A model generated the notes under the pieces. That model was not told where the DNA came from. It saw nothing but the letters and a program-made list of their open reading frames with translations, and searched no databases. A stretch of 64,000 bases of DNA from Aequorivita viscosa. GTDB lineage: Bacteria > Bacteroidota > Bacteroidia > Flavobacteriales > Flavobacteriaceae. A program made the translations under genes and the position numbers. Shown here in pieces: positions 1-64,000 of this stretch. Every line of letters starts with the position of its first letter. Within the stretch, counting starts at the first letter, position 1. The stretch spans positions 62,001-126,000 of the forward strand of contig NZ_FNNS01000003.1 of assembly GCF_900106795.1 (NCBI RefSeq), written 5' to 3'.

Positions 1-2837
1 TAATGAATGACGAATTACACGCTATAGAGGGAAAACCTTTCAAATTACAAGTACGAACCGATGGCACCACAGTTCCAGAAAGCGCTAGTATCCTTTTTAA
101 TGGCGAAACCTATTATATGCAGCAAAATGGGCCAGGTTTGTTTGAATATACCTTTCAACAGCCCGACGAACCTATCGACTTTAGATTTAAAGCCAATAAA
201 GTGAATTCAAGAAACTATATCCTGGATGTTGTAAAAACGCCTTCGCTTTTGAATTTTGAAATGTTGCTCGATTATCCGAGCTATACCAATAAAGCAGACG
301 AAGTTTTAAAAGGAAATGGAAACGCAGTAGTGCCCGAAGGAACAAAGGTGAAGTGGAAAATCGCGACCAAAAATACAAATGCGGTTAATTTGAAAACAGC
401 CGATACTTCCTTTTTATTCACTTCGAATGGAACGGACTTCAATTTTGAAAAGGGAATCTATACGAAACTAGATTATGCAATTACTACTTCAAATGAAAAC
501 TTGGTGGATTACGAAAATTTAGCATTTACGCTTAATGTAATCAAGGATCAATTTCCTGAAATTGACGTGCAATCAAAAACCGACAGTACCAATAGCCAAC
601 GCATCTTTTTTCTAGGTCGTGTTTCTGATGACTATGGGCTTACAAAACTTCGAGTTGTATATTATCCTGAAGGTGACGAAAAAAATGCGATGTTTGAATC
701 GTTACCTGGAAGTAGAACTAATTTTGATCAATTCACTTTTGTTTTCCCAGGAAATCTCGAATTGGAAGATGGGGTTTCGTATGAATATTATTTTCAGGTG
801 TTTGACAATGATGCTATTCATAATTTTAAATCGTCTAAATCTGGAATTTATTCTTTTCGAAAGTTAACTACAGATGAGATTGAAAACGAACAACTTCAAA
901 ACCAACACAAGGCCATTCAAGGCATGGATAAGTCTTTGGAGGAAATGAAACAGGATCAAAAGGTTTTGGACGAAATTTCTAGAAATCAGAAGGAGAAGAA
1001 TGAATTGAATTTCAACGATAGAATAAAACTTGAGAACTTTATCCAAAGGCAACAGCAGCAAGAGGAGATGATGAAGGATTTTTCAAAGAAGCTAAAAGAA
1101 GACCTTAAAAACTTTCAACCCGAAAATAAAGATCAAGACCCGTTTAAAGAACAACTTGAGAAACGTTTGGATGAAAATGAAGAGCGGCTTAAGGAGAATG
1201 AAAAACTACTTGATGAGCTCGAAAAACTTCAGGATAAAATTCAAATGGAAGAACTGACTGAAAAACTTGAGAAGCTATCGAAACAAAATAAAAATCAAGA
1301 AAGAAATCTTGAGCAGTTACTTGAACTTACCAAACGTTATTACGTAGAAAAGAAAGCTGAAAAACTTGCTGAGGAGTTATTCAAGTTGGGTGAGAAGCAG
1401 GAAAAACTTTCTGAGAAGTCTGAAGAAGAAAACACCAAGGAAGCTCAAGAAGAACTCAACCAAGCTTTTGAAGAGTACAAAGAGCAGATGAAAGAATTAC
1501 AAGAGGAAAATGAAACTTTAAAAAAGCCTCTCGATATTCCACAAGACAAGCCTGCCGAAGAAGAGGTTGATGAGGAGCAGGAAAAAGCTACTGATAAATT
1601 AGAAGAGCAAGACGCCAAGGGAGCTTCTGAAAGTCAAAAGAAGGCTGGAAAGAAGATGAAGCAAATGAGTCAAAAAATGCAACAGCAAATGATGTCTGGC
1701 CAAATGGAAACATTAGATGAGGACGTTAAAATGCTTAGACAGATCCTCGATAATCTCGTGGTATTCTCTTCCCGTCAGGAAGATTTAATGGAAAAATTTA
1801 AATCGATTAACTACGGGAATCCAGTTTTTGGTAAGTTGCTTAATGTTCAGAATGAATTAAAAGTCAACTTTGAACATGTTGACGACAGTTTGTTCGCCCT
1901 ATCACTACGTCAACCGTTATTGGGAGATGAAATCAATTCAAAACTTACTGATATACAGTATAATATTGAAAAGTCTTTAGACCGGTTGGCTCAAAACAAT
2001 ACAAGGCAAGGTGTTGGTAATCAACAATATACAATGATGGGTTCCAATGATTTAGCTGTACTTCTTGATGAGCTATTAGGAAATATGCAAATGCAGATGC
2101 AAATGGCCTCAGGTTCTGGTTCTGGTTCTGGTGAAGGTCCGCCTAGTCCGGGTTCTGGAAGTGGAGGAGGGTTTCAACTCCCTGACATTATTAAGAAACA
2201 GGAAAGCTTAAGTGAAAAAATGGAGGAAGGTTTGCAAAAAGGTGAGAAAGGCAAGGGTGAAGGAGAAGGTCAAGGAGAAGGTCAAGGTGAAGGAGAAGGT
2301 CCAGGTGAAGGTCAAGGTGAAGGAAGTGAAGGCGAAGGGGGTGATGGCAAGGATGGCAAGGATGGCAAAAACGGCCAGCAACAAGGAGGTAAAGAGGGTG
2401 AAGGTGTCAGTGGAGATAACGAGGGCATGAATGGCGAATTATTTGAAATTTATAAACAGCAACAATTACTTCGTCAGCAATTGCAAGACAGGCTGAATCA
2501 AAGTGGTGTTAAAGGAATCGGTGCCGAACTTCTTAAAAAGATGGAAGGAATCGAGCAACAATTGTTAGACAAAGGTTTCAATAAAAATACGCTACAGGAT
2601 ATGTTAAATCTAAAGCACGAACTTTTAAAGTTAGATGAAGCTGTTTTGGAGCAAGGACAGGAAAGTAGAAGAGAGGCTCAAACCAATAGAAAATCGTTTA
2701 GAAACGATGCAACCTTGAGCCCTGAGGAAATTAAAAATTATTTTAATACTACTGAAATTTTAAATCGCGAGGCTTTACCTTTGCGCCAGGACTATAAGAT
2801 TAAGGTTCAAGATTATTTTAAAAACGCAAATGATTGA
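1..2837 (+). CDS. DUF4175 family protein, 5' partial
   Basis: The reading frame is open from the left edge, and the first ATG (position 3) is probably internal: family members are about 1100 residues and begin with membrane helices that are missing here. What is visible is 944 residues: a beta-rich, Ig-like first third (about 1-290), then a highly charged Lys/Glu/Gln coiled-coil stretch (about 290-570), then a Gly/Ser and Gly-Glu-Gln low-complexity segment (about 700-810), and a helical Gln-rich C-terminus. Family knowledge: conserved in Bacteroidota, probably inner-membrane anchored with a large periplasmic part; function unknown. It overlaps the ybeY start by 8 bp, so the two are translationally linked. 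The family call is from overall architecture and neighbourhood, not a profile search. Confidence 0.75.
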   Translation, partial: MNDELHAIEGKPFKLQVRTDGTTVPESASILFNGETYYMQQNGPGLFEYTFQQPDEPIDFRFKANKVNSRNYILDVVKTPSLLNFEMLLDYPSYTNKADEVLKGNGNAVVPEGTKVKWKIATKNTNAVNLKTADTSFLFTSNGTDFNFEKGIYTKLDYAITTSNENLVDYENLAFTLNVIKDQFPEIDVQSKTDSTNSQRIFFLGRVSDDYGLTKLRVVYYPEGDEKNAMFESLPGSRTNFDQFTFVFPGNLELEDGVSYEYYFQVFDNDAIHNFKSSKSGIYSFRKLTTDEIENEQLQNQHKAIQGMDKSLEEMKQDQKVLDEISRNQKEKNELNFNDRIKLENFIQRQQQQEEMMKDFSKKLKEDLKNFQPENKDQDPFKEQLEKRLDENEERLKENEKLLDELEKLQDKIQMEELTEKLEKLSKQNKNQERNLEQLLELTKRYYVEKKAEKLAEELFKLGEKQEKLSEKSEEENTKEAQEELNQAFEEYKEQMKELQEENETLKKPLDIPQDKPAEEEVDEEQEKATDKLEEQDAKGASESQKKAGKKMKQMSQKMQQQMMSGQMETLDEDVKMLRQILDNLVVFSSRQEDLMEKFKSINYGNPVFGKLLNVQNELKVNFEHVDDSLFALSLRQPLLGDEINSKLTDIQYNIEKSLDRLAQNNTRQGVGNQQYTMMGSNDLAVLLDELLGNMQMQMQMASGSGSGSGEGPPSPGSGSGGGFQLPDIIKKQESLSEKMEEGLQKGEKGKGEGEGQGEGQGEGEGPGEGQGEGSEGEGGDGKDGKDGKNGQQQGGKEGEGVSGDNEGMNGELFEIYKQQQLLRQQLQDRLNQSGVKGIGAELLKKMEGIEQQLLDKGFNKNTLQDMLNLKHELLKLDEAVLEQGQESRREAQTNRKSFRNDATLSPEEIKNYFNTTEILNREALPLRQDYKIKVQDYFKNAND
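2116..2420 (+). repeat. Low-complexity Gly/Ser/Glu/Gln-coding repeat
   Basis: Within the DUF4175 gene, short runs of ggttct and then of ggtgaa/ggtcaa/ggagaa hexamers encode Ser-Gly repeats followed by Gly-Glu-Gly-Gln repeats and a short Gly-Asp/Lys series (GKDGKDGKNG). Near-identical hexamers make slipped-strand length variation likely. The frame stays open throughout. Confidence 0.8.
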
Positions 2838-3252
2838 TTTTTCTTTCGATACCGAATTCGAACTTCAAGAGCAAGATCGCTTAAAAGATTGGATAGCTAA
2901 CACAATTAATTCTGAGGGTCTCGAACTCGGGGAAATTAGTTATGTGTTTTGTGATGATGATTACCTTCATAAATTGAATGTAGAGTTTCTCGGACACGAT
3001 ACCTTAACAGACATCATTAGTTTTGATTATGGAATGGGTAGACAGGTGAATGGTGAAATTTTTATTTCGGTTGAGCGTGTTGCTGAAAATGCAATAACTT
3101 ATAATGTCCCTTTTGAAAAGGAACTTCATAGAGTAATTATTCACGGCATTCTTCATTATTGTGGTTATAAGGATAAAACCAGTGACGAGGAGAATAATAT
3201 GCGTTTTTTAGAAGACAAAGCAATGTCTAAATTGGGGTTTGACTATTCTTAG
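2830..3252 (+). CDS. ybeY: Endoribonuclease YbeY (rRNA maturation factor)
   Basis: 140 residues, the normal length for YbeY, a metal-dependent endoribonuclease acting in 16S rRNA 3'-end maturation and ribosome quality control. The signature is near the C-terminus: HGILHYCGYKD at residues 105-115, with preceding DTLTDIISFDY (57-67). Most families have three His ligands (HxxxHxxxxxH); here they read H105, H109 and D115, so the third position is Asp. I believe this Asp variant is usual in Bacteroidota, but cannot check. The ATG at 2830 overlaps the end of the DUF4175 gene by 8 bp. mnmG follows with its own promoter-like element. Confidence 0.93.
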   Translation: MIDFSFDTEFELQEQDRLKDWIANTINSEGLELGEISYVFCDDDYLHKLNVEFLGHDTLTDIISFDYGMGRQVNGEIFISVERVAENAITYNVPFEKELHRVIIHGILHYCGYKDKTSDEENNMRFLEDKAMSKLGFDYS

Positions 3253-3264
3253 ATTTGTGTTAAA

Positions 3265-3297
3265 CTTGTTTATCTCCAGATAATTATCGTACTTTTG
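3265..3297 (+). promoter_or_regulatory. Bacteroidota-type promoter for mnmG
   Basis: CTTG at 3265-3268 (3 of 4 match to -33 TTTG), a 21-bp spacer, then TACTTTTG at 3290-3297 (full match to TAnnTTTG). Transcription would start near 3304 and the leader would include the parS-like palindrome before the mnmG ATG at 3362. Confidence 0.6.
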
Positions 3298-3326
3298 TGT
3301 CCTTTTTTTATCATCCTAGTGGAATT

Positions 3327-3348
3327 AATTGTTCCACGTGGAACAATT
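3327..3348. promoter_or_regulatory. parS-like ParB binding site (left of mnmG)
   Basis: A perfect 22-bp palindrome. Its 16-bp core TGTTCCACGTGGAACA (3330-3345) matches the widely conserved chromosomal parS consensus TGTTnCACGTGaAACA at 15 of 16 positions. It lies in the mnmG leader. A second site is at 5240-5255. parS sites recruit ParB for origin segregation and are concentrated near the replication origin. Confidence 0.85.
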
Positions 3349-3361
3349 TAAATTTATACCG

Positions 3362-5233
3362 ATGTTTTCCAAAGAATATGATGTAATTGTAGTAGGTGGT
3401 GGTCACGCAGGTTCCGAAGCAGCAGCAGCTGCAGCTAACTTGAGTTCAAAAACATTATTGGTTACCATGAACTTACAGTCTATTGCTCAAATGAGCTGTA
3501 ATCCCGCTATGGGTGGTATAGCCAAAGGCCAGATTGTTCGCGAAATTGATGCCTTAGGCGGTTATAGCGGTATTGTTTCAGATAAAACAGCCATTCAGTT
3601 TAAAATGCTTAATAAGTCTAAAGGGCCTGCTATGTGGAGCCCAAGAGTTCAAAGCGACCGAATGCGGTTTGCTGAAGCTTGGCGATTGCAATTGGAAAGT
3701 TTGCCTAATCTTGATTTCTATCAAGAAATGATTTCGGGTATTATTGTTGAAAATAGAGTGGTAAAAGGAGTTAGAACTTCGCTTGGATTAGAAATCCGTG
3801 CCAAAGCTGTTGTGCTTACTAATGGAACTTTTTTAAATGGCTTGATTCATATTGGCGATAAACAATTTGGTGGGGGTAGAGCTGGCGAATCTGCTTCTAC
3901 TGGAATTACCAAGGATTTAACCGATTTAGGTTTTGAAGCTGGCAGAATGAAGACTGGTACGCCTCCTCGTGTTGATGGTCGTTCTTTAGATTTTTCTAAA
4001 ATGATTGAACAACCAGGAGATGAAGTTCCTGAAAAGTTCTCTTTTCTGGATGCGACTAAACCACTCACAAAACAAAGATCTTGTTACATTACGCATACAA
4101 GTTTGGAAGTTCATGATCTTTTACGCGAAGGTTTTGATAGGTCGCCAATGTTTAATGGGGCTATTCAAAGTTTAGGTCCGAGATATTGTCCGTCAATTGA
4201 AGATAAAATAAATCGTTTTGCAGATAAGGATAGACATCAAATTTTTGTTGAACCAGAAGGTTGGGATACGGTAGAGTGTTATGTAAATGGCTTTTCTACT
4301 TCCTTGCCCGAAGATGTTCAATTTAAGGCTTTGAGTCGTGTTGCGGGATTTGAAAATGTTAAGTTTTTCCGTCCGGGATATGCTATTGAATATGATTTTT
4401 TCCCACCTACACAATTAAAACATACACTCGAAACTAAGTTGGTTTCTGGATTGTATTTCGCTGGTCAGATTAATGGAACTACTGGCTATGAAGAAGCAGC
4501 TTCACAAGGATTAATGGCTGGATTTAATGCGCATTTAAAAATTCGTGAAAAGGATCCGTTTATTCTTCGGAGAGATGAAGCGTATATTGGTGTTTTAATC
4601 GATGATTTAATTACTAAAGGTACCGAAGAGCCGTATCGAATGTTTACTTCAAGGGCGGAATATAGAACTTTGTTGCGCCAAGACAATGCCGATTTCCGTC
4701 TTACTCCAAAGTCGTTTGAAATTGGATTGGCTACAGAAGAGCGTATGCGAAAGATGGAAAACAAGAAGAATAAGTCTGTTGGATTCGTCAACTTTTTTAA
4801 AGAAACGAGTGTTTCACCTGAAGAGATCAATCAGATTTTTGAACGAAGAAACTCTGCTTTGGTTTCTCAAAGTGATAAAATGTTTAAGTTTTTTTCGCGT
4901 CCAGAAGTTACAATGGAGGATATGAAAACAATTCCATCGGTTGCAGATTACATTGAACAACATGAATTGGATTCTGAAATAATTCAACAAGCAGAAGTAC
5001 AAGTTAAGTACTCTGGCTATATTGAAAAGGAAAAAAACAATGCCGATAAATTACATCGTTTAGAGGGTTTAAAAATTCCTGAGAATTTTGATTATTCAAA
5101 ATTAAAATCACTTTCGTACGAAGCGCGTGAAAAACTTTCTAAAATTAGACCTGTCACTGTTTCACAAGCTTCGCGAATTAGCGGCGTTTCCCCAAATGAT
5201 GTATCAGTCCTTTTAGTGTATATGGGTCGTTAA
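3362..5233 (+). CDS. mnmG: tRNA uridine-5-carboxymethylaminomethyl modification enzyme MnmG (GidA)
   Basis: FAD/NADH-dependent subunit that, with MnmE, installs cmnm5 at wobble U34 of certain tRNAs in the cytoplasm. 623 residues from the ATG at 3362, the usual length. The dinucleotide-binding motif VVGGGHAGSEAA lies at about residues 8-19; the two functional Cys are present in MSCNPAMGG and GPRYCPSIEDK; the FAD-binding NGTTGYEEAASQG is at about 376-388. A longer form from TTG at 3329 would begin MFHVEQ, but those residues are simply the translated parS palindrome, so I take 3362. parS-like sites flank the gene. In many bacteria this gene sits close to the origin. Confidence 0.97.
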   Translation: MFSKEYDVIVVGGGHAGSEAAAAAANLSSKTLLVTMNLQSIAQMSCNPAMGGIAKGQIVREIDALGGYSGIVSDKTAIQFKMLNKSKGPAMWSPRVQSDRMRFAEAWRLQLESLPNLDFYQEMISGIIVENRVVKGVRTSLGLEIRAKAVVLTNGTFLNGLIHIGDKQFGGGRAGESASTGITKDLTDLGFEAGRMKTGTPPRVDGRSLDFSKMIEQPGDEVPEKFSFLDATKPLTKQRSCYITHTSLEVHDLLREGFDRSPMFNGAIQSLGPRYCPSIEDKINRFADKDRHQIFVEPEGWDTVECYVNGFSTSLPEDVQFKALSRVAGFENVKFFRPGYAIEYDFFPPTQLKHTLETKLVSGLYFAGQINGTTGYEEAASQGLMAGFNAHLKIREKDPFILRRDEAYIGVLIDDLITKGTEEPYRMFTSRAEYRTLLRQDNADFRLTPKSFEIGLATEERMRKMENKKNKSVGFVNFFKETSVSPEEINQIFERRNSALVSQSDKMFKFFSRPEVTMEDMKTIPSVADYIEQHELDSEIIQQAEVQVKYSGYIEKEKNNADKLHRLEGLKIPENFDYSKLKSLSYEAREKLSKIRPVTVSQASRISGVSPNDVSVLLVYMGR

Positions 5234-5239
5234 ACGCGT

Positions 5240-5255
5240 TGTTCCACGTGAAACA
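5240..5255. promoter_or_regulatory. parS-like ParB binding site (right of mnmG)
   Basis: TGTTCCACGTGAAACA, an exact match to the general parS consensus TGTTnCACGTGAAACA. It begins 6 bp after the mnmG stop codon and 1910 bp from the left site. One arm differs by a single base from a perfect palindrome. Confidence 0.88.
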
Positions 5256-5293
5256 ATTATAATTCATAACTATATTCAATCTAAAATTTATTA

Positions 5294-6136
5294 GTGAATC
5301 ATTTTGATAACTATTTAAAAACAAAAGATTTTTTAGTCTCTGGCGAATCATTCGATTTGGTTTATGATAAGGAACTAGATCTATTAAAAACCGTTCCCCA
5401 ACCAAAATTGAAGGAACTTGGGCGATATTACGAAAGTGAAGATTACATTTCACACACCGACGAGAAGAAAGGCTTACTTTCTAGCGTATATCAATTAGTA
5501 AAGAAGTGGTCGCTTCGAAATAAAACTAAATTGATTTTCACTCAAAATTCAGGAGTGGGTTCTTTACTAGATGTGGGTGCGGGAACAGGAGATTTCTTGA
5601 AGGTTGCTAAGGAAAGTGCATGGAAAGTGCAAGGAATGGAACCCAATACAAAAGCAAGATCTTTAGCTTTGGAAAAAGGAATTGTTTTAAAGAATTCCCT
5701 TGATGAATTTAAAGGTGAACAATTTGATGTAGTCACCCTCTGGCATGTATTGGAGCATATTCCAAACTTAGACGAAACTATTTCCATTTTGACCGATTTG
5801 GTAAAACCAGGTGGAAGCTTAATTATCGCTGTTCCAAATTACAAAAGTTTTGACGCAACCTATTATGGTAATTTTTGGGCTGCCTATGATGTGCCAAGAC
5901 ACTTATGGCATTTTTCGAAAATAGCAATTGAAGAGTTATTTTCCGTAAATTTTAAAATGGAAAAAATAAAGCCAATGGTTTTCGATTCCTTTTACGTGAG
6001 CTTACTTTCAGAAAAATATAAGACAGGAAAGTCTTTTTCTTTAAAAGCATTTTGGATCGGCCTTAAATCAAATTTGAAGGGAAATACATCAAAAGAGTAT
6101 TCTTCGCACATTTATTGTCTACGAAAAGTGAAATAA
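5294..6136 (+). CDS. Class I SAM-dependent methyltransferase
   Basis: 280 residues with GTG as the likely start (5294), since no nearer ATG keeps the N-terminus. The SAM-binding motif LLDVGAGTGDF is at residues 91-101, the acidic ribose-binding Glu is in GMEPNTK (about 114-120), and the post-motif region reads HVLEHIPNLDE (151-161), typical of Methyltransf_11/23 enzymes. The N-terminal 50 residues contain YYESEDYISH, which is common in Bacteroidota methyltransferases of this type. The substrate is unknown. It stands alone between mnmG and the convergent holB, and the parS-like site lies in its leader. Confidence 0.85.
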   Translation: MNHFDNYLKTKDFLVSGESFDLVYDKELDLLKTVPQPKLKELGRYYESEDYISHTDEKKGLLSSVYQLVKKWSLRNKTKLIFTQNSGVGSLLDVGAGTGDFLKVAKESAWKVQGMEPNTKARSLALEKGIVLKNSLDEFKGEQFDVVTLWHVLEHIPNLDETISILTDLVKPGGSLIIAVPNYKSFDATYYGNFWAAYDVPRHLWHFSKIAIEELFSVNFKMEKIKPMVFDSFYVSLLSEKYKTGKSFSLKAFWIGLKSNLKGNTSKEYSSHIYCLRKVK

Positions 6137-6280
6137 GCTGTTTTAAAGCGATTTCAGGCGTTTTTGTTACGTGTATGGTGTTTCGCATCGCTGATTTTAA
6201 TTTATTTCAAATAAAACAAGCTAATCAGCTTCTTTTTAATCAACAATTCTTATGAATTTTAAAATACAGATAAAATTAAC

Positions 6281-7441
6281 TTATACTAATTCGCGAGTGT
6301 GAATGAGACGCGTTAATTTAATAGAGAGGTCTGTGAATATAATTTTTCCATTTCCATTTCGCTCTATGTGATAAGAAGCTTCTTCTAAAGCTGCGGTGAT
6401 CTCAAAAATATTGTTTTGATGTACGAATGGTGAAAATTTTGACAAAGAAAAACTTTGATCGCTCGCTATGAAAAAAGTTAAACTGTCTGCTTGATAGTTT
6501 TGTAACATTGCCTGTCTAAAAACTTCAAGACAATACGCTAGAAACTTCTTCTGTGTTTCTCGTCCCTGACTGGCGAGTTCATCGCTCCAATCGAGTAAAT
6601 TATTTATGGCACCTTTATTTCCTTTTGCTCTAAATGCTGTTCTCACCCAACTTATAAACCATTTTTCAAAAATTTGGTCTTCTCCAGATTCTTGTAATAA
6701 CTGTAACGCCTTATTGTAATCTCCGCGAGCCCTTCTTGAAGTTTGGAGCGCAATGGTTTCTTGAACTTTAAGGTTTTTTACTAATCCTTCGGCAATATCG
6801 GCTTCAGAAAGTAGTGGAAAATGAAGTTTTTGGCAACGCGAATGTATGGTTGTTAGTATTTTACCTTCATTTTCAGTAAGTAATAGCAGTACGGTTTTGT
6901 TTGAGGGTTCTTCAATGAGCTTCAGGATTTTATTCGAACATTCACTGTTCATGTTTTCTGCCATCCAAATAATCATCACTTTATAACCGCCTTCAAACGC
7001 CTTTAACGACAGCTTTTTTGAAATCTGTTCGGCTTCATACTTACTAATGTTTCCTTGCTTCTTTTCAATCCCAAGGTTTTGTAACCATTCAAAAAGTGAA
7101 GCGTACGGGTTTTCCAACACGAACTTTCTCCATTGATCGGCATAATTGTCTGAAATGGCATTCTTTTTTACAATATCACTTGTATTTACCGGATATACAA
7201 AATGCAAATCGGGATGCGCTAGTCGGGAAACCTTATTTTTTGATTGAATATATTCTGGACTTCCTTTTTCAAACTGGCGAGACAATAATTCTGAAGCATA
7301 CGCCAACGCCATTGGTAATAATCCACTGCCATTAATTCCACAAAAAAGTTGTGCATGCGGAATTCGACCGTTTTCAACTGTAGTTGATAGGTGGGCTTTT
7401 AAATGCTGATTGCCGATTACTTCTGAAAAATCCATACGCAA
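6281..7441 (-). CDS. holB: DNA polymerase III subunit delta'
   Basis: Clamp-loader subunit, about 385 residues. The N-terminus reads MDFSEVIGNQHLKAHL followed by IPHAQLFCGINGSG, a degenerate Walker A lacking the Lys-Thr/Ser, as expected for the non-ATP-binding delta' subunit. The conserved CSNKILKLIEEPSNKT stretch (KxLEEP motif) and the sensor-like HSRCQKL (about 200-206) are present. The zinc-module Cys set of proteobacterial delta' is not seen, as is usual in Bacteroidota. The start may be the ATG at 7441 or two codons downstream (MDFSEV). The gene is divergent from pgk and convergent with the methyltransferase. Confidence 0.9.
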   Translation of the reverse strand: MRMDFSEVIGNQHLKAHLSTTVENGRIPHAQLFCGINGSGLLPMALAYASELLSRQFEKGSPEYIQSKNKVSRLAHPDLHFVYPVNTSDIVKKNAISDNYADQWRKFVLENPYASLFEWLQNLGIEKKQGNISKYEAEQISKKLSLKAFEGGYKVMIIWMAENMNSECSNKILKLIEEPSNKTVLLLLTENEGKILTTIHSRCQKLHFPLLSEADIAEGLVKNLKVQETIALQTSRRARGDYNKALQLLQESGEDQIFEKWFISWVRTAFRAKGNKGAINNLLDWSDELASQGRETQKKFLAYCLEVFRQAMLQNYQADSLTFFIASDQSFSLSKFSPFVHQNNIFEITAALEEASYHIERNGNGKIIFTDLSIKLTRLIHTRELV

Positions 7442-7561
7442 ATCTAAACAATTTTTAACTCTACATAATACAGCTAAGCTTATTCCATCCCTCGGTGGCT
7501 ACGTAATAATTGTTAAATATTTTTGCGAAATGATTTTAAACCTTCATTATTGCTAAAGGAC

Positions 7562-7569
7562 TATATTTG
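7562..7569 (+). promoter_or_regulatory. -7 element for pgk
   Basis: TATATTTG, a full match to TAnnTTTG, 18 bp before the pgk ATG. No good TTTG is found 19-21 bp upstream, so the -33 element is degenerate. Confidence 0.5.
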
Positions 7570-7587
7570 TACTATAAAACAATCACC

Positions 7588-8772
7588 ATGAAAACAGTAA
7601 ATGACATAGATTTTAAAGGTAAAACAGCACTTATTCGAGTAGATTTTAATGTTCCACTAGATGAAGAGCTGAATGTAACCGATGATACCAGAATTAGAGC
7701 TGCAAAACCAACCATTTTGAAAATTATGGAAGATGGCGGGAGTTGTGTTTTAATGTCGCACCTTGGACGTCCGAAAAACAGAGAAAACGAATTCTCTTTA
7801 AAGCACATTATCAGTCCGTTATCTGATATTCTTGGCATTCAAGTGAAATTTATTGACGACTGTGTTGGCGTTGATGTAGAAAAGGTTGTTTCGAATCTTC
7901 AATCGGGTGAGATTTTATTATTAGAAAATTTGCGTTACCATCCCGAAGAAACGCAAGGAGATGTAGCGTTTGCTGAAAAACTTTCAAAATTTGGTGATGT
8001 ATATGTAAATGATGCCTTCGGAACAGCCCATAGAGCACACGCTTCTACAGCTGTTATAGCCGATTTTTTTCCTGAAAACAAATGTTTTGGATTGCTGTTG
8101 GCCTCAGAAATAGAAAGCGTTAAAAAGGTATTAGAAAACAACGAAAAGCCTGTTACGGCAATTATAGGCGGAGCTAAAGTTTCTTCAAAAATCACCATTA
8201 TTGAAAATATTCTTGATAAAATAGACCATTTAATTATCGGTGGAGGAATGGCTTTTACTTTTATTAAAGCGCAAGGCGGAGCTATTGGAGATTCGTTAGT
8301 TGAAGAAGATAAACAAGACTTAGCACTCGAAATATTAGAAAAGGCAAAACAGAAAGGCGTTTCAGTTCATCTTCCTGTTGATGCCGTAATAGCCGATAGT
8401 TTTTCGGCAACGGCAAATACAAAAATTTCAGCGATAAATAATATTCCAGACGGATGGATGGGCTTGGATGCAGGACCTGAAACCAATGATCTTTTTAGTG
8501 AAGTTATAGACAAATCGAAGACTATACTGTGGAATGGCCCTGTAGGCGTTTTTGAAATGGAAAAATTTGCAGAAGGCACAAAATCGTTAGGACTTAGCAT
8601 TGCAAAAGCAACAAAAAATGGAGCGTTTTCGCTAGTAGGTGGTGGCGATTCTGTATCGGCTGTTCAACAGTTTAATTTGACCGATAAAGTAAGCTATGTT
8701 TCAACTGGCGGAGGAGCTATGTTGGAGATGTTAGAAGGAAAAACGTTACCAGGAATCAAAGCGTTGTCTTAA
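7588..8772 (+). CDS. pgk: Phosphoglycerate kinase
   Basis: Transfers the acyl phosphate of 1,3-bisphosphoglycerate to ADP in glycolysis; cytoplasmic. 394 residues from the ATG at 7588 (MKTVNDIDFKGK), the usual size. The N-terminal signature ALIRVDFNVPLDE, the basic substrate loop MSHLGRPK, the NDAFGTAHRAHAST motif and the C-terminal nucleotide loop GGGDSVSAV are all present. A longer frame from TTG at 7567 would add seven residues overlapping the -7 promoter element, so it was not used. It is a single gene, divergent from holB. Confidence 0.98.
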   Translation: MKTVNDIDFKGKTALIRVDFNVPLDEELNVTDDTRIRAAKPTILKIMEDGGSCVLMSHLGRPKNRENEFSLKHIISPLSDILGIQVKFIDDCVGVDVEKVVSNLQSGEILLLENLRYHPEETQGDVAFAEKLSKFGDVYVNDAFGTAHRAHASTAVIADFFPENKCFGLLLASEIESVKKVLENNEKPVTAIIGGAKVSSKITIIENILDKIDHLIIGGGMAFTFIKAQGGAIGDSLVEEDKQDLALEILEKAKQKGVSVHLPVDAVIADSFSATANTKISAINNIPDGWMGLDAGPETNDLFSEVIDKSKTILWNGPVGVFEMEKFAEGTKSLGLSIAKATKNGAFSLVGGGDSVSAVQQFNLTDKVSYVSTGGGAMLEMLEGKTLPGIKALS

Positions 8773-8813
8773 TTGTTATAAAATTCTGTAACACAGGTTG
8801 TTTGATACGATAA

Positions 8814-8844
8814 TTTGTATACTTTCGAAGAATTATTATTTTTG
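8814..8844 (+). promoter_or_regulatory. Bacteroidota-type promoter for the lytic transglycosylase
   Basis: TTTG at 8814-8817, a 19-bp spacer, and TATTTTTG at 8837-8844: full matches to both the -33 and -7 elements. It gives a leader of roughly 108 nt before the ATG at 8959. Confidence 0.7.
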
Positions 8845-8958
8845 ATATAATTTATTTGTCAAATAGCAGTTTATATCCATACATATTGCGGATTAGACTT
8901 GATAAACAAACAGATTAAGGCGAATTCAATTGTTATCCTAAAACACAATAAAAAGCTG

Positions 8959-10527
8959 ATGAAATTATCCAAAATTCTTCCTCTAATGCTACTTATGGCT
9001 GTTAGTAGTATTGGTATTGCGCAAAAAGATAAAAAATCGAAGAAGCCACTTCAAACCAAGGAAGTTAAAGTTGTGGATTCAATTAGAATTACCAAAATTT
9101 CTGATGAATTACCTTCAACAGTAGTGGCAACGGTTGTAAAAGATAGTGTTATTTACAACTTACAAGATATTGCAATAGCTAGGGAGAAGGATAGTTTGTG
9201 GTTAAAAGAAGTTTACAAATCCGATTTGTTTGACGATATCTATAGCAGTGTAGTAAATCAAGAATTTGAAGAAGTAGATTATTCCGAATTGCCTACCGAG
9301 CTTTTAAAACAACGCTTAAAGGAATTAGATGCACGTACCCCATTTAACGTAGAGTACAACACATCTTTGGAAAGCGTAATAAAGCATTATTTAAAAAATA
9401 GAAGACGCTCATTTGAACGTTTAATGGGGCTCAGCGAATATTATTTCCCAATGTTCGAAGCAGAACTAGATAAGCATCACCTTCCTTTAGAATTAAAATA
9501 TTTGGCTGTTGTAGAATCGGCATTAAATCCGAGAGCCCGCTCTAGAGTAGGCGCTACAGGACTCTGGCAGTTTATGTTTGCTACCGGAAAAATGTTTGGA
9601 TTAGATGTAAGCTCCTATGTTGATGAACGCTCAGATCCAATTATGGCTACCGAAGCTGCTAGTAAATACCTAAAAAGCTTAAATGAAAGTTTTAACGATT
9701 GGGATTTGGCACTCGCTGCATACAATTCTGGGCCAGGAAATGTTTCGAAAGCAATCCGTCGTTCGGGAGGAAAAACGAATTATTGGGATTTACGAAGATA
9801 TCTGCCAAGGGAAACAGCTGGTTACGTTCCGGCGTTTTTAGCAACTATGTATATTTTTGAATACGCTACAGAACACGGGTTTGAAAAGCAAGTAGCGCGA
9901 ATTCCGTATGTAGCAACAGATACTATAAAGGTAAAGCAACAAATTACCTTAGAGCAAGTTGCAAAACTCACAAACCTCGATATGGAGGAGCTTGAGTTTT
10001 TAAATCCGTCATATAAACTGGGAATTATCCCCGTAATTAAAGATGAAAACTATGTACTTCGACTTCCAATTACAGCAGTAGGAACTTTTGTAAACAACGA
10101 AGAAGCCATTTACACCTTTGTACAAGAAGAGCAGGAAGAGGCTGAGAAAGCCGCACCAGAATTATACGAACAGCCAGAAAAAATTAGATACCGCGTTAAG
10201 AGTGGAGATTTTTTAGGACGAATTGCAGAAAGATACGGTGTAGGCGTAAGCCAGATAAAAAACTGGAATGGAATGCGAAGCTCCAACTTAAGGGTTGGGC
10301 AAAATCTTATAATTTATCCACGAAAAATGGGGCAAGATATTGCTAGTAATACGCAATCAAAATCAAATTCATCCTCCGAAAAAACATATACTGTGCGCAA
10401 TGGCGACTCATTGTGGAGCATATCTAGAAAGTTTCCTGGAGTTTCGGTGCAAAATATCAAAAAATGGAACGATATTAGTGGTAGTAACATTAAACCCGGA
10501 ACTAAACTTAAAATCTATAAAGGATAG
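8959..10527 (+). CDS. Lytic transglycosylase with two LysM domains (MltD-like)
   Basis: Exported muramidase-like enzyme cleaving peptidoglycan glycan strands. From the ATG at 8959 (522 residues) the protein starts with a clear signal peptide ending near GIAQ; a frame from TTG at 8899 would hide it. The SLT domain (about 165-330) has the catalytic Glu in LAVVESALNPRARS, followed by GATGLWQFM and LAAYNSGPGNV. Two LysM peptidoglycan-binding modules follow, starting at YRVKSGDFLGRIAERYGV and, at the extreme C-terminus, YTVRNGDSLWSISRKFPG. The DUF4837 lipoprotein gene starts 21 bp downstream, probably in the same transcript. Confidence 0.93.
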   Translation: MKLSKILPLMLLMAVSSIGIAQKDKKSKKPLQTKEVKVVDSIRITKISDELPSTVVATVVKDSVIYNLQDIAIAREKDSLWLKEVYKSDLFDDIYSSVVNQEFEEVDYSELPTELLKQRLKELDARTPFNVEYNTSLESVIKHYLKNRRRSFERLMGLSEYYFPMFEAELDKHHLPLELKYLAVVESALNPRARSRVGATGLWQFMFATGKMFGLDVSSYVDERSDPIMATEAASKYLKSLNESFNDWDLALAAYNSGPGNVSKAIRRSGGKTNYWDLRRYLPRETAGYVPAFLATMYIFEYATEHGFEKQVARIPYVATDTIKVKQQITLEQVAKLTNLDMEELEFLNPSYKLGIIPVIKDENYVLRLPITAVGTFVNNEEAIYTFVQEEQEEAEKAAPELYEQPEKIRYRVKSGDFLGRIAERYGVGVSQIKNWNGMRSSNLRVGQNLIIYPRKMGQDIASNTQSKSNSSSEKTYTVRNGDSLWSISRKFPGVSVQNIKKWNDISGSNIKPGTKLKIYKG

Positions 10528-10548
10528 TTTCTTTAAACAACCTTCTAC

Positions 10549-11541
10549 ATGAGGCCATTTTATATTGCCCTGCTTTCGTTTCTAGTCGTACTATCCGCTT
10601 GCAGTGGGAGCGGAAAGAGAGATAAATCCCTTGTTCCTGATTCTGTTGGAAACATTAATGCACTTCAAGTTGTAATTCCCAATGATTTATGGAATGGCAC
10701 CGTCGGAGAGTCCATTCGAAACAATTTTGCAGCACCCACAGACGGCCTTCCACAAGACGAACCACTTTTCTCTATAAACCAGATGCAACCTGAAATTTTT
10801 ACAGGATTTGCACGAAGCAACAGACTCTTCTTATACGTAGTTTTAAGTGAAGATAATACTGTAAAACTTGCTACAAACGAATACGCTAAACCTCAAACCG
10901 GAGCCATAATTAAGGCTACTTCAGAAGAGAAATTAGTTGAGTTAATAAATGAAAATGCCCAGAAAATAATTGAGAATTTCTACAAAAGTGAAATTTCCGA
11001 AAGACAACGTAGAACAAAGCTCTCGCTGCTTAAAACAGATACGTTGGCAAAGGTAATGGGCGTACGTTTAGAAATTCCTTCAGCGTATCGATTGGCGAAA
11101 GCAACCGATTCGTTTTTTTGGTATAGAAAAGATCTTGATGATGGTACTACAAATATTCTTGTGTACGAAGCGCCTTTAAGTTTTATTGAAAACGATAGTA
11201 CAGCAATAGGCGATATTATTAAAATAAGAGATTCCATAGGCAGTAAGTTATTACCAGTAGAAGACGATGGGCTTTTCGTTACAGAAGGCGCTTATGCCCC
11301 ATATTTGTTTAAAACTACTATTGATGGCCTTTTTGCATACGAAACCAAAGGTACTTGGGAAGTAAAAGGCGCTTGGATGGGCGGTCCTTTTATAAATTTC
11401 GCCGTAAAAGACGAAAAAAACAACCGCTACTTGATATTAGAAGGGTTTTCATACGCTCCAGCGGCCAGAAAACGAGACCTTCAATTCGAGTTAGAATCAA
11501 TTTTAGAGTTGGCGAAGGTTGAAAAATTAGAAAAGAAGTAG
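10549..11541 (+). CDS. DUF4837 family lipoprotein
   Basis: 330 residues with a type II signal peptide: MRPFYIALLSF then a lipobox ending VLSAC with Cys at about residue 18. The body is typical of DUF4837 (Bacteroidota-specific, function unknown): an early segment NDLWNGTVGESIRNNF and a later GTWEVKGAWMGGPFINF. It is probably co-transcribed with the preceding lytic transglycosylase, which suggests, without proving, an envelope role. A bidirectional terminator follows. Confidence 0.85.
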   Translation: MRPFYIALLSFLVVLSACSGSGKRDKSLVPDSVGNINALQVVIPNDLWNGTVGESIRNNFAAPTDGLPQDEPLFSINQMQPEIFTGFARSNRLFLYVVLSEDNTVKLATNEYAKPQTGAIIKATSEEKLVELINENAQKIIENFYKSEISERQRRTKLSLLKTDTLAKVMGVRLEIPSAYRLAKATDSFFWYRKDLDDGTTNILVYEAPLSFIENDSTAIGDIIKIRDSIGSKLLPVEDDGLFVTEGAYAPYLFKTTIDGLFAYETKGTWEVKGAWMGGPFINFAVKDEKNNRYLILEGFSYAPAARKRDLQFELESILELAKVEKLEKK

Positions 11542-11559
11542 CTAAACGGCGTAAATTAA

Positions 11560-11597
11560 AAAATCCTCGTTCAAATATCACTTTGAACGAGGATTTT
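11560..11597. terminator. Bidirectional intrinsic terminator
   Basis: A 16-bp perfect inverted repeat (11560-11575 and 11582-11597) with a 6-nt loop; the A-rich left side and T-rich right side give a U-run on both strands. It lies between the convergent DUF4837 gene and tatA. Confidence 0.9.
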
Positions 11598-11618
11598 CTT
11601 TAGTTAGAAAGAACACAT

Positions 11619-11810
11619 TTATTTATTCTCATCTAATTTTTTATCGGTAGTATCTTCTTCTTTAGAAGCATCTTTAAACTCCTTAAGGCCACTACCTAAA
11701 CCACGCATAAGCTCAGGAATTTTCTTTCCGCCAAATAACAGCAGTACAATAATAACGATTAAAGCAATCTGCCAAGGACCTATAGCTAAAGGAAGAAATA
11801 ATGCACTCAT
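11619..11810 (-). CDS. tatA: Twin-arginine translocase subunit TatA/TatE
   Basis: 63 residues from the ATG at 11810. One N-terminal membrane helix within [18 protein letters not shown], the hinge-Gly region [14 protein letters not shown], then an amphipathic helix ([13 protein letters not shown]) and a short charged tail: the standard TatA layout. It forms the protein-conducting oligomer of the Tat system with TatC, which is not in this window. A longer frame (to 11843) adds 11 residues before the helix and is less likely. A CAAANNTA (-7) element lies 21 bp upstream of the start. Confidence 0.93.
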
Positions 11811-11831
11811 AATTTTAAAAATTTTATGAAG

Positions 11832-11839
11832 CAAAGGTA
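11832..11839 (-). promoter_or_regulatory. -7 element for tatA
   Basis: On the minus strand this reads TACCTTTG, a full match to TAnnTTTG, 21 bp upstream of the tatA ATG. No clear -33 element. Confidence 0.45.
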
Positions 11840-11901
11840 ACAAGAAATGTTTAGATAGAACGTTTTGAAGGTAACTTTAGCGTTTAGGCTCGAGTTTATT
11901 T

Positions 11902-11909
11902 TATATTTG
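11902..11909 (+). promoter_or_regulatory. -7 element for the M23 peptidase gene
   Basis: TATATTTG, a full match, 19 bp before the ATG at 11929. TTTA at 11876-11879 (22-bp spacing) is a possible weak -33 element. Confidence 0.5.
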
Positions 11910-11928
11910 TAAAAAAGCTAGTAAACCA

Positions 11929-12792
11929 ATGGTTAAGAAGGAAAAACGCGCCAAGAGGTTCAAAAAGAAACTACTGCATAAATACAGACTCGTAATTCTC
12001 AATGAGGAAACTTTTGAGGAGCGGTTTTCATTTAAGCTTAATAGGTTAAACGTTTTTATTTTTAGTACGCTATTTGCGTTGCTTCTTATATTAACAACAA
12101 CCATAATCATAGCATTTACGCCACTTAGAGAGTATATTCCTGGGTATTCATCAACTACTTTAAAGCGTCAGGCATCTGTCTTGGTGTATAAAACAGATTC
12201 ATTACAGAAAATAATCAACCTGAACGAGCAGTACCTTGCTTCAATTAAAAAAGTGCTTACTGGAGACGTAAAAACCGTAGAATTCAACAAAGATTCTATT
12301 ATTGAAGTCGCAAAAACAGATCCGTCTGTACTTATTCGAACCTCAAGAAAAGATTCACTTTTAAGAGAAAAGGTAGGACAAGAAGACAAATACAATCCGT
12401 TAGTCGATAATCGCGAATATCAATACACCTTATTTGCACCCGTAAACGGAACTATTTCTGAAAACTATGATAGCAAAAAAAAGCACTACGCTGTAGATAT
12501 TGTTACAGCTAAAGATGCACCGGTAAAATCCATCGCCGATGGAACCGTGATTTTTGCCGAATGGACCGCTCAAACAGGAAATGTTATTATTGTAAAGCAT
12601 AACAGCGATATTATCTCGGTTTATAAACATAATGCGATGCTTACCAAAGGACAAGGAGAACGTGTAAGAGCAGGGGAAGTAATTGCAACCGTTGGCAGCA
12701 CTGGCGAGCTTACAACTGGCCCACACCTTCATTTTGAGCTGTGGCGGGACGGAATTCCAGTAAACCCAACAAGCTATATTGATTTTGATTAA
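11929..12792 (+). CDS. M23 family metallopeptidase (LytM-type), membrane anchored
   Basis: 287 residues. A basic cytoplasmic N-terminus (KKEKRAKRFKKK) and one membrane helix at about 42-64 place the rest in the periplasm. A short linker precedes a LytM/M23 domain (about 165-287): zinc ligands in HYAVDIV (HxxxD), then YKHN, and the C-terminal HLHFELW. All canonical residues are present, so it is probably an active peptidoglycan endopeptidase rather than a degenerate EnvC/NlpD-type activator. The GH3 gene starts 6 bp after its stop, so the two are likely one transcript. Confidence 0.9.
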   Translation: MVKKEKRAKRFKKKLLHKYRLVILNEETFEERFSFKLNRLNVFIFSTLFALLLILTTTIIIAFTPLREYIPGYSSTTLKRQASVLVYKTDSLQKIINLNEQYLASIKKVLTGDVKTVEFNKDSIIEVAKTDPSVLIRTSRKDSLLREKVGQEDKYNPLVDNREYQYTLFAPVNGTISENYDSKKKHYAVDIVTAKDAPVKSIADGTVIFAEWTAQTGNVIIVKHNSDIISVYKHNAMLTKGQGERVRAGEVIATVGSTGELTTGPHLHFELWRDGIPVNPTSYIDFD

Positions 12793-12798
12793 AAGCCT

Positions 12799-14295
12799 AT
12801 GTCTATAAAATCCTTCGCGGCAAAAATTTTCGCAAAAATCGTTCTAAAAAAAATGCAGCAATGGGCGCAAAACCCTGTTGAAACACAACAACGCGTTTTT
12901 ATTAAATTAATTTCCGAAGCACAAAATACAGCTTTCGGAAAAGATCACGATTTCAAAAACATTAAGTCGTTTAACGATTTTGCAACACGTGTTCCCATCA
13001 GGGATTACGAAGAATTAAAACCTTACGTAGAGCGTGTCGTTAAGGGTGAGGAAAACGTGCTTTGGCCAAGAAAACCGCTCTATTTTGCCAAAACTTCAGG
13101 AACTACTTCGGGGGCCAAGTTTATCCCACTTACAAAAGAATCTATGCCCTACCACGTGGAAGCCGCCCGAAATGCCATTTTGTGTTACATCAACGAAACG
13201 GGTAAAGCAGACTTTGTAGATGGCAAAATGATTTTTCTACAAGGCAGCCCCGAGGTCGAAGAAAAAAACGGCATTAAAACCGGAAGACTATCAGGAATTG
13301 TGGCGCATTATGTGCCTTCATATTTACAAAAAAACCGTTTACCTAGCTGGGAAACCAATTGTATTGACGATTGGGAATCGAAAGTAGATGCCATCGTCGA
13401 AGAAACCAAAAATCAGGATATGACGGTTATTAGCGGAATTCCACCGTGGGTACAAATGTATTTTGAAAAACTTCAGGAAACCACCAATCAAAAAATTGGC
13501 GACCTTTTCAAAAACTTTAATCTGTTTATTTATGGTGGCGTAAATTATGAACCATATCGCGCGAAGTTTGAAAGCCTAATCGGCAGAAAAGTTGACAGTA
13601 TTGAGCTATTTCCTGCTAGCGAAGGTTTTTTCGCGTTTCAAGATAGTCAGAAAGATAAGGGGATGTTATTGCTTCTCAATTCAGGAATTTTCTATGAATT
13701 TGTTGAAGCAGCATCGTTTTTTCAAGAAAACCCAAAGCGATTAACCATCGGTGAAGTTATGACAGGTATTGATTATGTAATGATAATTTCAACAAATGCC
13801 GGCTTGTGGGGTTACAATTTAGGCGATACCATTCAATTTACGTCAACAAAACCGTATCGCGTAATTGTTTCAGGACGAATTAAACATTTTATTTCTGCTT
13901 TTGGCGAACACGTAATCGGAAAAGAAGTGGAAGAGTCTATGAATAAAGCGATGACAAAATTCGGGTTTTCGATTACTGAATTTACTGTTGCCCCGCAAGT
14001 AACTCCTTCTGAAGGAGATTTACCGCATCACGAATGGCTTATTGAATTTGAAAAGCCACCCGAAAACCTGCAAGAAGTAGCTGCGTTTCTAGATGCCGAA
14101 ATGAAACAACAAAACTCGTATTATTTCGATTTAATTGAAGGAAAAGTGCTCGGGCCATTACAATTGAGGAGTTTAAAAAGAGAGAGCTTTCGAGAGTATA
14201 TGAAATCGGAAGGTAAACTTGGAGGACAAAACAAAGTTCCTAGGCTTTCTAACGATCGAAAAATTGCAGATGCATTGATTAAGATTCAGCCTTAA
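12799..14295 (+). CDS. GH3 auxin-responsive promoter family protein
   Basis: 498 residues with the GH3 fold, an adenylating acyl-acid amido synthetase family best known from plants (conjugating amino acids to jasmonate or auxin). The ATP/AMP-binding motif KTSGTTSGAKFIPLT is at about residues 96-110, YGGVNYEPY near 250, and a C-terminal region with VSGRIKHFISAFGEH. Bacterial GH3 proteins are common in Bacteroidota, but their substrates are unknown. It is tightly linked to the upstream M23 gene and followed after 24 bp by the DUF6909 gene, which has its own -7 element. Confidence 0.88.
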   Translation: MSIKSFAAKIFAKIVLKKMQQWAQNPVETQQRVFIKLISEAQNTAFGKDHDFKNIKSFNDFATRVPIRDYEELKPYVERVVKGEENVLWPRKPLYFAKTSGTTSGAKFIPLTKESMPYHVEAARNAILCYINETGKADFVDGKMIFLQGSPEVEEKNGIKTGRLSGIVAHYVPSYLQKNRLPSWETNCIDDWESKVDAIVEETKNQDMTVISGIPPWVQMYFEKLQETTNQKIGDLFKNFNLFIYGGVNYEPYRAKFESLIGRKVDSIELFPASEGFFAFQDSQKDKGMLLLLNSGIFYEFVEAASFFQENPKRLTIGEVMTGIDYVMIISTNAGLWGYNLGDTIQFTSTKPYRVIVSGRIKHFISAFGEHVIGKEVEESMNKAMTKFGFSITEFTVAPQVTPSEGDLPHHEWLIEFEKPPENLQEVAAFLDAEMKQQNSYYFDLIEGKVLGPLQLRSLKRESFREYMKSEGKLGGQNKVPRLSNDRKIADALIKIQP

Positions 14296-14304
14296 AATTA
14301 GTAG

Positions 14305-14312
14305 TATATTTG
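14305..14312 (+). promoter_or_regulatory. -7 element for the DUF6909 gene
   Basis: TATATTTG, a full match, only 7 bp before the ATG at 14320. If used, transcription would start at or within a few bases of the start codon, giving a leaderless or nearly leaderless mRNA. No clear -33 element. Confidence 0.4.
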
Positions 14313-14319
14313 TATTTAT

Positions 14320-16020
14320 ATGAATAATTTGAAATCACACACCAGAACACGTGCCCAAGAGAGCACAGGAGCCATAGAGAGGCTTTACATTACAATGCGC
14401 CACCTATTAAATCGAGGCTTCTATAAACCCATGGGGGTTTCGGGCGAATCCTTGCGCGAGGCATTGTTAACATTGCGGCCAGAAATTTACGGATCCATTA
14501 CAGAAGAAAAAATTGAGCTTCAAGGATTGCTGTATATCATGGATCGTTTACCACACGGAATTGAAGAATGTAGGTATATAAACTTAACAAGCGACGAAGG
14601 CTATAAAGATTCGCACTTCGAGACGATAATTCCGCTTAAACGCCGAAGAAATTGCTATCGTATAGATGCTGAACAAATGAATATCGAAATTACCCGAGGA
14701 CGCTCAGAAATTTATGATATTCTTACACACCTAACATTTCTTTTTATCGAATCTCATAAAATTATGAAGCAAGTTCTTATCAACGAGAACGGAGATGTTA
14801 TTCGAGATTGGAAAAAATTGGAAGAAGTTGTTTTAAAGAAAGGTGAACTCACCCTAGAAGAAAAAGAAATAGCACTTACCCATACGGCCAACTTTTTGGG
14901 AAGAACTTTTCAAGAAATAAAAAATGCTTTTCCGTATTTCGCTACAGAGAAAGATGAAAATCGTTTTTTCAATATCATCTATTTTATGGGCAAATTGGCC
15001 ATGTCTGAGGTGGTAGAAGACAATAAACGTATTATAACATTTAGTCCAGTACTTCGCGAAAGATTAGGCCATCATATCCATGGCGAACGATGGGCATACC
15101 GCATAAAACAAACTTTAGAAGAACAAGGATTATTGGAGCGTCCGCTTCATATAATTAGTGCCAATATGCATAGTGTAATGAATACATTGTATGCTGAAAA
15201 AGCACTGCCCTCTGAGTTTGCGAAAAAGAAAGCAATGCAGGTTTTCGAAGCTTTAAGCAGCCCAACAAGTAAAATGCTTCGCGAGAAAGTGATGAAGACA
15301 GCCCTAAGCCAAGGTATGGTCTTTTTAGAAGACGAAAGCGGAACCAATATCGATGTGCAAATAATAGATACTTCCAAAATTAAAAACAATTCTTATACAG
15401 AAGGTTTAAAAGATATTGAAGAATCGAAAAAACCCGTAATTATTGTAATGGATTATGCTTTCGGGGAACAAGCATACGAAACTATGGACGAATTGTTAAA
15501 GCCATATCCAAAGACCAATCAAAAACATAAATTTTTAAATGTTGCTTCCGTTTCTATTATGGGAAAGGCGGGTATTTTGGAAGGTGGAAAAGGCGATATA
15601 ATGATTCCATCTGCACATGTTTTTGAAGGTACAGCAGATAATTATCCGTTTAAAAATGAAATTTCGAAGACGTTATTTAAAGATGATGACGTTAAGGTTT
15701 TTGAAGGAACGATGATTTCAGTTTTAGGAACTTCACTTCAAAATAGAGATGTTTTAAAGTTTTTCCACAACTCTACTTGGAATGTAATTGGGTTAGAAAT
15801 GGAAGGCGCACATTACCAAAAAGCAATTCAATCTGCATCAAAAATACGGCGTAGCATCAGTCCAAAAGTGAAGGTTCGATATGCGTATTACGCTTCAGAT
15901 AACCCTCTCGAAACAGGAAGCACTTTAGCATCTGGTGGATTGGGAACAACAGGGGTAAAACCTACGTATTTAATCACCGAAAAAATGTTAAAACAAATAT
16001 TAGACTCATCTAAAAAATAA
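14320..16020 (+). CDS. DUF6909 family protein, possibly nucleoside-phosphorylase-like
   Basis: 566 residues, soluble, no signal peptide. Function not established. The N-terminal half is helical (MRHLLNRGFYKPMGVSGESL). The last 200 residues resemble the nucleoside phosphorylase/AMP nucleosidase fold: a Gly-rich stretch SIMGKAGILEGGKGDIMIP, a mid segment FEGTMISVLGTSLQNRD, and GLEMEGAHY, which matches the substrate-binding Met-Glu-Gly of that family (DMEGA/EMEGA). The DUF6909 name is from memory and the phosphorylase relationship is inference. rfbB starts 5 bp downstream, so it may feed transcription into the rhamnose genes. Confidence 0.65.
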   Translation: MNNLKSHTRTRAQESTGAIERLYITMRHLLNRGFYKPMGVSGESLREALLTLRPEIYGSITEEKIELQGLLYIMDRLPHGIEECRYINLTSDEGYKDSHFETIIPLKRRRNCYRIDAEQMNIEITRGRSEIYDILTHLTFLFIESHKIMKQVLINENGDVIRDWKKLEEVVLKKGELTLEEKEIALTHTANFLGRTFQEIKNAFPYFATEKDENRFFNIIYFMGKLAMSEVVEDNKRIITFSPVLRERLGHHIHGERWAYRIKQTLEEQGLLERPLHIISANMHSVMNTLYAEKALPSEFAKKKAMQVFEALSSPTSKMLREKVMKTALSQGMVFLEDESGTNIDVQIIDTSKIKNNSYTEGLKDIEESKKPVIIVMDYAFGEQAYETMDELLKPYPKTNQKHKFLNVASVSIMGKAGILEGGKGDIMIPSAHVFEGTADNYPFKNEISKTLFKDDDVKVFEGTMISVLGTSLQNRDVLKFFHNSTWNVIGLEMEGAHYQKAIQSASKIRRSISPKVKVRYAYYASDNPLETGSTLASGGLGTTGVKPTYLITEKMLKQILDSSKK

Positions 16021-16025
16021 TTTAA

Positions 16026-17033
16026 ATGAATGATAAAGTACTGATTACTGGAGGCGCAGGTTTCATTGGTTCCAATTACGTTGCCTATGTTGCTGAAAAC
16101 TCGAATGATGAAATTTTTGTGTTAGACAAGCTAACGTATGCAGGAGATCTTAAAAATTTAGAAGCTGTTTCAGATAAATTCACCTTTGTTGAAGGTGATA
16201 TTTGTGACGAAGAATTAATCAAAAAACTCTTCGCTGAACATCAATTTAATAAGGTTGTTCACTTTGCTGCAGAAAGCCATGTAGATAATTCTATTTCGGG
16301 TCCTTCAGAGTTTATTCAAACAAATATTGTAGGTACTTTTAATCTAGTTCATACAGCTTATAAAACTTGGATGAATAGCCCGAACGATTTAAAAAAGGAA
16401 TTCAAGAACGCACGTTTTTTACATATTTCAACCGATGAGGTTTATGGCACTTTAGGAGAAACTGGACTTTTTACCGAAAAAACCAGCTACGCGCCCAATA
16501 GTCCGTATAGCGCTTCAAAAGCATCTTCAGATTTTATTGTGCGGAGTTATTTTCACACTTTTGGATTGCCTGTTGTTACAACCAATTGTTCAAATAATTA
16601 TGGCCCCAATCAACATAAAGAAAAATTGATTCCAACAATTATTCGCAAAGCAATTTCCGGAGATTCTATTCCTATTTATGGCGACGGAAAAAACGTTCGC
16701 GATTGGCTTTACGTAATGGATCATTGCAGTGGTATTTTCTTGGCGTTAGAAAAAGGAAAGTTAGGCGAAACCTATAATATCGGGGGTCGCAATGAACGTG
16801 AAAATTTATACATAGCAAATGTAATTTGTGAATTGCTCGATGAAATGCTTCCGAAAAACGCATCGTATAAAGAGCAAATAACCTTTGTGAAGGATCGTCC
16901 TGGTCACGATTTTAGATATGCTATAGATGCAACAAAAATTGAAAATGAACTAGGCTGGAAAGCTAACGAGAATTTTGAAACAGGGATTCAGAAAACAATT
17001 GCTTGGTATTTAGATAAGAGAGATAGGTTATAA
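16026..17033 (+). CDS. rfbB: dTDP-glucose 4,6-dehydratase
   Basis: Second step of dTDP-L-rhamnose synthesis; extended SDR, 335 residues. NAD-binding GGAGFIGSNY is at about residues 8-17, HFAAESHVD near 80, STDEVYG near 140, and the catalytic YSASKASSD (YxxxK) near 167. It begins 5 bp after the DUF6909 gene. Its natural partners rfbA, rfbC and rfbD follow only after a toxin-antitoxin pair (17128-17650) that seems to split the operon. Confidence 0.97.
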   Translation: MNDKVLITGGAGFIGSNYVAYVAENSNDEIFVLDKLTYAGDLKNLEAVSDKFTFVEGDICDEELIKKLFAEHQFNKVVHFAAESHVDNSISGPSEFIQTNIVGTFNLVHTAYKTWMNSPNDLKKEFKNARFLHISTDEVYGTLGETGLFTEKTSYAPNSPYSASKASSDFIVRSYFHTFGLPVVTTNCSNNYGPNQHKEKLIPTIIRKAISGDSIPIYGDGKNVRDWLYVMDHCSGIFLALEKGKLGETYNIGGRNERENLYIANVICELLDEMLPKNASYKEQITFVKDRPGHDFRYAIDATKIENELGWKANENFETGIQKTIAWYLDKRDRL

Positions 17034-17062
17034 ATCTATCTTTTTAAAGTTATACGGTTGAA

Positions 17063-17088
17063 ATAACATTTGTATAACAGGTTGTTAT
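17063..17088. promoter_or_regulatory. Candidate operator of the toxin-antitoxin operon
   Basis: ATAACA at 17063-17068 and 17074-17079 (direct repeat, 11 bp apart, about one helical turn), then the inverted copy TGTTAT at 17083-17088 after a 3-nt gap. The inverted pair lies exactly between the -33 and -7 elements, where bound antitoxin would block RNA polymerase. The role is inferred from position and the known autoregulation of ribbon-helix-helix antitoxins. Confidence 0.5.
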
Positions 17089-17100
17089 TAGTTAAATTTG
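17069..17100 (+). promoter_or_regulatory. Bacteroidota-type promoter for the toxin-antitoxin pair
   Basis: TTTG at 17069-17072, a spacer of exactly 20 bp, and TAAATTTG at 17093-17100: full matches to the -33 and -7 elements. Start codon at 17128. Confidence 0.75.
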
Positions 17101-17127
17101 TCTGGAGTATAAAATAAGACTAAAAGC

Positions 17128-17373
17128 ATGAAAGTACAGACCGCATTTCGTTTTGACAAAGATTTGTTAGAACTCGTAAAGGAAAAAGCAAAAGCCGAAA
17201 AGCGAAGTCTAAACAATTATATAGAGTATTTGCTCTATCGTGAAGTGGGCAACATTCCCAATGCAGAAACGCAACAAGCGATTTATGAAGCTCATAATGA
17301 TATAAATCTTACAAAAATTGAAGATTTTAACAAATGGAGGGACTCGTTACTAAGTGGTGAGTTCGATGTATAA
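17128..17373 (+). CDS. Antitoxin of a type II toxin-antitoxin pair (ribbon-helix-helix)
   Basis: 81 residues. The first 40 look like a ribbon-helix-helix DNA-binding domain: a beta strand (VQTAFRFDKD) then two helices (LLELVKEKAKAEKRSLNNYIEYLL). The rest is acidic and probably disordered until toxin-bound (NLTKIEDFNKWRDSLLSGEF). Its stop overlaps the toxin start by 8 bp. A strong promoter with an operator-like repeat precedes it, which fits autoregulation. It sits between rfbB and rfbA and is not part of the sugar pathway. Confidence 0.82.
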   Translation: MKVQTAFRFDKDLLELVKEKAKAEKRSLNNYIEYLLYREVGNIPNAETQQAIYEAHNDINLTKIEDFNKWRDSLLSGEFDV

Positions 17374-17650
17374 TTTTATTTTTACCACCAAATTTAAGAA
17401 GGATTTTAAAAAGCTTCAGAAGCGAAATATGACAGATGTTAATTTGGCTGTTGCTGTTTTAGATATTCTTCGGGCTAATGGAGTTAAAGGCATTCCTCCA
17501 ACTATGACAACGCATAAATTGAAGGGAAAATATGAAGGAGATTGGGAATGTCATATAAAACCCGACCTTCTGATTATTTGGTTTCAAATAGAATCGCCCA
17601 AGACCATAAAATTGATTCGGATTGGTTCGTATTCAGAGCTGTTTGAATAG
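17366..17650 (+). CDS. YafQ family toxin (RelE superfamily)
   Basis: 94 residues from the ATG at 17366. YafQ is a ribosome-dependent mRNA endonuclease. The N-terminus YNFIFTTKFKKDFKKLQKR is typical. From family knowledge, the catalytic set in E. coli YafQ is H50, H63, D67 and H87; here H50 (THKLKG), H63 and D67 (CHIKPDL) are present, but the last His is replaced by Y89 in RIGSYSELF where homologues read GSHSELF/GTHSDLF. It could be a weakened toxin. A GTG at 17354 would add four residues, but the ATG overlapping the antitoxin stop is the usual arrangement. Confidence 0.85.
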   Translation: MYNFIFTTKFKKDFKKLQKRNMTDVNLAVAVLDILRANGVKGIPPTMTTHKLKGKYEGDWECHIKPDLLIIWFQIESPKTIKLIRIGSYSELFE

Positions 17651-17807
17651 TAATCGACCTTAAATTCACAATAATAAACCGTGAAAAATAATTTTAATGG
17701 GTTTAAAATCTTAGAAAACAGAAAGAGGTACGCACGGTAAAGCAGTAACTTTTTATTAGGCTTATTTGATAATCTGATAAGGTTTCCCCAAAGACCAAGG
17801 AAGCGTT

Positions 17808-17846
17808 CCTGCAAGGTTTCCCCGACGAAGGAGGGAACCTTGTAGG
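17808..17846. repeat. Imperfect hairpin repeat between the toxin gene and rfbA
   Basis: CCTGCAAGGTTTCCC (17808-17822) pairs with GGGAACCTTGTAGG (17833-17846) with one bulged T and one G-T wobble. The AAGGTTTCCCC half also occurs as a direct repeat at 17779-17789. It resembles dispersed intergenic hairpins (cctgcaaggtttt...aaaaccttgtagg) I recall from flavobacterial genomes; that link is from memory. It could also act as a terminator for the toxin pair, though it has no T-run. Confidence 0.5.
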
Positions 17847-17896
17847 TATAAAATTAGCCATTAAGACACTATATTTTAAAACAACAAATATATTAT

Positions 17897-18754
17897 ATGA
17901 AAGGAATAATTTTAGCAGGAGGCTCAGGTACACGTTTGCATCCTATTACACTAGCAGTTAGCAAGCAGTTGATGCCTGTTTATGATAAACCAATGATTTA
18001 TTACCCATTGTCCACTCTTATGTATGCGGGTATTAAGGATATTTTAATCATTTCTACACCTCAAGATCTGCCGCTTTTCAAACAACTTTTAGGTAATGGT
18101 TCAAAATTAGGGTGTAATTTTCAGTATGCCGAACAAGCCAACCCGAATGGCCTTGCCGAAGCTTTCATAATTGGTAAAGAATTTATAGGAAACGACAAGG
18201 TTGCTTTAATATTAGGCGATAATATTTTTTACGGCTCTGGTTTAAAAGAATTATTACAATCCAATAACGATCCCGATGGAGGCGTTATCTATGCGTACCA
18301 TGTGCTAGATCCAGAGCGTTACGGTGTTGTTGAATTTGATAAGGAAGGAAGAGCGCTTTCTATTGAAGAAAAGCCTTTAAAACCAAAATCTAATTATGCC
18401 GTGCCGGGAATTTATTTCTACGATAACAACGTAATAGATATAGCCTCAAACATTAAACCTAGTGGCCGTGGAGAGCTTGAAATTACCGATGTTAATAACG
18501 TGTATTTAAAACAAGGAAAACTTAATGTAAGCATACTGGATAAAGGTACTGCTTGGTTAGATACAGGCACTTTTGCTTCCTTGATGCAAGCAGCCCAGTT
18601 TGTTGAGGTAATTGAGGAAAGACAAGGCCTTAAGGTTGGCTCTATTGAAGAAGCAGCTTATGAAATGGGCTACATTTCAAAAGATGAATTAATAGCGATG
18701 GCAGAGCCTTTGTTGAAAAGCGGGTACGGAAAACATTTACTTCAACTAGATTAA
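17897..18754 (+). CDS. rfbA: Glucose-1-phosphate thymidylyltransferase
   Basis: First step of dTDP-L-rhamnose synthesis: Glc-1-P + dTTP to dTDP-glucose. 285 residues, normal length. The nucleotidyltransferase signature [14 protein letters not shown] is at residues 3-16, followed by [18 protein letters not shown], then LGDNIFYG near 110 and DTGTFASL near 225. It is followed after 2 bp by rfbC and then rfbD. It is preceded by about 245 bp containing hairpin repeats, so it may have its own promoter, although I see no clear TAnnTTTG. Confidence 0.98.
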
Positions 18755-18756
18755 AT

Positions 18757-19302
18757 TTGGAATTACAAAAATCCCCACTAAAAGATTGTTTTATTCTCAA
18801 ACCAAAGGTTTTTCGAGATGAACGTGGTCTGTTTTACGAGACTTATAATCAAAATGTTTTTGAAAAATTAACTGGAATAGAAACAAAATTTGTTCAAGAT
18901 AACCTTTCAATTTCTTCAAAAGGAGTATTGAGAGGGCTCCATTTTCAACGTGGAAATAGGGCTCAAGCCAAGCTTGTGCAGGTTGCCAAAGGAAAAGTAT
19001 TGGACATAGTTGTCGATATTCGAAGGCACTCCGAAACTTTTGGAAAATCATTTTCTGTTGTGCTAGACGATGTTGAGCGACTTCAGTTGTTTGTGCCAAG
19101 AGGATTTGCGCACGGCTTTATTACACTTTCAGAAGAATCTATTTTTACGTACAAATGCGATAATTATTACGATAAAGCTTCTGAAGGAGGAATTATATAC
19201 AACGACGCAACCTTAAACCTAGATTGGCATCTTCCAAAGGAAGAATTTATTGTTTCAGAAAAAGATTTGGAACTTCCTAGTTTTCACGACGCTATTAAAT
19301 GA
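18757..19302 (+). CDS. rfbC: dTDP-4-dehydrorhamnose 3,5-epimerase
   Basis: Third step of dTDP-L-rhamnose synthesis. 181 residues, starting at TTG 18757, 2 bp after rfbA; the N-terminus (LKDCFILKPKVFRDERG) only aligns with the family if this TTG is used. The catalytic His is in GVLRGLHFQ (about residue 63), with FVPRGFAHGF near 112 and the catalytic Tyr region TYKCDNYYDK near 131. The stop overlaps the rfbD start by 4 bp (ATGA). Confidence 0.96.
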   Translation: MELQKSPLKDCFILKPKVFRDERGLFYETYNQNVFEKLTGIETKFVQDNLSISSKGVLRGLHFQRGNRAQAKLVQVAKGKVLDIVVDIRRHSETFGKSFSVVLDDVERLQLFVPRGFAHGFITLSEESIFTYKCDNYYDKASEGGIIYNDATLNLDWHLPKEEFIVSEKDLELPSFHDAIK

Positions 19303-20159
19303 AAAAAATACTAGTTACTGGCGCAAACGGACAATTGGGAAGATGCATAAAAGATGCTTCGTCCAGATTTCCTGACTTTCAATTTGTCTTTGTTTCAAAG
19401 GAAGAACTCAATATTGAAGACCTCGATTCATTAAATCACTTCTTCAACAAACACAACTTTTCACATTGCATAAATACCGCAGCCTACACCAATGTTGAAA
19501 AGGCAGAAAGTGAAAAAGAAAGAGCTTTTGCCATTAATGCTGAAGCAGTTAAAAACCTAGCTTCCATTTGTAATAGAAATGAAACTGTTTTGCTTCATGT
19601 TTCTACAGATTATGTTTTTGACGGAAAAAAACAATCACCCTATTTAGAAACGGACGATACCAATCCGATTAATGTGTACGGCAGTTCCAAGCTTAAAGGG
19701 GAACAATACATTCAAGAAGTATGTGATAAATTCTACATTTTCCGTACTTCTTGGCTTTATTCACAATACGGACATAACTTCCTTAAAACAATTTTAAAAT
19801 ACGCGCACGAAGGAAAATCGCTAACCATTACAACAGAGCAAGTAGGAACACCCACAAATGCAAATGATTTGGCTAATGCATTATTACAATCGATAGCTAT
19901 AGACATTGAAGCTTACGGTATCTACCATTATAGTAACAGCGGCGAATCCACTTGGTATGGATTTGCGAAAGCAATACTACAAGAGACAGGGAAATTAGAA
20001 GACGTAAAACTTGCAAAAACAAACCATTACCGTACTTTTGCCAAGCGCCCAGCCTATAGTGTGTTGGACAATGCAAAGGCAACTAATGCATTAAACTTAC
20101 AACAGATAAATTGGCTTAAAAGCTTACAATCTGTATTAAAAAACACAGTCATTGATTAA
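19299..20159 (+). CDS. rfbD: dTDP-4-dehydrorhamnose reductase
   Basis: Last step of dTDP-L-rhamnose synthesis; SDR fold, 286 residues. NAD(P)H-binding GANGQLGR at residues 8-15, NTAAYTNVEKAE near 60, VSTDYVFDG near 102, and YGSSKLKGE with the YxxxK pair near 127. It overlaps rfbC by 4 bp. The Wzz-like gene starts 12 bp downstream, so the precursor genes and the polymer assembly genes seem to be transcribed together. Confidence 0.96.
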   Translation: MKKILVTGANGQLGRCIKDASSRFPDFQFVFVSKEELNIEDLDSLNHFFNKHNFSHCINTAAYTNVEKAESEKERAFAINAEAVKNLASICNRNETVLLHVSTDYVFDGKKQSPYLETDDTNPINVYGSSKLKGEQYIQEVCDKFYIFRTSWLYSQYGHNFLKTILKYAHEGKSLTITTEQVGTPTNANDLANALLQSIAIDIEAYGIYHYSNSGESTWYGFAKAILQETGKLEDVKLAKTNHYRTFAKRPAYSVLDNAKATNALNLQQINWLKSLQSVLKNTVID

Positions 20160-20171
20160 TAAAAATTATTT

Positions 20172-21134
20172 ATGGCACAGCAGAATACATCGGAAGAGAT
20201 AGATTTAGGGTATTTATTTAAAAAATCTAATGACTTTATTAAGAAGATTGTTAGAGGTTTTTTCCAAATTCTAGACTTTTTTAAAAGGTACTTTATAATA
20301 GTAATTGTGCTAATTATTTTAGGCTTTGCTTATGGTTACTATAAAGATGCAACAAGTAAGAAAACCTATATTAACGAGGCGTTGGTAATTCCAAATTTTG
20401 AAAGTGTCGATTATCTATACGACAAAGTTGAGGTTATCAACAACAAAATTTCCAGAAACGACACTTTGTATCTTAAACAAATACTCGACACTAATTTTCG
20501 GAAATTAAAAAATATTAAAATTGAACCAATAGCCGATATCTACAATTTTGTATCTAAATCTAGACGAAATTTTGATGTATTAAGGCTTATCGCCGAAAAA
20601 CAAGACTTTTCAGAATATATAGAAGACCTTTCTACAAGTAAATATTTTAAATATCACCGCATGAAAATCGCGGTTTCTGGCGATCGTTCTTCTGAAAAAA
20701 TAGTTGCTGATTTATTCACTTATTTAAACGGAAATGAAAATCTAGAAGCCTATCAAAAAGTATTTGTAGAAAACAATAAGTTTGAAATCAAGGAGCATTA
20801 TAACATGATTGCTCAAATAGATTCAATTTTAAAAGCTAGTGCCAAAATAGACGATAGAGCTTCAAATGTAACAATTAATAATAGCTCAGACTTGTTTAAC
20901 TTGATTGAGAAAAAAACTGAATTGTTAGAAAACATTGTTCAACTTAAAACGCAAGAAATTGACTTTTCAGCGCCGATTAAGGTTGTAAGTACCGATTACA
21001 ATTTAGAAATTAAAAGATTTTTGTCAATTTCAAACAAGGTTAAATATCCAATTCTATTTGTCTTTTTGTTTTCGATGGTGTTTTTCGCGCTTTATATTGT
21101 AAAAAGTTTAAAGCGATACGCCAAAGCCGATTAA
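20172..21134 (+). CDS. Wzz-like chain-length determinant family protein
   Basis: 320 residues with two membrane helices at the ends: about 40-60 (YFIIVIVLIILGFAYGYY) and about 290-310 (ILFVFLFSMVFFALYIV), enclosing a roughly 230-residue periplasmic segment rich in Lys/Asp/Glu. That is the topology of polysaccharide co-polymerases (Wzz). There is no C-terminal tyrosine-kinase domain. A role in O-antigen/EPS chain length or export is inferred from topology and location, not from strong motifs. Confidence 0.6.
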   Translation: MAQQNTSEEIDLGYLFKKSNDFIKKIVRGFFQILDFFKRYFIIVIVLIILGFAYGYYKDATSKKTYINEALVIPNFESVDYLYDKVEVINNKISRNDTLYLKQILDTNFRKLKNIKIEPIADIYNFVSKSRRNFDVLRLIAEKQDFSEYIEDLSTSKYFKYHRMKIAVSGDRSSEKIVADLFTYLNGNENLEAYQKVFVENNKFEIKEHYNMIAQIDSILKASAKIDDRASNVTINNSSDLFNLIEKKTELLENIVQLKTQEIDFSAPIKVVSTDYNLEIKRFLSISNKVKYPILFVFLFSMVFFALYIVKSLKRYAKAD

Positions 21135-21222
21135 GGTGTGATGCAAGTTCATTTTTACACAATCGCTGACGATTCTGCAATTGAGCACTTTCAATAAAGG
21201 GCATCATTATATTTAGTAGCTA

Positions 21223-22665
21223 ATGCTTTTTAACTCTATAGATTTTGCCATATTTTTTCCAATATTCTTTGTGGTTTATTGGATTGTCGCAAAAAAGCTA
21301 ACCCTTCGAAATGCTTTTCTATTAGCTTCTAGTTACCTGTTTTATGGTTGGTGGGACTGGCGTTTTCTGTTTCTTATACTGTTTAGTTCAATTGTTGACT
21401 TTACTATTGGTAAGAAAATTTACGCAGCTACAAACAAAAGGGTTCGAAAGAACTATTTGCTGGTAAGCCTTCTAATTAATCTAGGACTTTTAGGCTACTT
21501 TAAATACACCAACTTTTTCATTGATTCATTTATCAATTCATTCCGGTTTTTTGGAGGCGAAATGGATTCGTTCACCTTACAAATAATCCTTCCAGTTGGG
21601 ATTAGCTTTTACACTTTTCAAACCCTTAGCTATACCATTGATATTTATCGCGATAGAATTAAACCTACCAAGGATTGGTTATCGTTTTTCACCTTTGTAG
21701 CTTTCTTTCCGCAGTTGGTTGCGGGACCTATTGAACGCGCGTCCCATTTATTACCGCAGTTTTTTAAAACCTATAATTTCGATTATAAAGCTTTTAAAAG
21801 CGGATTGCTTTTAATGGCGTTTGGACTCTTTAAAAAAATGGTCATAGCAGATAGGCTCGCTATTGTGGTAAATGAAGTGTACGGCAATCCAACGGGGCAC
21901 AGTGGCCAAGATTTAATTATTGCAACGGTTTTCTTTGCCTTTCAAATTTATTGCGATTTTTCTGGGTATTCAGATATTGCAATTGGGATTTCCAGAATGC
22001 TTGGTTTCAATTTGATGAAAAACTTCGATACACCTTATTTTTCAACTTCAATTACAGCGTTTTGGAGAAGATGGCACATTTCACTGTCCACCTGGTTTAG
22101 GGATTATGTGTATATACCGTTAGGAGGTAGCAGAAATGGCGATTACAGAACTTATTTTAACCTGTTTATAGTTTTTGTGGTTAGCGGACTTTGGCACGGG
22201 GCAGCAATAAACTTTGTAATTTGGGGCGCAATTCACGGAATTATTATAGTGGCTGAAAAAGCATTGAGCAACACTGCTTTAAAAGTCAATAGAAAACCGC
22301 TAATTCCTTCAGTTCTATTTACCTTCATTACTTTCGGAATAGTCTGCTTTGCTTGGATATTTTTTAGAGCCAATACTTTTGCCGACAGTGTGTATATTGT
22401 TACAAACCTATTTAACTTCAACTTTGTGGATTGGAGTATCTATAATTTAGGCCTACCCTCCCACGAATTCGACTTTGCCGTAATCGTAATTATTTTACTA
22501 TTAATTTTTGATGCATTCCATAGAAAATATAATGCATTACGCGTTATTAATAAGTCCAATTTTGTTGTTCAGAGCCTAGTATATACATTGATTGTTTACA
22601 GTATCGTAATATTTGGTATTTATGGAAATGACAGTGTTTCCGAATTTATCTATTTCCAGTTTTAA
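21223..22665 (+). CDS. MBOAT family O-acyltransferase (AlgI-like)
   Basis: 480 residues, polytopic. Typical AlgI/DltB-type features: FNSIDFAIFFPIFF at the N-terminus, SYLFYGWWDWRFLFLIL, ISFYTFQTLSYTIDIYR, FPQLVAGPIERA, WRRWHISLSTWFRDYVYIPLGG and the catalytic-His segment SGLWHGAAINFVIWG. These proteins move acyl (usually acetyl) groups across the inner membrane for O-acylation of polymers such as alginate. The stop and the next ATG share a base (TAATG), coupling it to the SGNH-like protein that would be its periplasmic partner. Confidence 0.92.
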   Translation: MLFNSIDFAIFFPIFFVVYWIVAKKLTLRNAFLLASSYLFYGWWDWRFLFLILFSSIVDFTIGKKIYAATNKRVRKNYLLVSLLINLGLLGYFKYTNFFIDSFINSFRFFGGEMDSFTLQIILPVGISFYTFQTLSYTIDIYRDRIKPTKDWLSFFTFVAFFPQLVAGPIERASHLLPQFFKTYNFDYKAFKSGLLLMAFGLFKKMVIADRLAIVVNEVYGNPTGHSGQDLIIATVFFAFQIYCDFSGYSDIAIGISRMLGFNLMKNFDTPYFSTSITAFWRRWHISLSTWFRDYVYIPLGGSRNGDYRTYFNLFIVFVVSGLWHGAAINFVIWGAIHGIIIVAEKALSNTALKVNRKPLIPSVLFTFITFGIVCFAWIFFRANTFADSVYIVTNLFNFNFVDWSIYNLGLPSHEFDFAVIVIILLLIFDAFHRKYNALRVINKSNFVVQSLVYTLIVYSIVIFGIYGNDSVSEFIYFQF

Positions 22666-24128
22666 TGATGAAGAAACGAATTATTTCTATAGTTGTTCTG
22701 TTGGCGTTTTTAACGGCTGGATTTATCTATTTGAATAAGGTGTTTTCTTCTGTGCATTACTATGTAAACACCACCGAAGATTTTAAAGCTTTGGCAAAAA
22801 AAACGAATATTGATGTCATTGTTTATGGAAGTTCACACGCGTATACAGCTTATAACCCGTTAATAATTAATGATGTTTGTGAAACTATTAGTTATAATTT
22901 AGGCTCGGATGGTCTAAAAATGCCAATTACAGATATTGTCTTAGAAGAATCTTTAAAGTACACAAAACCGAAACTTATAATATTAGAAATTTATCCACCT
23001 ACCCTGACCCCGATAAAGACTGATGCCGACAAGGGATATCATTTAAGAGCAATGGATTTTGTGTCTAATTTTTCAATTAATAAGTTGAAAAAAACCGTAA
23101 GAGTATTTGATAAAAATGAATATTTTGGCGTTTATTTTCCACTAATTCGAAATCACACCAGTTGGAATGAGCAGGATTTTCTTAATCTTTCTAGAAGAAG
23201 ATACATAAACAGTAAAGAAAATTTTTATTACGGAGGTTTTTTAGGCGCTAGAAATATTCTTAAAGAAGAGGATAAAGAAAAGTATAAGGATTTTAAAAAT
23301 GCAACCAAAAAATTTGAACCTTCTAGAAAATTTATTGATAAACAAAATAAAGCCGATATTGAAAGCTTTGTAAGTCTCGCTAAAAATGCAGGAGCTAAAA
23401 TTTTGGTGGTTTCATCGCCCGATCCACGTGCTACCACCGAATTCAATTACTCATTCTTTGACGAACTTGGTGAATATTGTAAATCATTAAATATCGATTT
23501 CCTAAACCTAAATGAGTATTATGAGGAGATGGATTTAAAAATTGAAGATTTCAAAGACAAATCTCATTTAAACACCTTTGGAAGCATAAAAGCCACCCAA
23601 TTGTTAGCCCAATATGTAAAGGAAAATTATGAGCTACCTAAAAGATCGGATGAAGACATTTGGAAGCAAGAAATGAGAGAATATGAGTACTTTGAGTATG
23701 ATTATTATGAGTTTCAAAAGAAATCCTTTCGCGCTGCAATAAACGCTTATTTAAGTAAAGATGTTTTCGTTAACGATGTTTCAGTAATAAGAAACAGTAA
23801 AACAGAATTAAGATTCAATATTAACCTTGACAAGGATAAAACCAATTTGAATACTTTGAACAACTATATTTTGGGAGTTCATATATATCCTGATAAAGAA
23901 GATATATCTTCACTTAGTAATGCCAGTAAATTGAAAAAAAACGAATACGATCAAACCAACATACGTTTAAAAAGCCAAGAAAACTCCATAGTTTTTAATA
24001 TGGAAACTGAAATTAGGCGAATCAATAAAATTGAGCTCTTTCTGTTTGATAAAGATGGGTACGATGGTGTTATTGGTGATAGAATAGTAATTAACGACAT
24101 TACATTTAAAATACAAAAGGATGAATAG
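22665..24128 (+). CDS. Membrane-anchored SGNH-like protein (AlgJ/AlgX-like acetyltransferase candidate) with extra C-terminal domain
   Basis: 487 residues with an N-terminal signal anchor (about 5-22). Residues about 45-320 look like an SGNH/GDSL fold: block I VIVYGSSHAYTAYNP (51-65) and a C-terminal DKSHLN giving D298 and H301 (DxxH). Together with the MBOAT gene immediately before it, this mirrors AlgI with AlgJ/AlgX/PatB pairs that O-acetylate exopolysaccharide in the periplasm. A further C-terminal domain (about 365-483, ending GDRIVINDITFK) also occurs in the small lipoprotein at 25680-26159. The acetyltransferase role is inferred. It overlaps the epimerase gene by 8 bp. Confidence 0.7.
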   Translation: MMKKRIISIVVLLAFLTAGFIYLNKVFSSVHYYVNTTEDFKALAKKTNIDVIVYGSSHAYTAYNPLIINDVCETISYNLGSDGLKMPITDIVLEESLKYTKPKLIILEIYPPTLTPIKTDADKGYHLRAMDFVSNFSINKLKKTVRVFDKNEYFGVYFPLIRNHTSWNEQDFLNLSRRRYINSKENFYYGGFLGARNILKEEDKEKYKDFKNATKKFEPSRKFIDKQNKADIESFVSLAKNAGAKILVVSSPDPRATTEFNYSFFDELGEYCKSLNIDFLNLNEYYEEMDLKIEDFKDKSHLNTFGSIKATQLLAQYVKENYELPKRSDEDIWKQEMREYEYFEYDYYEFQKKSFRAAINAYLSKDVFVNDVSVIRNSKTELRFNINLDKDKTNLNTLNNYILGVHIYPDKEDISSLSNASKLKKNEYDQTNIRLKSQENSIVFNMETEIRRINKIELFLFDKDGYDGVIGDRIVINDITFKIQKDE

Positions 24129-25671
24129 TTATAGTGCCAAATTTGCAATCGTTTTATTACTCGTAAGTGTTATAAGTAGTTGTTCCGATAAGAATAAACA
24201 GCAAGCTGACCAAACGAAGGTTGATGCTATCTCTAAGAGCGATACAATAAGTCTTAGCGAAAGTTTAGCTAAACGATTTAAAAACACCTACGACAACCAT
24301 ATTGTAACTTTCAACGATGGCACTACCATGGATATTTCCAAACCCTTACAATTTGATTCTATTAAGGAAGTGTCGCATACTTTTTTTGTTGGAGATAATA
24401 TTGAGCCGATAGAAGATTTAGAAACCGACAGTAATGGAGTAGCTATTTTAGACGGTAATTATCACCCAACAGTAATTGGTAAAGTTGCATTAAAAGCGAT
24501 TAACTACTACAAAAAAACTAAATCGGAAGCAGCTAAAAAAGTGTTTTTAGATCAGATGAAATGGGCTGAGAAGAACTTTTATGAAACTGATAATTATGGT
24601 TTTTGGTATTTTGAGGTTTCTGCCCCTTTATATCATTTAGAGCCTGGTTGGACTTCAGCATTTAGTCAGGGGTTGTTGTTAAACGCTTCCTTAGAGGCTT
24701 ATAGATTAACGGGGGATAAAAAGTATACCAGATTAATCGAAAAAGGGCTTAAGGCATATATGGTTCCAGTCGAAAATGGAGGCTTTCTAAGGGGTTGGGA
24801 CGAAGGCGAACTGTGGTTTGAAGAATATGGAACCGAAAGGCCTTCAAGGGTTTTAAACGGCACTATTTACGGTTTAGAAGGGGTGTATAATGTCTATAGG
24901 GATTTAAACTCACAATTAGCACTAAAAATATTTGAATCAGGCGTTGAAACCATCAAGAATCATCTCGAAGATTATGATGCAAAATATACTTCTCGTTATA
25001 GTTTGGCGGATTGGAAAAATGAAATTTCTCAAGAAAATTATCATGAGGGTCATGTAATTCAATTATTATGGTTGTACGAAGTTTCTGGGGATGAAATTTT
25101 TAAAAAATATGCTCAGATATTCCTAAATTCTGATTTAGGAGGTTTTATGACACGAAGTATTTACAAGTTAGATAAACCAAAAATCACCAATGTGGAGGCA
25201 AGTTTTTGTATTGATTGTGAAAAACATGGTCCAGAAAATTTAACTGATGAGCTATGGGCTCACGGAAACTATTGGAGCGCACATAAACCAGCTGATTTAA
25301 TCGTGGATTTTGGAGATGAAAAAGAAAATATCTCCGGCGTAACCTTGTATCATGTTTCAGCTCAAAGTGTTAATGTGAACTTCGATATTTTTGCTTTTAA
25401 TAGTGATACGAATGAATGGAGTCTTGTTCAAAAATTTGACACCAAACATATAAAAGATAGGGTTGCTGGTTATAATGAAACAGGGAAATTTGAAACATTT
25501 ATCGAACACTACAAAATATTTGAACCATTGAATGGTAGAAAGGTGAAAATATCATTTTATGCTGATGCTAATAATATCATTGCTATCAGAGAGTTAAATT
25601 TTAATTATGACCGAAAAAAGGAATTGGATTATATAATTTCAAGAATGAAAAATAGAATTGCAAATCCATAG
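24121..25671 (+). CDS. D-glucuronyl C5-epimerase-like lipoprotein with discoidin-like C-terminal domain
   Basis: 516 residues. Type II signal peptide with lipobox Cys at residue 21 (SVISSC). Residues about 110-350 match the glucuronyl C5-epimerase C-terminal domain (heparan/heparosan type): SAPLYHLEPGWTSAFSQG, LWFEEYGTERPSRVLNG and NYHEGHVIQLLWL. The three tyrosines needed in vertebrate epimerases seem to be present: Y250 in NGTIYGLEG, Y289/Y293 in KYTSRYSL, and Y307 in ENYHEGH. The last 150 residues look like an F5/8-type carbohydrate-binding sandwich (HGNYWSAHKPADLIVDFGDE). Expected reaction: C5 inversion of D-glucuronate to L-iduronate at polymer level on the cell surface; substrate inferred. 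Confidence 0.75.
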   Translation: MNSYSAKFAIVLLLVSVISSCSDKNKQQADQTKVDAISKSDTISLSESLAKRFKNTYDNHIVTFNDGTTMDISKPLQFDSIKEVSHTFFVGDNIEPIEDLETDSNGVAILDGNYHPTVIGKVALKAINYYKKTKSEAAKKVFLDQMKWAEKNFYETDNYGFWYFEVSAPLYHLEPGWTSAFSQGLLLNASLEAYRLTGDKKYTRLIEKGLKAYMVPVENGGFLRGWDEGELWFEEYGTERPSRVLNGTIYGLEGVYNVYRDLNSQLALKIFESGVETIKNHLEDYDAKYTSRYSLADWKNEISQENYHEGHVIQLLWLYEVSGDEIFKKYAQIFLNSDLGGFMTRSIYKLDKPKITNVEASFCIDCEKHGPENLTDELWAHGNYWSAHKPADLIVDFGDEKENISGVTLYHVSAQSVNVNFDIFAFNSDTNEWSLVQKFDTKHIKDRVAGYNETGKFETFIEHYKIFEPLNGRKVKISFYADANNIIAIRELNFNYDRKKELDYIISRMKNRIANP

Positions 25672-25679
25672 ACTTATTA

Positions 25680-26159
25680 ATGATGAACTTCAGGTTATTT
25701 AAAATAGTTTTAATATTGAGTACAGCTTCTATTATTTTAAGTTGTCAGAATCAGTTTGGCATAGAAAATCTCAATAACGGTTTGTCAGATTATAGACATA
25801 TTAGAAATATCAATCAGTCATTTGTAAATAATTTTGAAGTAAATAAAACCGCTTTTTTTCAAGCACATAAAGATAGTCTTGGCATCGTTTTAAAACTGAA
25901 TGACCAAATTGATTCAAGTCTTGTTGAGAACTATAGTTTGGGAATGTATTTATATCAAGATGAACAACATTTGTTTAATGAAGAAGTCGCTTGGAATCCA
26001 CATCCGAAAATTCAAACCTTTAATAATCATAAATATTTTATAGAGACCATAGCTGTTCCACATACTCAAATTGACACCTTAGTTTTTTATTTATTTGATC
26101 GAGACAAATACAGAACTATAATCGGAAATAGAATTGTTTTGAAAAATATTGCCTTTTAG
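25680..26159 (+). CDS. Small lipoprotein sharing a domain with the SGNH-like protein
   Basis: 159 residues. Signal peptide with lipobox Cys at 22 (SIILSC). Function unknown. Residues about 53-159 resemble the C-terminal domain of the protein at 22665-24128: LGMYLYQDE versus LGVHIYPDK, and YLFDRDKYRTIIGNRIVL versus FLFDKDGYDGVIGDRIVI. It starts 8 bp after the epimerase gene, so the domain flanks the epimerase on both sides. A role in holding or presenting the polymer to the modifying enzymes is possible but unproven. Confidence 0.7.
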   Translation: MMNFRLFKIVLILSTASIILSCQNQFGIENLNNGLSDYRHIRNINQSFVNNFEVNKTAFFQAHKDSLGIVLKLNDQIDSSLVENYSLGMYLYQDEQHLFNEEVAWNPHPKIQTFNNHKYFIETIAVPHTQIDTLVFYLFDRDKYRTIIGNRIVLKNIAF

Positions 26160-26170
26160 AAGGAAAGATA

Positions 26171-27415
26171 ATGAGCACAAAACTATTCTTAAAAAACATT
26201 CTTCTTAACAACACATCGCAAGGCCTTCAATTTGGCTCAAGGTGGTTGTTTAATATTACGCTCATCAATATCCTTAGCATTCACGACTATGCAATTTTTT
26301 CATTTGTGTATTCAGCTTCTAATATCCTGATGGCATTTATGCCTTTCGGAAGCCCCATTTTTTTAATTAATGAAACTCAGACGATTGAAAAAAGTAAAAA
26401 GACTTTTTTAAACTCTATTTATATAACGTCGCTAATTTTTATTGCGACCTTATCTTTATATTTTATTTTAACTCCTTTTTTAGAATTTGTAAAAGGTTGG
26501 GATTTATTGATATATGGAATTGTTTTAGGATTTGTTCTCTCACTTAACCTCATTTTGTTTTCTTTTTACAAAGGTGCAGGAGATTTTCTAAAAGAACTAA
26601 AAGCATATATCTATTTCTTTTTATTATTGATTTTATTCATTGGGTATTTATTCCTTTGGGAAAATCCAGTATCTAATTTACATTTCATTTTCTTGGTTCT
26701 TATTGCTATTAATCTTTTTGTCTTTCTCCTTTCTATTTTATTAGATCGGTCTATTTTGAAAGACAGCTCGCGCAAACAATCCTTATCAAAAGAAAATTTA
26801 AAGCAAAGTTTTTTAGAAAGAAAATACTTTGGATATCAAGATATGGTTACTGCGCTATACACTCAATCAGGAATGATACTCCTCTTTTATCTTCTTGATA
26901 CAGAGACTTATGGTTATTATAGAGCCTTATTTGTGATAATAGCCCCCGTCTATCTAATTACAGTTTCAATGTCGCAGGTAGTGTTGTCTTATTTAAAAAA
27001 GCTAAGCGGAAAAAGCTTGCTCAAAAACTTTAGGAAACTCCAATTATATAGTTTTCTGGTAGGTTTTGGAATTCTGTTGCTGTTATATTTTTTCAAAGAC
27101 TTTATTTTCCAGCTTATAAAAGTGCCAAGTAATGATATAACGCTCTTGGCTTTTGTTATAGTTCTTGTAACAGCGTTGACCCGATTTGTATTCGCCAATT
27201 ATGAAATGCTTCTTATCATTCTTGATAAGCAAAAGTTTAGATTCTACATTGTATTTATTGTGGCGATTATCAATATTATCTTGGTATTTATGTTGCTTCC
27301 AAAACATGGATTGATAGGTGCGGTTTCAACTAACTTCTTCACATACTTCGCACTTTTAGTAGGACTATCGTATTTTACAGAGAAATTCCTTAAATTGAAA
27401 GGAAATTCTGACTAA
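26171..27415 (+). CDS. Polysaccharide flippase (Wzx-like, MOP superfamily)
   Basis: 414 residues with about 12 predicted membrane helices and little else. The N-terminus LLNNTSQGLQFGSRWLFNI, Lys-rich loops and a late polar segment (NYEMLLIILDKQKFRFY) fit O-antigen/EPS flippases that move undecaprenyl-linked repeat units to the periplasm. It is the only flippase candidate in the locus. It starts 11 bp after the small lipoprotein gene. The downstream 423 bp hold only a gene remnant. Confidence 0.8.
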   Translation: MSTKLFLKNILLNNTSQGLQFGSRWLFNITLINILSIHDYAIFSFVYSASNILMAFMPFGSPIFLINETQTIEKSKKTFLNSIYITSLIFIATLSLYFILTPFLEFVKGWDLLIYGIVLGFVLSLNLILFSFYKGAGDFLKELKAYIYFFLLLILFIGYLFLWENPVSNLHFIFLVLIAINLFVFLLSILLDRSILKDSSRKQSLSKENLKQSFLERKYFGYQDMVTALYTQSGMILLFYLLDTETYGYYRALFVIIAPVYLITVSMSQVVLSYLKKLSGKSLLKNFRKLQLYSFLVGFGILLLLYFFKDFIFQLIKVPSNDITLLAFVIVLVTALTRFVFANYEMLLIILDKQKFRFYIVFIVAIINIILVFMLLPKHGLIGAVSTNFFTYFALLVGLSYFTEKFLKLKGNSD

Positions 27416-27473
27416 GGACACATCTATTTGTTATGTGTATTATAAAGAAGTGTCTTTTAAAAAAACTAAACTT

Positions 27474-27563
27474 ATGAAACCATTATTATTTACCTTATTT
27501 GCACTTTTAAATGCAAGTGCTTATGCCCAATTTCAAGAACATATAATCGAATCATGCTCGTAA
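27474..27563 (+). pseudogene. Truncated N-terminus of a secreted protein (signal peptide only)
   Basis: ATG followed by 29 codons and TAA. MKPLLFTLFALLNASAYAQ is a complete, well-formed signal peptide with an AYA-Q cleavage site, followed by FQEHIIESCS and a stop. The mature start QFQEHII resembles flavobacterial secreted repeat (VCBS-type) proteins, from memory. A signal peptide with no mature protein suggests the remnant of a gene whose body was lost. Confidence 0.6.
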
Positions 27564-27838
27564 ATAGCCTCATTTTATCACGTAGTTTAGTTATCTGAAT
27601 TATTTATAATAGCGTTGCTGTGGTTTAATAGTATCTTTACATTCAAAATTCTAAAAACTCTTTCTTGCGTAATTTTTTGGTTCTTTAAACGTTCAGATTT
27701 ATCAACACTTTATTACGATTTGAATTAAATAGTGCTTTAGTTTAATTCTCAATATTGCTTAACGTATTAAGGTTCTTATATTCGCTTCAAATATTAGCTT
27801 GACATTTTTTGGTGAGGCTAATTATTACTAATAAATGA
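27564..27838. other. Intergenic region without recognised genes
   Basis: AT-rich. No frame with coding character. It probably holds the promoter of the following polymerase-like gene, but I find no convincing TTTG/TAnnTTTG pair, only TATCTTTA at 27632-27639, a one-mismatch -7 element. Confidence 0.5.
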
Positions 27839-29056
27839 ATGAAAGTACTATTAGAGAAAATTAGTATTCGCGCATTGCCTTATTTGCGGCTGTTCGTAAT
27901 TGTTTTTTTATTAATTAATTTAATTGGCATTATCAATTTTCCTTTTTACAAGGAAAAAATGGAGAATGGAGTACTCTATTTATTAGTTTTTTTAGGATTA
28001 ATAGGATTTATTTCTGGAACTTTATTAATAAGAATACTTAAAATTAAATTTTCACCCAGTAAGGGATCTTTTAAACCTCACGTCCTAAAGGTTATATTCT
28101 GGGGTTCAAACATTTTTTCTTTTGTTCTCATTCTTGCTACGCACGCTATGAATGGCGGTATCATAATTTTAATGGGGGCAGCCCGATTTAAAACAATTTC
28201 ATATACTAATATCTTCATTTACTTAGGAATTGTTACAACCTTACTGTTTTTCAGCAGTGAATTATTGGCAAATAAAAAAGTAAAATGGTGGCATATAATT
28301 TTTATTGCGATTCAATCAGTTTCGGTTCTTTCTTTAGGATATAGATCTCCATTAATCATTTTAGCAGGTGGATGTGCACTCATTTTTGTAATTGTTCGAA
28401 ATGATTTTCAAAATAATTATAAAAACGTATTCACTTTTAGAAACCTCTTAGTGGTATTAGGAGTTCTAGTTTTGATGTCCTCCATTTCGTCCTACAGAGT
28501 TAGTAGGCAATATGACGTAAGAAAATTCTTTAAGAATGTCGATTTAGACTATATGGATGATCATAGTTATCTTATGCCATTTATGCCTACTTTGGCCGTG
28601 TTTAGATATGATCAAGAAGTGGTGAAAACATTGGTTGAAAAGACTGAAGGAAACCATTACTACGGTTATTTAGCTATAGCTAATTTTCTTACTGTTCTGC
28701 CTGGTGAACAACTAGGGGTTAGAAACATTATTGGTGAAATAGTTGAGGCCCGTAAGCTCCCTGATGGAAAACCCTGGAGTATTACTCCTACACTACAAGG
28801 AGCATTGTTTGTAGATGGTGGTTATTTTGGTGTTTTCTTTGGCTTCTTTGTTTTAGGAGTTTTTATAGAATATCTAAAAAAACTTATGAAGGCTAAAAAG
28901 GACCCTTTTTCAATTGCTCTTTATGTTTTAGTTACTATAAATGCCTTAATGCTAATTCATACAGGCTATTTTGATGTCGTTTTCTTTATCTTATTGTTCG
29001 TAATTCTATTTTTAAAAATAGTTGTTATGCGCATTAAATACACTATTCCAAATTAA
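27839..29056 (+). CDS. Oligosaccharide repeat unit polymerase (Wzy-like)
   Basis: 405 residues with about 11 membrane helices. A large central periplasmic loop contains VSRQYDVRKFF and LTVLPGEQLGVRNI, followed by TPTLQGALFVDGGYFGVFFG near 300-320, a pattern I associate with the O-antigen polymerase/oligosaccharide repeat-unit polymerase family. It would join flipped repeat units in the periplasm. Four Wzy/WaaL-like proteins occur in this locus (with those at 31597, 32888 and 35008); this one belongs to a different subfamily from the others. The GT4 gene follows after 9 bp. Confidence 0.72.
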   Translation: MKVLLEKISIRALPYLRLFVIVFLLINLIGIINFPFYKEKMENGVLYLLVFLGLIGFISGTLLIRILKIKFSPSKGSFKPHVLKVIFWGSNIFSFVLILATHAMNGGIIILMGAARFKTISYTNIFIYLGIVTTLLFFSSELLANKKVKWWHIIFIAIQSVSVLSLGYRSPLIILAGGCALIFVIVRNDFQNNYKNVFTFRNLLVVLGVLVLMSSISSYRVSRQYDVRKFFKNVDLDYMDDHSYLMPFMPTLAVFRYDQEVVKTLVEKTEGNHYYGYLAIANFLTVLPGEQLGVRNIIGEIVEARKLPDGKPWSITPTLQGALFVDGGYFGVFFGFFVLGVFIEYLKKLMKAKKDPFSIALYVLVTINALMLIHTGYFDVVFFILLFVILFLKIVVMRIKYTIPN

Positions 29057-29065
29057 GAAACACCG

Positions 29066-30139
29066 ATGAAGATACTCCTAATCTCCAATATGTACCCTTC
29101 CACAAAGGATGGACTTTTCGGCGTTTTCGTGAAAAATTTCGTCGAAAACCTAGAGCGTCAAGGTGCGCGTTTTTCACATTTGGCAGTTATTAAAGGAAAA
29201 ACACCTAGTGCTATTACTAAAGCCCTGAAATATCTTTTTCATTATATCAATTCACTATTTTATGGGGTTTTCAGCAAAAGTGACTTCATATATATACATT
29301 TTTTATGGCACCATACTCCAATAATAATTCTATTAGGAGGTGTTTTCAGAAAGAAAATTGTGGTTAATATTCACGGCTCCGATATAACACAATTCAATAG
29401 TTCCAAGCTTCAAAAAAAGATAAATGCATTTGCTTTAAAGTATGCTAAAAGGGTAGTGGTGCCTTCTCAGTATTTTGTCGAAATCATTAAAGATGCTTTT
29501 CCAGAGGTTGCGGTCAATAATATCATTGTTTATCCTTCTGGTGGTATAAACAGAAATGTTTTTAAGCTCGAAAATCATAAACAACCCGAAAAAGGAGTTA
29601 TTAACATCGGGATGACTTCTAGAATTGATGCCAATAAAGGTTGGGATGTTTTTCTAAAAGCTGTAGCAGAATTGAAAAATAAAGGATATTCAGTTAATGG
29701 ATTTATTATTGGACAAGGAAATAAAGAAGCCGAAATGTTGCAATTGCGAAAAGAGCTGAACCTTGAAAGTGAAATAGCATTCTTGGGATTACTGTCTCAA
29801 AGCCAAATCGTTTCGCACTATAAAAACCTAGATTTATTTGTGTTTCCCACAGCACTCAATGAAAGTTTGGGCTTGGTAGGCCTGGAAGCTATGTCGTGCG
29901 GTTTGCCGGTAATAGCGAGTAATATTGGTGCTCCTTCTGCCTATATAAATGAAGGTGTGAACGGATTTCTTTTTGAAACGAATAATGTTGAAAGTTTGAC
30001 AAAACGAATTATAGAATACAATTCAATATTAGATGTAGATAAGCTCACAATGCGTAAAAATGCAATTTCTACTGCAATTCAGTATGATAGTGAAAAAGTA
30101 TCCGCAAATTTGTATCAGCAACTTTTGGAACTATGTTAA
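29066..30139 (+). CDS. Glycosyltransferase family 4
   Basis: 357 residues with the GT-B fold. The N-terminus [21 protein letters not shown] is typical of GT4 enzymes; NIHGSDI lies near 110, the nucleotide-sugar region [18 protein letters not shown] near 187-204, and the C-terminal E-x7-E region [19 protein letters not shown] near 270-288. It transfers a sugar (retaining mechanism) onto the lipid-linked repeat unit in the cytoplasm; donor and acceptor unknown. It overlaps the acetyltransferase gene by 7 bp. Confidence 0.92.
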
Positions 30140-30648
30140 AAAAACTTGGTCTGGCATGCTATTATGCCATATTCTATAACCTGCCCCACTCCCGATTCTT
30201 GTCGTTTACAAGTACTTGGCGGGTTTGGTATGTTTCCAAAGTATTAAAACTGATGCCTTTTGATAAAAGAAGCAAAATAGAATACAACGTATATCTCTCA
30301 AATGCTAACGGGATTTCAATAGGGTATAATTGCAGGATTAATGAAAATGTATTTATCCAACAAGCAGTTATCGGCAACAATGTATTAATTGCACCGAATG
30401 TGGCAATCCTAAGTGTTTCGCACAATCACGAAAATCTTGAAATACCCATTGTAGATCAGGGAGACACTGAGCCTAATCCACCTATTATTAAAGATGGAGT
30501 TTGGTTGGGAAGAAATGTGGTTGTTATGCCTGGAATTACCATTGGGGAAGGAGCAATTGTTGGCGCTGGTGCCGTTGTAACAAAAGATGTAGCGCCATTT
30601 ACGGTAGTTGGGGGTGTTCCGGCTAAATTAATTAAGTCTCGAAAGTAA
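30133..30648 (+). CDS. Left-handed beta-helix acyltransferase (hexapeptide repeat)
   Basis: 171 residues. Hexapeptide repeats run from about residue 55 to the end ([24 protein letters not shown], cut by an active-site loop with [12 protein letters not shown]), ending with [17 protein letters not shown] and PAKLIK. This is the maltose/colanic-acid acetyltransferase type, using acetyl-CoA on a sugar in the cytoplasm. Coupled by overlap to the GT4 gene, so it probably acetylates the repeat unit; the exact acceptor is unknown. Confidence 0.88.
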
Positions 30649-30739
30649 TTTGAAATATCAGCGATTAACTAAGGTGCGCACAGCGGAATAACTAGCAGGA
30701 TGCTCATTGTGTGTTTTAAAAAACTAATAGTATTTACAG

Positions 30740-31591
30740 ATGAAATTTGGGTTTGTCCTTTTTCTTTTCAGCTTTTTACTCGCTTGCACTCCGCAAGACC
30801 TCGAGTTGGATGACCCAATAATTATTGTCGTTGCGGGACAAAGCAATGCTGTAGGAGCCGGCAATGCGGCAGAATCAGCTACTGGACTTAAAAATTGTTT
30901 TGAATACAACTCCATACTCAATGCAATTACACCCCTTCAAGATCCAGTGGGTCAAGTTGATTTAGGTTTTGAACAAGCTGTTACAGGAAGCTTATCTCCT
31001 TCTTTGGCCTTAAACCTTTCGAAAATTACCAATCAGGAAATATTAATTGTCCAATGTGCCAAGGGCGGTAGTGCATTACACCCTTTAGCCGAACAAAATA
31101 ATTGGGGTGTTTGGGGTAAAACAGGTGGTTTACTCTCAAACAGCTATAGAAAAATAGACAGAGCATTGTCAAAAATTGCCGAATCTTCAAATAGCCAACC
31201 TAAACTCAATGCTATTATTTGGTCTCAAGGTGAAAATGATGGTGAAGCGATAGGTAAAGGGAAATTAACCCGTTTGCAATACAAAAGTTCATTACAAAAG
31301 CTAATAAATAACTATCGTAACAAATACGGAGCTGCACTTCCGTTCATTATTGTTGAAACAGGTAGAAATGTAAGTTGTAGAATATGCGATTCTGGTTTTG
31401 AAATCGTTAGGCAAGTACAACGTGAGGTAGCCGATGAAGATAATTATACTTTTATTGGTTATAGTGAAACTGAATATTTTGAACAAAGAAATTGGCTACA
31501 AGACCCAGTGCATTATAATCAAACAGCACTAAATCACATAGGAGAAACCTTGGCTAACTTCTTGGTGGCTTCACAAATAGACATTTATTGA
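30740..31591 (+). CDS. SASA-domain carbohydrate esterase lipoprotein
   Basis: 283 residues with lipobox Cys at 16 (SFLLAC). The sialate O-acetylesterase (SASA, SGNH superfamily) domain is visible: block I VVAGQSNAVGAG with the nucleophile S35, a middle SQGENDGE, and C-terminal DPVHYNQTALNHIGE supplying Asp and His. It is expected to remove O-acetyl groups from glycans at the cell surface, the opposite of the MBOAT/SGNH pair upstream. It overlaps the frame of the next gene near its stop. Confidence is high for the fold and lower for the substrate. Confidence 0.85.
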   Translation: MKFGFVLFLFSFLLACTPQDLELDDPIIIVVAGQSNAVGAGNAAESATGLKNCFEYNSILNAITPLQDPVGQVDLGFEQAVTGSLSPSLALNLSKITNQEILIVQCAKGGSALHPLAEQNNWGVWGKTGGLLSNSYRKIDRALSKIAESSNSQPKLNAIIWSQGENDGEAIGKGKLTRLQYKSSLQKLINNYRNKYGAALPFIIVETGRNVSCRICDSGFEIVRQVQREVADEDNYTFIGYSETEYFEQRNWLQDPVHYNQTALNHIGETLANFLVASQIDIY

Positions 31592-31596
31592 TAGAT

Positions 31597-32907
31597 ATGG
31601 TAAGTCCAAGAACGTATTTTAAAAAAGCTGAGGTTAGCATATTGACTGTAGCTGCATTACTTATGGCTTTCTTTTTACCATTGCACATAGGCTTAAGTAA
31701 TTTGTTTTTGATTCTGTTTTTTGTCGGGTCAGGATATTTTTTGTTTATCAAAAAAGAGTATGTCAAACGGAAGCCTTCATTGCTTATTTACACACTTCTA
31801 CCCTTCTTTTTGCTTTATGTAATTGGAGTTTTTTATTCCGAACCAACTTTTATTGGTACGAAAGTGATGGGACGAACGATTGCTTTTTTACTCTGTCCTT
31901 TGCTTTTGTTGTTTTATTCCCAAACAATGCTGCAACGTGTCAAAACAAGCCTTTTTAAAGGAATTGTAGCCGGTTCTATTATTTCTATTGGCATATTATT
32001 AGTTAACACACTTTTAAATTACTTTGCCACACGCCCCTTCTTAAAGTTTGATGATGAAATTTTAAACTATTATTACACCTATCATTATTTTACGGAACCT
32101 TTCGATATGTATCCTACCTATTTAGGGTCTTATGTTCTGTTTTCGCTTGTACTTCTCTTTCACAACCTGTTTAAGAATCAACAATCCAATAACCTGTTGA
32201 TTTGGGCTGGAATCGTATTTCTTTCCATTGGCGTACTTTTCATAAATGCTCGAATCATTTTCTTACTATATGGACTTATTGTAATTTCAGCTGTTGTGTT
32301 AGGAGCCATACGAAGCTTTAAACAGAAACGATATTTTGTGCTTTCACTTAGTTTGGTGTTTATTGTAGCCACAGTTCTTTTTGGAGCTCGGGCGCTTTCA
32401 AATACTTTTATTTTTTCAAGGCTTACAAATGAACTGAAGTGGGAATTAACCGATCAGGTAAACACTTCTTACAACACTAAAGAAATTGCTGCCGATTCCC
32501 GTATTGCGAGATGGGATGCGGCACTACAAGCAATTTCAGAACGCCCTATTTTTGGCTATGGAACCTATACGGAAAAAGAGACTTTAGCCGATTTCTATCT
32601 TAAGAACAACCTAATGGTTTCGTATAACAACAGATATGATGCGCACAATTTGTATCTATCTTTTGCCCTAGAATACGGAATTGTAGGGCTTGCTCTTTTC
32701 CTCTTCTTCCTGATTTCAAACCTACTATTTGCCATACGAGCTCGAGACTTAGAGTTCTTCTTTTTGTTCTTTATGATTGCTGCAATTAGTTGTTTTGAAA
32801 GTTACCTTCAAAACAATGCGGCTATTACTTTTGTTGCGCTGTTTGGCACTGTTCTGTTCTTTTCTAATTTGCCAAATTCAAAAAAGAATGGCTATGTGGA
32901 CCACTAG
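31597..32907 (+). CDS. O-antigen ligase/polymerase-like membrane protein
   Basis: 436 residues from the ATG at 31597 (a TTG three codons earlier is possible). About 11 helices; after the large periplasmic loop the sequence DSRIARWDAALQAISERPIFGYG and DAHNLYLSFALEYGIVGL fits the Wzy_C/O-antigen ligase (WaaL) family, where the Arg and the HNxxL motif are functionally important. Whether it polymerises or ligates cannot be told from sequence. Its last 20 bp overlap the start of the next membrane protein gene. Confidence 0.82.
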   Translation: MVSPRTYFKKAEVSILTVAALLMAFFLPLHIGLSNLFLILFFVGSGYFLFIKKEYVKRKPSLLIYTLLPFFLLYVIGVFYSEPTFIGTKVMGRTIAFLLCPLLLLFYSQTMLQRVKTSLFKGIVAGSIISIGILLVNTLLNYFATRPFLKFDDEILNYYYTYHYFTEPFDMYPTYLGSYVLFSLVLLFHNLFKNQQSNNLLIWAGIVFLSIGVLFINARIIFLLYGLIVISAVVLGAIRSFKQKRYFVLSLSLVFIVATVLFGARALSNTFIFSRLTNELKWELTDQVNTSYNTKEIAADSRIARWDAALQAISERPIFGYGTYTEKETLADFYLKNNLMVSYNNRYDAHNLYLSFALEYGIVGLALFLFFLISNLLFAIRARDLEFFFLFFMIAAISCFESYLQNNAAITFVALFGTVLFFSNLPNSKKNGYVDH

Positions 32908-34039
32908 GATACAAGAAAAGTCGAAGCAGCACTTGATGGCTATTATGCTGTTGCTCTTTTTTGTTTCCGAAGCCATCAGCAAATATGGTATCCGTGTTGA
33001 AGGAGGAAAATCTGATATTCCGCGATATATCAAATTCGCGGTGTATATAGTACTTACTTTCGGTTTATGGAGAAAAACCAAAAGCCTTATTGCTCCGCTT
33101 GTCTTGGCAGTTATATTTTGTGTGGGCCAAATTTTTCTTGCTAATGGCTTTAATCAGGAAATGGTGGTAAGCTTTAGTAAATTGCTTTTCCCTATTTTTC
33201 TCCTTATCTATTTCAATCACTATCCAATCGGGGAAAATGAGAGAAAATCGTTGTTTCAGGTTTTTGAAGCGCTCTTAATACTGAACGGTGTTTTTATTTT
33301 TGTAGGATTCATCTGGGAAATCCCCATGTTCAGGTCGTATTTCGGTGAGCGATTTGGTTATAATGGTCTTTTTATAACTTCAGCGACAAGCTCGTACGTA
33401 TATGCAGTTGCGATATTTTATTTTCTTCTTAAACTAAAAAGAGATTTTTTAAAAAGTTGGAAAACTTATTTCGTGATTGCATGCGCAATATTTACAGGTA
33501 CTAAGATTCTTTATATTGCTTTAATTGCATCACTTTTTATTTATTTGATTTGCTTTGTCAATTTCAGCAAGCAGCAACGTAAGCTAATTTTCTTTGTAAT
33601 TATGGCCGCCTGTGCTGCAATAGCCTATTTCTTCTTTTTTGAATTTGGTATTTTCAATCAAATTAGGCAAAACGAAGGACTTTTATCTGCCATTTTATCC
33701 TATCGAGACGACCTTTTTATGGAGCAAACCCTTCCTTTCATTAAAGAGAACTGGAGCTGGGCCAATTATCTGTTTGGTGGTATTTCAGAGCTTAGTGTTC
33801 GGAGTCAAATGGGCTTTATAGATGTTTTCCTTTTTTGGGGAATTTTAGGTGGCTTGTATTACCTATTTACTTTTTATAAATCTTTTGTCACTTTTCATAT
33901 TGATAAAAGTGGGATATACATTATTTTAAGTCTTGGGCTTATGGTATTTTTGGCGGGTAATTTTTTTGAGAATGCTTCTGTCGCTATTTATCTATTAATT
34001 TTAAAAGAGAAGCTTCTTGATAAAACTGTTTTTTACTAA
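32888..34039 (+). CDS. O-antigen polymerase-like membrane protein
   Basis: About 383 residues from ATG 32888 (or 32894). About 10 helices with a short periplasmic loop containing SYRDDLFMEQTLPFIKENW and LFGGISELSVRSQMGFIDVFL. It is weaker than its neighbours in Wzy/WaaL signatures: no clear HNxxL. A longer frame running upstream inside the preceding gene is only overlap and has no family support. I consider it a divergent Wzy-like or accessory protein of the same locus; it is followed after 14 bp by the WecG-type transferase. Confidence 0.65.
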   Translation: MAMWTTRIQEKSKQHLMAIMLLLFFVSEAISKYGIRVEGGKSDIPRYIKFAVYIVLTFGLWRKTKSLIAPLVLAVIFCVGQIFLANGFNQEMVVSFSKLLFPIFLLIYFNHYPIGENERKSLFQVFEALLILNGVFIFVGFIWEIPMFRSYFGERFGYNGLFITSATSSYVYAVAIFYFLLKLKRDFLKSWKTYFVIACAIFTGTKILYIALIASLFIYLICFVNFSKQQRKLIFFVIMAACAAIAYFFFFEFGIFNQIRQNEGLLSAILSYRDDLFMEQTLPFIKENWSWANYLFGGISELSVRSQMGFIDVFLFWGILGGLYYLFTFYKSFVTFHIDKSGIYIILSLGLMVFLAGNFFENASVAIYLLILKEKLLDKTVFY

Positions 34040-34053
34040 TTTGAATAGTCTAA

Positions 34054-34791
34054 ATGGATAAAATCCACATCCTAAACACCGCTATAAACAACCTTTCCAT
34101 GCAAGAAACCCTCGCGTTGGTACAGGAAAAAATCCGAAGTGGGGAGCAAGTCCATCATGTTGTGGTGAATGCAGGCAAAGTAGTGGCCATGCAGAAAGAT
34201 TCTGAGCTTCGTAAAAGTGTAAACGAAAGTCATATAATCAATGCCGATGGACAAGCAGTAGTTTGGGCTTCAAAATTTTTAGGAAAGCCACTAAAAGAAC
34301 GCGTTGCAGGTATCGATTTGATGGCCAATTTGGTTGAAATGGCGCATAAAAACCACAATAAGATTTTTCTTTTCGGAGCTAAAGAAGAAGTAGTTAAAGA
34401 AGTCGTAGATAAATATTCTAAAATCTATAGCCCAAATATTATAGCAGGTTATAGAAATGGTTACTTTTCCTCTTCTGAAGAAGAAGAAATTGCTCAACAA
34501 ATTGCAGATAGCGGTACTCAAATGTTATTTGTGGCAATCTCATCACCTATAAAAGAAAACTTCTTATACAAATATCGCGATATCCTTAAAAATGTGAACC
34601 TGATTATGGGTGTTGGTGGTAGCTTTGACGTAGTTGCTGGGAAAGTAAAAAGAGCTCCCGTTTGGATGCAAAACGCGGGGCTGGAGTGGTTTTATCGCTT
34701 CCTCCAAGAACCTAAACGGATGTGGAAACGCTATTTGGTTGGAAATTCGAAATTTATCTTTTTGGTGTTAAAAGAGCGGTTTTCACGATAA
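34054..34791 (+). CDS. WecG/TagA/CpsF family glycosyltransferase (GT26)
   Basis: 245 residues. Characteristic blocks: VVNAGKVVAMQKDSEL (about 38-53), INADGQAVVWASKFLGKPLKERVAGIDL (roughly 70-97, containing the conserved catalytic Asp), FLFGAKEEV, and the C-terminal APVWMQNAGLEWFYRFLQEP. These enzymes transfer HexNAc-type sugars (ManNAc, ManNAcA, galactose) to lipid-linked acceptors. wecB in the same locus makes UDP-ManNAc, a plausible donor. The C-terminal membrane-binding tail ends in KERFSR. Confidence 0.93.
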   Translation: MDKIHILNTAINNLSMQETLALVQEKIRSGEQVHHVVVNAGKVVAMQKDSELRKSVNESHIINADGQAVVWASKFLGKPLKERVAGIDLMANLVEMAHKNHNKIFLFGAKEEVVKEVVDKYSKIYSPNIIAGYRNGYFSSSEEEEIAQQIADSGTQMLFVAISSPIKENFLYKYRDILKNVNLIMGVGGSFDVVAGKVKRAPVWMQNAGLEWFYRFLQEPKRMWKRYLVGNSKFIFLVLKERFSR

Positions 34792-34890
34792 CATATCGCC
34801 CTCCCCCTCGGGGGACCGCTTCATAAAAGAGCAATTTTCTAAAAAATAATTCGGATAAGACTATGAGTTCCGAACTTTTGAACAACGTGA

Positions 34891-34956
34891 ACTGAAAACT
34901 GCGACTGCCCACTGAACAACTCTCTTCTAAAATCTCACATCTAATATCTAATATCT
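34891..34956. repeat. Short heptamer-spaced repeats between wecG-like and ligase genes
   Basis: ACTG occurs at 34891, 34898, 34904 and 34911 (steps 7, 6, 7), followed by a tandem ATCTAAT heptamer at 34939-34956 (2.6 copies). The surrounding 216 bp have no coding character. It resembles intergenic heptamer clusters I recall from other Flavobacteriia. Confidence 0.5.
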
Positions 34957-35007
34957 CCTCAGAGTTTTCTATCTTCCCCTACAATTTAAAAAGATTTCCT
35001 AAACCCA

Positions 35008-36252
35008 ATGAGGATACTGCTCGCTGCCATATACCCTTACGCTTTTTTGCTACTCTACCTCATTATCCCTTTTGATAATTACATTAGAGCATTGCCTAAC
35101 ATCCTTTTAATAATTTTGGTTGTCGCTTTTCCTTTAATTGTAAAAAAAGAGGATTTCAAAAAGATGAAATCGCTTCCAATTGCTGTTTTCCTTGCGCTGT
35201 TCGCCTATCTCTGTATTAATTCATTCTTGGGTGGCCGATTCTTAGAAGATTATAACATCATTAAAAAAGTAATGATAGCTGTAGGATTAGCAATCCTCTA
35301 TATTCCTGTTTCAGAAGCAAAACCAACCGCAGATGAGATTGGTAAAATTAAGGGAGCTATTATCTTATCATCCTTGGCAGCCATCATTTTTTCAGTTTAT
35401 AACTTTGTGCTAATAACGCATAATACTGGAAGTTTTGCACTTGGAGATTCACCTCAAGTTGTTGAATCATTGTTAATTGACCGACTTTATCTTGGGCTTC
35501 TTAGCACATTTAGTATTCTGGTTTCTTTTCAATCTATTAAGAAGCAATATCATCCTAACAATAATTATCATTTAGCGAATATCGTAATCAACTTGGTGTT
35601 TATTATTTTAATTGCATCAAAAATTGCAGGAATTTCGCTGCTTGTTTTATTGTTATTAAAACAATTTTATGGGCAACGGAAAATTTGGAAAATGGTTTTA
35701 GCGAGTGGCGCTATTATAGCTGTTATCGGAATGTTTTTTCTTTTGAAAAATGAAAGTGACAACATTTACAATTCTGACGCAAAAGCCAACACCATTGTAC
35801 CAATAATAGAAAACACAAGAACATTTGAATTAAGGGCGATTGTCTGGCAATGCGCTGCGAAAATAATAGATGATGAAGGTTTTTCGTTAACAGGAAATGG
35901 ATTTGCTACTACAAACGATAAGCTTGTTTCCTGCTATGAAGCGGAGATACCAAATTTGGAGAAAAGAGATGTTTTCATTGCCAAAGAATACAATACACAT
36001 AACCAGTTTTTAGACTTTTATCTTAGTGCTGGTTTTATTGCTTTACTGCTGTTTTTAGGCTTTATTGTTGTAACCTTTTTATCAGTTCGAAAGCACTTTC
36101 TTCCAACCGCAATGCTAGCAATTTTAGTAATGTATTGTTTGGTCGAAAATGTATTCCACAGGCAAATTGGAGCTTATTATATTGGCTTTATTTTGATAAT
36201 TATCATGACGAGTGTTTCAGCTCTCGAAAACAACGATATAAAAGAGACTTAA
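35008..36252 (+). CDS. O-antigen ligase family protein
   Basis: 414 residues with about 11 membrane helices. The periplasmic loop carries [32 protein letters not shown] and then [21 protein letters not shown]; the Arg plus THNQFLD (HNxxLD-like) pattern is the WaaL/Wzy_C signature. It probably attaches polymer to an acceptor or polymerises it. UDP-xylose synthase follows with its own -7 element. Confidence 0.83.
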
Positions 36253-36267
36253 AAGGAATGCAAATTG

Positions 36268-36275
36268 TATTTTTG
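36268..36275 (+). promoter_or_regulatory. -7 element for the UDP-xylose synthase gene
   Basis: TATTTTTG, a full match to TAnnTTTG, 20 bp before the TTG start at 36296. No clear -33 element. Confidence 0.5.
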
Positions 36276-36295
36276 CCCCTAATAAAAAAATAAAA

Positions 36296-37279
36296 TTGAA
36301 AAGAGTACTCATAACAGGTGCTGCAGGGTTTTTAGGCTCCCACCTTTGCGACAAGTTTATTTCCGAAGGATTCCAAGTAATTGGGATGGATAATCTTATT
36401 ACAGGCGATATCAAGAATATTGAACATTTATTCAAGCTTGAAGCATTTGAATTTTACCATCACGACGTAACAAAATTTGTATTCGTGCCAGGCAAGTTGG
36501 ATTATATTCTTCATTTTGCTTCGCCAGCAAGCCCTATAGATTATTTAAAAATACCTATTCAGACCTTAAAAGTAGGCTCATTGGGCACTCACAACCTGTT
36601 AGGATTGGCAAAGGAAAAGAATGCTCGTATTCTAATCGCCTCTACCTCTGAGGTTTATGGAGATCCTTTAGTACACCCACAAACAGAGGAATACTTTGGA
36701 AATGTGAACACCATTGGCCCACGTGGCGTTTACGATGAGGCCAAAAGGTTTCAAGAATCCATTACCATGGCCTATCATCGAACCCATGGTTTAGACACCA
36801 GAATAGCCCGTATATTCAATACCTATGGTCCCAGAATGCGTCTAAATGACGGGCGTGTTATTCCCGCGTTTATTGGACAAGCCCTTCGTGGGGAAGATTT
36901 AACAGTTTTTGGCGACGGATTGCAAACACGATCATTTTGTTATGTAGATGATCAAATTGAAGGACTTTACCATCTTTTGCTCAGTGATTACCACTTACCA
37001 GTAAACATTGGTAATCCAGGCGAAATAACCATTCTTGATTTTGCGAAGGAAATCGTAAAACTAACAGGAACTAATCAAAAAATCATATTCAAACCTTTGC
37101 CTGAAGATGATCCATTACAACGAGAACCAGACATCTCAAAAGCAAAAAAAATATTAGGTTGGGAACCTAAAGTTTCTCGTGAAGAAGGAATGAAAAAAAC
37201 CTACGAATACTTTAAAAGCCTAACAAAAGAAGAGCTATTTAAAAGTGAACACAAAGATTTTTCAAAGCATAATAGATAA
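36296..37279 (+). CDS. UDP-glucuronate decarboxylase (UDP-xylose synthase)
   Basis: 327 residues from a TTG start, which gives the standard N-terminus [17 protein letters not shown]. It is an extended SDR converting UDP-GlcA to UDP-xylose. Diagnostic blocks: [12 protein letters not shown] near 80, [14 protein letters not shown] near 119, RGVYDEAKR with the YxxxK pair near 148, [10 protein letters not shown] near 177, and [13 protein letters not shown] near 220. It implies a UDP-glucuronate pool, the same sugar the C5-epimerase call points to. It is followed after 7 bp by the initiating sugar transferase. Confidence 0.93.
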
Positions 37280-37286
37280 CGAATAG

Positions 37287-38639
37287 ATGTTTAAAAGTGG
37301 AAGATATTCAGGGTTTTTAAGGCCTATTTCTTACGGAATAGATCTTTTCTTTATCCATTTTTTGGCATTTAGCATGTTTGGAACATCGTTTCCATACTTC
37401 AATTTCGTTGTTTATTTAACAATAGCCTGGCTTGTTCTTTCATTGCGCTCTGGATTTTATGAAATTTATCGTTTTACGCATGCCGCAAACATAATGTCGT
37501 TATTGGGCAAACAAGGGATTGTTTTTGTGCTTATTGTGTTTTCATTTTTTGGCTTCTACAACCAGTTTGATATACCGCCGGCAATTGTTTTTAAATATGT
37601 TCTATTAGTGATGTCGTGTATCGCCATCGTAAAATTTGGAATCTATTATTTGCTAAAAAAATATCGGCTACACTTAGGAGGTAATATTCGAAAAGTCGTC
37701 ATTTTAGGCTTAAACCAAAAAACAGATCGCCTCCGTAAATTTTTCACTGCAAACCCCGTCTATGGTTATAAACTCTATAAAACTTTCGATTTTAAAAAAT
37801 CAGGAAGCGACACACTAGAAGAATGTATGAAATATGTGATGGATGAAAAAATTGACGAAATTTATGCTTCCGTTGCAGAGCTGAGTAATAAAGATCTGCT
37901 GAAACTTATTGAGTTTGTAGATAACAATTTAAAAATCCTAAAGTTTCTACCAGACAATAAGGAAATATATAGTAAACGACTTGATTTTTCGTATTACGGC
38001 GTGCTTCCTATATTGTCCATGCGTAAAATCCCCATAGATGAACCGCTAAATAAATTTATTAAAAGAGCGTTCGATATTATCCTCTCGCTTGCGGTAATTA
38101 TTGGTATATTATCTTGGTTAACACCTTTGTTAGGTTTATTGATTAAGTTAGAATCGAAAGGACCAATATTCTTTAAACAGAAGCGTAATGGTTTAGATTA
38201 TAAGGAATTTTACTGTTATAAATTCCGATCAATGATTCCAAATCCTATGGCCGATTTGCATCAAATTAAAAAAGGTGATACTCGGGTTACCCGAATTGGA
38301 CGGATCATCCGAAAGACAAGTATTGACGAATTGCCACAGTTTATCAACGTTCTTAAAGGAGATATGTCGGTTGTTGGGCCAAGACCGCATATGGTGAGTC
38401 ACACGCATATGTATGCTGAACGAATAGATAAATTTATGGTGCGCCATTTTATAAAACCAGGAATTACAGGTTTGGCACAAGTAAGTGGGTTTCGTGGTGA
38501 GGTAGACAGCGAAAGTCACATAATTAACAGAGTGAAGTACGACATTTTCTATTTAGAAAACTGAAGCCTCTTCCTCGATATTAAAATCGTGTTTCAAACT
38601 ATATATAACGCCCTGAGAGGGGAGGAAAAGGCTTATTAG
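37287..38639 (+). pseudogene. Polyprenyl-phosphate hexose-1-phosphate transferase (WcaJ-like) with in-frame TGA near the C-terminus
   Basis: Initiates repeat-unit synthesis by transferring hexose-1-phosphate to undecaprenyl phosphate. The frame to the first stop (38562-38564) encodes 425 residues: four or five N-terminal helices, a CoA-binding-like middle domain, then the bacterial sugar-transferase domain (KRAFDIILSL; KFRSM; TSIDELPQF; GDMSVVGPRPH). It stops after YDIFYLEN, where relatives continue with Trp. The same frame resumes after the TGA as SLFLDIKIVFQTIYN then ALRGEEKAY and TAG at 38637-38639, exactly the usual family ending. So this looks like a TGG-to-TGA change at a conserved Trp: a recent nonsense mutation, a readthrough site, or a sequence error. 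A 425-residue product may still be partly active. Confidence 0.85.
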
Positions 38640-38681
38640 ACGATTAGTTTTTCTCGGAACCAATCTGTAAAGGATAGTAAC

Positions 38682-38689
38682 TAATTTTG
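38682..38689 (+). promoter_or_regulatory. -7 element for the CapK-like gene
   Basis: TAATTTTG, a full match to TAnnTTTG, 13 bp before the ATG at 38703. No clear -33 element. Confidence 0.45.
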
Positions 38690-38702
38690 AACAAGAAGTA
38701 GT

Positions 38703-40016
38703 ATGTTGAATCTTTTCGATTTGTCTCAAAAACTAAATGGTTTTCCGATGAAGAAAGCCAAAGAGGAATATGAAAGGATCTTAAGTATTCCTGAAGCAGA
38801 ATATGAAGATTATATTAATCAAAAGAAGAAAGAAATTGTAACCTTTCATTTTGAAAATAATGCATTCTATAAAAACCTAGTAGGAAATAGCTTACCAGAT
38901 AAATGGCATCAGTTACCAGTGATGACCAAAGCCGATTATCAAAAGCCTTTAGAGCAGAAGCTGTCTATTGGTTATAATAATCCTAAACACCTTTATACAA
39001 ACAAAACATCAGGATCTACTGGAACCCCAATGTTCTTTGCAATAGACAAATTTGCCCACGCCATGACTTGGGCAAACATAATCTATAAATATGGATGGTA
39101 TGGAATTGACTTAAACTCATCGTATCAGGCCCGTTTTTATGGTATACCAAAAGATTTTATTGGTTATAGAAAAGAAAGGTTGAAAGATTTTTTAGGAAAA
39201 AGGTATCGTTTTTCAATTTTTGATCTTACCGACGACGCACTCGAAAGGATTTTAAAGAAATTTAAATCGACACCATTTCAATATATCAACGGGTATACGA
39301 GCTCTATAGTGTTATTTGCCAATTATTTGGAATCAAAAGGAATTGTGCTTAGAGCAGTTTGTCCAACACTGAAGGTATGTATTACTACGGCAGAAATGTT
39401 ATTTGATAAAGACAAAGCTTTACTTGAAAAACAATTTGGAGTTCGGGTTGTGAACGAGTATGGTGCTTCAGAAACTGGAATTTTAGCAATTACCAATCTT
39501 GAAGATGACTGGCAAGTAAGCTCAGAGTTGTCTTTCATAGAAATCTTGGACGAAAATAACAATCCTGTTCCCTTAGGTGCTGAAGGCAAGGTGGTTGTTA
39601 CTAACTTGTTTAACAAAGCACACCCGTTTATTCGTTATGAAATTGGAGATATGGGTGTTTTGGACGAGAAGTCAACATTTAAAAAACCAATTTTTAAGCA
39701 TATTACTGGAAGGACAAACGACTTTGTGGTACTACCAAGCGGCAAAAAAGCATCTGGTCTTACATTTTATTATGTTACCAAAACCGTAATGCAAAATGAT
39801 GGAAATATTCAAGAATTTGTAATCAAACAAATCGCACGGGATACTTTTGAAGTGCTTTATAAGAGTAATGAGCCTTTGACTGCAATACAAATTATAAACA
39901 TTAAAGCAGCAGCAAAAACCTACTTAGAGCCTAACTTAAACTTCAATTTTACACGGAAGGATTTTATTCCAAGATCAAAAAGTGGGAAGTTGAAGCAGTT
40001 TGAGTCGTTAATTTAG
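38703..40016 (+). CDS. CapK-like / phenylacetate-CoA ligase family protein
   Basis: 437 residues of the adenylate-forming superfamily. The AMP-binding loop TSGSTGTPMFFAIDK is at about residues 101-115, NEYGASETG near 253-261, HPFIRYEIGDMG near 303-314, and a short C-terminal lid ending in SKSGKLKQFESLI. CapK-type proteins are common in capsule/EPS loci and are assumed to activate an acid for attachment to sugar or amine; the substrate is unknown. The stop overlaps the convergent GT2 gene by 4 bp. Confidence 0.85.
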   Translation: MLNLFDLSQKLNGFPMKKAKEEYERILSIPEAEYEDYINQKKKEIVTFHFENNAFYKNLVGNSLPDKWHQLPVMTKADYQKPLEQKLSIGYNNPKHLYTNKTSGSTGTPMFFAIDKFAHAMTWANIIYKYGWYGIDLNSSYQARFYGIPKDFIGYRKERLKDFLGKRYRFSIFDLTDDALERILKKFKSTPFQYINGYTSSIVLFANYLESKGIVLRAVCPTLKVCITTAEMLFDKDKALLEKQFGVRVVNEYGASETGILAITNLEDDWQVSSELSFIEILDENNNPVPLGAEGKVVVTNLFNKAHPFIRYEIGDMGVLDEKSTFKKPIFKHITGRTNDFVVLPSGKKASGLTFYYVTKTVMQNDGNIQEFVIKQIARDTFEVLYKSNEPLTAIQIINIKAAAKTYLEPNLNFNFTRKDFIPRSKSGKLKQFESLI

Positions 40017-40765
40017 TTCTTATACTTTAAGAACCCACGCACAGCCCATTGTATCATATAGTAACTGGAATCTAAAACACTTAAGTTCTCTACTTTTCTA
40101 TAAAACTGCCATTGGTATTTAATGAGGGCAGATTTTTTTCGAGACAAGGAGTTTTCTCGAATTCGGTAAATGGCTTTTGGTTCTTGAATTCCATAAGCGA
40201 AAGGAATTTCTTTTAAATACCGCAACCATAACCCCATGTCTTGTCTTTTATACACTTCGGGCATAAACTTTTTCCCTAATGTTTCAATATCTAAAAAAGC
40301 AGTCAAGCAACTTATTGAATTTGTTTTAAGAATGTCAGTGTAGGTTACTTTTTGAGGAACGATAAAATCTGAATAGACAAATTCTAACGCTTCATTTGAT
40401 CGCCTGTAAGAAGAAAAAACAAAATGCACGCCTGTTTTTTTAATTGTTTTGATACTGGTTTCAATAAAGTCAGAAAACCAAATATCATCCGCGTCTAAGA
40501 AAGTCATATACGTTCCTGTTGCCTTTGCAATACCCTTGTTTCTGGAAACAGCGGGACCGGAATTAACGGTAGATTTGATGAGATGAATCCGGTCATCGGT
40601 TTTTTGTATTTGTTTTATGACTGAAATAGTCTGGTCTGTAGAGCAATCGTCAACAAGAATAAGTTCCCAGTTTGAGTACGTTTGGCTATGTACAGAAGCT
40701 ATAGTTTCCCTGATGTATTTTTCAGAATTGTAGGTTGGTGTTATAATGGATACTAAAGCTGTCAT
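40013..40765 (-). CDS. Glycosyltransferase family 2
   Basis: 250 residues from ATG 40765 (a TTG at 40783 would add six residues). Classic GT-A family 2: VSIITPTYNSEKYIRETI at the N-terminus, LVDDCSTDQT (about 34-43), NKGIAKATGTYMTFLDADD (DxD-type metal site near 90), and a C-terminal segment ending QWAVRGFLKYKN. It adds a sugar to the growing repeat unit by an inverting mechanism. It lies 55 bp downstream of wecB on the same strand and is probably co-transcribed with it. Confidence 0.92.
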   Translation of the reverse strand: MTALVSIITPTYNSEKYIRETIASVHSQTYSNWELILVDDCSTDQTISVIKQIQKTDDRIHLIKSTVNSGPAVSRNKGIAKATGTYMTFLDADDIWFSDFIETSIKTIKKTGVHFVFSSYRRSNEALEFVYSDFIVPQKVTYTDILKTNSISCLTAFLDIETLGKKFMPEVYKRQDMGLWLRYLKEIPFAYGIQEPKAIYRIRENSLSRKKSALIKYQWQFYRKVENLSVLDSSYYMIQWAVRGFLKYKN

Positions 40766-40820
40766 GTAATTCTGTATTGGCAAAATCTATTTCAAATGTA
40801 GATTCACGTTCGCAATGATT

Positions 40821-41927
40821 CTAGTTGCCTTTTTTTGAATAATATATTTCTACTAAATTTTCAATAATTCTTTCTGAAGCTTTTCCATCCCACAGCGGTA
40901 TTTCTTGCGCTTGTTGCCATTCGTCGTTATTTAACCTTTGAAATGAAGCAGTTATCTTTTCGATATTATTGGCAACTAATACATTTGTTCCTAAAGTACA
41001 GGTTTCTGGTCGTTCCGTCGAGTTTCTAAACGTAAGGCACGGAACGTTTAAAATAGACGCTTCTTCGGTAATACCTCCCGAATCTGTTAATATGGCTTTA
41101 GCATTTTTTAAAAGGTAAATAAAGTTTAAATACCCTTGTGGTTCAACTACATGTAAGTTTTTAAATTCACTGGTTATTGCTTCTAAAACTTGTTGCGTTC
41201 TAGGGTGAACCGGAAAAATAATAGGAGTATCTCCTGCATGTGATACAATTGTACGTAAGAGCTCTGCAAACGAAGATCCTTTATCAACATTTGACGGTCT
41301 ATGTAATGTTAGTAAGAAGTATCCTTTAGGCTTTAAATTAAAATCGCTCCAAAATGTAGGTTTTTCAATTCGATTTAAATTTTTCAAAAGAGTGTCAATC
41401 ATTACATTTCCGACAAAAAATATCTTTTCTTTAGAATGGCCTTCATCAATTAAATTCTGACTGGCTTTTTCCGAGGTAGTAAAGAAATAATCTGTAATGC
41501 TGTCGGTGACCATTCGGTTTATTTCTTCAGGCATTGTCCTGTCGCCACTTCTAATGCCAGCTTCTACGTGTATTAAAGGAATGTTAGCCTTTTTTGTTAC
41601 AATAGCACAAGCCATTGTTGAGGTTACATCGCCAACTACGAGCACAAAATCGGGTCTGTTTTCTGCCAATTCTTTTTCAAAAGCAATCATGATACTTGCT
41701 GTTTGCTCAGCTTGCGTACCACTTTTAACATCTAAGTTTTTGTTTGGCTTCGGTATTTGTAACTCATCAAAAAAAGTATCACTCAGTGCAGCGCTATAAT
41801 GTTGACCGGTATGAATGAGCCTATAGCTAATTGGTTTTTGCTCGGTCTTAAGCTTTTCTATCGCCTTGATAATTGGCGATATTTTCATAAAATTTGGTCT
41901 TGCTCCAGCAACAATTGTTATTTCCAT
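40821..41927 (-). CDS. wecB: UDP-N-acetylglucosamine 2-epimerase (non-hydrolysing)
   Basis: 368 residues. Interconverts UDP-GlcNAc and UDP-ManNAc. N-terminal VAGARPNFMKISPI (6-19), HTGQHYS near 40, VVGDVTSTMACAI near 94, HVEAGIRSGD near 120, LHRPSNVD near 213, and LTDSGGITEEA near 287-297. Length and motifs are normal. The product could be the donor for the WecG-type transferase at 34054-34791. Transcribed away from purD, together with the GT2 gene. Confidence 0.96.
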   Translation of the reverse strand: MEITIVAGARPNFMKISPIIKAIEKLKTEQKPISYRLIHTGQHYSAALSDTFFDELQIPKPNKNLDVKSGTQAEQTASIMIAFEKELAENRPDFVLVVGDVTSTMACAIVTKKANIPLIHVEAGIRSGDRTMPEEINRMVTDSITDYFFTTSEKASQNLIDEGHSKEKIFFVGNVMIDTLLKNLNRIEKPTFWSDFNLKPKGYFLLTLHRPSNVDKGSSFAELLRTIVSHAGDTPIIFPVHPRTQQVLEAITSEFKNLHVVEPQGYLNFIYLLKNAKAILTDSGGITEEASILNVPCLTFRNSTERPETCTLGTNVLVANNIEKITASFQRLNNDEWQQAQEIPLWDGKASERIIENLVEIYYSKKGN

Positions 41928-41956
41928 TAGCGTGAGTTGGATTTTGTCTTAATTCG

Positions 41957-41964
41957 CAAAAATA
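41957..41964 (-). promoter_or_regulatory. -7 element for wecB
   Basis: On the minus strand TATTTTTG, a full match to TAnnTTTG, 29 bp upstream of the wecB ATG. No clear -33 element. Confidence 0.45.
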
Positions 41965-42228
41965 GGGAAACTGAATGTAAGCCACGTCATTTTTAAACCT
42001 CTTTCGTATAATTGACTAACGGCAGATTCATGAAATAGATTAATCGTTTTTCTAAACTTGTCAAATAGGCCAAACAGCTTATATTAAGTTGATATTAGAT
42101 ATAAAAAAATGCTTTTAACGCTAAAACGTAGATTTCGTAATAAAATGAATTATTTTTGAAGTCGGTATTGAAGAAGCTACCGAAAACAGAGGGAGTAATT
42201 GAAGTTGTATTTATAGTGTTGGTTCCAA

Positions 42229-42252
42229 AATATGTAAAACCAATTACATATT
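42229..42252. promoter_or_regulatory. Inverted repeat upstream of purD
   Basis: AATATGTAA (42229-42237) and TTACATATT (42244-42252), perfect 9-bp arms with a 6-bp centre, 36 bp upstream of the purD -7 element. It has the size of a dimeric regulator site, but no regulator is known for it. Confidence 0.35.
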
Positions 42253-42288
42253 GAAGCTGATATTCGGGATGTCATTTTATAAAACTCC

Positions 42289-42296
42289 TATTTTTG
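42289..42296 (+). promoter_or_regulatory. -7 element for purD
   Basis: TATTTTTG, a full match to TAnnTTTG. A degenerate -33 (TTCG at 42263) lies 22 bp upstream. The leader to the ATG at 42376 would be about 75 nt. Confidence 0.5.
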
Positions 42297-42375
42297 CGCC
42301 GAAGAATAGCGTAGCAGCATTTATCATTTAACTATTAACCTGTAATTTTTTATATAAGTCTAAATACATAATACC

Positions 42376-43647
42376 ATGAACATACTAATCCTAGGCTCTG
42401 GCGGTCGTGAACATACGTTTGCCTATTACATTTCTCAAAGCAATCGTTGCCAAAATTTATTTGTTGCTCCCGGGAATGCGGGCACCGAAACTATTGCAAC
42501 AAATGTAGCGATAAATAGTACAGATTTTGAAGCTGTTAAAAATTGTGTTGTTAGCAACAATATAAAAATGGTAGTGGTAGGGCCAGAAGATCCATTAGTT
42601 CACGGTATAGCCGATTATTTTGCTGAGACTTATGAATTAAAAGAGGTTATGCTCATAGGGCCCTCAAAGCGAGGGGCGCTGCTGGAAGGTAGTAAACAGC
42701 GCGCAAAAGAGTTTATGATGCAGCACGGCATCCCTACAGCAGCTTATGAAAGCTTTACGGCTAAATCCTTGGAAGCAGGTAAGTTGTTTTTAGAAACCTT
42801 AAATCCGCCATATGTTTTAAAAGCTGATGGATTAGCGGCAGGAAAAGGAGTATTGATTTTAAACGACCTCAACGAAGCTAAACAAGAACTTGAAAACATG
42901 CTTGCCCACAGTAAATTTGGAGATGCGAGCGCTAAAGTGGTAATTGAAGAGTTTTTAGATGGAATTGAGTTAAGTGTTTTTGTATTAACCGATGGAAAAA
43001 ATTACAAAATTCTGCCAACAGCCAAAGATTACAAACGAATTGGAGAAGGTGATACAGGACTAAATACGGGAGGAATGGGAGCAATTTCCCCAGTACCTTT
43101 TGCAGATGCGGAGTTGATGAAAAAAATTGAAGACAGGATTGTTAAACCAACTGTAAATGGTCTTGCAAAAGAAAATATAGATTACAAAGGTTTTATTTTT
43201 ATTGGTTTAATAAAAGTGAATAATGAGCCTTATGTTATTGAGTATAATGTACGTATGGGCGACCCTGAAACAGAAGTTGTCTTACCACGAATAAAAACTG
43301 ATTTAATCGATTTGTTTGAAGCTACTTACAATCAAAATTTAGACAAAGTAAATATTGAAATCGATAATAGAGCAGCAACAACTGTAATGTTAGTTTCAGG
43401 AGGCTATCCAGAAAATTATGAAAAGGGAAAAGAAATTACAGGCTTGGAGAATGTAGCAGATTCCATTGTATTTCATGCAGGAACCAAATCGGAAAATGGC
43501 AAGGTTCTTACCAACGGGGGGCGCGTTATAGCAATTACTTCTTTAGATGTCGATTTCAGAAAAGCACTAAAAAAATCCTATCAAAATATCGAGAAGATAT
43601 CTTTTGATAGGATGAATTATCGTGGCGATATTGGCTTTGATTTATAA
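42376..43647 (+). CDS. purD: Phosphoribosylamine--glycine ligase (GAR synthetase)
   Basis: Second step of de novo purine synthesis; ATP-grasp enzyme, 423 residues, usual length. N-terminal MNILILGSGGREH, phosphate-binding VVVGPEDPLVHGI (about 67-79), KADGLAAGKGVLI (about 152-164), the conserved DYKRIGEGDTGLNTGGMGA (about 218-236) and the metal-binding EYNVRMGDPE (about 290-299). It is followed closely by the convergent DUF6341 gene. Confidence 0.98.
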   Translation: MNILILGSGGREHTFAYYISQSNRCQNLFVAPGNAGTETIATNVAINSTDFEAVKNCVVSNNIKMVVVGPEDPLVHGIADYFAETYELKEVMLIGPSKRGALLEGSKQRAKEFMMQHGIPTAAYESFTAKSLEAGKLFLETLNPPYVLKADGLAAGKGVLILNDLNEAKQELENMLAHSKFGDASAKVVIEEFLDGIELSVFVLTDGKNYKILPTAKDYKRIGEGDTGLNTGGMGAISPVPFADAELMKKIEDRIVKPTVNGLAKENIDYKGFIFIGLIKVNNEPYVIEYNVRMGDPETEVVLPRIKTDLIDLFEATYNQNLDKVNIEIDNRAATTVMLVSGGYPENYEKGKEITGLENVADSIVFHAGTKSENGKVLTNGGRVIAITSLDVDFRKALKKSYQNIEKISFDRMNYRGDIGFDL

Positions 43648-43652
43648 AAAAA

Positions 43653-43880
43653 TCAAAGGCTTTCGTCAAAGGTATACTGGCTTTCGGTGTTTTCGTCAAA
43701 TTTTTTAAGTTGTAACATCCAATATATAAAAGCAGCTGCGGCAATTAAAACAAAAATCCAAGAAACTGCATTTGCCAGGAACCAATTGTCTAGTTCTAAC
43801 GCTACGATTGCTTTATGAGGAATAAAAAGCACATCTTCAAAAAGGGAAGCTATTCCTTCCCAAAAACCTTTCCAAGTCAT
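43653..43880 (-). CDS. DUF6341 family small membrane protein
   Basis: 75 residues from ATG 43880. One membrane helix near 38-58 (SWIFVLIAAAAFIYWML) preceded by an amphipathic N-terminus (WKGFWEGIASLFEDVLFIP) and followed by an acidic tail. In Flavobacteriia such a protein next to a DUF6427 gene and purD is a recurrent arrangement, from memory; function unknown. It is divergent from the DUF6427 gene, with a CAAANNTA (-7) element 19 bp upstream. A longer frame to 43970 overlaps the DUF6427 gene and is unlikely. Confidence 0.72.
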   Translation of the reverse strand: MTWKGFWEGIASLFEDVLFIPHKAIVALELDNWFLANAVSWIFVLIAAAAFIYWMLQLKKFDENTESQYTFDESL

Positions 43881-43899
43881 ATCTTTAAACTTTAGATAG

Positions 43900-43907
43900 C
43901 AAAAATA
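43900..43907 (-). promoter_or_regulatory. -7 element for the DUF6341 gene
   Basis: On the minus strand TATTTTTG, a full match to TAnnTTTG, 19 bp upstream of the ATG at 43880. Confidence 0.45.
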
Positions 43908-43920
43908 TAAAATAACACCC

Positions 43921-44874
43921 ATGCTAACAAGCTTTTTCGGAAAATCTAAGCCAGTCCATCTTTTAATCATAGGAGGGATTATAGGCTTAGGGTTTATTTG
44001 GACTTCATTTAATAATTCCTCACCCGATTTTGATGTTATTACTTTTATTCAATTAGTACTACTTCTATGTGCTATTGTGTTTAGCATCATTCTGTTAGAT
44101 TTTATTGTAGGCAAAAATCATTTAACACAGTCTAATGCTTATGCCATCTTTTTTTATGCCTTATTTATTGCAATGTTTCCTGTTATTTTTCAAAATCCGG
44201 AGATAATTTGGGCAAATGTATTTTTGTTATTAGCTTTTAGAAGAATAATAAGCTTGCGAAAGGACTCAAATTCGAAGAAAAAAATTCTAGACGGAGCAAT
44301 TTGGGTAACAGTGGCGTCTATATTTAATTTTTGGAGTTTTTTGTTTTTTATTCCACTTTGGATTGCAATTATCCGAAAACCAAACCTTACTGCTAGGGAG
44401 ACGCTTATTCCAATTGTTGGCTTTTTTGCTGTCCTTCTCACTAATGCTGCGTTTCAGCTGTTGGCAAATGATACGTTTATTTGGTTCTTTTCATCTAAAC
44501 AACCTATTGGGTTAGATTTTTCATTGTATAATTTTTCAGAAGTACTTATTCCCACTACATTAGTGTTGACGCTATTATTATTTACATGGCTTATTAGAAT
44601 ATTGCGATTGGGGTCTGTTTCATTAAAAGAGAAGTCCAACTATATGATCTTTTTTACCGTTGTAGTTGCTAGCGTTGCGATAGCTGTTTGTACTCCTGAA
44701 AAAAACGGCTCTGAATTATTGTTTCTATTTGCCCCAACAGCCATTCTATGTGCTAATTATATTGAGGGTAGCGATAAACGCAACTATGAAAAAGGTGACG
44801 TAGCAGAATATTGGTTTAAAGAAATTGTGCTGTGGATAGTCTGCCTGTTTGGCCTATTATTCTTGTTTTTATAA
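43921..44874 (+). CDS. DUF6427 family polytopic membrane protein
   Basis: 317 residues, about 10 hydrophobic segments, starting MLTSFFGKSKPVHLL, which I recall as the typical start of flavobacterial DUF6427 proteins. Notable polar stretches are LRKDSNSKKKILDGAIWV (about 116-133) and PEKNGSELLFLFAPTAI near the C-terminus. Function unknown. Divergent from the DUF6341 gene, whose product may work with it. Confidence 0.68.
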   Translation: MLTSFFGKSKPVHLLIIGGIIGLGFIWTSFNNSSPDFDVITFIQLVLLLCAIVFSIILLDFIVGKNHLTQSNAYAIFFYALFIAMFPVIFQNPEIIWANVFLLLAFRRIISLRKDSNSKKKILDGAIWVTVASIFNFWSFLFFIPLWIAIIRKPNLTARETLIPIVGFFAVLLTNAAFQLLANDTFIWFFSSKQPIGLDFSLYNFSEVLIPTTLVLTLLLFTWLIRILRLGSVSLKEKSNYMIFFTVVVASVAIAVCTPEKNGSELLFLFAPTAILCANYIEGSDKRNYEKGDVAEYWFKEIVLWIVCLFGLLFLFL

Positions 44875-45003
44875 CTTTATTTGATTTAGATAATTATACA
44901 TTCAAATATTCTTGAGGTTATAATTTCGAAAGTGCTTAGCAGATCATTGCGCACCGCTTCCAAAATACCACTTAAAATAAATCTACTACTTATCGGGAAT
45001 CCT

Positions 45004-45011
45004 TACCTTTG
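45004..45011 (+). promoter_or_regulatory. -7 element for the RND/MMPL gene
   Basis: TACCTTTG, a full match to TAnnTTTG, 21 bp before the TTG start at 45033. No clear -33 element. Confidence 0.45.
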
Positions 45012-45032
45012 GGCGGTCTTTAAAAAAATGTT

Positions 45033-47426
45033 TTGAACAAACTTTTCAGTATCGGATTTTGGGGCGTTGTAGCTCGTTTTATTTTGCGGAATCGTACGGG
45101 GATTTTAATAGTTATCGCGCTATTAACCGTGCTGCTCGCCATGCAATGGAAAAATATGCGCTTTACCTACACAGAAGCCAATTTATTGCCCGATGACCAC
45201 CCTGTTAATCTAGAATACGATGTGTTTTTAAAACATTTTGGAGAAGAAGGAAACCTTATAGTAATGGGTGTGAAAGATTCTGCTATTTTCACTCCTAAAA
45301 AATTCCAAGCGTGGCACCGGCTTTCAAAAGATATTGAAAAATTTAGTGAGGTTGAATTTACCCTTTCAGTAGGCAATTTAAAACAACTTCAAAAACGAAC
45401 CGATACCGTTGGATTTGAATTAGTACCGTTTATAAAAGATTCGGTTTTTACAGATGCCAGCTTGGCGCAATATAAAGACGATCTTTTCAATAAACTTCCC
45501 TTTTACGACGGACTTATCTACAGTCCGAGCAAAAAGTCTATCCGCTCTGCTATTTATCTTAAAAAGGACATCGTAAACACTGCTGATAGAAAAGATTTTG
45601 TTGTAAATGATCTGATTCCGTTAGTTAAAAATTTTGAAAACGAAACGGGGGTTAAGGTACACACTTCGGGTATGCCTTACATCCGCACCTTGAATTCACA
45701 AAGTATTATTGATGAAATCGGTCTTTTTATTGGAGGTGCTTTGCTCGTTACTTCCTTGATATTCTTTTTCTTTTTCCGCTCTTGGCGTGCCACTTTTATC
45801 TCAATGTGTACCGTAATCATCGGCGTTATGTGGGCTTTCGGAATACTGGGCTTGTTACAATATGAAATAACAGTTCTTACAGCATTAATTCCTCCGTTGA
45901 TAATTGTAATCGGAATTCCAAATTGTGTTTTCTTGATTAATAAATACCAACAAGAAATAAAACTGCACGGAAATCAAGCAAAATCGTTGCAACGCGTTAT
46001 TACTAAAGTTGGGAATGCAACTTTAATGACTAACCTTACTACCGCTTGTGGTTTTGCGACATTTATATTAGTCAAAAGTGAATTGTTGCGCGAATTCGGG
46101 ATTGTAGCTTCCATAAACATCGTTGCTATTTTCCTTTTAAGTTTGCTAATTATCCCAATAGTTTACAGCTATATGGCGGTGCCAAAATACAAGCACCTTA
46201 AACACCTTAATAAAAACTGGATAAGCAAATTTTCAGGATGGATTGAGCGTATGGTGAAGGAAAGACAAATTACTATTTACATTGCTGCTGTTTTGGTACT
46301 TTGCGCTAGTATTATAGGAATATACAACATTAAAATTTCGGGCAGCATCATTGAAGATATGCCCAAAAACACAGATTTCTTTTCAGATATACGCTTTTTT
46401 GAAAAGGAATACGAAGGCATTATGCCCCTAGAAATAATGGTAGACACTAAGAAGAAAAAAGGTGTAATGAGTCTACCTACCTTAAAACGAATTGATGAAC
46501 TGCAAGACCACATAAAAGAGATCCCAGAATTTGCAAACCCTATTTCCGTAGTCGAGTTGGTTAAATATTCTAAACAAGCGTATTACAACGGAAATCCTGA
46601 GTATTATCAACTTCCTAATAATCAAGAAAGAACTTTTATTCTTTCGTATGCTAAAAGCAGCAATACAGATACAAATTTATTGAGTAGCTATGTTGATACT
46701 ACTGGGCAATTTGCGCGTATTACAACGTTTATGAAAGATACCGAGCCCGATAGGTTTAAACGTATTGAAGAAGATCTGAACACAAAAATTGAGAAGATTT
46801 TCCCATCAGATCGTTACAATGTTTCAGTAACCGGAAAAGCGTTGGTGTTTCAGAAAGGAACACATTACTTAGTCAACAATTTAATTTTATCGTTATCATT
46901 GGCCATTTTATTAATAGCCACCTTTATGGCTTGGATGTTCCGAAGCTTTAAAATGATAATAATCTCCCTTATTCCAAACCTATTGCCTTTAATAATTACG
47001 GCGGGAGTAATGGGCTTTGTTGGTGTTCCTATTAAACCGTCGACTATTTTAGTATTCAGCATTGCCTTCGGAATTTCTGTGGACGACACAATTCACTTTT
47101 TGGCAAAATACAGGCAGGAACTCGTTGCCAATAATTGGAAGATAAAGAAATCGGTTTTTGCCGCGCTTCGTGAAACGACCGTAAGTATGTTTTATACATC
47201 TATTGTGCTTTTCTTTGGGTTTTCAGTATTTACAATTTCGAGTTTTGGAGGCACAGTTGCTTTAGGGGCCTTAGTTTCAATAACGCTTCTATTTGCGATG
47301 CTCTCTAATTTATTGCTTCTTCCCACCTTATTATTGTCCTTGGAGCGAAGTATAGCCAATAAAGAAACAATGCGAAAGCCAGCCATCGAAATATTGCCCG
47401 ATGCCGAAGATGAAGAAAGTAATTAA
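45033..47426 (+). CDS. RND/MMPL family transporter
   Basis: 797 residues from a TTG start (MNKLFSIGFWGVVARF). Two repeats of one helix, a large periplasmic loop and five helices, the RND duplication; helix 1 at about 22-42 and the second set starting near residue 415. The transmembrane motif GISVDDTIHFLAKYRQE in the second half (about 680-696) carries the paired Asp of the proton relay. These hopanoid/lipid-type exporters are encoded without an obligatory adaptor; the substrate is unknown. Monocistronic, between the DUF6427 gene and asnS. Confidence 0.88.
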   Translation: MNKLFSIGFWGVVARFILRNRTGILIVIALLTVLLAMQWKNMRFTYTEANLLPDDHPVNLEYDVFLKHFGEEGNLIVMGVKDSAIFTPKKFQAWHRLSKDIEKFSEVEFTLSVGNLKQLQKRTDTVGFELVPFIKDSVFTDASLAQYKDDLFNKLPFYDGLIYSPSKKSIRSAIYLKKDIVNTADRKDFVVNDLIPLVKNFENETGVKVHTSGMPYIRTLNSQSIIDEIGLFIGGALLVTSLIFFFFFRSWRATFISMCTVIIGVMWAFGILGLLQYEITVLTALIPPLIIVIGIPNCVFLINKYQQEIKLHGNQAKSLQRVITKVGNATLMTNLTTACGFATFILVKSELLREFGIVASINIVAIFLLSLLIIPIVYSYMAVPKYKHLKHLNKNWISKFSGWIERMVKERQITIYIAAVLVLCASIIGIYNIKISGSIIEDMPKNTDFFSDIRFFEKEYEGIMPLEIMVDTKKKKGVMSLPTLKRIDELQDHIKEIPEFANPISVVELVKYSKQAYYNGNPEYYQLPNNQERTFILSYAKSSNTDTNLLSSYVDTTGQFARITTFMKDTEPDRFKRIEEDLNTKIEKIFPSDRYNVSVTGKALVFQKGTHYLVNNLILSLSLAILLIATFMAWMFRSFKMIIISLIPNLLPLIITAGVMGFVGVPIKPSTILVFSIAFGISVDDTIHFLAKYRQELVANNWKIKKSVFAALRETTVSMFYTSIVLFFGFSVFTISSFGGTVALGALVSITLLFAMLSNLLLLPTLLLSLERSIANKETMRKPAIEILPDAEDEESN

Positions 47427-47556
47427 GCAATTTTAAAACAATAAGTTTATAATTGAATATGCGCCATTTTCATTATGTGTTCGAATGTAGAATCGGGTGT
47501 ATTTCACTTTTTTTGAATTTTATTTAAAAGTATCTTTACAACTCAAAATAATACCA

Positions 47557-48999
47557 ATGTTAAATAGAACTATAGACCAACTGTTAAAAACTGAGCCTAC
47601 GCTGCACGAAGTAAAAGTCCGTGGATGGGTACGCTCCTTTCGAAGTAACCGCTTTATAGCTTTAAGTGATGGATCCACAATTAAAACACTGCAATGTGTT
47701 GTGGATTTTGAAAATATAGACGACGAAATCCTTAAAAAAGTTACAATTGGGGCCGCTATTGAAGTTGTAGGAATGCTCGTGGAAAGTCAAGGGCAAGGTC
47801 AAACAGTTGAAGTGCAGGTTTCATCATTAAAAGTTTTGGGAGTAGCACATCCAGACGATGTAAAGCTCACTGTTCTTTCCCCAAAAAGACATACCCTAGA
47901 AACCCTCAGGGAACAAGCGCATTTACGAATTCGAACCAATACTTTTGGAGCAGTAATGCGTACACGCTCTAAACTAGCGTTTGCAATAAATGAATATTTT
48001 CATAAAAACGGTTTTTACTATATGCATTCTCCTATTATTACAGGAAGTGATGCCGAAGGCGCTGGTGAAATGTTTAACGTTACTACCCTCGACCCTAAAA
48101 ACATTCCGTTAGATGAAAATGGAAATGTAAACCATAAAGAAGACTTTTTTGGAAAGGAAACCAATCTTACAGTAAGTGGGCAATTAGAAGCCGAATCGTA
48201 TGCTATGGCACTTGGGAAGGTTTATACTTTTGGGCCAACTTTTAGGGCAGAAAACTCAAATACAAGTCGCCACTTAGCAGAATTTTGGATGATCGAGCCA
48301 GAGGTTGCTTTCAACGACTTAGACGCCAACATGGATTTGGCTGAAGATTTTATAAAGTATGTAATTAAGTTCGCTTTAGACAATTGTGCAGACGACTTAG
48401 AATTTCTTGAAAACAGGCTTTTAGAAGAAGAAAAGAAAAAAGCTCAAGATCAGCGAAGTGAAATGAAGCTCCGCGAAAAGCTTCACTTTATACTCGATAA
48501 TAATTTTAAACGCGTAAGCTATACAGAAGCGATTGATATTCTGAAAAATTCTAAACCAAACAAGAAGAAAAAGTTCAAATATATTATTGAAGAATGGGGC
48601 GCTGATCTCCAGAGTGAGCACGAACGTTTTTTGGTTGAAAAACACTTTAAATCTCCCGTAATTCTTTTTGATTATCCTGCAACAATCAAGGCTTTCTATA
48701 TGCGCTTGAACGACGATGGAAAAACAGTTAGAGCAATGGACGTGCTTTTCCCTGGAATTGGGGAAATTGTAGGTGGCTCGCAGCGGGAAGAACGATATGA
48801 TGTGCTTTTAGAGAAAATGAAAGCGATGAATATCGACCAAAAAGAGCTATATTGGTACTTAGATCTACGTAAGTTTGGAACAGCAGTGCACAGTGGTTTC
48901 GGACTTGGTTTTGAGCGTTTAGTTCAGTTTACAACAGGAATGGGTAACATTCGCGACGTAATACCGTATCCACGTACTCCAGGCAACGCAGACTTTTAA
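47557..48999 (+). CDS. asnS: Asparaginyl-tRNA synthetase
   Basis: Class IIb aminoacyl-tRNA synthetase, 480 residues from the ATG at 47557 (a TTG at 47497 would add 20 residues spanning the probable promoter). N-terminal OB-fold anticodon domain with [15 protein letters not shown] (about 20-34), then the catalytic core: motif 2 [20 protein letters not shown], motif 3 [12 protein letters not shown] near the C-terminus, and the end [18 protein letters not shown] 100-residue insertion (about 275-375) with a Lys-rich helix is typical of bacterial AsnRS. TATCTTTA at 47531-47538 is a one-mismatch -7 element upstream. Confidence 0.97.
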
Positions 49000-49088
49000 G
49001 TTTCTAAACTTTTCATTTTTACTGTTGAGGTGTTCCTTGTAAGCATAATAGAAAGTTAGACACGAGTTATTGTATTTAAAGATGGATC

Positions 49089-49096
49089 TATTTTTG
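49089..49096 (+). promoter_or_regulatory. -7 element for rpoN
   Basis: TATTTTTG, a full match to TAnnTTTG, 55 bp before the rpoN ATG. The -33 region is degenerate. Confidence 0.45.
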
Positions 49097-49151
49097 TAAC
49101 TTTATAACAAAACCAATTATTTCCACAACCTATTGATGTGTTGATTAAACT

Positions 49152-50615
49152 ATGTTAAAGCAGCAATTAAATCTAAAACTCTCACAGAAATTATCTCCGC
49201 AACAAATTCAGTTGATGAAGATGATACAGCTTCCTTTACAAGCTTTTGAGCAACGTATTTCGCAGGAAATGCAGGAAAATCCAGCTTTGGAAGGTGGAAA
49301 GGATGATAGCGATACCTACGACAGCGAATTTGAAAATGATAAATTTGAAGACGACTACGATGAAGGCAATGAGGTTATCGAAACAGATATTAATGTTGAT
49401 GATTATTTAAGCGATGACGAGGTTCCTAGCTATAAACTTTCAGCAAATAATTATAGTGCCGACGATGAAGATCGCCAAATTCCATACGCTGCAGGAACAT
49501 CTTTTAACCAATATCTACTCCAACAACTCAATACCTATCGATTGGATGAGGACGAAAAGGAAATCGCAAAATTTCTCGTCGGAAGTGTAGATGAAAGCGG
49601 CTACATTCGTAGGGAAATTGAAGACATTGTCGACGATTTAGCCTTTACGCAAAATGTATATACTTCTGAAGATAATGTTGAAAAGGTGTTAACAATCGTG
49701 CAAGAATTAGATCCTCCGGGAGTTGCTGCACGCGATCTTCAAGAATGTTTGCTACTCCAATTAGAGCGTAAAGACCCAACTCCTTCGGTTTCTTTGGCAA
49801 TTGAAATTATAGAAACTGCTTTTGAACCTTTTAGTAAAAAACACTATAAAAAACTTATCCAGAAATTCGATATTACTGAAGATCAGCTTAGGGAAGCAAT
49901 CCGGGAAATAGAAGGATTAAATCCGAAACCAGGCGGAACCTATGCAGGAAATAACCGAATTGTGGAACACGTAGTTCCTGACTTTGCGATTAAAATTGTG
50001 GATGGCGAACTAGATTTAACATTGAATGGCCGCAATGCACCAGAACTTCATATTTCTCACGATTACACCAATATGCTGAAAGGCTATAAGGAATCTAAGG
50101 AGAAATCGAAGGCCCAGAAAGATGCGGTGATTTTCATAAAACAAAAACTAGACGCTGCTAAATGGTTTATCGATGCCATAAAACAACGTCAGCAGACTTT
50201 GTTTGTTACTATGAATGCTATTATGCATCATCAAAAGGAATACTTTTTGTCTGGAGATGAGCGAAAGCTTAAACCAATGATTTTAAAAGACATCGCCGAT
50301 AAAATTAATATGGATGTCTCTACGGTTTCTCGTGTGGCCAATAGTAAATATGTAGATACACCGTATGGCACTAAACTAATTAAGGAGTTTTTTAGTGAAT
50401 CCATGAAAAACGAAATGGGCGAAGACGTTTCTACGCGGGAAATTAAAAAAATTCTCGAAATGATTATTGCTGACGAAGACAAGCGTAAACCTTATACCGA
50501 TGATAAATTAGCAAAACTTCTGTTAGAAAAAGGATATCCAATTGCCCGGCGAACTATCGCTAAATACAGGGAGCAACTAGACCTTCCCGTAGCCCGACTC
50601 AGAAAAGAAATTTGA
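49152..50615 (+). CDS. rpoN: RNA polymerase sigma-54 factor
   Basis: 487 residues. Region I is Gln/Leu rich (LNLKLSQKLSPQQIQLMKMIQLP) and interacts with bacterial enhancer-binding ATPases; an acidic region II follows (about 50-100), then the core-binding domain with LDPPGVAARDLQECLL near 186-201 and LNPKPGG near 256, an HTH with MDVSTVSRVANSKYVDTPYG near 381-400, and the RpoN box ARRTIAKYREQ near the C-terminus. It recognises -24/-12 promoters. The TGA stop overlaps the ATG of the next gene (TGATG), so the two are translationally coupled. Confidence 0.97.
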   Translation: MLKQQLNLKLSQKLSPQQIQLMKMIQLPLQAFEQRISQEMQENPALEGGKDDSDTYDSEFENDKFEDDYDEGNEVIETDINVDDYLSDDEVPSYKLSANNYSADDEDRQIPYAAGTSFNQYLLQQLNTYRLDEDEKEIAKFLVGSVDESGYIRREIEDIVDDLAFTQNVYTSEDNVEKVLTIVQELDPPGVAARDLQECLLLQLERKDPTPSVSLAIEIIETAFEPFSKKHYKKLIQKFDITEDQLREAIREIEGLNPKPGGTYAGNNRIVEHVVPDFAIKIVDGELDLTLNGRNAPELHISHDYTNMLKGYKESKEKSKAQKDAVIFIKQKLDAAKWFIDAIKQRQQTLFVTMNAIMHHQKEYFLSGDERKLKPMILKDIADKINMDVSTVSRVANSKYVDTPYGTKLIKEFFSESMKNEMGEDVSTREIKKILEMIIADEDKRKPYTDDKLAKLLLEKGYPIARRTIAKYREQLDLPVARLRKEI

Positions 50616-51220
50616 TGAGGTTATTTCTAAAACTTGGATCTATTCTCTTTCACCCATTGCTGATGCCTATAATGGGTACAGCAATATACTTTTATATTAC
50701 GCCGCGATTTGTAGAGTATGAACTAGTAACAGCAAACCTCTTTGCGCTTACAATTGTTACGGTTATCATTCCAATAGTTGTCTTTTTTTTACTCAAAACA
50801 CTAAGACAAGTAGAAACTATTTATTTAAGGAATGTAAAGGAGCGCAAATATCCGTTAATGATTCAGTGTGTATTGTTGTTGCTGGTCATTAAAATGGTCT
50901 TTAATCCGTATGATAATCCAGAGCTATATTTCTTTTTTGTGGGAATTTTATTTTCGGCATTTGCTTCTTTGGTGATGGTGTTATTTAAAGTAAAAGTAAG
51001 CCTTCACCAAATAGGGGTCGCGGGCTTACTGCTTTTTTTAGTCGGTTTGAGCGCACATTTCAAAATAAACCTTTTGATACCTATCAGTTTCTTTTTCTTT
51101 GTAAATGGCTGGGTGGCTTCCTCTAGGTTACAAGCAAATGCACATAGCTATTTGGAATTAGGATTAGGTTTCCTGGTTGGGGCGCTGCCTCAGCTTATTT
51201 TATTCAATATGTGGCTATAA
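50615..51220 (+). CDS. PAP2-like integral membrane protein
   Basis: 201 residues, about six helices. Weak PAP2-phosphatase-like pattern in the right order: RNVKERKYPL (motif 1 position), KVSLHQIG (the PSGH position) and SSRLQANAHSYLELGLG (resembling SRxxxxxHxxxD, but with Glu). Similar proteins are found beside rpoN in Bacteroidota, from memory. Catalytic activity is doubtful because the motifs are incomplete. Coupled to rpoN by TGATG. Function otherwise unknown. Confidence 0.65.
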   Translation: MRLFLKLGSILFHPLLMPIMGTAIYFYITPRFVEYELVTANLFALTIVTVIIPIVVFFLLKTLRQVETIYLRNVKERKYPLMIQCVLLLLVIKMVFNPYDNPELYFFFVGILFSAFASLVMVLFKVKVSLHQIGVAGLLLFLVGLSAHFKINLLIPISFFFFVNGWVASSRLQANAHSYLELGLGFLVGALPQLILFNMWL

Positions 51221-51365
51221 TTAGGGTTGCAGCTTTCATGAAGTTTGAGGGAACACCTAATTGGATTAATGCCTTCATTTTATATGAATCAGACTTTTTA
51301 ATAATATTAATCTCTCTGCCACATGCTATTTCATATCTTGCTCGAAACTTATAAACTTTTCGAAT
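51218..51365 (-). pseudogene. Possible remnant of an IS3/IS481-type transposase
   Basis: On the minus strand one frame from 51365 reads through about 45 codons without a stop, including REINIIKKSDSYKMKALIQL then GVPSNF. This resembles the N-terminal helix-turn-helix of IS3/IS481 integrases (EIIRLVEGSD...TLxxLGIPxSTFYRW), but stops matching after GVPS. No inverted repeats, start codon or catalytic domain were found. Weak evidence. Confidence 0.3.
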
Positions 51366-51472
51366 AAAAAAATTTTATCGCTACTATAACAATAGAGTTC
51401 GTTTTCATCGGTTTTGTTGAATCGTTATTAATTATCTAATTTTATGTGTCGCGTTTGATTTAAACGGCTTAA

Positions 51473-51830
51473 AAACAGGGTGTTTTTTCTTACGAGATAA
51501 TTGATGCCATTAATGACGATTCTATTTTAACCTCACCAAGTGGAAATCAAGTTTTTTATGGAAACCAAATATTGGTTAATACAACTTTAAAGAACCACAG
51601 TTTCTTATTTACCCAAATCAGCAGCCGAACAACTTACTTTAAATTTAAAAAATGCTGTTGAAACTATCGAAGTCCAAATTTTTAATGTTGAAGGGAAACT
51701 TTTAACCAATCAAAATTTGACTATCCAAAATGGGTACATCTTGGATGTTTCGCAGTTATCGAGCGGCCTGTATTTTTTGAATATTAAATCAAGAAATTAT
51801 AGTAGAGTGAGTAAGGATCTTCTTATTTAA
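51473..51830 (+). pseudogene. Frameshifted C-terminal fragment of a type IX-secreted protein (sorting domain)
   Basis: Frame 1 (51473-51610) reads GVFSYEIIDAINDDSILTSP, SGNQVFYGNQIL and NHSFLF. After 10 bases frame 2 (51621-51830) reads AAEQLTLNLKNAVETIEVQI, FNVEGKLL, LDVSQLSSGLYFLNIKS and ends KDLLI-stop. Joined with the intermediate YPN(P), this is a type A T9SS sorting domain (consensus YPNP...ly.v.G..v...ldls.l..GvYfv.i). The net one-base shift at 51611-51620 and the absence of any upstream gene body show it is a relic. Confidence 0.75.
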
Positions 51831-51954
51831 ATGAATGGAAATTGGTAGATTGCCCTGTATTCAAATTTTTGATTTTTCAAATGTTTGTTCCGTTGAGGCT
51901 TTTGAATGGCTTCTGTTTAAAATTAGTAAGCTGAAAAAGTGAAAACTATGCATA

Positions 51955-52671
51955 TTACAGAATATAAAACATCAAGCCAACCTTAAGGCTTCTAAGATCT
52001 ATTTTGTCGCCTTCGATGGTATAAGCGTCCTTAAAAAACGGGCTCAGGCTGTATGCAGCAAAAAAATTGAAGGTATTGTATCCGAAGCTTAGTGTTGCAG
52101 AAACACGAACAGGGTCAAACTCAGATATTTTCGTTTGGTTCACATTATTTCCAGGTTGTTTAAAAGTAGCTTTATGCCAATAAGCATATCCGATCCGGGC
52201 TCCAGCATAAATTCGCCAAAATCTATATTCGGTAGGAGTGGAGGTGCGCCATCTAAATTCTAATGGAATTTCTACCATTGCCATGCCAAATCGGTTTTGG
52301 GTATAATCTACATCACTATCTAGTACATTGAAAATAGTGTTTCCTTCAGCGTCCTCTCCTATAAATAAATTTTGCCCAAATTGATCATATGTTAATCCTA
52401 ACCCCACGGCAACTGCTATATTGCGCCTTTCATTAATTGGCATGTCCCTCAGAAACCCTATCTGAAGTCCGCCAGAAAGCCCTCTAGAACTCATTCCAGG
52501 AGGGGAATTAGGGATTAGGTTGTACGTAATGCCAAAGTAAAACTGGTCTTCTCTGTACTTTAAATCGGCATACGATTCGTTTGTGCCGTCTATTACTTCC
52601 TCTTGTGAAAACACCATTACTGGAAGAAATAGTATAAGCCAGAAATTTCGCAACTTTAAAAGCGTATCCAT
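51955..52671 (-). CDS. Outer-membrane beta-barrel protein (PorT-like)
   Basis: 238 residues with a signal peptide (LRNFWLILFLPVMVFSQ). The mature part is a run of amphipathic beta strands with aromatic girdles (GLQIGFLRDMPI, IPLEFRWRTSTP, ARIGYAYWHKATF, LKVGLMFYIL), ending in an aromatic/hydrophobic residue pattern typical of beta-barrels. It resembles the PorT/outer-membrane beta-barrel family of Bacteroidota. It lies downstream of the exbB-exbD operon on the same strand but is separated by a strong terminator, so it is probably expressed separately. Assignment as true PorT (T9SS) is uncertain. Confidence 0.75.
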   Translation of the reverse strand: MDTLLKLRNFWLILFLPVMVFSQEEVIDGTNESYADLKYREDQFYFGITYNLIPNSPPGMSSRGLSGGLQIGFLRDMPINERRNIAVAVGLGLTYDQFGQNLFIGEDAEGNTIFNVLDSDVDYTQNRFGMAMVEIPLEFRWRTSTPTEYRFWRIYAGARIGYAYWHKATFKQPGNNVNQTKISEFDPVRVSATLSFGYNTFNFFAAYSLSPFFKDAYTIEGDKIDLRSLKVGLMFYIL

Positions 52672-52710
52672 AGGTTAAAGATAAGTGTATTTTCAGTATT
52701 ACGGAATAAA

Positions 52711-52748
52711 AAAACGCCTTGTCTACAAATTCTGTAACAAGGCGTTTT
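52711..52748 (-). terminator. Intrinsic terminator after the exbB-exbD operon
   Basis: Perfect 12-bp arms (52711-52722 and 52737-52748); the loop adds TACA/TGTA pairing. On the minus strand the stem is followed by a T-run, correctly placed after the last exbD stop at 52768. Confidence 0.88.
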
Positions 52749-52767
52749 GATAGATTATTAAGTAATT

Positions 52768-53241
52768 TTACTGTTCTACTTCATTCCCTGGAGTGGTAAT
52801 GTAGATTATTTTTAACATGTTTAAATCACGTAATTCTTGTTTAATATCGGTAACCATTCCAGTATTAGTTTCTTCATCAACTTTTAAAGCTACCATCACT
52901 TTGTCCTGTAATTCAGGAAGAAGTTTTTGACGCGCTTCTGTCAATGCGAATTTAATATTTGTAATGTCTGTGTACTTATCACCGATTTGTATTTTAGGTT
53001 CAGTTCCAAATTTTTCTTGGTATCTCGCGCTAGGTTTCCCTGCATAAATATACACTGACCTGTCTTTCTTCAGTTTTTCTACCTGATCTGCCTTTGGCAA
53101 TTTGTTCATAACTAACAAATTGTCATCCCGCAAAACTGTTACCACCATAAAAAAGAATAGTAACATAAATACAATATCCGGGAGGGATGCTGTAGAAACA
53201 GGTGGCAATCCGCCTTCTTTTTTCTTTGTAAACTTAGCCAT
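52768..53241 (-). CDS. exbD: ExbD/TolR family biopolymer transport protein (second copy)
   Basis: 157 residues. Short cytoplasmic N-terminus, one helix at about 22-42 containing the protonatable Asp (TASLPDIVFMLLFFFMVV), then a periplasmic domain. It energises an outer-membrane or envelope partner together with ExbB. It is the last gene of the operon exbB - small membrane protein - exbD - exbD; an 11-bp gap separates it from the first exbD. Length slightly larger than proteobacterial ExbD. Confidence 0.93.
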   Translation of the reverse strand: MAKFTKKKEGGLPPVSTASLPDIVFMLLFFFMVVTVLRDDNLLVMNKLPKADQVEKLKKDRSVYIYAGKPSARYQEKFGTEPKIQIGDKYTDITNIKFALTEARQKLLPELQDKVMVALKVDEETNTGMVTDIKQELRDLNMLKIIYITTPGNEVEQ

Positions 53242-53252
53242 TGATAATATTT

Positions 53253-53897
53253 TTAGGATCCAGATTTTTTAGGTTCTGCCTCTGATAATTTCTGAGGAAA
53301 CAGTTTCTGAACGACCTCGAGTTTTTCTTGTAACAAATCTTTATCGCCTTTATAGCTTCCTTCATCCAGAGCTTTACTCATTTCTGTAAACTTCCAACCA
53401 TAAAGTCTTTGTGATTCTCTATCTCTTAAATAATTATAAGCTGCTACCAATTCATTTTGAACAGCGATATACATTTTATATGAGGTAAGTCTGTCATTTT
53501 GGACTGATATTACTGCCTTATCTGGATTGTCCGATGACTTTGGATTATGCTTGTTTGGGTTGTCAGCCATACCACCCTTACAATAATTACAGTATTCTGC
53601 AGTTCCAGCTGGAGCGCCTCCATTATCTAGGAAGTTGATAGCGGCCTTACGAAGGTCTTTAAGCTCCATTAGGTTATCATCTACCAATAATTGGTCCTGT
53701 CTGTTTACGTTTACAATAAAGAGGTTTTTTTCCTTTATTATAACCTTTTCATCTGTTGGCGGTTCCTTAGGTGGCAATTGTCTCGCAATACCTTTATCCT
53801 TTTCGATGGTTGTTGTAACCAAGAAAAAGATAAGCAACAGGAATGCGATGTCTGCCATAGACCCTGCGTTTACTTCTGGTGTTGCTCTTCTTGCCAT
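53253..53897 (-). CDS. exbD: ExbD/TolR family biopolymer transport protein (first copy), with CxxC insert
   Basis: 214 residues. The N-terminus has the ExbD helix with the key Asp (NAGSMADIAFLLLIFFLVTT, about 11-30). The periplasmic part is enlarged and contains EYCNYCKGGM (a CxxC pair, about residues 106-109) within a polar insert, followed by VSVQNDRLTSY-like beta-strand sequence and a C-terminal helix. The Cys pair could form a disulfide or bind metal; I believe related flavobacterial proteins carry it. Located 3 bp downstream of the 140-residue membrane protein gene. Confidence 0.9.
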   Translation of the reverse strand: MARRATPEVNAGSMADIAFLLLIFFLVTTTIEKDKGIARQLPPKEPPTDEKVIIKEKNLFIVNVNRQDQLLVDDNLMELKDLRKAAINFLDNGGAPAGTAEYCNYCKGGMADNPNKHNPKSSDNPDKAVISVQNDRLTSYKMYIAVQNELVAAYNYLRDRESQRLYGWKFTEMSKALDEGSYKGDKDLLQEKLEVVQKLFPQKLSEAEPKKSGS

Positions 53898-53900
53898 AAT

Positions 53901-54323
53901 TTATTTAATTACTTTTTTAACTCCGCTTAAAACCATTGCTCCAATAGCTAAAATGCCCAATATGTAAAATACATATAGACCAGTGTCTATCCATTTTGCG
54001 CCACTGGCAGAAAGGGATACATCGCGCATTTGCATTGGGGTTCCATCTGCTAGAGCGTACGAAACAATTACAATTAGCAGAAAAGCTCCAATTGAGATTA
54101 ATGTGTTCTTAATATTTCCAGAGAAAACTCCTTTTATAACAAAGAAAAGTACAAATGCTACTGTAATGGCAAGCGTTATATACGCCACATACAAGAAACC
54201 ATCTAAGCCTTCCCCTGTGTCGATTACTTCTTGATCACCTTTCACGATGATCATTGCAAGAAAAATAATCCCTGCAACGCTAAGAAGCAATGCTACTATT
54301 TTTAAAATTTTATGTAATGACAT
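53901..54323 (-). CDS. Small polytopic membrane protein of the exbB-exbD operon
   Basis: 140 residues, four hydrophobic helices (about 7-26, 44-66, 74-95, 116-135). No recognised family motif. Flanked by exbB (12 bp upstream) and exbD (3 bp downstream) on the same strand, a conserved-looking position in Flavobacteriia, so it is probably part of or accessory to the ExbB/ExbD complex; that is inference from position only. Confidence 0.75.
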   Translation of the reverse strand: MSLHKILKIVALLLSVAGIIFLAMIIVKGDQEVIDTGEGLDGFLYVAYITLAITVAFVLFFVIKGVFSGNIKNTLISIGAFLLIVIVSYALADGTPMQMRDVSLSASGAKWIDTGLYVFYILGILAIGAMVLSGVKKVIK

Positions 54324-54335
54324 CTTGTGGTTTGT

Positions 54336-55148
54336 TTAGATTTTGTTTTTTACTTTATAGTCGAACAGCATATCGATTAAAGTGATAGAAGCATCTTCCA
54401 TACTGTTAACAATACTATCGATTTTTGCGATAATATAGTTGTAGAAAATTTGAAGGATAATTGCAACGATCAAACCGAATACTGTTGTTAAAAGAGCTAC
54501 TTTAATACCTCCTGCAACCAACGACGGGTTCATATCTCCTGCTGCCTGAATTTTATCGAATGCATCAATCATACCAATTACAGTTCCCATGAAACCAAGC
54601 ATAGGTGCAATTGCGATAAATAAAGAAATCCAAGAAACGTTCTTTTCAAGTTGTCCCATTTGTACACCTCCGTAAGCTACAACTGCTTTTTCAGCAACAT
54701 CAACGCCTTCATCTGCACGATCAAGACCTTGATAGTAGATAGAAGCAACTGGGCCTTTTGTGTTTCGGCATACTTCTTTAGCAGCTTCAACTCCACCGCT
54801 ATTAAGTGCATCCTCCACTTCTTGAGCTAGCTTCTGAGTGTTTGTTGTTGAAAGATTAAGATAAATAATTCTTTCGATAGCGATTGCCAGTCCAAGAATA
54901 AGACACAATAGTACAATCCCCATAAATGCAGGTCCACCTTCTACAAAACGTTCTTTTAGTTCTTGGTGAAATCCTTTTGTTTCAGTACTGGCTGCAGTAG
55001 CTGCATCGTCCTGAATAAAAGTAACTGTAGCTGCTGTGAGCAAAGCTTGTGAACTGTTTGGCATTGTTTGCGCCGTTGCGGCGTTTGCGTTTAACGAGCC
55101 CACAAATACCATTGCGGCAACCGCCATAATAGAGAATAATTTTTTCAT
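54336..55148 (-). CDS. exbB: MotA/TolQ/ExbB proton channel family protein
   Basis: 270 residues. It begins with a signal-like or extra helix (MKKLFSIMAVAAMVFVGSLN) and an Ala/Thr-rich linker, then the three ExbB helices: near 70-92, 173-195 (WISLFIAIAPMLGFMGTVIGMIDAF) and 215-240. GTVIGM is the family signature. Forms the inner-membrane proton channel with the two ExbD proteins encoded downstream. A CAAANNTA element at 55252-55259 upstream is a possible -7 box. Confidence 0.93.
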   Translation of the reverse strand: MKKLFSIMAVAAMVFVGSLNANAATAQTMPNSSQALLTAATVTFIQDDAATAASTETKGFHQELKERFVEGGPAFMGIVLLCLILGLAIAIERIIYLNLSTTNTQKLAQEVEDALNSGGVEAAKEVCRNTKGPVASIYYQGLDRADEGVDVAEKAVVAYGGVQMGQLEKNVSWISLFIAIAPMLGFMGTVIGMIDAFDKIQAAGDMNPSLVAGGIKVALLTTVFGLIVAIILQIFYNYIIAKIDSIVNSMEDASITLIDMLFDYKVKNKI

Positions 55149-55492
55149 TGCTATCGACTTAAGGTTTGATTTTTAGTTAAGGGTTTAAAGATATAAAATA
55201 AATTAGTTAAACTACAAGAATAATAATCTACACTGCATTTGGCAGTATTTGCAAAGTTATAAGAATATTAAGTTTTCATGATAGGTTTTTTCTTATTGAA
55301 CGTTAAACGTTATAATGCAAAACTTGTTGTAAAAGTTGCGTTTTAGTTTTTGTTCTTTAATTACTCAGTAAGTATAAAAGCGATTTAAAAATATTTCACG
55401 ACGTATTACTGATTCAAAGGCAATTATAGCTTACTATTCATAAATTCATTTGAAGCTTGCGCCAATAAATTTACAGTTTGAAAACGTATTCG
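55149..55492. other. Intergenic region upstream of exbB
   Basis: 344 bp, AT-rich, no coding frame. On the minus strand TAACTTTG at 55252-55259 matches the -7 consensus, and AACGTTAAACGTT at 55299-55311 is a repeated palindromic hexamer about 40 bp upstream of it. No RNA gene recognised apart from the tRNA beginning at 55493. Confidence 0.5.
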
Positions 55493-55580
55493 CAGAGAGG
55501 AAGGGATTCGAACCCTCGATACGCTTTTGGCGTATACACACTTTCCAGGCGTGCGCCTTCGACCACTCGGCCACCTCTCT
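55493..55580 (-). tRNA. tRNA-Ser (anticodon GGA)
   Basis: 88 nt on the minus strand. Acceptor stem AGAGAGG/CCTCTCT with discriminator G; D-arm GTGGCCGAGTGGTC; anticodon loop CTGGAAA giving GGA; long class II variable arm (TATACGCC...GGCGTA-type pairing); T-loop GGTTCGAATCC. CCA is not encoded. It reads UCC and, by wobble, UCU. Confidence 0.97.
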
Positions 55581-55718
55581 ATTTAATTTTGTTCCTTTCG
55601 AATTTTCAGGATCAATGGCCAGAAAATATTTCAAATACACTAGGAAGACGCATTTCTTCCAATCGATTGCCAAATATCAAAAAAAAATCCCACCCATAAA
55701 ATAATTTAGGAGGTTAAT

Positions 55719-56747
55719 TTAACTCATTTCTCCGCGAAGGGAGGTTTCAAATATGGTTTTGAAACTAGTAGCCGATATATTTTGTCCTAATAAATACATT
55801 AATTTAGCCAATGCTGCTTCTGTTGTGCAATCTTTTCCGCTAATTATGCCAATTTTCTTTAAATCTGTGCTTGTTTCATATAATCCCATATTTACGCTCC
55901 CACCTGCACATTGCGTTATATTAACTACGGGAATTCCTCGTTTTATAACCGATTTAAGTAAATCTAAAAACCACTTAACGTTAGTTACATTCCCAGTTCC
56001 ATAGGTTTCTATGATTAATCCTTTCAGGTCTGGATAAGAAAACAGATGCTTTAATGTGGCTTCTTCCATTCCAGGAAACATTTTTACTAGCATAATATTG
56101 CTTTCTAATGTTTTGTGAACTATCAATTTTTTTCGTCGATTTGGTTTGTAAAGTGCTTTGTCATTGACAACCAAGTTTACGCCGCTTATTACTAAATCTG
56201 GATAATTAAGAGAAGCAAAGGCTTCAAAGTGTTCTGCGTTAATCTTGGTCGTTCTGTTTGCTCGGTATAATTTATATTCAAAATAGAGGCATACCTCAGC
56301 TATTTTAGATACACCTTTTTCTTTAAGTGCAGCAATTTGAATAGACGTAATAAGGTTTTCTTTGGCATCGGTGCGTAAATCTCCGATAGGAAGTTGTGAT
56401 CCAGTAAAAATCACAGGTTTTCCTAAGTTTTCCAACATAAAACTTAAGGCAGATGCAGTGTACGACATGGTGTCGCTACCGTGAAGAACGACAAATCCAT
56501 CCATCGATTCGTAATTTTCCTCAATAATAGATGCAATTTCCACCCAATACTTAGGATCCATATTTGAACTGTCAATGGGTTCTGCGAAGGTTGTGGTTTT
56601 AATGTTACAATCAAGAAGCTTGAGCTCTGGAATGTGATTGAGCAATTCGTCAAAGTTGAAGTTGCGAAGTGCGCCAGTATCAAAATCTTTGATCATCCCA
56701 ATGGTTCCACCAGTATATATAAGGAGTATATTTGGTTTCTTAGTCAT
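55719..56747 (-). CDS. ansA: Type I (cytoplasmic) L-asparaginase
   Basis: 342 residues from ATG 56747 (an earlier TTG/ATG frame would run into tatD). Asparagine to aspartate plus ammonia. The catalytic Thr motif TGGTIGM is at about residues 14-20 and the second, HGSDTMSYTASAL, at about 91-103, holding the Thr-Asp-Lys triad region. There is no signal peptide, which fits type I. It lies 13 bp downstream of tatD on the same strand, so they are probably co-transcribed. Confidence 0.95.
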   Translation of the reverse strand: MTKKPNILLIYTGGTIGMIKDFDTGALRNFNFDELLNHIPELKLLDCNIKTTTFAEPIDSSNMDPKYWVEIASIIEENYESMDGFVVLHGSDTMSYTASALSFMLENLGKPVIFTGSQLPIGDLRTDAKENLITSIQIAALKEKGVSKIAEVCLYFEYKLYRANRTTKINAEHFEAFASLNYPDLVISGVNLVVNDKALYKPNRRKKLIVHKTLESNIMLVKMFPGMEEATLKHLFSYPDLKGLIIETYGTGNVTNVKWFLDLLKSVIKRGIPVVNITQCAGGSVNMGLYETSTDLKKIGIISGKDCTTEAALAKLMYLLGQNISATSFKTIFETSLRGEMS

Positions 56748-56760
56748 ATTGCTTACACAT

Positions 56761-57525
56761 TTATATGCCAAAAACGGCTTTGGAGTTTTCGGTGGTTATT
56801 TGGGCTATTTCGGCTTCAGGTACATTGTATATTTCAGAAAGCTTTTTACATATTAAAGTTAAATAACTGCTTTCATTTCGTTTTCCTCGAAAGGGCACCG
56901 GAGCAAGATAGGGCGAATCTGTTTCCAAAACGATATGTTTAAGCGGAATCTTATTTAAAAATGTGTCAATTTTTCCATTCTTAAAAGTTACCACACCGCC
57001 AATCCCGAGTTTCATATTATACGAAATAGCTTGCTGCGCTTGTTCAAAAGTTCCGGTGAAGCAATGAAAAATTCCGAAGAGATTGTCATCTTTTTCAGTT
57101 TCCAATACCTCAAATATTTCGTCGAATGCATCACGGCAATGAATAACGATAGGTAATTTGTACTTTTTAGCTAATTGTATTTGTCGTTTAAAAGCGATTT
57201 TTTGAATTTCCAAAGTAGAAGTGTCCCAATACAAATCGATTCCTATTTCGCCAACGGCATAAAAATTTCTTTTTTTAAAGTGCGCTTCAACCAAATTCAA
57301 TTCTGATTCGTAGTTTTCCTTTACAGATGTAGGATGTAGACCCATCATCAAAAACACCTGTGTGGGATATTCTTTTTCTAACGAGAACATAGCGTCTGTA
57401 TAGCTTGAATCTATCGCAGGAATAAAAAACCGATCTATTCCTTGATCGAAGGCGCGCTTCATCATTTCGGCTCGATCGTCTTTAAAAGCTTCACTATATA
57501 AATGAGTGTGGGTATCTGTCAACAT
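56761..57525 (-). CDS. tatD: TatD family metal-dependent hydrolase (DNase)
   Basis: 254 residues from ATG 57525. TIM-barrel metallohydrolase: metal ligands in LTDTHTHLYSEAF (residues 2-14), GEIGIDLYWD (about 92-101), IVIHCRDAFDE (about 124-134), GIFHCFTG (about 152-159) and ETDSPYLAP (about 204-212). It has 3'-5' exonuclease/DNase activity in homologues. A longer frame to 57579 would enter the divergent protease gene and is less likely. A -7 element lies only 5 bp upstream of the start. Confidence 0.95.
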   Translation of the reverse strand: MLTDTHTHLYSEAFKDDRAEMMKRAFDQGIDRFFIPAIDSSYTDAMFSLEKEYPTQVFLMMGLHPTSVKENYESELNLVEAHFKKRNFYAVGEIGIDLYWDTSTLEIQKIAFKRQIQLAKKYKLPIVIHCRDAFDEIFEVLETEKDDNLFGIFHCFTGTFEQAQQAISYNMKLGIGGVVTFKNGKIDTFLNKIPLKHIVLETDSPYLAPVPFRGKRNESSYLTLICKKLSEIYNVPEAEIAQITTENSKAVFGI

Positions 57526-57530
57526 AGCTA

Positions 57531-57538
57531 CAAAGCTA
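57531..57538 (-). promoter_or_regulatory. -7 element for tatD-ansA
   Basis: On the minus strand TAGCTTTG, a full match to TAnnTTTG, just 5 bp before the tatD ATG; if used, the mRNA would be leaderless. No clear -33 element. Confidence 0.35.
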
Positions 57539-57567
57539 CCAATTTTGTTTACTATCTTTACTGAAAA

Positions 57568-58008
57568 ATGCCAATGCAATTACGTAAATTTATCGAGGCT
57601 CACGGCTTCTTTCGTATTCCTCTTAAAAAACTTATTACAGGACATTACTTGTTTTCGGCAAAAATAAATGGCGTTAAGGGTAATTTTATTCTCGATACAG
57701 GAGCTTCTACAAGTTGTATTGGTTTTACCGAAAGTGAAAGGTTTTTATTAGTAAGTGAAGACAGTCTTATTAAAGCAGCTGGTGCCGGGGCGACCAATAT
57801 GGAAACAATGTTGTCTAGAAATAACACATTTGCCATTAAAGAATGGGAAATCTCAGACATGGATTTTGTGTTGTTTGACCTTTCCCACGTAAACGAAGCA
57901 TTAAGGCAAGTGGATGAAAAATCTGTACACGGAATTATTGGTGCTGACTTCTTAAAACATCATCGCGCGGTGATAGATTATGGCAGAAATTGCTTTTATG
58001 TGAAATAG
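57568..58008 (+). CDS. Retropepsin-like aspartic protease family protein
   Basis: 146 residues, single domain. The active-site motif is FILDTGASTSCIG (about residues 44-56, Asp-Thr-Gly), and the second hydrophobic-Gly segment VHGIIGADFLKHHRAVIDY lies near 119-137: the layout of bacterial retropepsin-like/TIGR02281-type proteases, which act as homodimers. There is no signal peptide, so it is probably cytoplasmic. Substrate unknown. Divergent from tatD. Confidence 0.85.
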   Translation: MPMQLRKFIEAHGFFRIPLKKLITGHYLFSAKINGVKGNFILDTGASTSCIGFTESERFLLVSEDSLIKAAGAGATNMETMLSRNNTFAIKEWEISDMDFVLFDLSHVNEALRQVDEKSVHGIIGADFLKHHRAVIDYGRNCFYVK

Positions 58009-58081
58009 AAAGTGTCTTTAGCCCTAAGTATGTTCAATAATTTAAGTATTTTTATATTTAAATTGAACTTAATAAACCGGC

Positions 58082-60088
58082 TTGAAGAAAATTATCCCCT
58101 TATTCTTTATTATTGGGCTCTATCCTTTTTTCGGGTATTGCCAGGATATTTTGCATTACGAAAAAATCGCTAACTCTAGCGAATCGGATGAGGAAAGGCT
58201 AGTAGCTTTAGATAGTTTATTAATCCGAACTTTTTCCTCTAACCCCAAAGCGTTTATAGAGTATAGTCTTCAATATATTGAACTTGCAGAATCAATGGAC
58301 AGCATTGAAGATGCTGCCAGAAAAGCAATGAATTTACAACGTCCGCTAACCAATTTTGCTGGTGACCCAATGAAGGCCGTTGAAATAATCGAAAAAGTTC
58401 TAGAAAAAAAACACAAAATTAAGGACAGTCTATTGTTAGGAGGACTCTACCTTAAAAGAGGAAGAGCGCTCGCAAAAGGAAACCTAGAAAGGGCTATTGA
58501 AGACTATACTACTGCGTTGGTAAATTTTTCTAAACACGATACACTTAATAAAGCCGATGCTTATCTTTTTAGAGGGCAAGCCTATTCAAGCATGGGAAAA
58601 TTTGTAAAAGCTAGTGAAAACTTTACTCAAGCTTATACGCGATATGAAGACAAAAAAGAATACGCCTACATGGTTTATGCGCAACAAGGCGTAATTAACA
58701 TGTTTAGTATGAATGGTTTTTATGATAAAGCCAAGAAAGAACGGGACCTACTCATAAGCAAAATGAAATTACTTGAATTGGATTCATATTTAGCGGGCGA
58801 ATATTACAATCAAGCAATTGATTATCGAAAAATGGGGGAGGGCGAACTTGAATTCAAATCACTGCTGAAAGCTGAAGAATTGTACGATAAAACTCCTTCG
58901 AATAAATCTACATTTCTAGGAATCCACGCCATGTTAATTGTTTACTACTGCGAGAACAATCAGTTTGTTGAGGCAAAACGACATTTGGATTTAATTGAAG
59001 CTTTAGACTACAACTTTTCGGGCGACATTGCATCCGAAATTAACTATCTAAGTGGAAAAGCAGCCTATCTAAAAGCTACAGGCGAATTAGAATCGGCGTT
59101 AACTTTGGCAAAAACAAAGCTCGAACTAGCCCGGCAACTAGGAATTGAAGATGAGATTATGGCGAGTCATAATTTGCTTTCAGACATTTATTTTTGTGCA
59201 GGCGATTTACTCGAAAGTATTGAAAGTTCTAAAGCCGCAGCAGAATTAAAAGATATTATCTACAATAAAAGTAACACCAATGCCTTGCTTTATTATCAAA
59301 CTTTATATGAAGCTGAGAAGCGAGAAAAAGAACTAGTTAAAAAAAATGCAAGTATTAGTCTTTTAGAAAAAGATAATGAATCGTTTAAAAAGGCAGCTCT
59401 TTTTGGAGGGATTGCTATTCTCTTGTTTTTTGGAGTAATTTTATTATACAGAAACCAACTTCATTTAAAAGAAAACAAATTACTTCACGAGAAATTTAGT
59501 CAGGAATTGTTGGTTTTTCAAGAAAATGAAAGAAGACGAATTTCGAAGGATTTGCACGACGGAATTGGGCAGCAGTTACTTGTCATTAAAAATAGATTGA
59601 TGCTTGCGGGAGATGAAGACACCAAGGATATGGTAAACCAAACGATTGAAGAAGTGAGAGGCATTTCGCGAGATTTATATCCGTTTCAACTTCAAGAATT
59701 GGGTATTACCAAAGCTATTGAATACACTTTAGATCAAATTGATGAGAATACTACGCTGTTTATTTCTTCTGAAATAGATAATATAGACAATATTTTTTCT
59801 AAAGAAGATGAAGTAAATATCTACAGAATCGTTCAGGAAAGCTTAAGTAACATTCTTAAACACGCCCAAGCTGGGGCGGGGAAAATATTGATTAAAAAAT
59901 TAGAAAAAAATGTCATTATCTCTATAGAAGATAATGGTAGCGGTTTTGACTTTAGTGAGCGATATAAAAATTCAAAGTCCCTTGGTCTTAAAACGTTATT
60001 AGAGCGTACCAAAGTTTTAAATGGCCAAATGAAAGTCAATACTAAGAAAGATAGCGGTACTTTAATCGAATTTCAATTTCCGATATGA
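58082..60088 (+). CDS. TPR-containing sensor histidine kinase (NarX/LytS-like, HisKA_3)
   Basis: 668 residues from a TTG start giving MKKIIPLFFIIGLYPFFGYC, a signal peptide. Periplasmic tetratricopeptide-type helices (about 60-420, e.g. LNKADAYLFRGQAYSSMGKF), one membrane helix (about 436-456), a short coiled coil, then a HisKA_3 dimerisation domain with phospho-acceptor H492 in RRRISKDLHDGIGQQL, and a HATPase with VQESLSNILKHA (N box) and EDNGSGFD (G box). It pairs with the response regulator whose start overlaps its stop by 4 bp. The sensed signal is unknown. Confidence 0.93.
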   Translation: MKKIIPLFFIIGLYPFFGYCQDILHYEKIANSSESDEERLVALDSLLIRTFSSNPKAFIEYSLQYIELAESMDSIEDAARKAMNLQRPLTNFAGDPMKAVEIIEKVLEKKHKIKDSLLLGGLYLKRGRALAKGNLERAIEDYTTALVNFSKHDTLNKADAYLFRGQAYSSMGKFVKASENFTQAYTRYEDKKEYAYMVYAQQGVINMFSMNGFYDKAKKERDLLISKMKLLELDSYLAGEYYNQAIDYRKMGEGELEFKSLLKAEELYDKTPSNKSTFLGIHAMLIVYYCENNQFVEAKRHLDLIEALDYNFSGDIASEINYLSGKAAYLKATGELESALTLAKTKLELARQLGIEDEIMASHNLLSDIYFCAGDLLESIESSKAAAELKDIIYNKSNTNALLYYQTLYEAEKREKELVKKNASISLLEKDNESFKKAALFGGIAILLFFGVILLYRNQLHLKENKLLHEKFSQELLVFQENERRRISKDLHDGIGQQLLVIKNRLMLAGDEDTKDMVNQTIEEVRGISRDLYPFQLQELGITKAIEYTLDQIDENTTLFISSEIDNIDNIFSKEDEVNIYRIVQESLSNILKHAQAGAGKILIKKLEKNVIISIEDNGSGFDFSERYKNSKSLGLKTLLERTKVLNGQMKVNTKKDSGTLIEFQFPI

Positions 60089-60726
60089 CACACTTGATAA
60101 ATCCCTCGATAATTATTGCAGACGACCATCCCCTTTTATTAAAAGGATTGCGAGATTTTTTAGTCGAAAAGGACTATAATTTAATTGGTAGTGGAAAAGA
60201 TGGTCGTGAAGCTTATAACTTGATAGTTCACGAAAAACCAGACATTGCCATATTAGACATACAAATGCCTTATATGTCAGGAATTGAAATTGCTCAAAAA
60301 TGTGCCAATCAAAATATCGAAACTAAAATTGTTTTAATAACCCTTCATAAAGAAAAAGAATTATACCAAAAGGCAAAAGAGTTAAATATATACGGATATA
60401 TTTTAAAGGAATTTGCGCTGGAGGAAATTGAAACGTGCATTCAAACCGTAAAAACAGGCGAGCCTTTTTTTAGTGAAAAGCTTAAAGAATTAATAGGCGT
60501 AGTGTTTGTAGAAGATTCAGAACTTAATAAGCTTACTCCTTCAGAAAAAAAGATACTAAAATTAATCGCCCAAGATAAAACGAATAAGGAAATAGCTTCA
60601 CATCTTTTTATTTCTTATCGTACGGTTGAAAAACACCGTTCAAACATCATTACAAAACTAGACCTTGAACCTAAAACAAACAGCCTGCTGATTTGGGCAA
60701 AAGAGCATCAAAGTAAATTGACTTAA
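60085..60726 (+). CDS. LuxR/NarL family response regulator
   Basis: 213 residues. Receiver domain (about 6-125) with acidic pocket IIADDHP, phospho-acceptor D58 in AILDIQMPYMSG, and Lys in YILKEFALEE; then a GerE/LuxR-type HTH (about 148-205): LTPSEKKILKLIAQDKTNKE and SYRTVEKHRSNI. Overlaps the kinase gene by 4 bp, so they are a matched pair. Target genes unknown. Confidence 0.95.
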   Translation: MTHLINPSIIIADDHPLLLKGLRDFLVEKDYNLIGSGKDGREAYNLIVHEKPDIAILDIQMPYMSGIEIAQKCANQNIETKIVLITLHKEKELYQKAKELNIYGYILKEFALEEIETCIQTVKTGEPFFSEKLKELIGVVFVEDSELNKLTPSEKKILKLIAQDKTNKEIASHLFISYRTVEKHRSNIITKLDLEPKTNSLLIWAKEHQSKLT

Positions 60727-60757
60727 TGTTCGTAACCGTTTTTAGTTAGTATAAAAT

Positions 60758-60773
60758 TACGTGTTACCACGTA
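60758..60773 (+). terminator. Weak hairpin after the two-component pair
   Basis: TACGTG and CACGTA with a 4-nt loop, followed by TTTTA; 32 bp after the response-regulator stop. The short stem makes this a modest terminator candidate. Confidence 0.4.
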
Positions 60774-60877
60774 TTTTAAAGCTCACTTTTGAATCGCATC
60801 TTTACAATGTGAAAGATGTAATATCTTTTTGTAGTAAAGTTTTAAATGCATCAGGCTAAGATATTGTAAAACTTAAG

Positions 60878-60918
60878 TTTTAATGAGTCGAGTTGTCAAC
60901 TAGCTGCACTCATTAAAA
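60878..60918. repeat. 11-bp inverted repeat between the response regulator and sucB genes
   Basis: Arms at 60878-60888 and 60908-60918 pair perfectly (TTTAATGAGT core and its complement), and the 19-nt centre itself contains a small palindrome (AGTTGTCAACT). It lies in a 290-bp gap without genes. Could be RNA structure or a regulator site; nothing else supports either. Confidence 0.4.
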
Positions 60919-60967
60919 TTGATAAAAAAAGTTAAGTTGTCTTAGAATGAGTTAGCCTAACTAACCA

Positions 60968-60997
60968 AAAAAATCCGGTCGATCGACCGGATTTTTT
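60968..60997. terminator. Terminator for sucA-sucB
   Basis: A perfect 30-bp palindrome centred on GATC: stem about 13 bp with a GATC loop, A-run on one side and T-run on the other, so it works in both directions. It lies 19 bp after the sucB stop (minus strand). Confidence 0.9.
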
Positions 60998-61016
60998 GTA
61001 TTATAAAGACAATTCG

Positions 61017-62243
61017 TTATAGTTCTAACGCGCGTTTCACGTTATTATCCATCAATAGCTCTTCCGGATTTTCTAGTGCTTCTTTAACAGCAACTAAAAA
61101 TCCTACAGACTCTTTTCCGTCAATTATTCTATGGTCGTAAGATAGTGCCACAAACATTATTGGGGCTACTACAATGCCCCCATCTCGTACTATTGGGCGC
61201 TCAACAATATTGTGCATTCCTAGAATGGCAGACTGTGGTGGGTTAATAATTGGTGTAGATAGCATACTTCCAAAAACACCTCCATTAGAAATGGTAAAGG
61301 TTCCTCCTGTCATTTCATCTACGGTTATTTGACCATCGCGTGCTCTAAGTGCTAATCTTTTTACTTCTTCTTCAACACCTCTAAAGCTTAAGTTTTCAGC
61401 ATTTCTAATTACAGGAACCATCAAGCCTTTTGGCCCAGAAACGGCAATTGAAATATCCTTAAAGTCATAAGAAATCATATAATCTCCATCGATCATAGAA
61501 TTCACGTCAGGGTACATTTCAAGGGCACGTACAACAGCTAACGTGAAGAACGACATAAAACCGAGACCAACGCCGTGTTTTTCTTTAAATTGCTCCTTGT
61601 ACTTACTTCTTAATTCAAAAATAGGCGTCATGTCTACTTCGTTGAACGTAGTAAGCATTGCTGTTTCATTTTTAGCAGAAACCAAACGCTCTGCCACTTT
61701 ACGACGCAACATCGACAATTTTTTTCTTTCACTACCTCTGTTTCCAGAGCTAGGAGATCCCATAGAAGGCACTGCATTTACGGCATCTTCTTTGGTAATT
61801 CGGCCATCGCGTCCGCTGCCTTTTACATCCTTGGACATGATGGACTTTTCTTGTAGAATTTTCTTAGCAGCAGGTGAAGCTGAACCTGTAGCGTATGTTT
61901 CGGCATCTTTCTTTTCAGCATCGGCTTTTGGCTTATCTTCAGCTTTTTTAGGCTCCTCTTTTTTAGGCGATTCAGCAGCTTCTTTTTTGGCTCCGTCTGG
62001 TTTTGCTGCGTCGGTATCAATTAAACATACAACGTCACCAACGGCAACTGCGTCACCTTCTTCAGCTTTTAGCGTTATTATTCCACTAGCTTCTGCTGGA
62101 AGTTCTAATGTAGCTTTATCGCTATCTATTTCAGCGATAGCTTGATCTTTTTCAACATAATCTCCATCAGAGACTAACCAAGCTGCTATTTCTACTTCAG
62201 TAATGGACTCTCCCGGAGAAGGGACTTTCATTTCTAATGCCAT
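61017..62243 (-). CDS. sucB: Dihydrolipoyllysine-residue succinyltransferase (E2 of 2-oxoglutarate dehydrogenase)
   Basis: 408 residues. N-terminal lipoyl domain (about 2-76) with the lipoylated Lys in EIDSDKATLELPA (about residue 43), a Lys/Glu/Ala-rich linker, the E3-binding domain starting at SPAAKKILQEK (about 122-157), and the catalytic domain (about 180-408) with VDMTPIFELR, the conserved NPPQSAILGMH, and the active-site SYDHRIIDGKESVGFL. Transfers the succinyl group to CoA in the TCA cycle. Downstream of sucA on the same strand, 143 bp apart, with a strong terminator after it. Confidence 0.96.
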   Translation of the reverse strand: MALEMKVPSPGESITEVEIAAWLVSDGDYVEKDQAIAEIDSDKATLELPAEASGIITLKAEEGDAVAVGDVVCLIDTDAAKPDGAKKEAAESPKKEEPKKAEDKPKADAEKKDAETYATGSASPAAKKILQEKSIMSKDVKGSGRDGRITKEDAVNAVPSMGSPSSGNRGSERKKLSMLRRKVAERLVSAKNETAMLTTFNEVDMTPIFELRSKYKEQFKEKHGVGLGFMSFFTLAVVRALEMYPDVNSMIDGDYMISYDFKDISIAVSGPKGLMVPVIRNAENLSFRGVEEEVKRLALRARDGQITVDEMTGGTFTISNGGVFGSMLSTPIINPPQSAILGMHNIVERPIVRDGGIVVAPIMFVALSYDHRIIDGKESVGFLVAVKEALENPEELLMDNNVKRALEL

Positions 62244-62386
62244 AGTATTTATTTTTTAACCTCAATGAATTGAAACACTGAAGACAATTTTATCTGTTTA
62301 ATTCTTTAATAATTTATTATCCTTTTATTTACTTTGTTATTGACTTTAAGCGTAATGATGTTTAAAATTAATAAATATCAGAATAC

Positions 62387-64000
62387 TTAATCCATACTCT
62401 TGTCAAAAACATTCTCAATAACTTTTGCATGTCGCGCTTTAGAGCGTACTGTACTTCCAGCTGCTGGAGCGGCATACATTTTTCTGCTGCAGATTCTAAA
62501 ATCCTTAGCTTCTTCTAAATGCATCAACAAATATGAGTAAGCGCCCATGTTTTTAGGTTCTTCTTGAGCCCAAACAACATCATCGGCATTCTTGTATTTT
62601 TTCAGCATTTTGCGTATTTCGTCTTTCGGTAATGGAAATAATTGTTCCAACCTTATAAATGCAACGTCGTCGCGTTTTAACTCTTCGCGCTTTTCAATTA
62701 AATCGTAATAGAATTTACCCGAAACAAAAACCAATGTTTTAATTTTTGATGCTTTAGCTTTTGGATCATCTATAACCATTTGGAAACTTCCGTTGGCCAT
62801 TTCTTCCTTGGTAGAAACCACTTTTGGATGGCGCAATAAGCTCTTAGGTGTAAATATAATTAAAGGCTTACGATAGTTTGTTTTTAGTTGTCTTCTTAAA
62901 ATATGAAAAAGGTTGGCTGGAGTTGTAACATTAGCCACAAACATATTGTCGGTAGCACAAAGTTGAAGGTAGCGCTCCATTCTGGCTGAAGAGTGTTCTG
63001 CTCCTTGCCCTTCATAACCGTGCGGTAACAACATTACAAGACCATTCTGTAGTTTCCATTTATCTTCTGCAGCCGAAATATATTGGTCTATCATAATTTG
63101 GGCTCCATTGCTAAAGTCACCAAATTGCGCTTCCCAAATTGTTAGTGTGTTAGGGCTTGCCATTGCATAACCGTAATCGAAACCAACAACGCCATATTCA
63201 GAAAGTAATGAGTTGTAAATATAGAAATCGCCTTGATCGCCTTTCAATTCATTTAAAAGCACCACTTCTTCTTCACTGTCTTCTACCTTAATTACAGCGT
63301 GTCGGTGAGAGAATGTTCCTCTTTCAACATCTTGACCGCTCATTCGCACATCGTGGCCTTCCTTTAAAAGAGAACCATAGGCAAGGAGCTCGCCCATTGC
63401 CCAGTCTAACTTATTATCTTTAAAGTACATGGTGTGTCGTGCTTCTATAAGCCTGTTAATTTTGCTTAAGAACTTTTTCTCTTTTGGAAGTTTTGTAATT
63501 ACTTCGGCTATTTCATCAAGCTTGTTAAGGTCTATTTTAGTGTCAACGGTCTCCATCATTGTTTCCGTTTTCACATATTCATAACCTTCCCATTCGTCTT
63601 GCATAAACGGAGTAACAGTGGTTTTATCTTCCTTTCTAGAATCTTCTAAATTTTCTTCTAATTTAGCCTTATACTCTTCTTCTAGTTGTTTTGTGTAATT
63701 TTCATCAATAACACCTTGCGCAACTAATTTTTTGCTATAAATATCGCGAGGATTGCTATGACGAGCTATTGCTTTATAAAGTTTTGGCTGTGTAAAGCGA
63801 GGTTCATCCCCTTCGTTATGACCATATTTTCTATAACCTAATAAATCTATAAAAACATCCCGCCCAAAAGTCATTCTAAAGTCTAATGCAAAAAGCATTG
63901 CGTGTACTACTGCTTCTACATCATCTGCATTTACGTGAAGAATTGGCGAAAAAGTTACTTTTCCCACGTCTGTACAGTAAATTGACGATCGTGCGTCTAA
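62387..64000 (-). CDS. sucA: 2-Oxoglutarate dehydrogenase E1 component, 5' partial
   Basis: The C-terminal 538 residues are visible. The frame is open to the window edge (64000), where it reads ARSSIYCTDVGKVTFSPI then HVNADDVEAV, the conserved thiamine-diphosphate/active-site region of OdhA; the GTG at 63967 is therefore internal. Further family blocks: YRKYGHNEGDEPRFTQP, DVERGTFSHRHAV, EAQFGDFSNGAQIMIDQ, LLPHGYEGQGAEHSSAR and the C-terminal WAQEEPKNMGA. A full-length E1 is about 900-950 residues, so about 40% is missing. Decarboxylates 2-oxoglutarate and passes the succinyl group to SucB. Confidence 0.97.
   Translation of the reverse strand, partial: LDARSSIYCTDVGKVTFSPILHVNADDVEAVVHAMLFALDFRMTFGRDVFIDLLGYRKYGHNEGDEPRFTQPKLYKAIARHSNPRDIYSKKLVAQGVIDENYTKQLEEEYKAKLEENLEDSRKEDKTTVTPFMQDEWEGYEYVKTETMMETVDTKIDLNKLDEIAEVITKLPKEKKFLSKINRLIEARHTMYFKDNKLDWAMGELLAYGSLLKEGHDVRMSGQDVERGTFSHRHAVIKVEDSEEEVVLLNELKGDQGDFYIYNSLLSEYGVVGFDYGYAMASPNTLTIWEAQFGDFSNGAQIMIDQYISAAEDKWKLQNGLVMLLPHGYEGQGAEHSSARMERYLQLCATDNMFVANVTTPANLFHILRRQLKTNYRKPLIIFTPKSLLRHPKVVSTKEEMANGSFQMVIDDPKAKASKIKTLVFVSGKFYYDLIEKREELKRDDVAFIRLEQLFPLPKDEIRKMLKKYKNADDVVWAQEEPKNMGAYSYLLMHLEEAKDFRICSRKMYAAPAAGSTVRSKARHAKVIENVFDKSMD

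Follow-up and report, generated by a model that had tools for sequence, protein, structure and literature searches.

What does a relative of an animal heparan sulfate enzyme do in a bacterial surface-polysaccharide cluster? The question is raised by four neighbouring genes in a 64,000-nucleotide stretch of Aequorivita viscosa DNA (hereafter, the window). A first-pass annotation of this DNA had described four overlapping or closely spaced genes, and we confirmed four ORFs, all on the + strand: an MBOAT O-acyltransferase (21223-22665), an SGNH-type partner (22665-24128), a predicted lipoprotein with a glucuronyl C5-epimerase (GLCE)-type domain (24121-25671) and a small lipoprotein (25680-26159). 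The MBOAT and SGNH reading frames overlap by 1 base, the SGNH and epimerase frames overlap by 8 bases, and an 8-base gap separates the epimerase from the small lipoprotein. Operon-internal promoters and terminators were discarded as evidence (39 promoter-like sites versus 36.6 expected; 2 terminator-like sites versus 3.8).

The first gene product is an MBOAT acyltransferase, as had been proposed (PF03062, 2.1e-28), and it scores far under the cut-off of the NCBIfam DltB model (148.6 of 375 bits). We observed a WHG histidine (His325) and a C-terminal FIYFQF containing Tyr477; this histidine and the FxYxxF tail were both present in 10/10 MBOATs checked. The FxYxxF tail is described as an acyl-shuttle motif of MBOAT-SGNH pairs in an excerpt of PMC12148441. 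With the SGNH gene adjacent, the window pair fits this type. It resembles PatAB, DltBD and AlgI with AlgJ/AlgX in its adjacent genes, its FxYxxF tail and its Ser and DxxH motifs.

The SGNH partner has an N-terminal hydrophobic stretch and no Pfam match above cut-off. Across 11 aligned MBOAT-partner proteins, Ser57 (GSS, 55-57) and His301 (DKSH, 298-301) never varied, and position 298 was Asp in 7/11 and Asn in 4/11. These residues uphold the SGNH half of the earlier label “SGNH (AlgJ/AlgX-like)”. The other half was ruled out by the order of the residues: Ser57 precedes the DxxH at 298-301, whereas the DxH of AlgJ stands before the Ser (excerpt of PMC4148444). AlgX (D174, H176, S269) has the same order as AlgJ. 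Unlike AlgJ/AlgX, the window protein has the canonical order. Its C-terminal domain (358-480) also sets it apart from the known pairs; for this domain no Pfam match was obtained, and a sequence search of the PDB gave no relative at E ≤ 10.

Sequence comparison places 24121-25671 in the GLCE family. The C5-epim_C domain (PF06662) was found at 6.5e-42 (143.6 bits versus a curated cut-off of 23.3), and a PDB sequence search returned 6hzz, 4pw2 and 6i01, all GLCE (4e-15 to 1e-14; next match 0.04), over epimerase residues 145-332 only. None of the four Pfam matches listed for this protein was of AlgG type. The residues named catalytic in human GLCE in the excerpted text of PMC13308652 (E499, Y500, N510, Y560 and Y578) align with E235, Y236, N246, Y293 and Y307, so that all five are present in the window protein; the A. 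echinoideorum epimerase likewise keeps all five. Among 22 sequences, the window included and one epimerase locus missed by the phmmer labels (L104 of G799) left out, conservation was 22/22 for E235, 18/22 for Y236, 21/22 for N246, 21/22 for Y293 and 22/22 for Y307. Of the tyrosines previously named as catalytic, Y293 and Y307 hold; Y250 does not, as Tyr occupies that column in 5/22 sequences and the equivalent of GLCE Y500 is Y236. Column 289 holds Tyr in 8/22 sequences.

The epimerase N-terminus, read by eye, has a hydrophobic stretch followed by a lipobox-like cysteine (VISSC), in line with the lipoprotein that had been annotated. The signal for export to the surface is incomplete (CSDKNK versus SDDFE). 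The enzyme thus has the C5-epim_C domain of GLCE (human 6HZZ, zebrafish 4PW2) together with its five catalytic residues, and differs from it as a predicted bacterial lipoprotein with an additional, predicted CBM32/discoidin-like C-terminus (~357-495). The predicted model, for which 4 sequences were usable, was weak (pLDDT 56.9), with eight helices between residues 116 and 337 and pLDDT below 50 in the active-site region (234-243 and 285-308). In a fold search with this weak model, the first eight matches were GLCE (3e-7 to 1.1e-6, TM 0.32-0.33), followed by CBM32s among others (3e-5 to 6e-4). Some CBM32 matches of the tail come from alginate lyases, and the tail had no Pfam match. Searching with the tail alone gave matches mainly to proteins named SAKe (5.5e-11 at best); in the strong ones no single stretch passed alone, and we rejected them all as spurious.

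The small lipoprotein was also correctly recognized at the outset, and its N-terminus shows by eye a hydrophobic stretch and a lipobox-like cysteine (IILSC). New here is that, by sequence comparison, it is a stand-alone copy of the C-terminal domain of the SGNH protein. An HMM built only from six stand-alone lipoproteins matched SGNH residues 358-480 at 9.3e-14, and 0/1100 shuffles matched at E ≤ 10. This predicted beta-sandwich domain has no Pfam or NCBIfam name and no solved sequence relative at E ≤ 10; the matches of its model, from a 3-sequence alignment, were all to generic Ig/C2-like folds and never reached E ≤ 0.001. A search with an alignment containing both window copies found the domain in 12/249 genomes of the family, our own included.

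A Wzx-type flippase (26171-27415, +; PF01943, 2.1e-7, 31.1 bits versus a cut-off of 28.2) starts 11 bases downstream of the small lipoprotein, followed by a Wzy-type polymerase (27839-29056, +; PF01901, 2.4e-19). A SASA-family carbohydrate esterase (30740-31591, +; PF03629, 2.7e-19) has a lipoprotein-like N-terminus by eye and no PDB match at E ≤ 0.01; it is a possible de-O-acetylase for its own locus. Upstream are the dTDP-L-rhamnose genes rfbB (16026-17033, +; TIGR01181, 2.9e-137) and, named from translations alone, rfbA (17897-18754), rfbC (18757-19302) and rfbD (19299-20159), all +. They are followed by a membrane protein with no Pfam family above cut-off (20172-21134, +), which we take to be Wzz-like and which keeps its place in 3/3 genus mates having the small lipoprotein. 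The UDP-xylose synthase that had been reported in the locus is present (UDP-glucuronate decarboxylase, 36296-37279, +; 358 bits to UDP-glucuronic acid decarboxylase 1, 4gll/2b69). A family scan of ORFs of at least 120 aa within 20172-40016 assigned only a group-1 transferase, a WecG-type transferase and a sugar-phosphate transferase as glycosyltransferases. UDP-glucose 6-dehydrogenase (Ugd, 647 bits) is encoded on another contig; the UDP-GlcA supply could be needed for xylose alone. Taken together, the Wzx/Wzy genes and those for rhamnose and xylose point to a heteropolysaccharide bearing O-acetyl groups and away from a heparosan-like chain.

We assessed how far the four genes travel together. 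Within the neighbourhoods fetched, an MBOAT accompanied the epimerase in 1/19 loci, and MBOAT-SGNH pairs lacked an epimerase in 6/6 fetched SGNH-match loci. The idea of an alginate-like cassette as a fixed four-gene unit was therefore rejected. SGNH-protein matches occurred in 12/148 genomes, and wide neighbourhoods covered six of these 12 besides our own and G022. The enzyme beside the small lipoprotein varies: it is a C5-epimerase in the window and A. echinoideorum, and a PF14099 polysaccharide lyase in two other genomes. This lyase sits in the epimerase's place beside the small lipoprotein in G022, where it had no solved sequence relative at E ≤ 1, and beside the SGNH genes in G873. Both lyases and epimerases work at C5 of uronates, and their alternation in one slot hints at a uronate target. 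The epimerase lies inside a synthesis locus in three genomes (the window, A. echinoideorum and G697); in G697, neither the small lipoprotein nor an MBOAT was found within the 20-kb stretch.

For the 16 phylum matches, 12 neighbourhoods were fetched wide and our own was the window; G165, G197 and G397 were left out. ORFs below 110 or 90 aa were dropped, as were ORFs overlapped at least 40% by a longer one. Proteins of 156-189 aa labelled SGNH in the neighbourhoods are stand-alone lipoproteins, the full-length SGNH queries holding the shared domain; L133 (396 aa), probably a chance match, was kept in the counts. The epimerase-family search comprised 51 genomes (40 over the family cut-off), of which six, our own included, were followed; the remaining matches were short, with a single stretch of at most ~32 bits. 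A contig scan with two peptide patterns only gave two loci and is a poor guide to abundance. Scanning viral contigs with a Pseudomonas phage protein gave seven relatives; A1, L035 and the Bradyrhizobium phage protein as queries gave none. That phage protein (QBI79947.1, MK511001) resembles the window epimerase in C5-epim_C, a sub-threshold F5/8 (F5_F8) match and a signal-like N-terminus, and differs in having EEM instead of EEY and in being a phage gene outside any polysaccharide locus. Three plasmid records are annotated as D-glucuronyl C5-epimerase family protein, which indicates that annotators have already named the family.

An alternative to glucuronate as the substrate is an amino-uronic acid (e.g. 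ManNAcA to GulNAcA, or GalNAcA); the exported C5-epimerase would then form no iduronate. In 10/15 loci with the small-lipoprotein domain, A. echinoideorum among them, wecC lies within three genes, and the window locus has a WecG-type transferase. A ManNAcA route is possible given the UDP-GlcNAc 2-epimerase in the window (40821-41927; PF02350, 1.6e-107) and the second dehydrogenase, encoded on C49, whose best two PDB relatives (~159 bits each) are titled UDP-ManNAcA dehydrogenase (hypothetical) and Cap5O, placing it closest to ManNAcA/GalNAcA-type dehydrogenases. However, the window lacks wecC, and where the cassette lies there is no wecB-wecC pair. The genome holds two dehydrogenases of the Ugd/WecC family, neither of them orthologous to the WecC of the genus mates (26-29% identity), which favours GlcA; the GLCE-type enzymes described in the literature excerpts also act on GlcA. 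We consider the amino-uronate reading rather unlikely; the 2-epimerase and the second dehydrogenase raised its odds slightly, at the expense of the reading we favour. We judge it very improbable that the polymer is genuinely heparosan-like or chondroitin-like and contains iduronate, although the genome offers a GLCE-family enzyme, a UDP-GlcA source, an APS kinase gene and four Sulfotransfer_3 genes. The sulfation genes lie elsewhere in the genome, outside the polysaccharide locus, which itself has rhamnose and xylose genes and, among the families assigned to it, no GAG-synthase-like gene. A GAG (heparosan-like) capsule locus would be expected to have a dedicated GlcA/HexNAc polymerase instead of Wzx/Wzy, whereas here Wzx and Wzy stand directly downstream. 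We thus found no positive evidence for the animal-glycosaminoglycan-like polymer initially suggested.

The protein might also be a polymer-binding relative without activity, or a lyase, and aid export instead of epimerising. The low model confidence around the active site and the absence of Y236 from 4/22 sequences would fit, but the full set of catalytic residues in both Aequorivita proteins makes this quite improbable. Scavenging of foreign polysaccharides at the cell surface by the epimerase and small lipoprotein would suit a lipoprotein whose CBM32-like tail resembles those of alginate lyases, among others. The epimerase frame, however, overlaps the SGNH gene, Wzx follows the small lipoprotein almost immediately, and the epimerase sits in the same synthesis locus in A. 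echinoideorum and G697 too, so that we regard scavenging as highly improbable.

We favour, at somewhat better than even confidence, a cassette that acts on a heteropolysaccharide assembled by Wzx/Wzy, once the chain is across the inner membrane, and modifies it by acetylation and uronate C5 inversion, most likely GlcA to IdoA. The MBOAT would move acetyl from acetyl-CoA to its own C-terminal tyrosine, and the SGNH partner would pass it to the polymer. The CBM32-like tail may grip the chain while the epimerase, in the periplasm or at the surface, would invert C5 of an in-chain uronic acid, most likely D-glucuronate to L-iduronate, through the tyrosine-based proton transfer by which GLCE works. 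The small lipoprotein, with the SGNH C-terminal beta-sandwich, probably binds the polymer and presents it to these enzymes. The polymer is probably part-epimerised from GlcA to IdoA; ManNAcA is possible. Alginate is modified by AlgG, AlgI/J/F/X and AlgL. The window cassette is like that system in outline: acetylation is combined with C5-epimerisation or lysis of the already polymerised chain beyond the cytoplasm. It differs in epimerase family (PF06662, not AlgG-type), SGNH order and Wzx/Wzy-type assembly; as systems, the two are not homologous.

Overall, our data indicate that a marine Aequorivita encodes, in a surface-polysaccharide cluster and beside an acetylation pair, a predicted exported lipoprotein akin to the enzyme by which animals make iduronic acid in heparan sulfate. 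According to the excerpted PMC13308652 (2026), no bacterial glucuronyl C5-epimerase other than the Bermanella enzyme has been identified, and bacterial IdoA is known from a limited set of species; Bermanella marisrubri RED65_08024 (Raedts 2013) is, by its description in excerpt, likewise a bacterial GLCE homologue. With a GLCE-type enzyme tied to one particular synthesis locus, and with named cultured strains in the genus, one could look for the natural polymer of a bacterial GLCE relative; iduronate chemistry might also gain a second source of enzyme. The small-lipoprotein domain marks part of the flavobacterial polysaccharide loci and can be tested for polymer binding. More tentatively, and at less than even confidence, flavobacterial Wzy loci may have an exchangeable extracytoplasmic “uronate slot” (a GLCE-type epimerase or PF14099 lyase) by the lipoprotein domain, with or without MBOAT-SGNH, here yielding an O-acetylated, iduronate-containing polysaccharide epimerised post-polymerisation. 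If true, a bacterium would here parallel the maturation of heparan sulfate with different assembly machinery.

The cassette belongs to a tight gene run located, by window open reading frames and Pfam, between rfbBACD and the Wzx-Wzy pair. The run encodes a Wzz-like protein (20172-21134), an MBOAT (21223-22665), an SGNH protein (22665-24128), a C5-epimerase lipoprotein (24121-25671), a small lipoprotein (25680-26159) and Wzx (26171-27415). G+C content was 29-33% across 20-28 kb compared to 34-39% elsewhere in the window; such a drop is usual in the variable part of polysaccharide loci. Upstream of the locus (12799-16020), we observed a GH3 acyl-acid amido synthetase-like gene and a DUF6909 gene. 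DUF6909 also lies upstream in A. echinoideorum and in the comparison genome G697, with a GH3-like ORF alongside (by eye). A description of this locus was not found among the listed titles and abstract beginnings on C5-epimerases, MBOAT and SGNH proteins, iduronate and Aequorivita exopolysaccharide, with subscription papers mostly outside the search. Raedts and colleagues reportedly surveyed putative prokaryotic epimerases in 2011.

Epimerase residues 157-333 matched the Pfam family C5-epim_C (PF06662; 6.5e-42), and the closest PDB relatives were human and zebrafish D-glucuronyl C5-epimerase (GLCE; 4e-15 to 1e-14). Key residues of human GLCE named in an excerpt of a 2026 paper, PMC13308652 (E499, Y500, N510, Y560 and Y578), correspond to E235, Y236, N246, Y293 and Y307 of the window protein, counted by hand along the PDB-search alignment. 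Among 22 aligned sequences (the window protein, two phage proteins and one plasmid protein included), E235 and Y307 were conserved in 22/22, N246 and Y293 in 21/22, and Y236 in 18/22. The first-pass annotation had matched Y250, Y289/Y293 and Y307 to the tyrosines needed by the family: Y293 and Y307 indeed occupy GLCE sites, but Y250 was misnamed (Tyr in 5/22) and the Y289 column holds Tyr in 8/22. Since four of the sequences lack Y236, some family members may have no activity or a different one. Y236 is kept in the window and A. echinoideorum proteins, which pair in a tree of the same 22 sequences (100/99), joined weakly by the G697 protein (82/56).

Structure prediction from four sequences gave a weak epimerase model (pLDDT 56.9). 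In a fold search with this model, the best eight PDB matches were all GLCE, followed by CBM32 domains, including those of the alginate lyases AlyB and AlyQ, and by GH76 and other folds. Thus neither outcome that would have spoken against the first-pass annotation, a different fold or misplaced tyrosines, was observed, although one tyrosine was misnamed and the predicted fold comes from a weak model. Overall, this member of the GLCE family looks intact, and its setting is unusual.

Epimerase homologues are uncommon. Searches with the window protein found them in 2/148 relatives and 16/395 phylum genomes (own genome included in both). Pfam-model matches, mostly short and weak, occurred in 51/395 genomes of the order, 40 of them above the cut-off. 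The 12 phylum homologues with surroundings fetched were 309-334 aa long, which leaves no room for a C-terminal tail. C5-epim_C proteins are also encoded in viral DNA (stretches L063 and L066-L072): in 15 P. aeruginosa phage records, in one phage of Bradyrhizobium, and in seven contigs from IMG/VR. The Pseudomonas phage protein (MK511001.1, stretch L063, 3737-5419), annotated hypothetical, has 560 aa, a signal-like N-terminus, an F5/8-like match below threshold, and EEM where EEY is expected.

The MBOAT ends in FIYFQF, which fits the FxYxxF motif whose tyrosine bears the acetyl group in PatA (PMC12148441, in excerpt). This motif and the WHG histidine were present in 10/10 MBOATs checked. In the SGNH protein, GSS (Ser57) precedes DxxH (D298, H301); among 11 aligned MBOAT partners, Ser and His were found in 11/11 and Asp in 7/11. 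AlgJ, in contrast, has the opposite motif order (PMC4148444, in excerpt). The genes therefore form a general-type MBOAT-SGNH pair with no AlgJ/AlgX member, and the earlier AlgJ/AlgX-like label does not hold. An acetylation role for this pair is credible. A SASA-type carbohydrate esterase within the polysaccharide locus (30740-31591; Pfam; lipoprotein-like by eye), for which no PDB relative was found at E <= 0.01, may remove acetyl groups. In the comparison genome G025, the gene immediately before the MBOAT-SGNH pair (L055 9250-12036) encodes a lipoprotein-like protein of 928 aa, in which a GH63/trehalase-like domain was recognised (PF22422, 1.3e-29).

The small lipoprotein and the SGNH C-terminus share a newly noticed domain (BLASTP 3e-7). 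A profile built solely from six stand-alone lipoproteins recovered the C-terminus of the SGNH protein (residues 358-480; 9.3e-14) along with three further SGNH proteins (5e-25, 2e-6 and 3e-3); 4/11 MBOAT partners were matched, and 0/1100 shuffles. The domain was present in 12/249 family genomes, and in 4/148 relatives by single-sequence search (own included in both); wecC lay <=3 genes from it in 10 of the 15 loci compared. The predicted fold of the small lipoprotein is a beta-sandwich (pLDDT 72.5), for which a PDB fold search found no specific match and a PDB sequence search no related solved structure. We infer a polymer-handling job for this domain. In G834 (L127), a 908-aa gene adjoining wecC carries two domain matches within one long reading frame. 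G876 carries two domain genes interleaved with cysC and cysD. Genes for sulfotransferases occur in the fetched stretches of domain loci in G876, G873 and G938, and in G071 next to an MBOAT-SGNH pair with cysCDN (sulfation side loci: L123 4606-9272, L129 4144-4965, L130 3414-6679 and L056 3961-4782).

The neighbour of the small lipoprotein and SGNH genes is the C5-epimerase in the window and A. echinoideorum. It is a PF14099 polysaccharide lyase in the genus mate G022 (3.8e-21) and in G873 (7e-21; order wecB-wecC-MBOAT-SGNH-SGNH-lyase). G020 has the small lipoprotein without epimerase or lyase (16 kb seen), and in G697 a 499-aa epimerase lipoprotein adjoins Wzx without small lipoprotein or MBOAT (20 kb seen). 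The counts are small, but the shared position of lyase and epimerase hints at uronic acid in the polymer.

Both the genes for rhamnose and xylose and the Wzx/Wzy-type assembly of the locus speak against a heparosan-type chain. The animal-glycosaminoglycan analogy of the first-pass annotation is not supported. Outside the locus, the genome holds an APS kinase gene and four Sulfotransfer_3 genes. On its contig C49 (L030 11550-15856), genes for APS kinase, a PAPS-reductase-domain protein, an EF-Tu-like GTPase and UDP-glucose dehydrogenase stand side by side; by gene order we take the middle two to be CysD and CysN. A sulfated, GlcA-containing polymer from another locus of this genome is possible.

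The candidate substrates of the cassette epimerase are GlcA and ManNAcA. UDP-xylose synthase within the locus requires the product of UDP-glucose dehydrogenase, which is encoded on C49 (647 bits). ManNAcA would fit the second of the two PF03721 members of the genome, whose best PDB relatives are ManNAcA-type dehydrogenases, and a UDP-GlcNAc 2-epimerase at 40821-41927 (34% identity to G022 wecB). However, this second dehydrogenase shares 28-29% identity with the wecC encoded in the loci of genus mates. The A. echinoideorum locus holds both wecB-wecC and ugd. We favour GlcA over ManNAcA in this strain, and with GlcA as the substrate, iduronate would be the likely product of the cassette epimerase.
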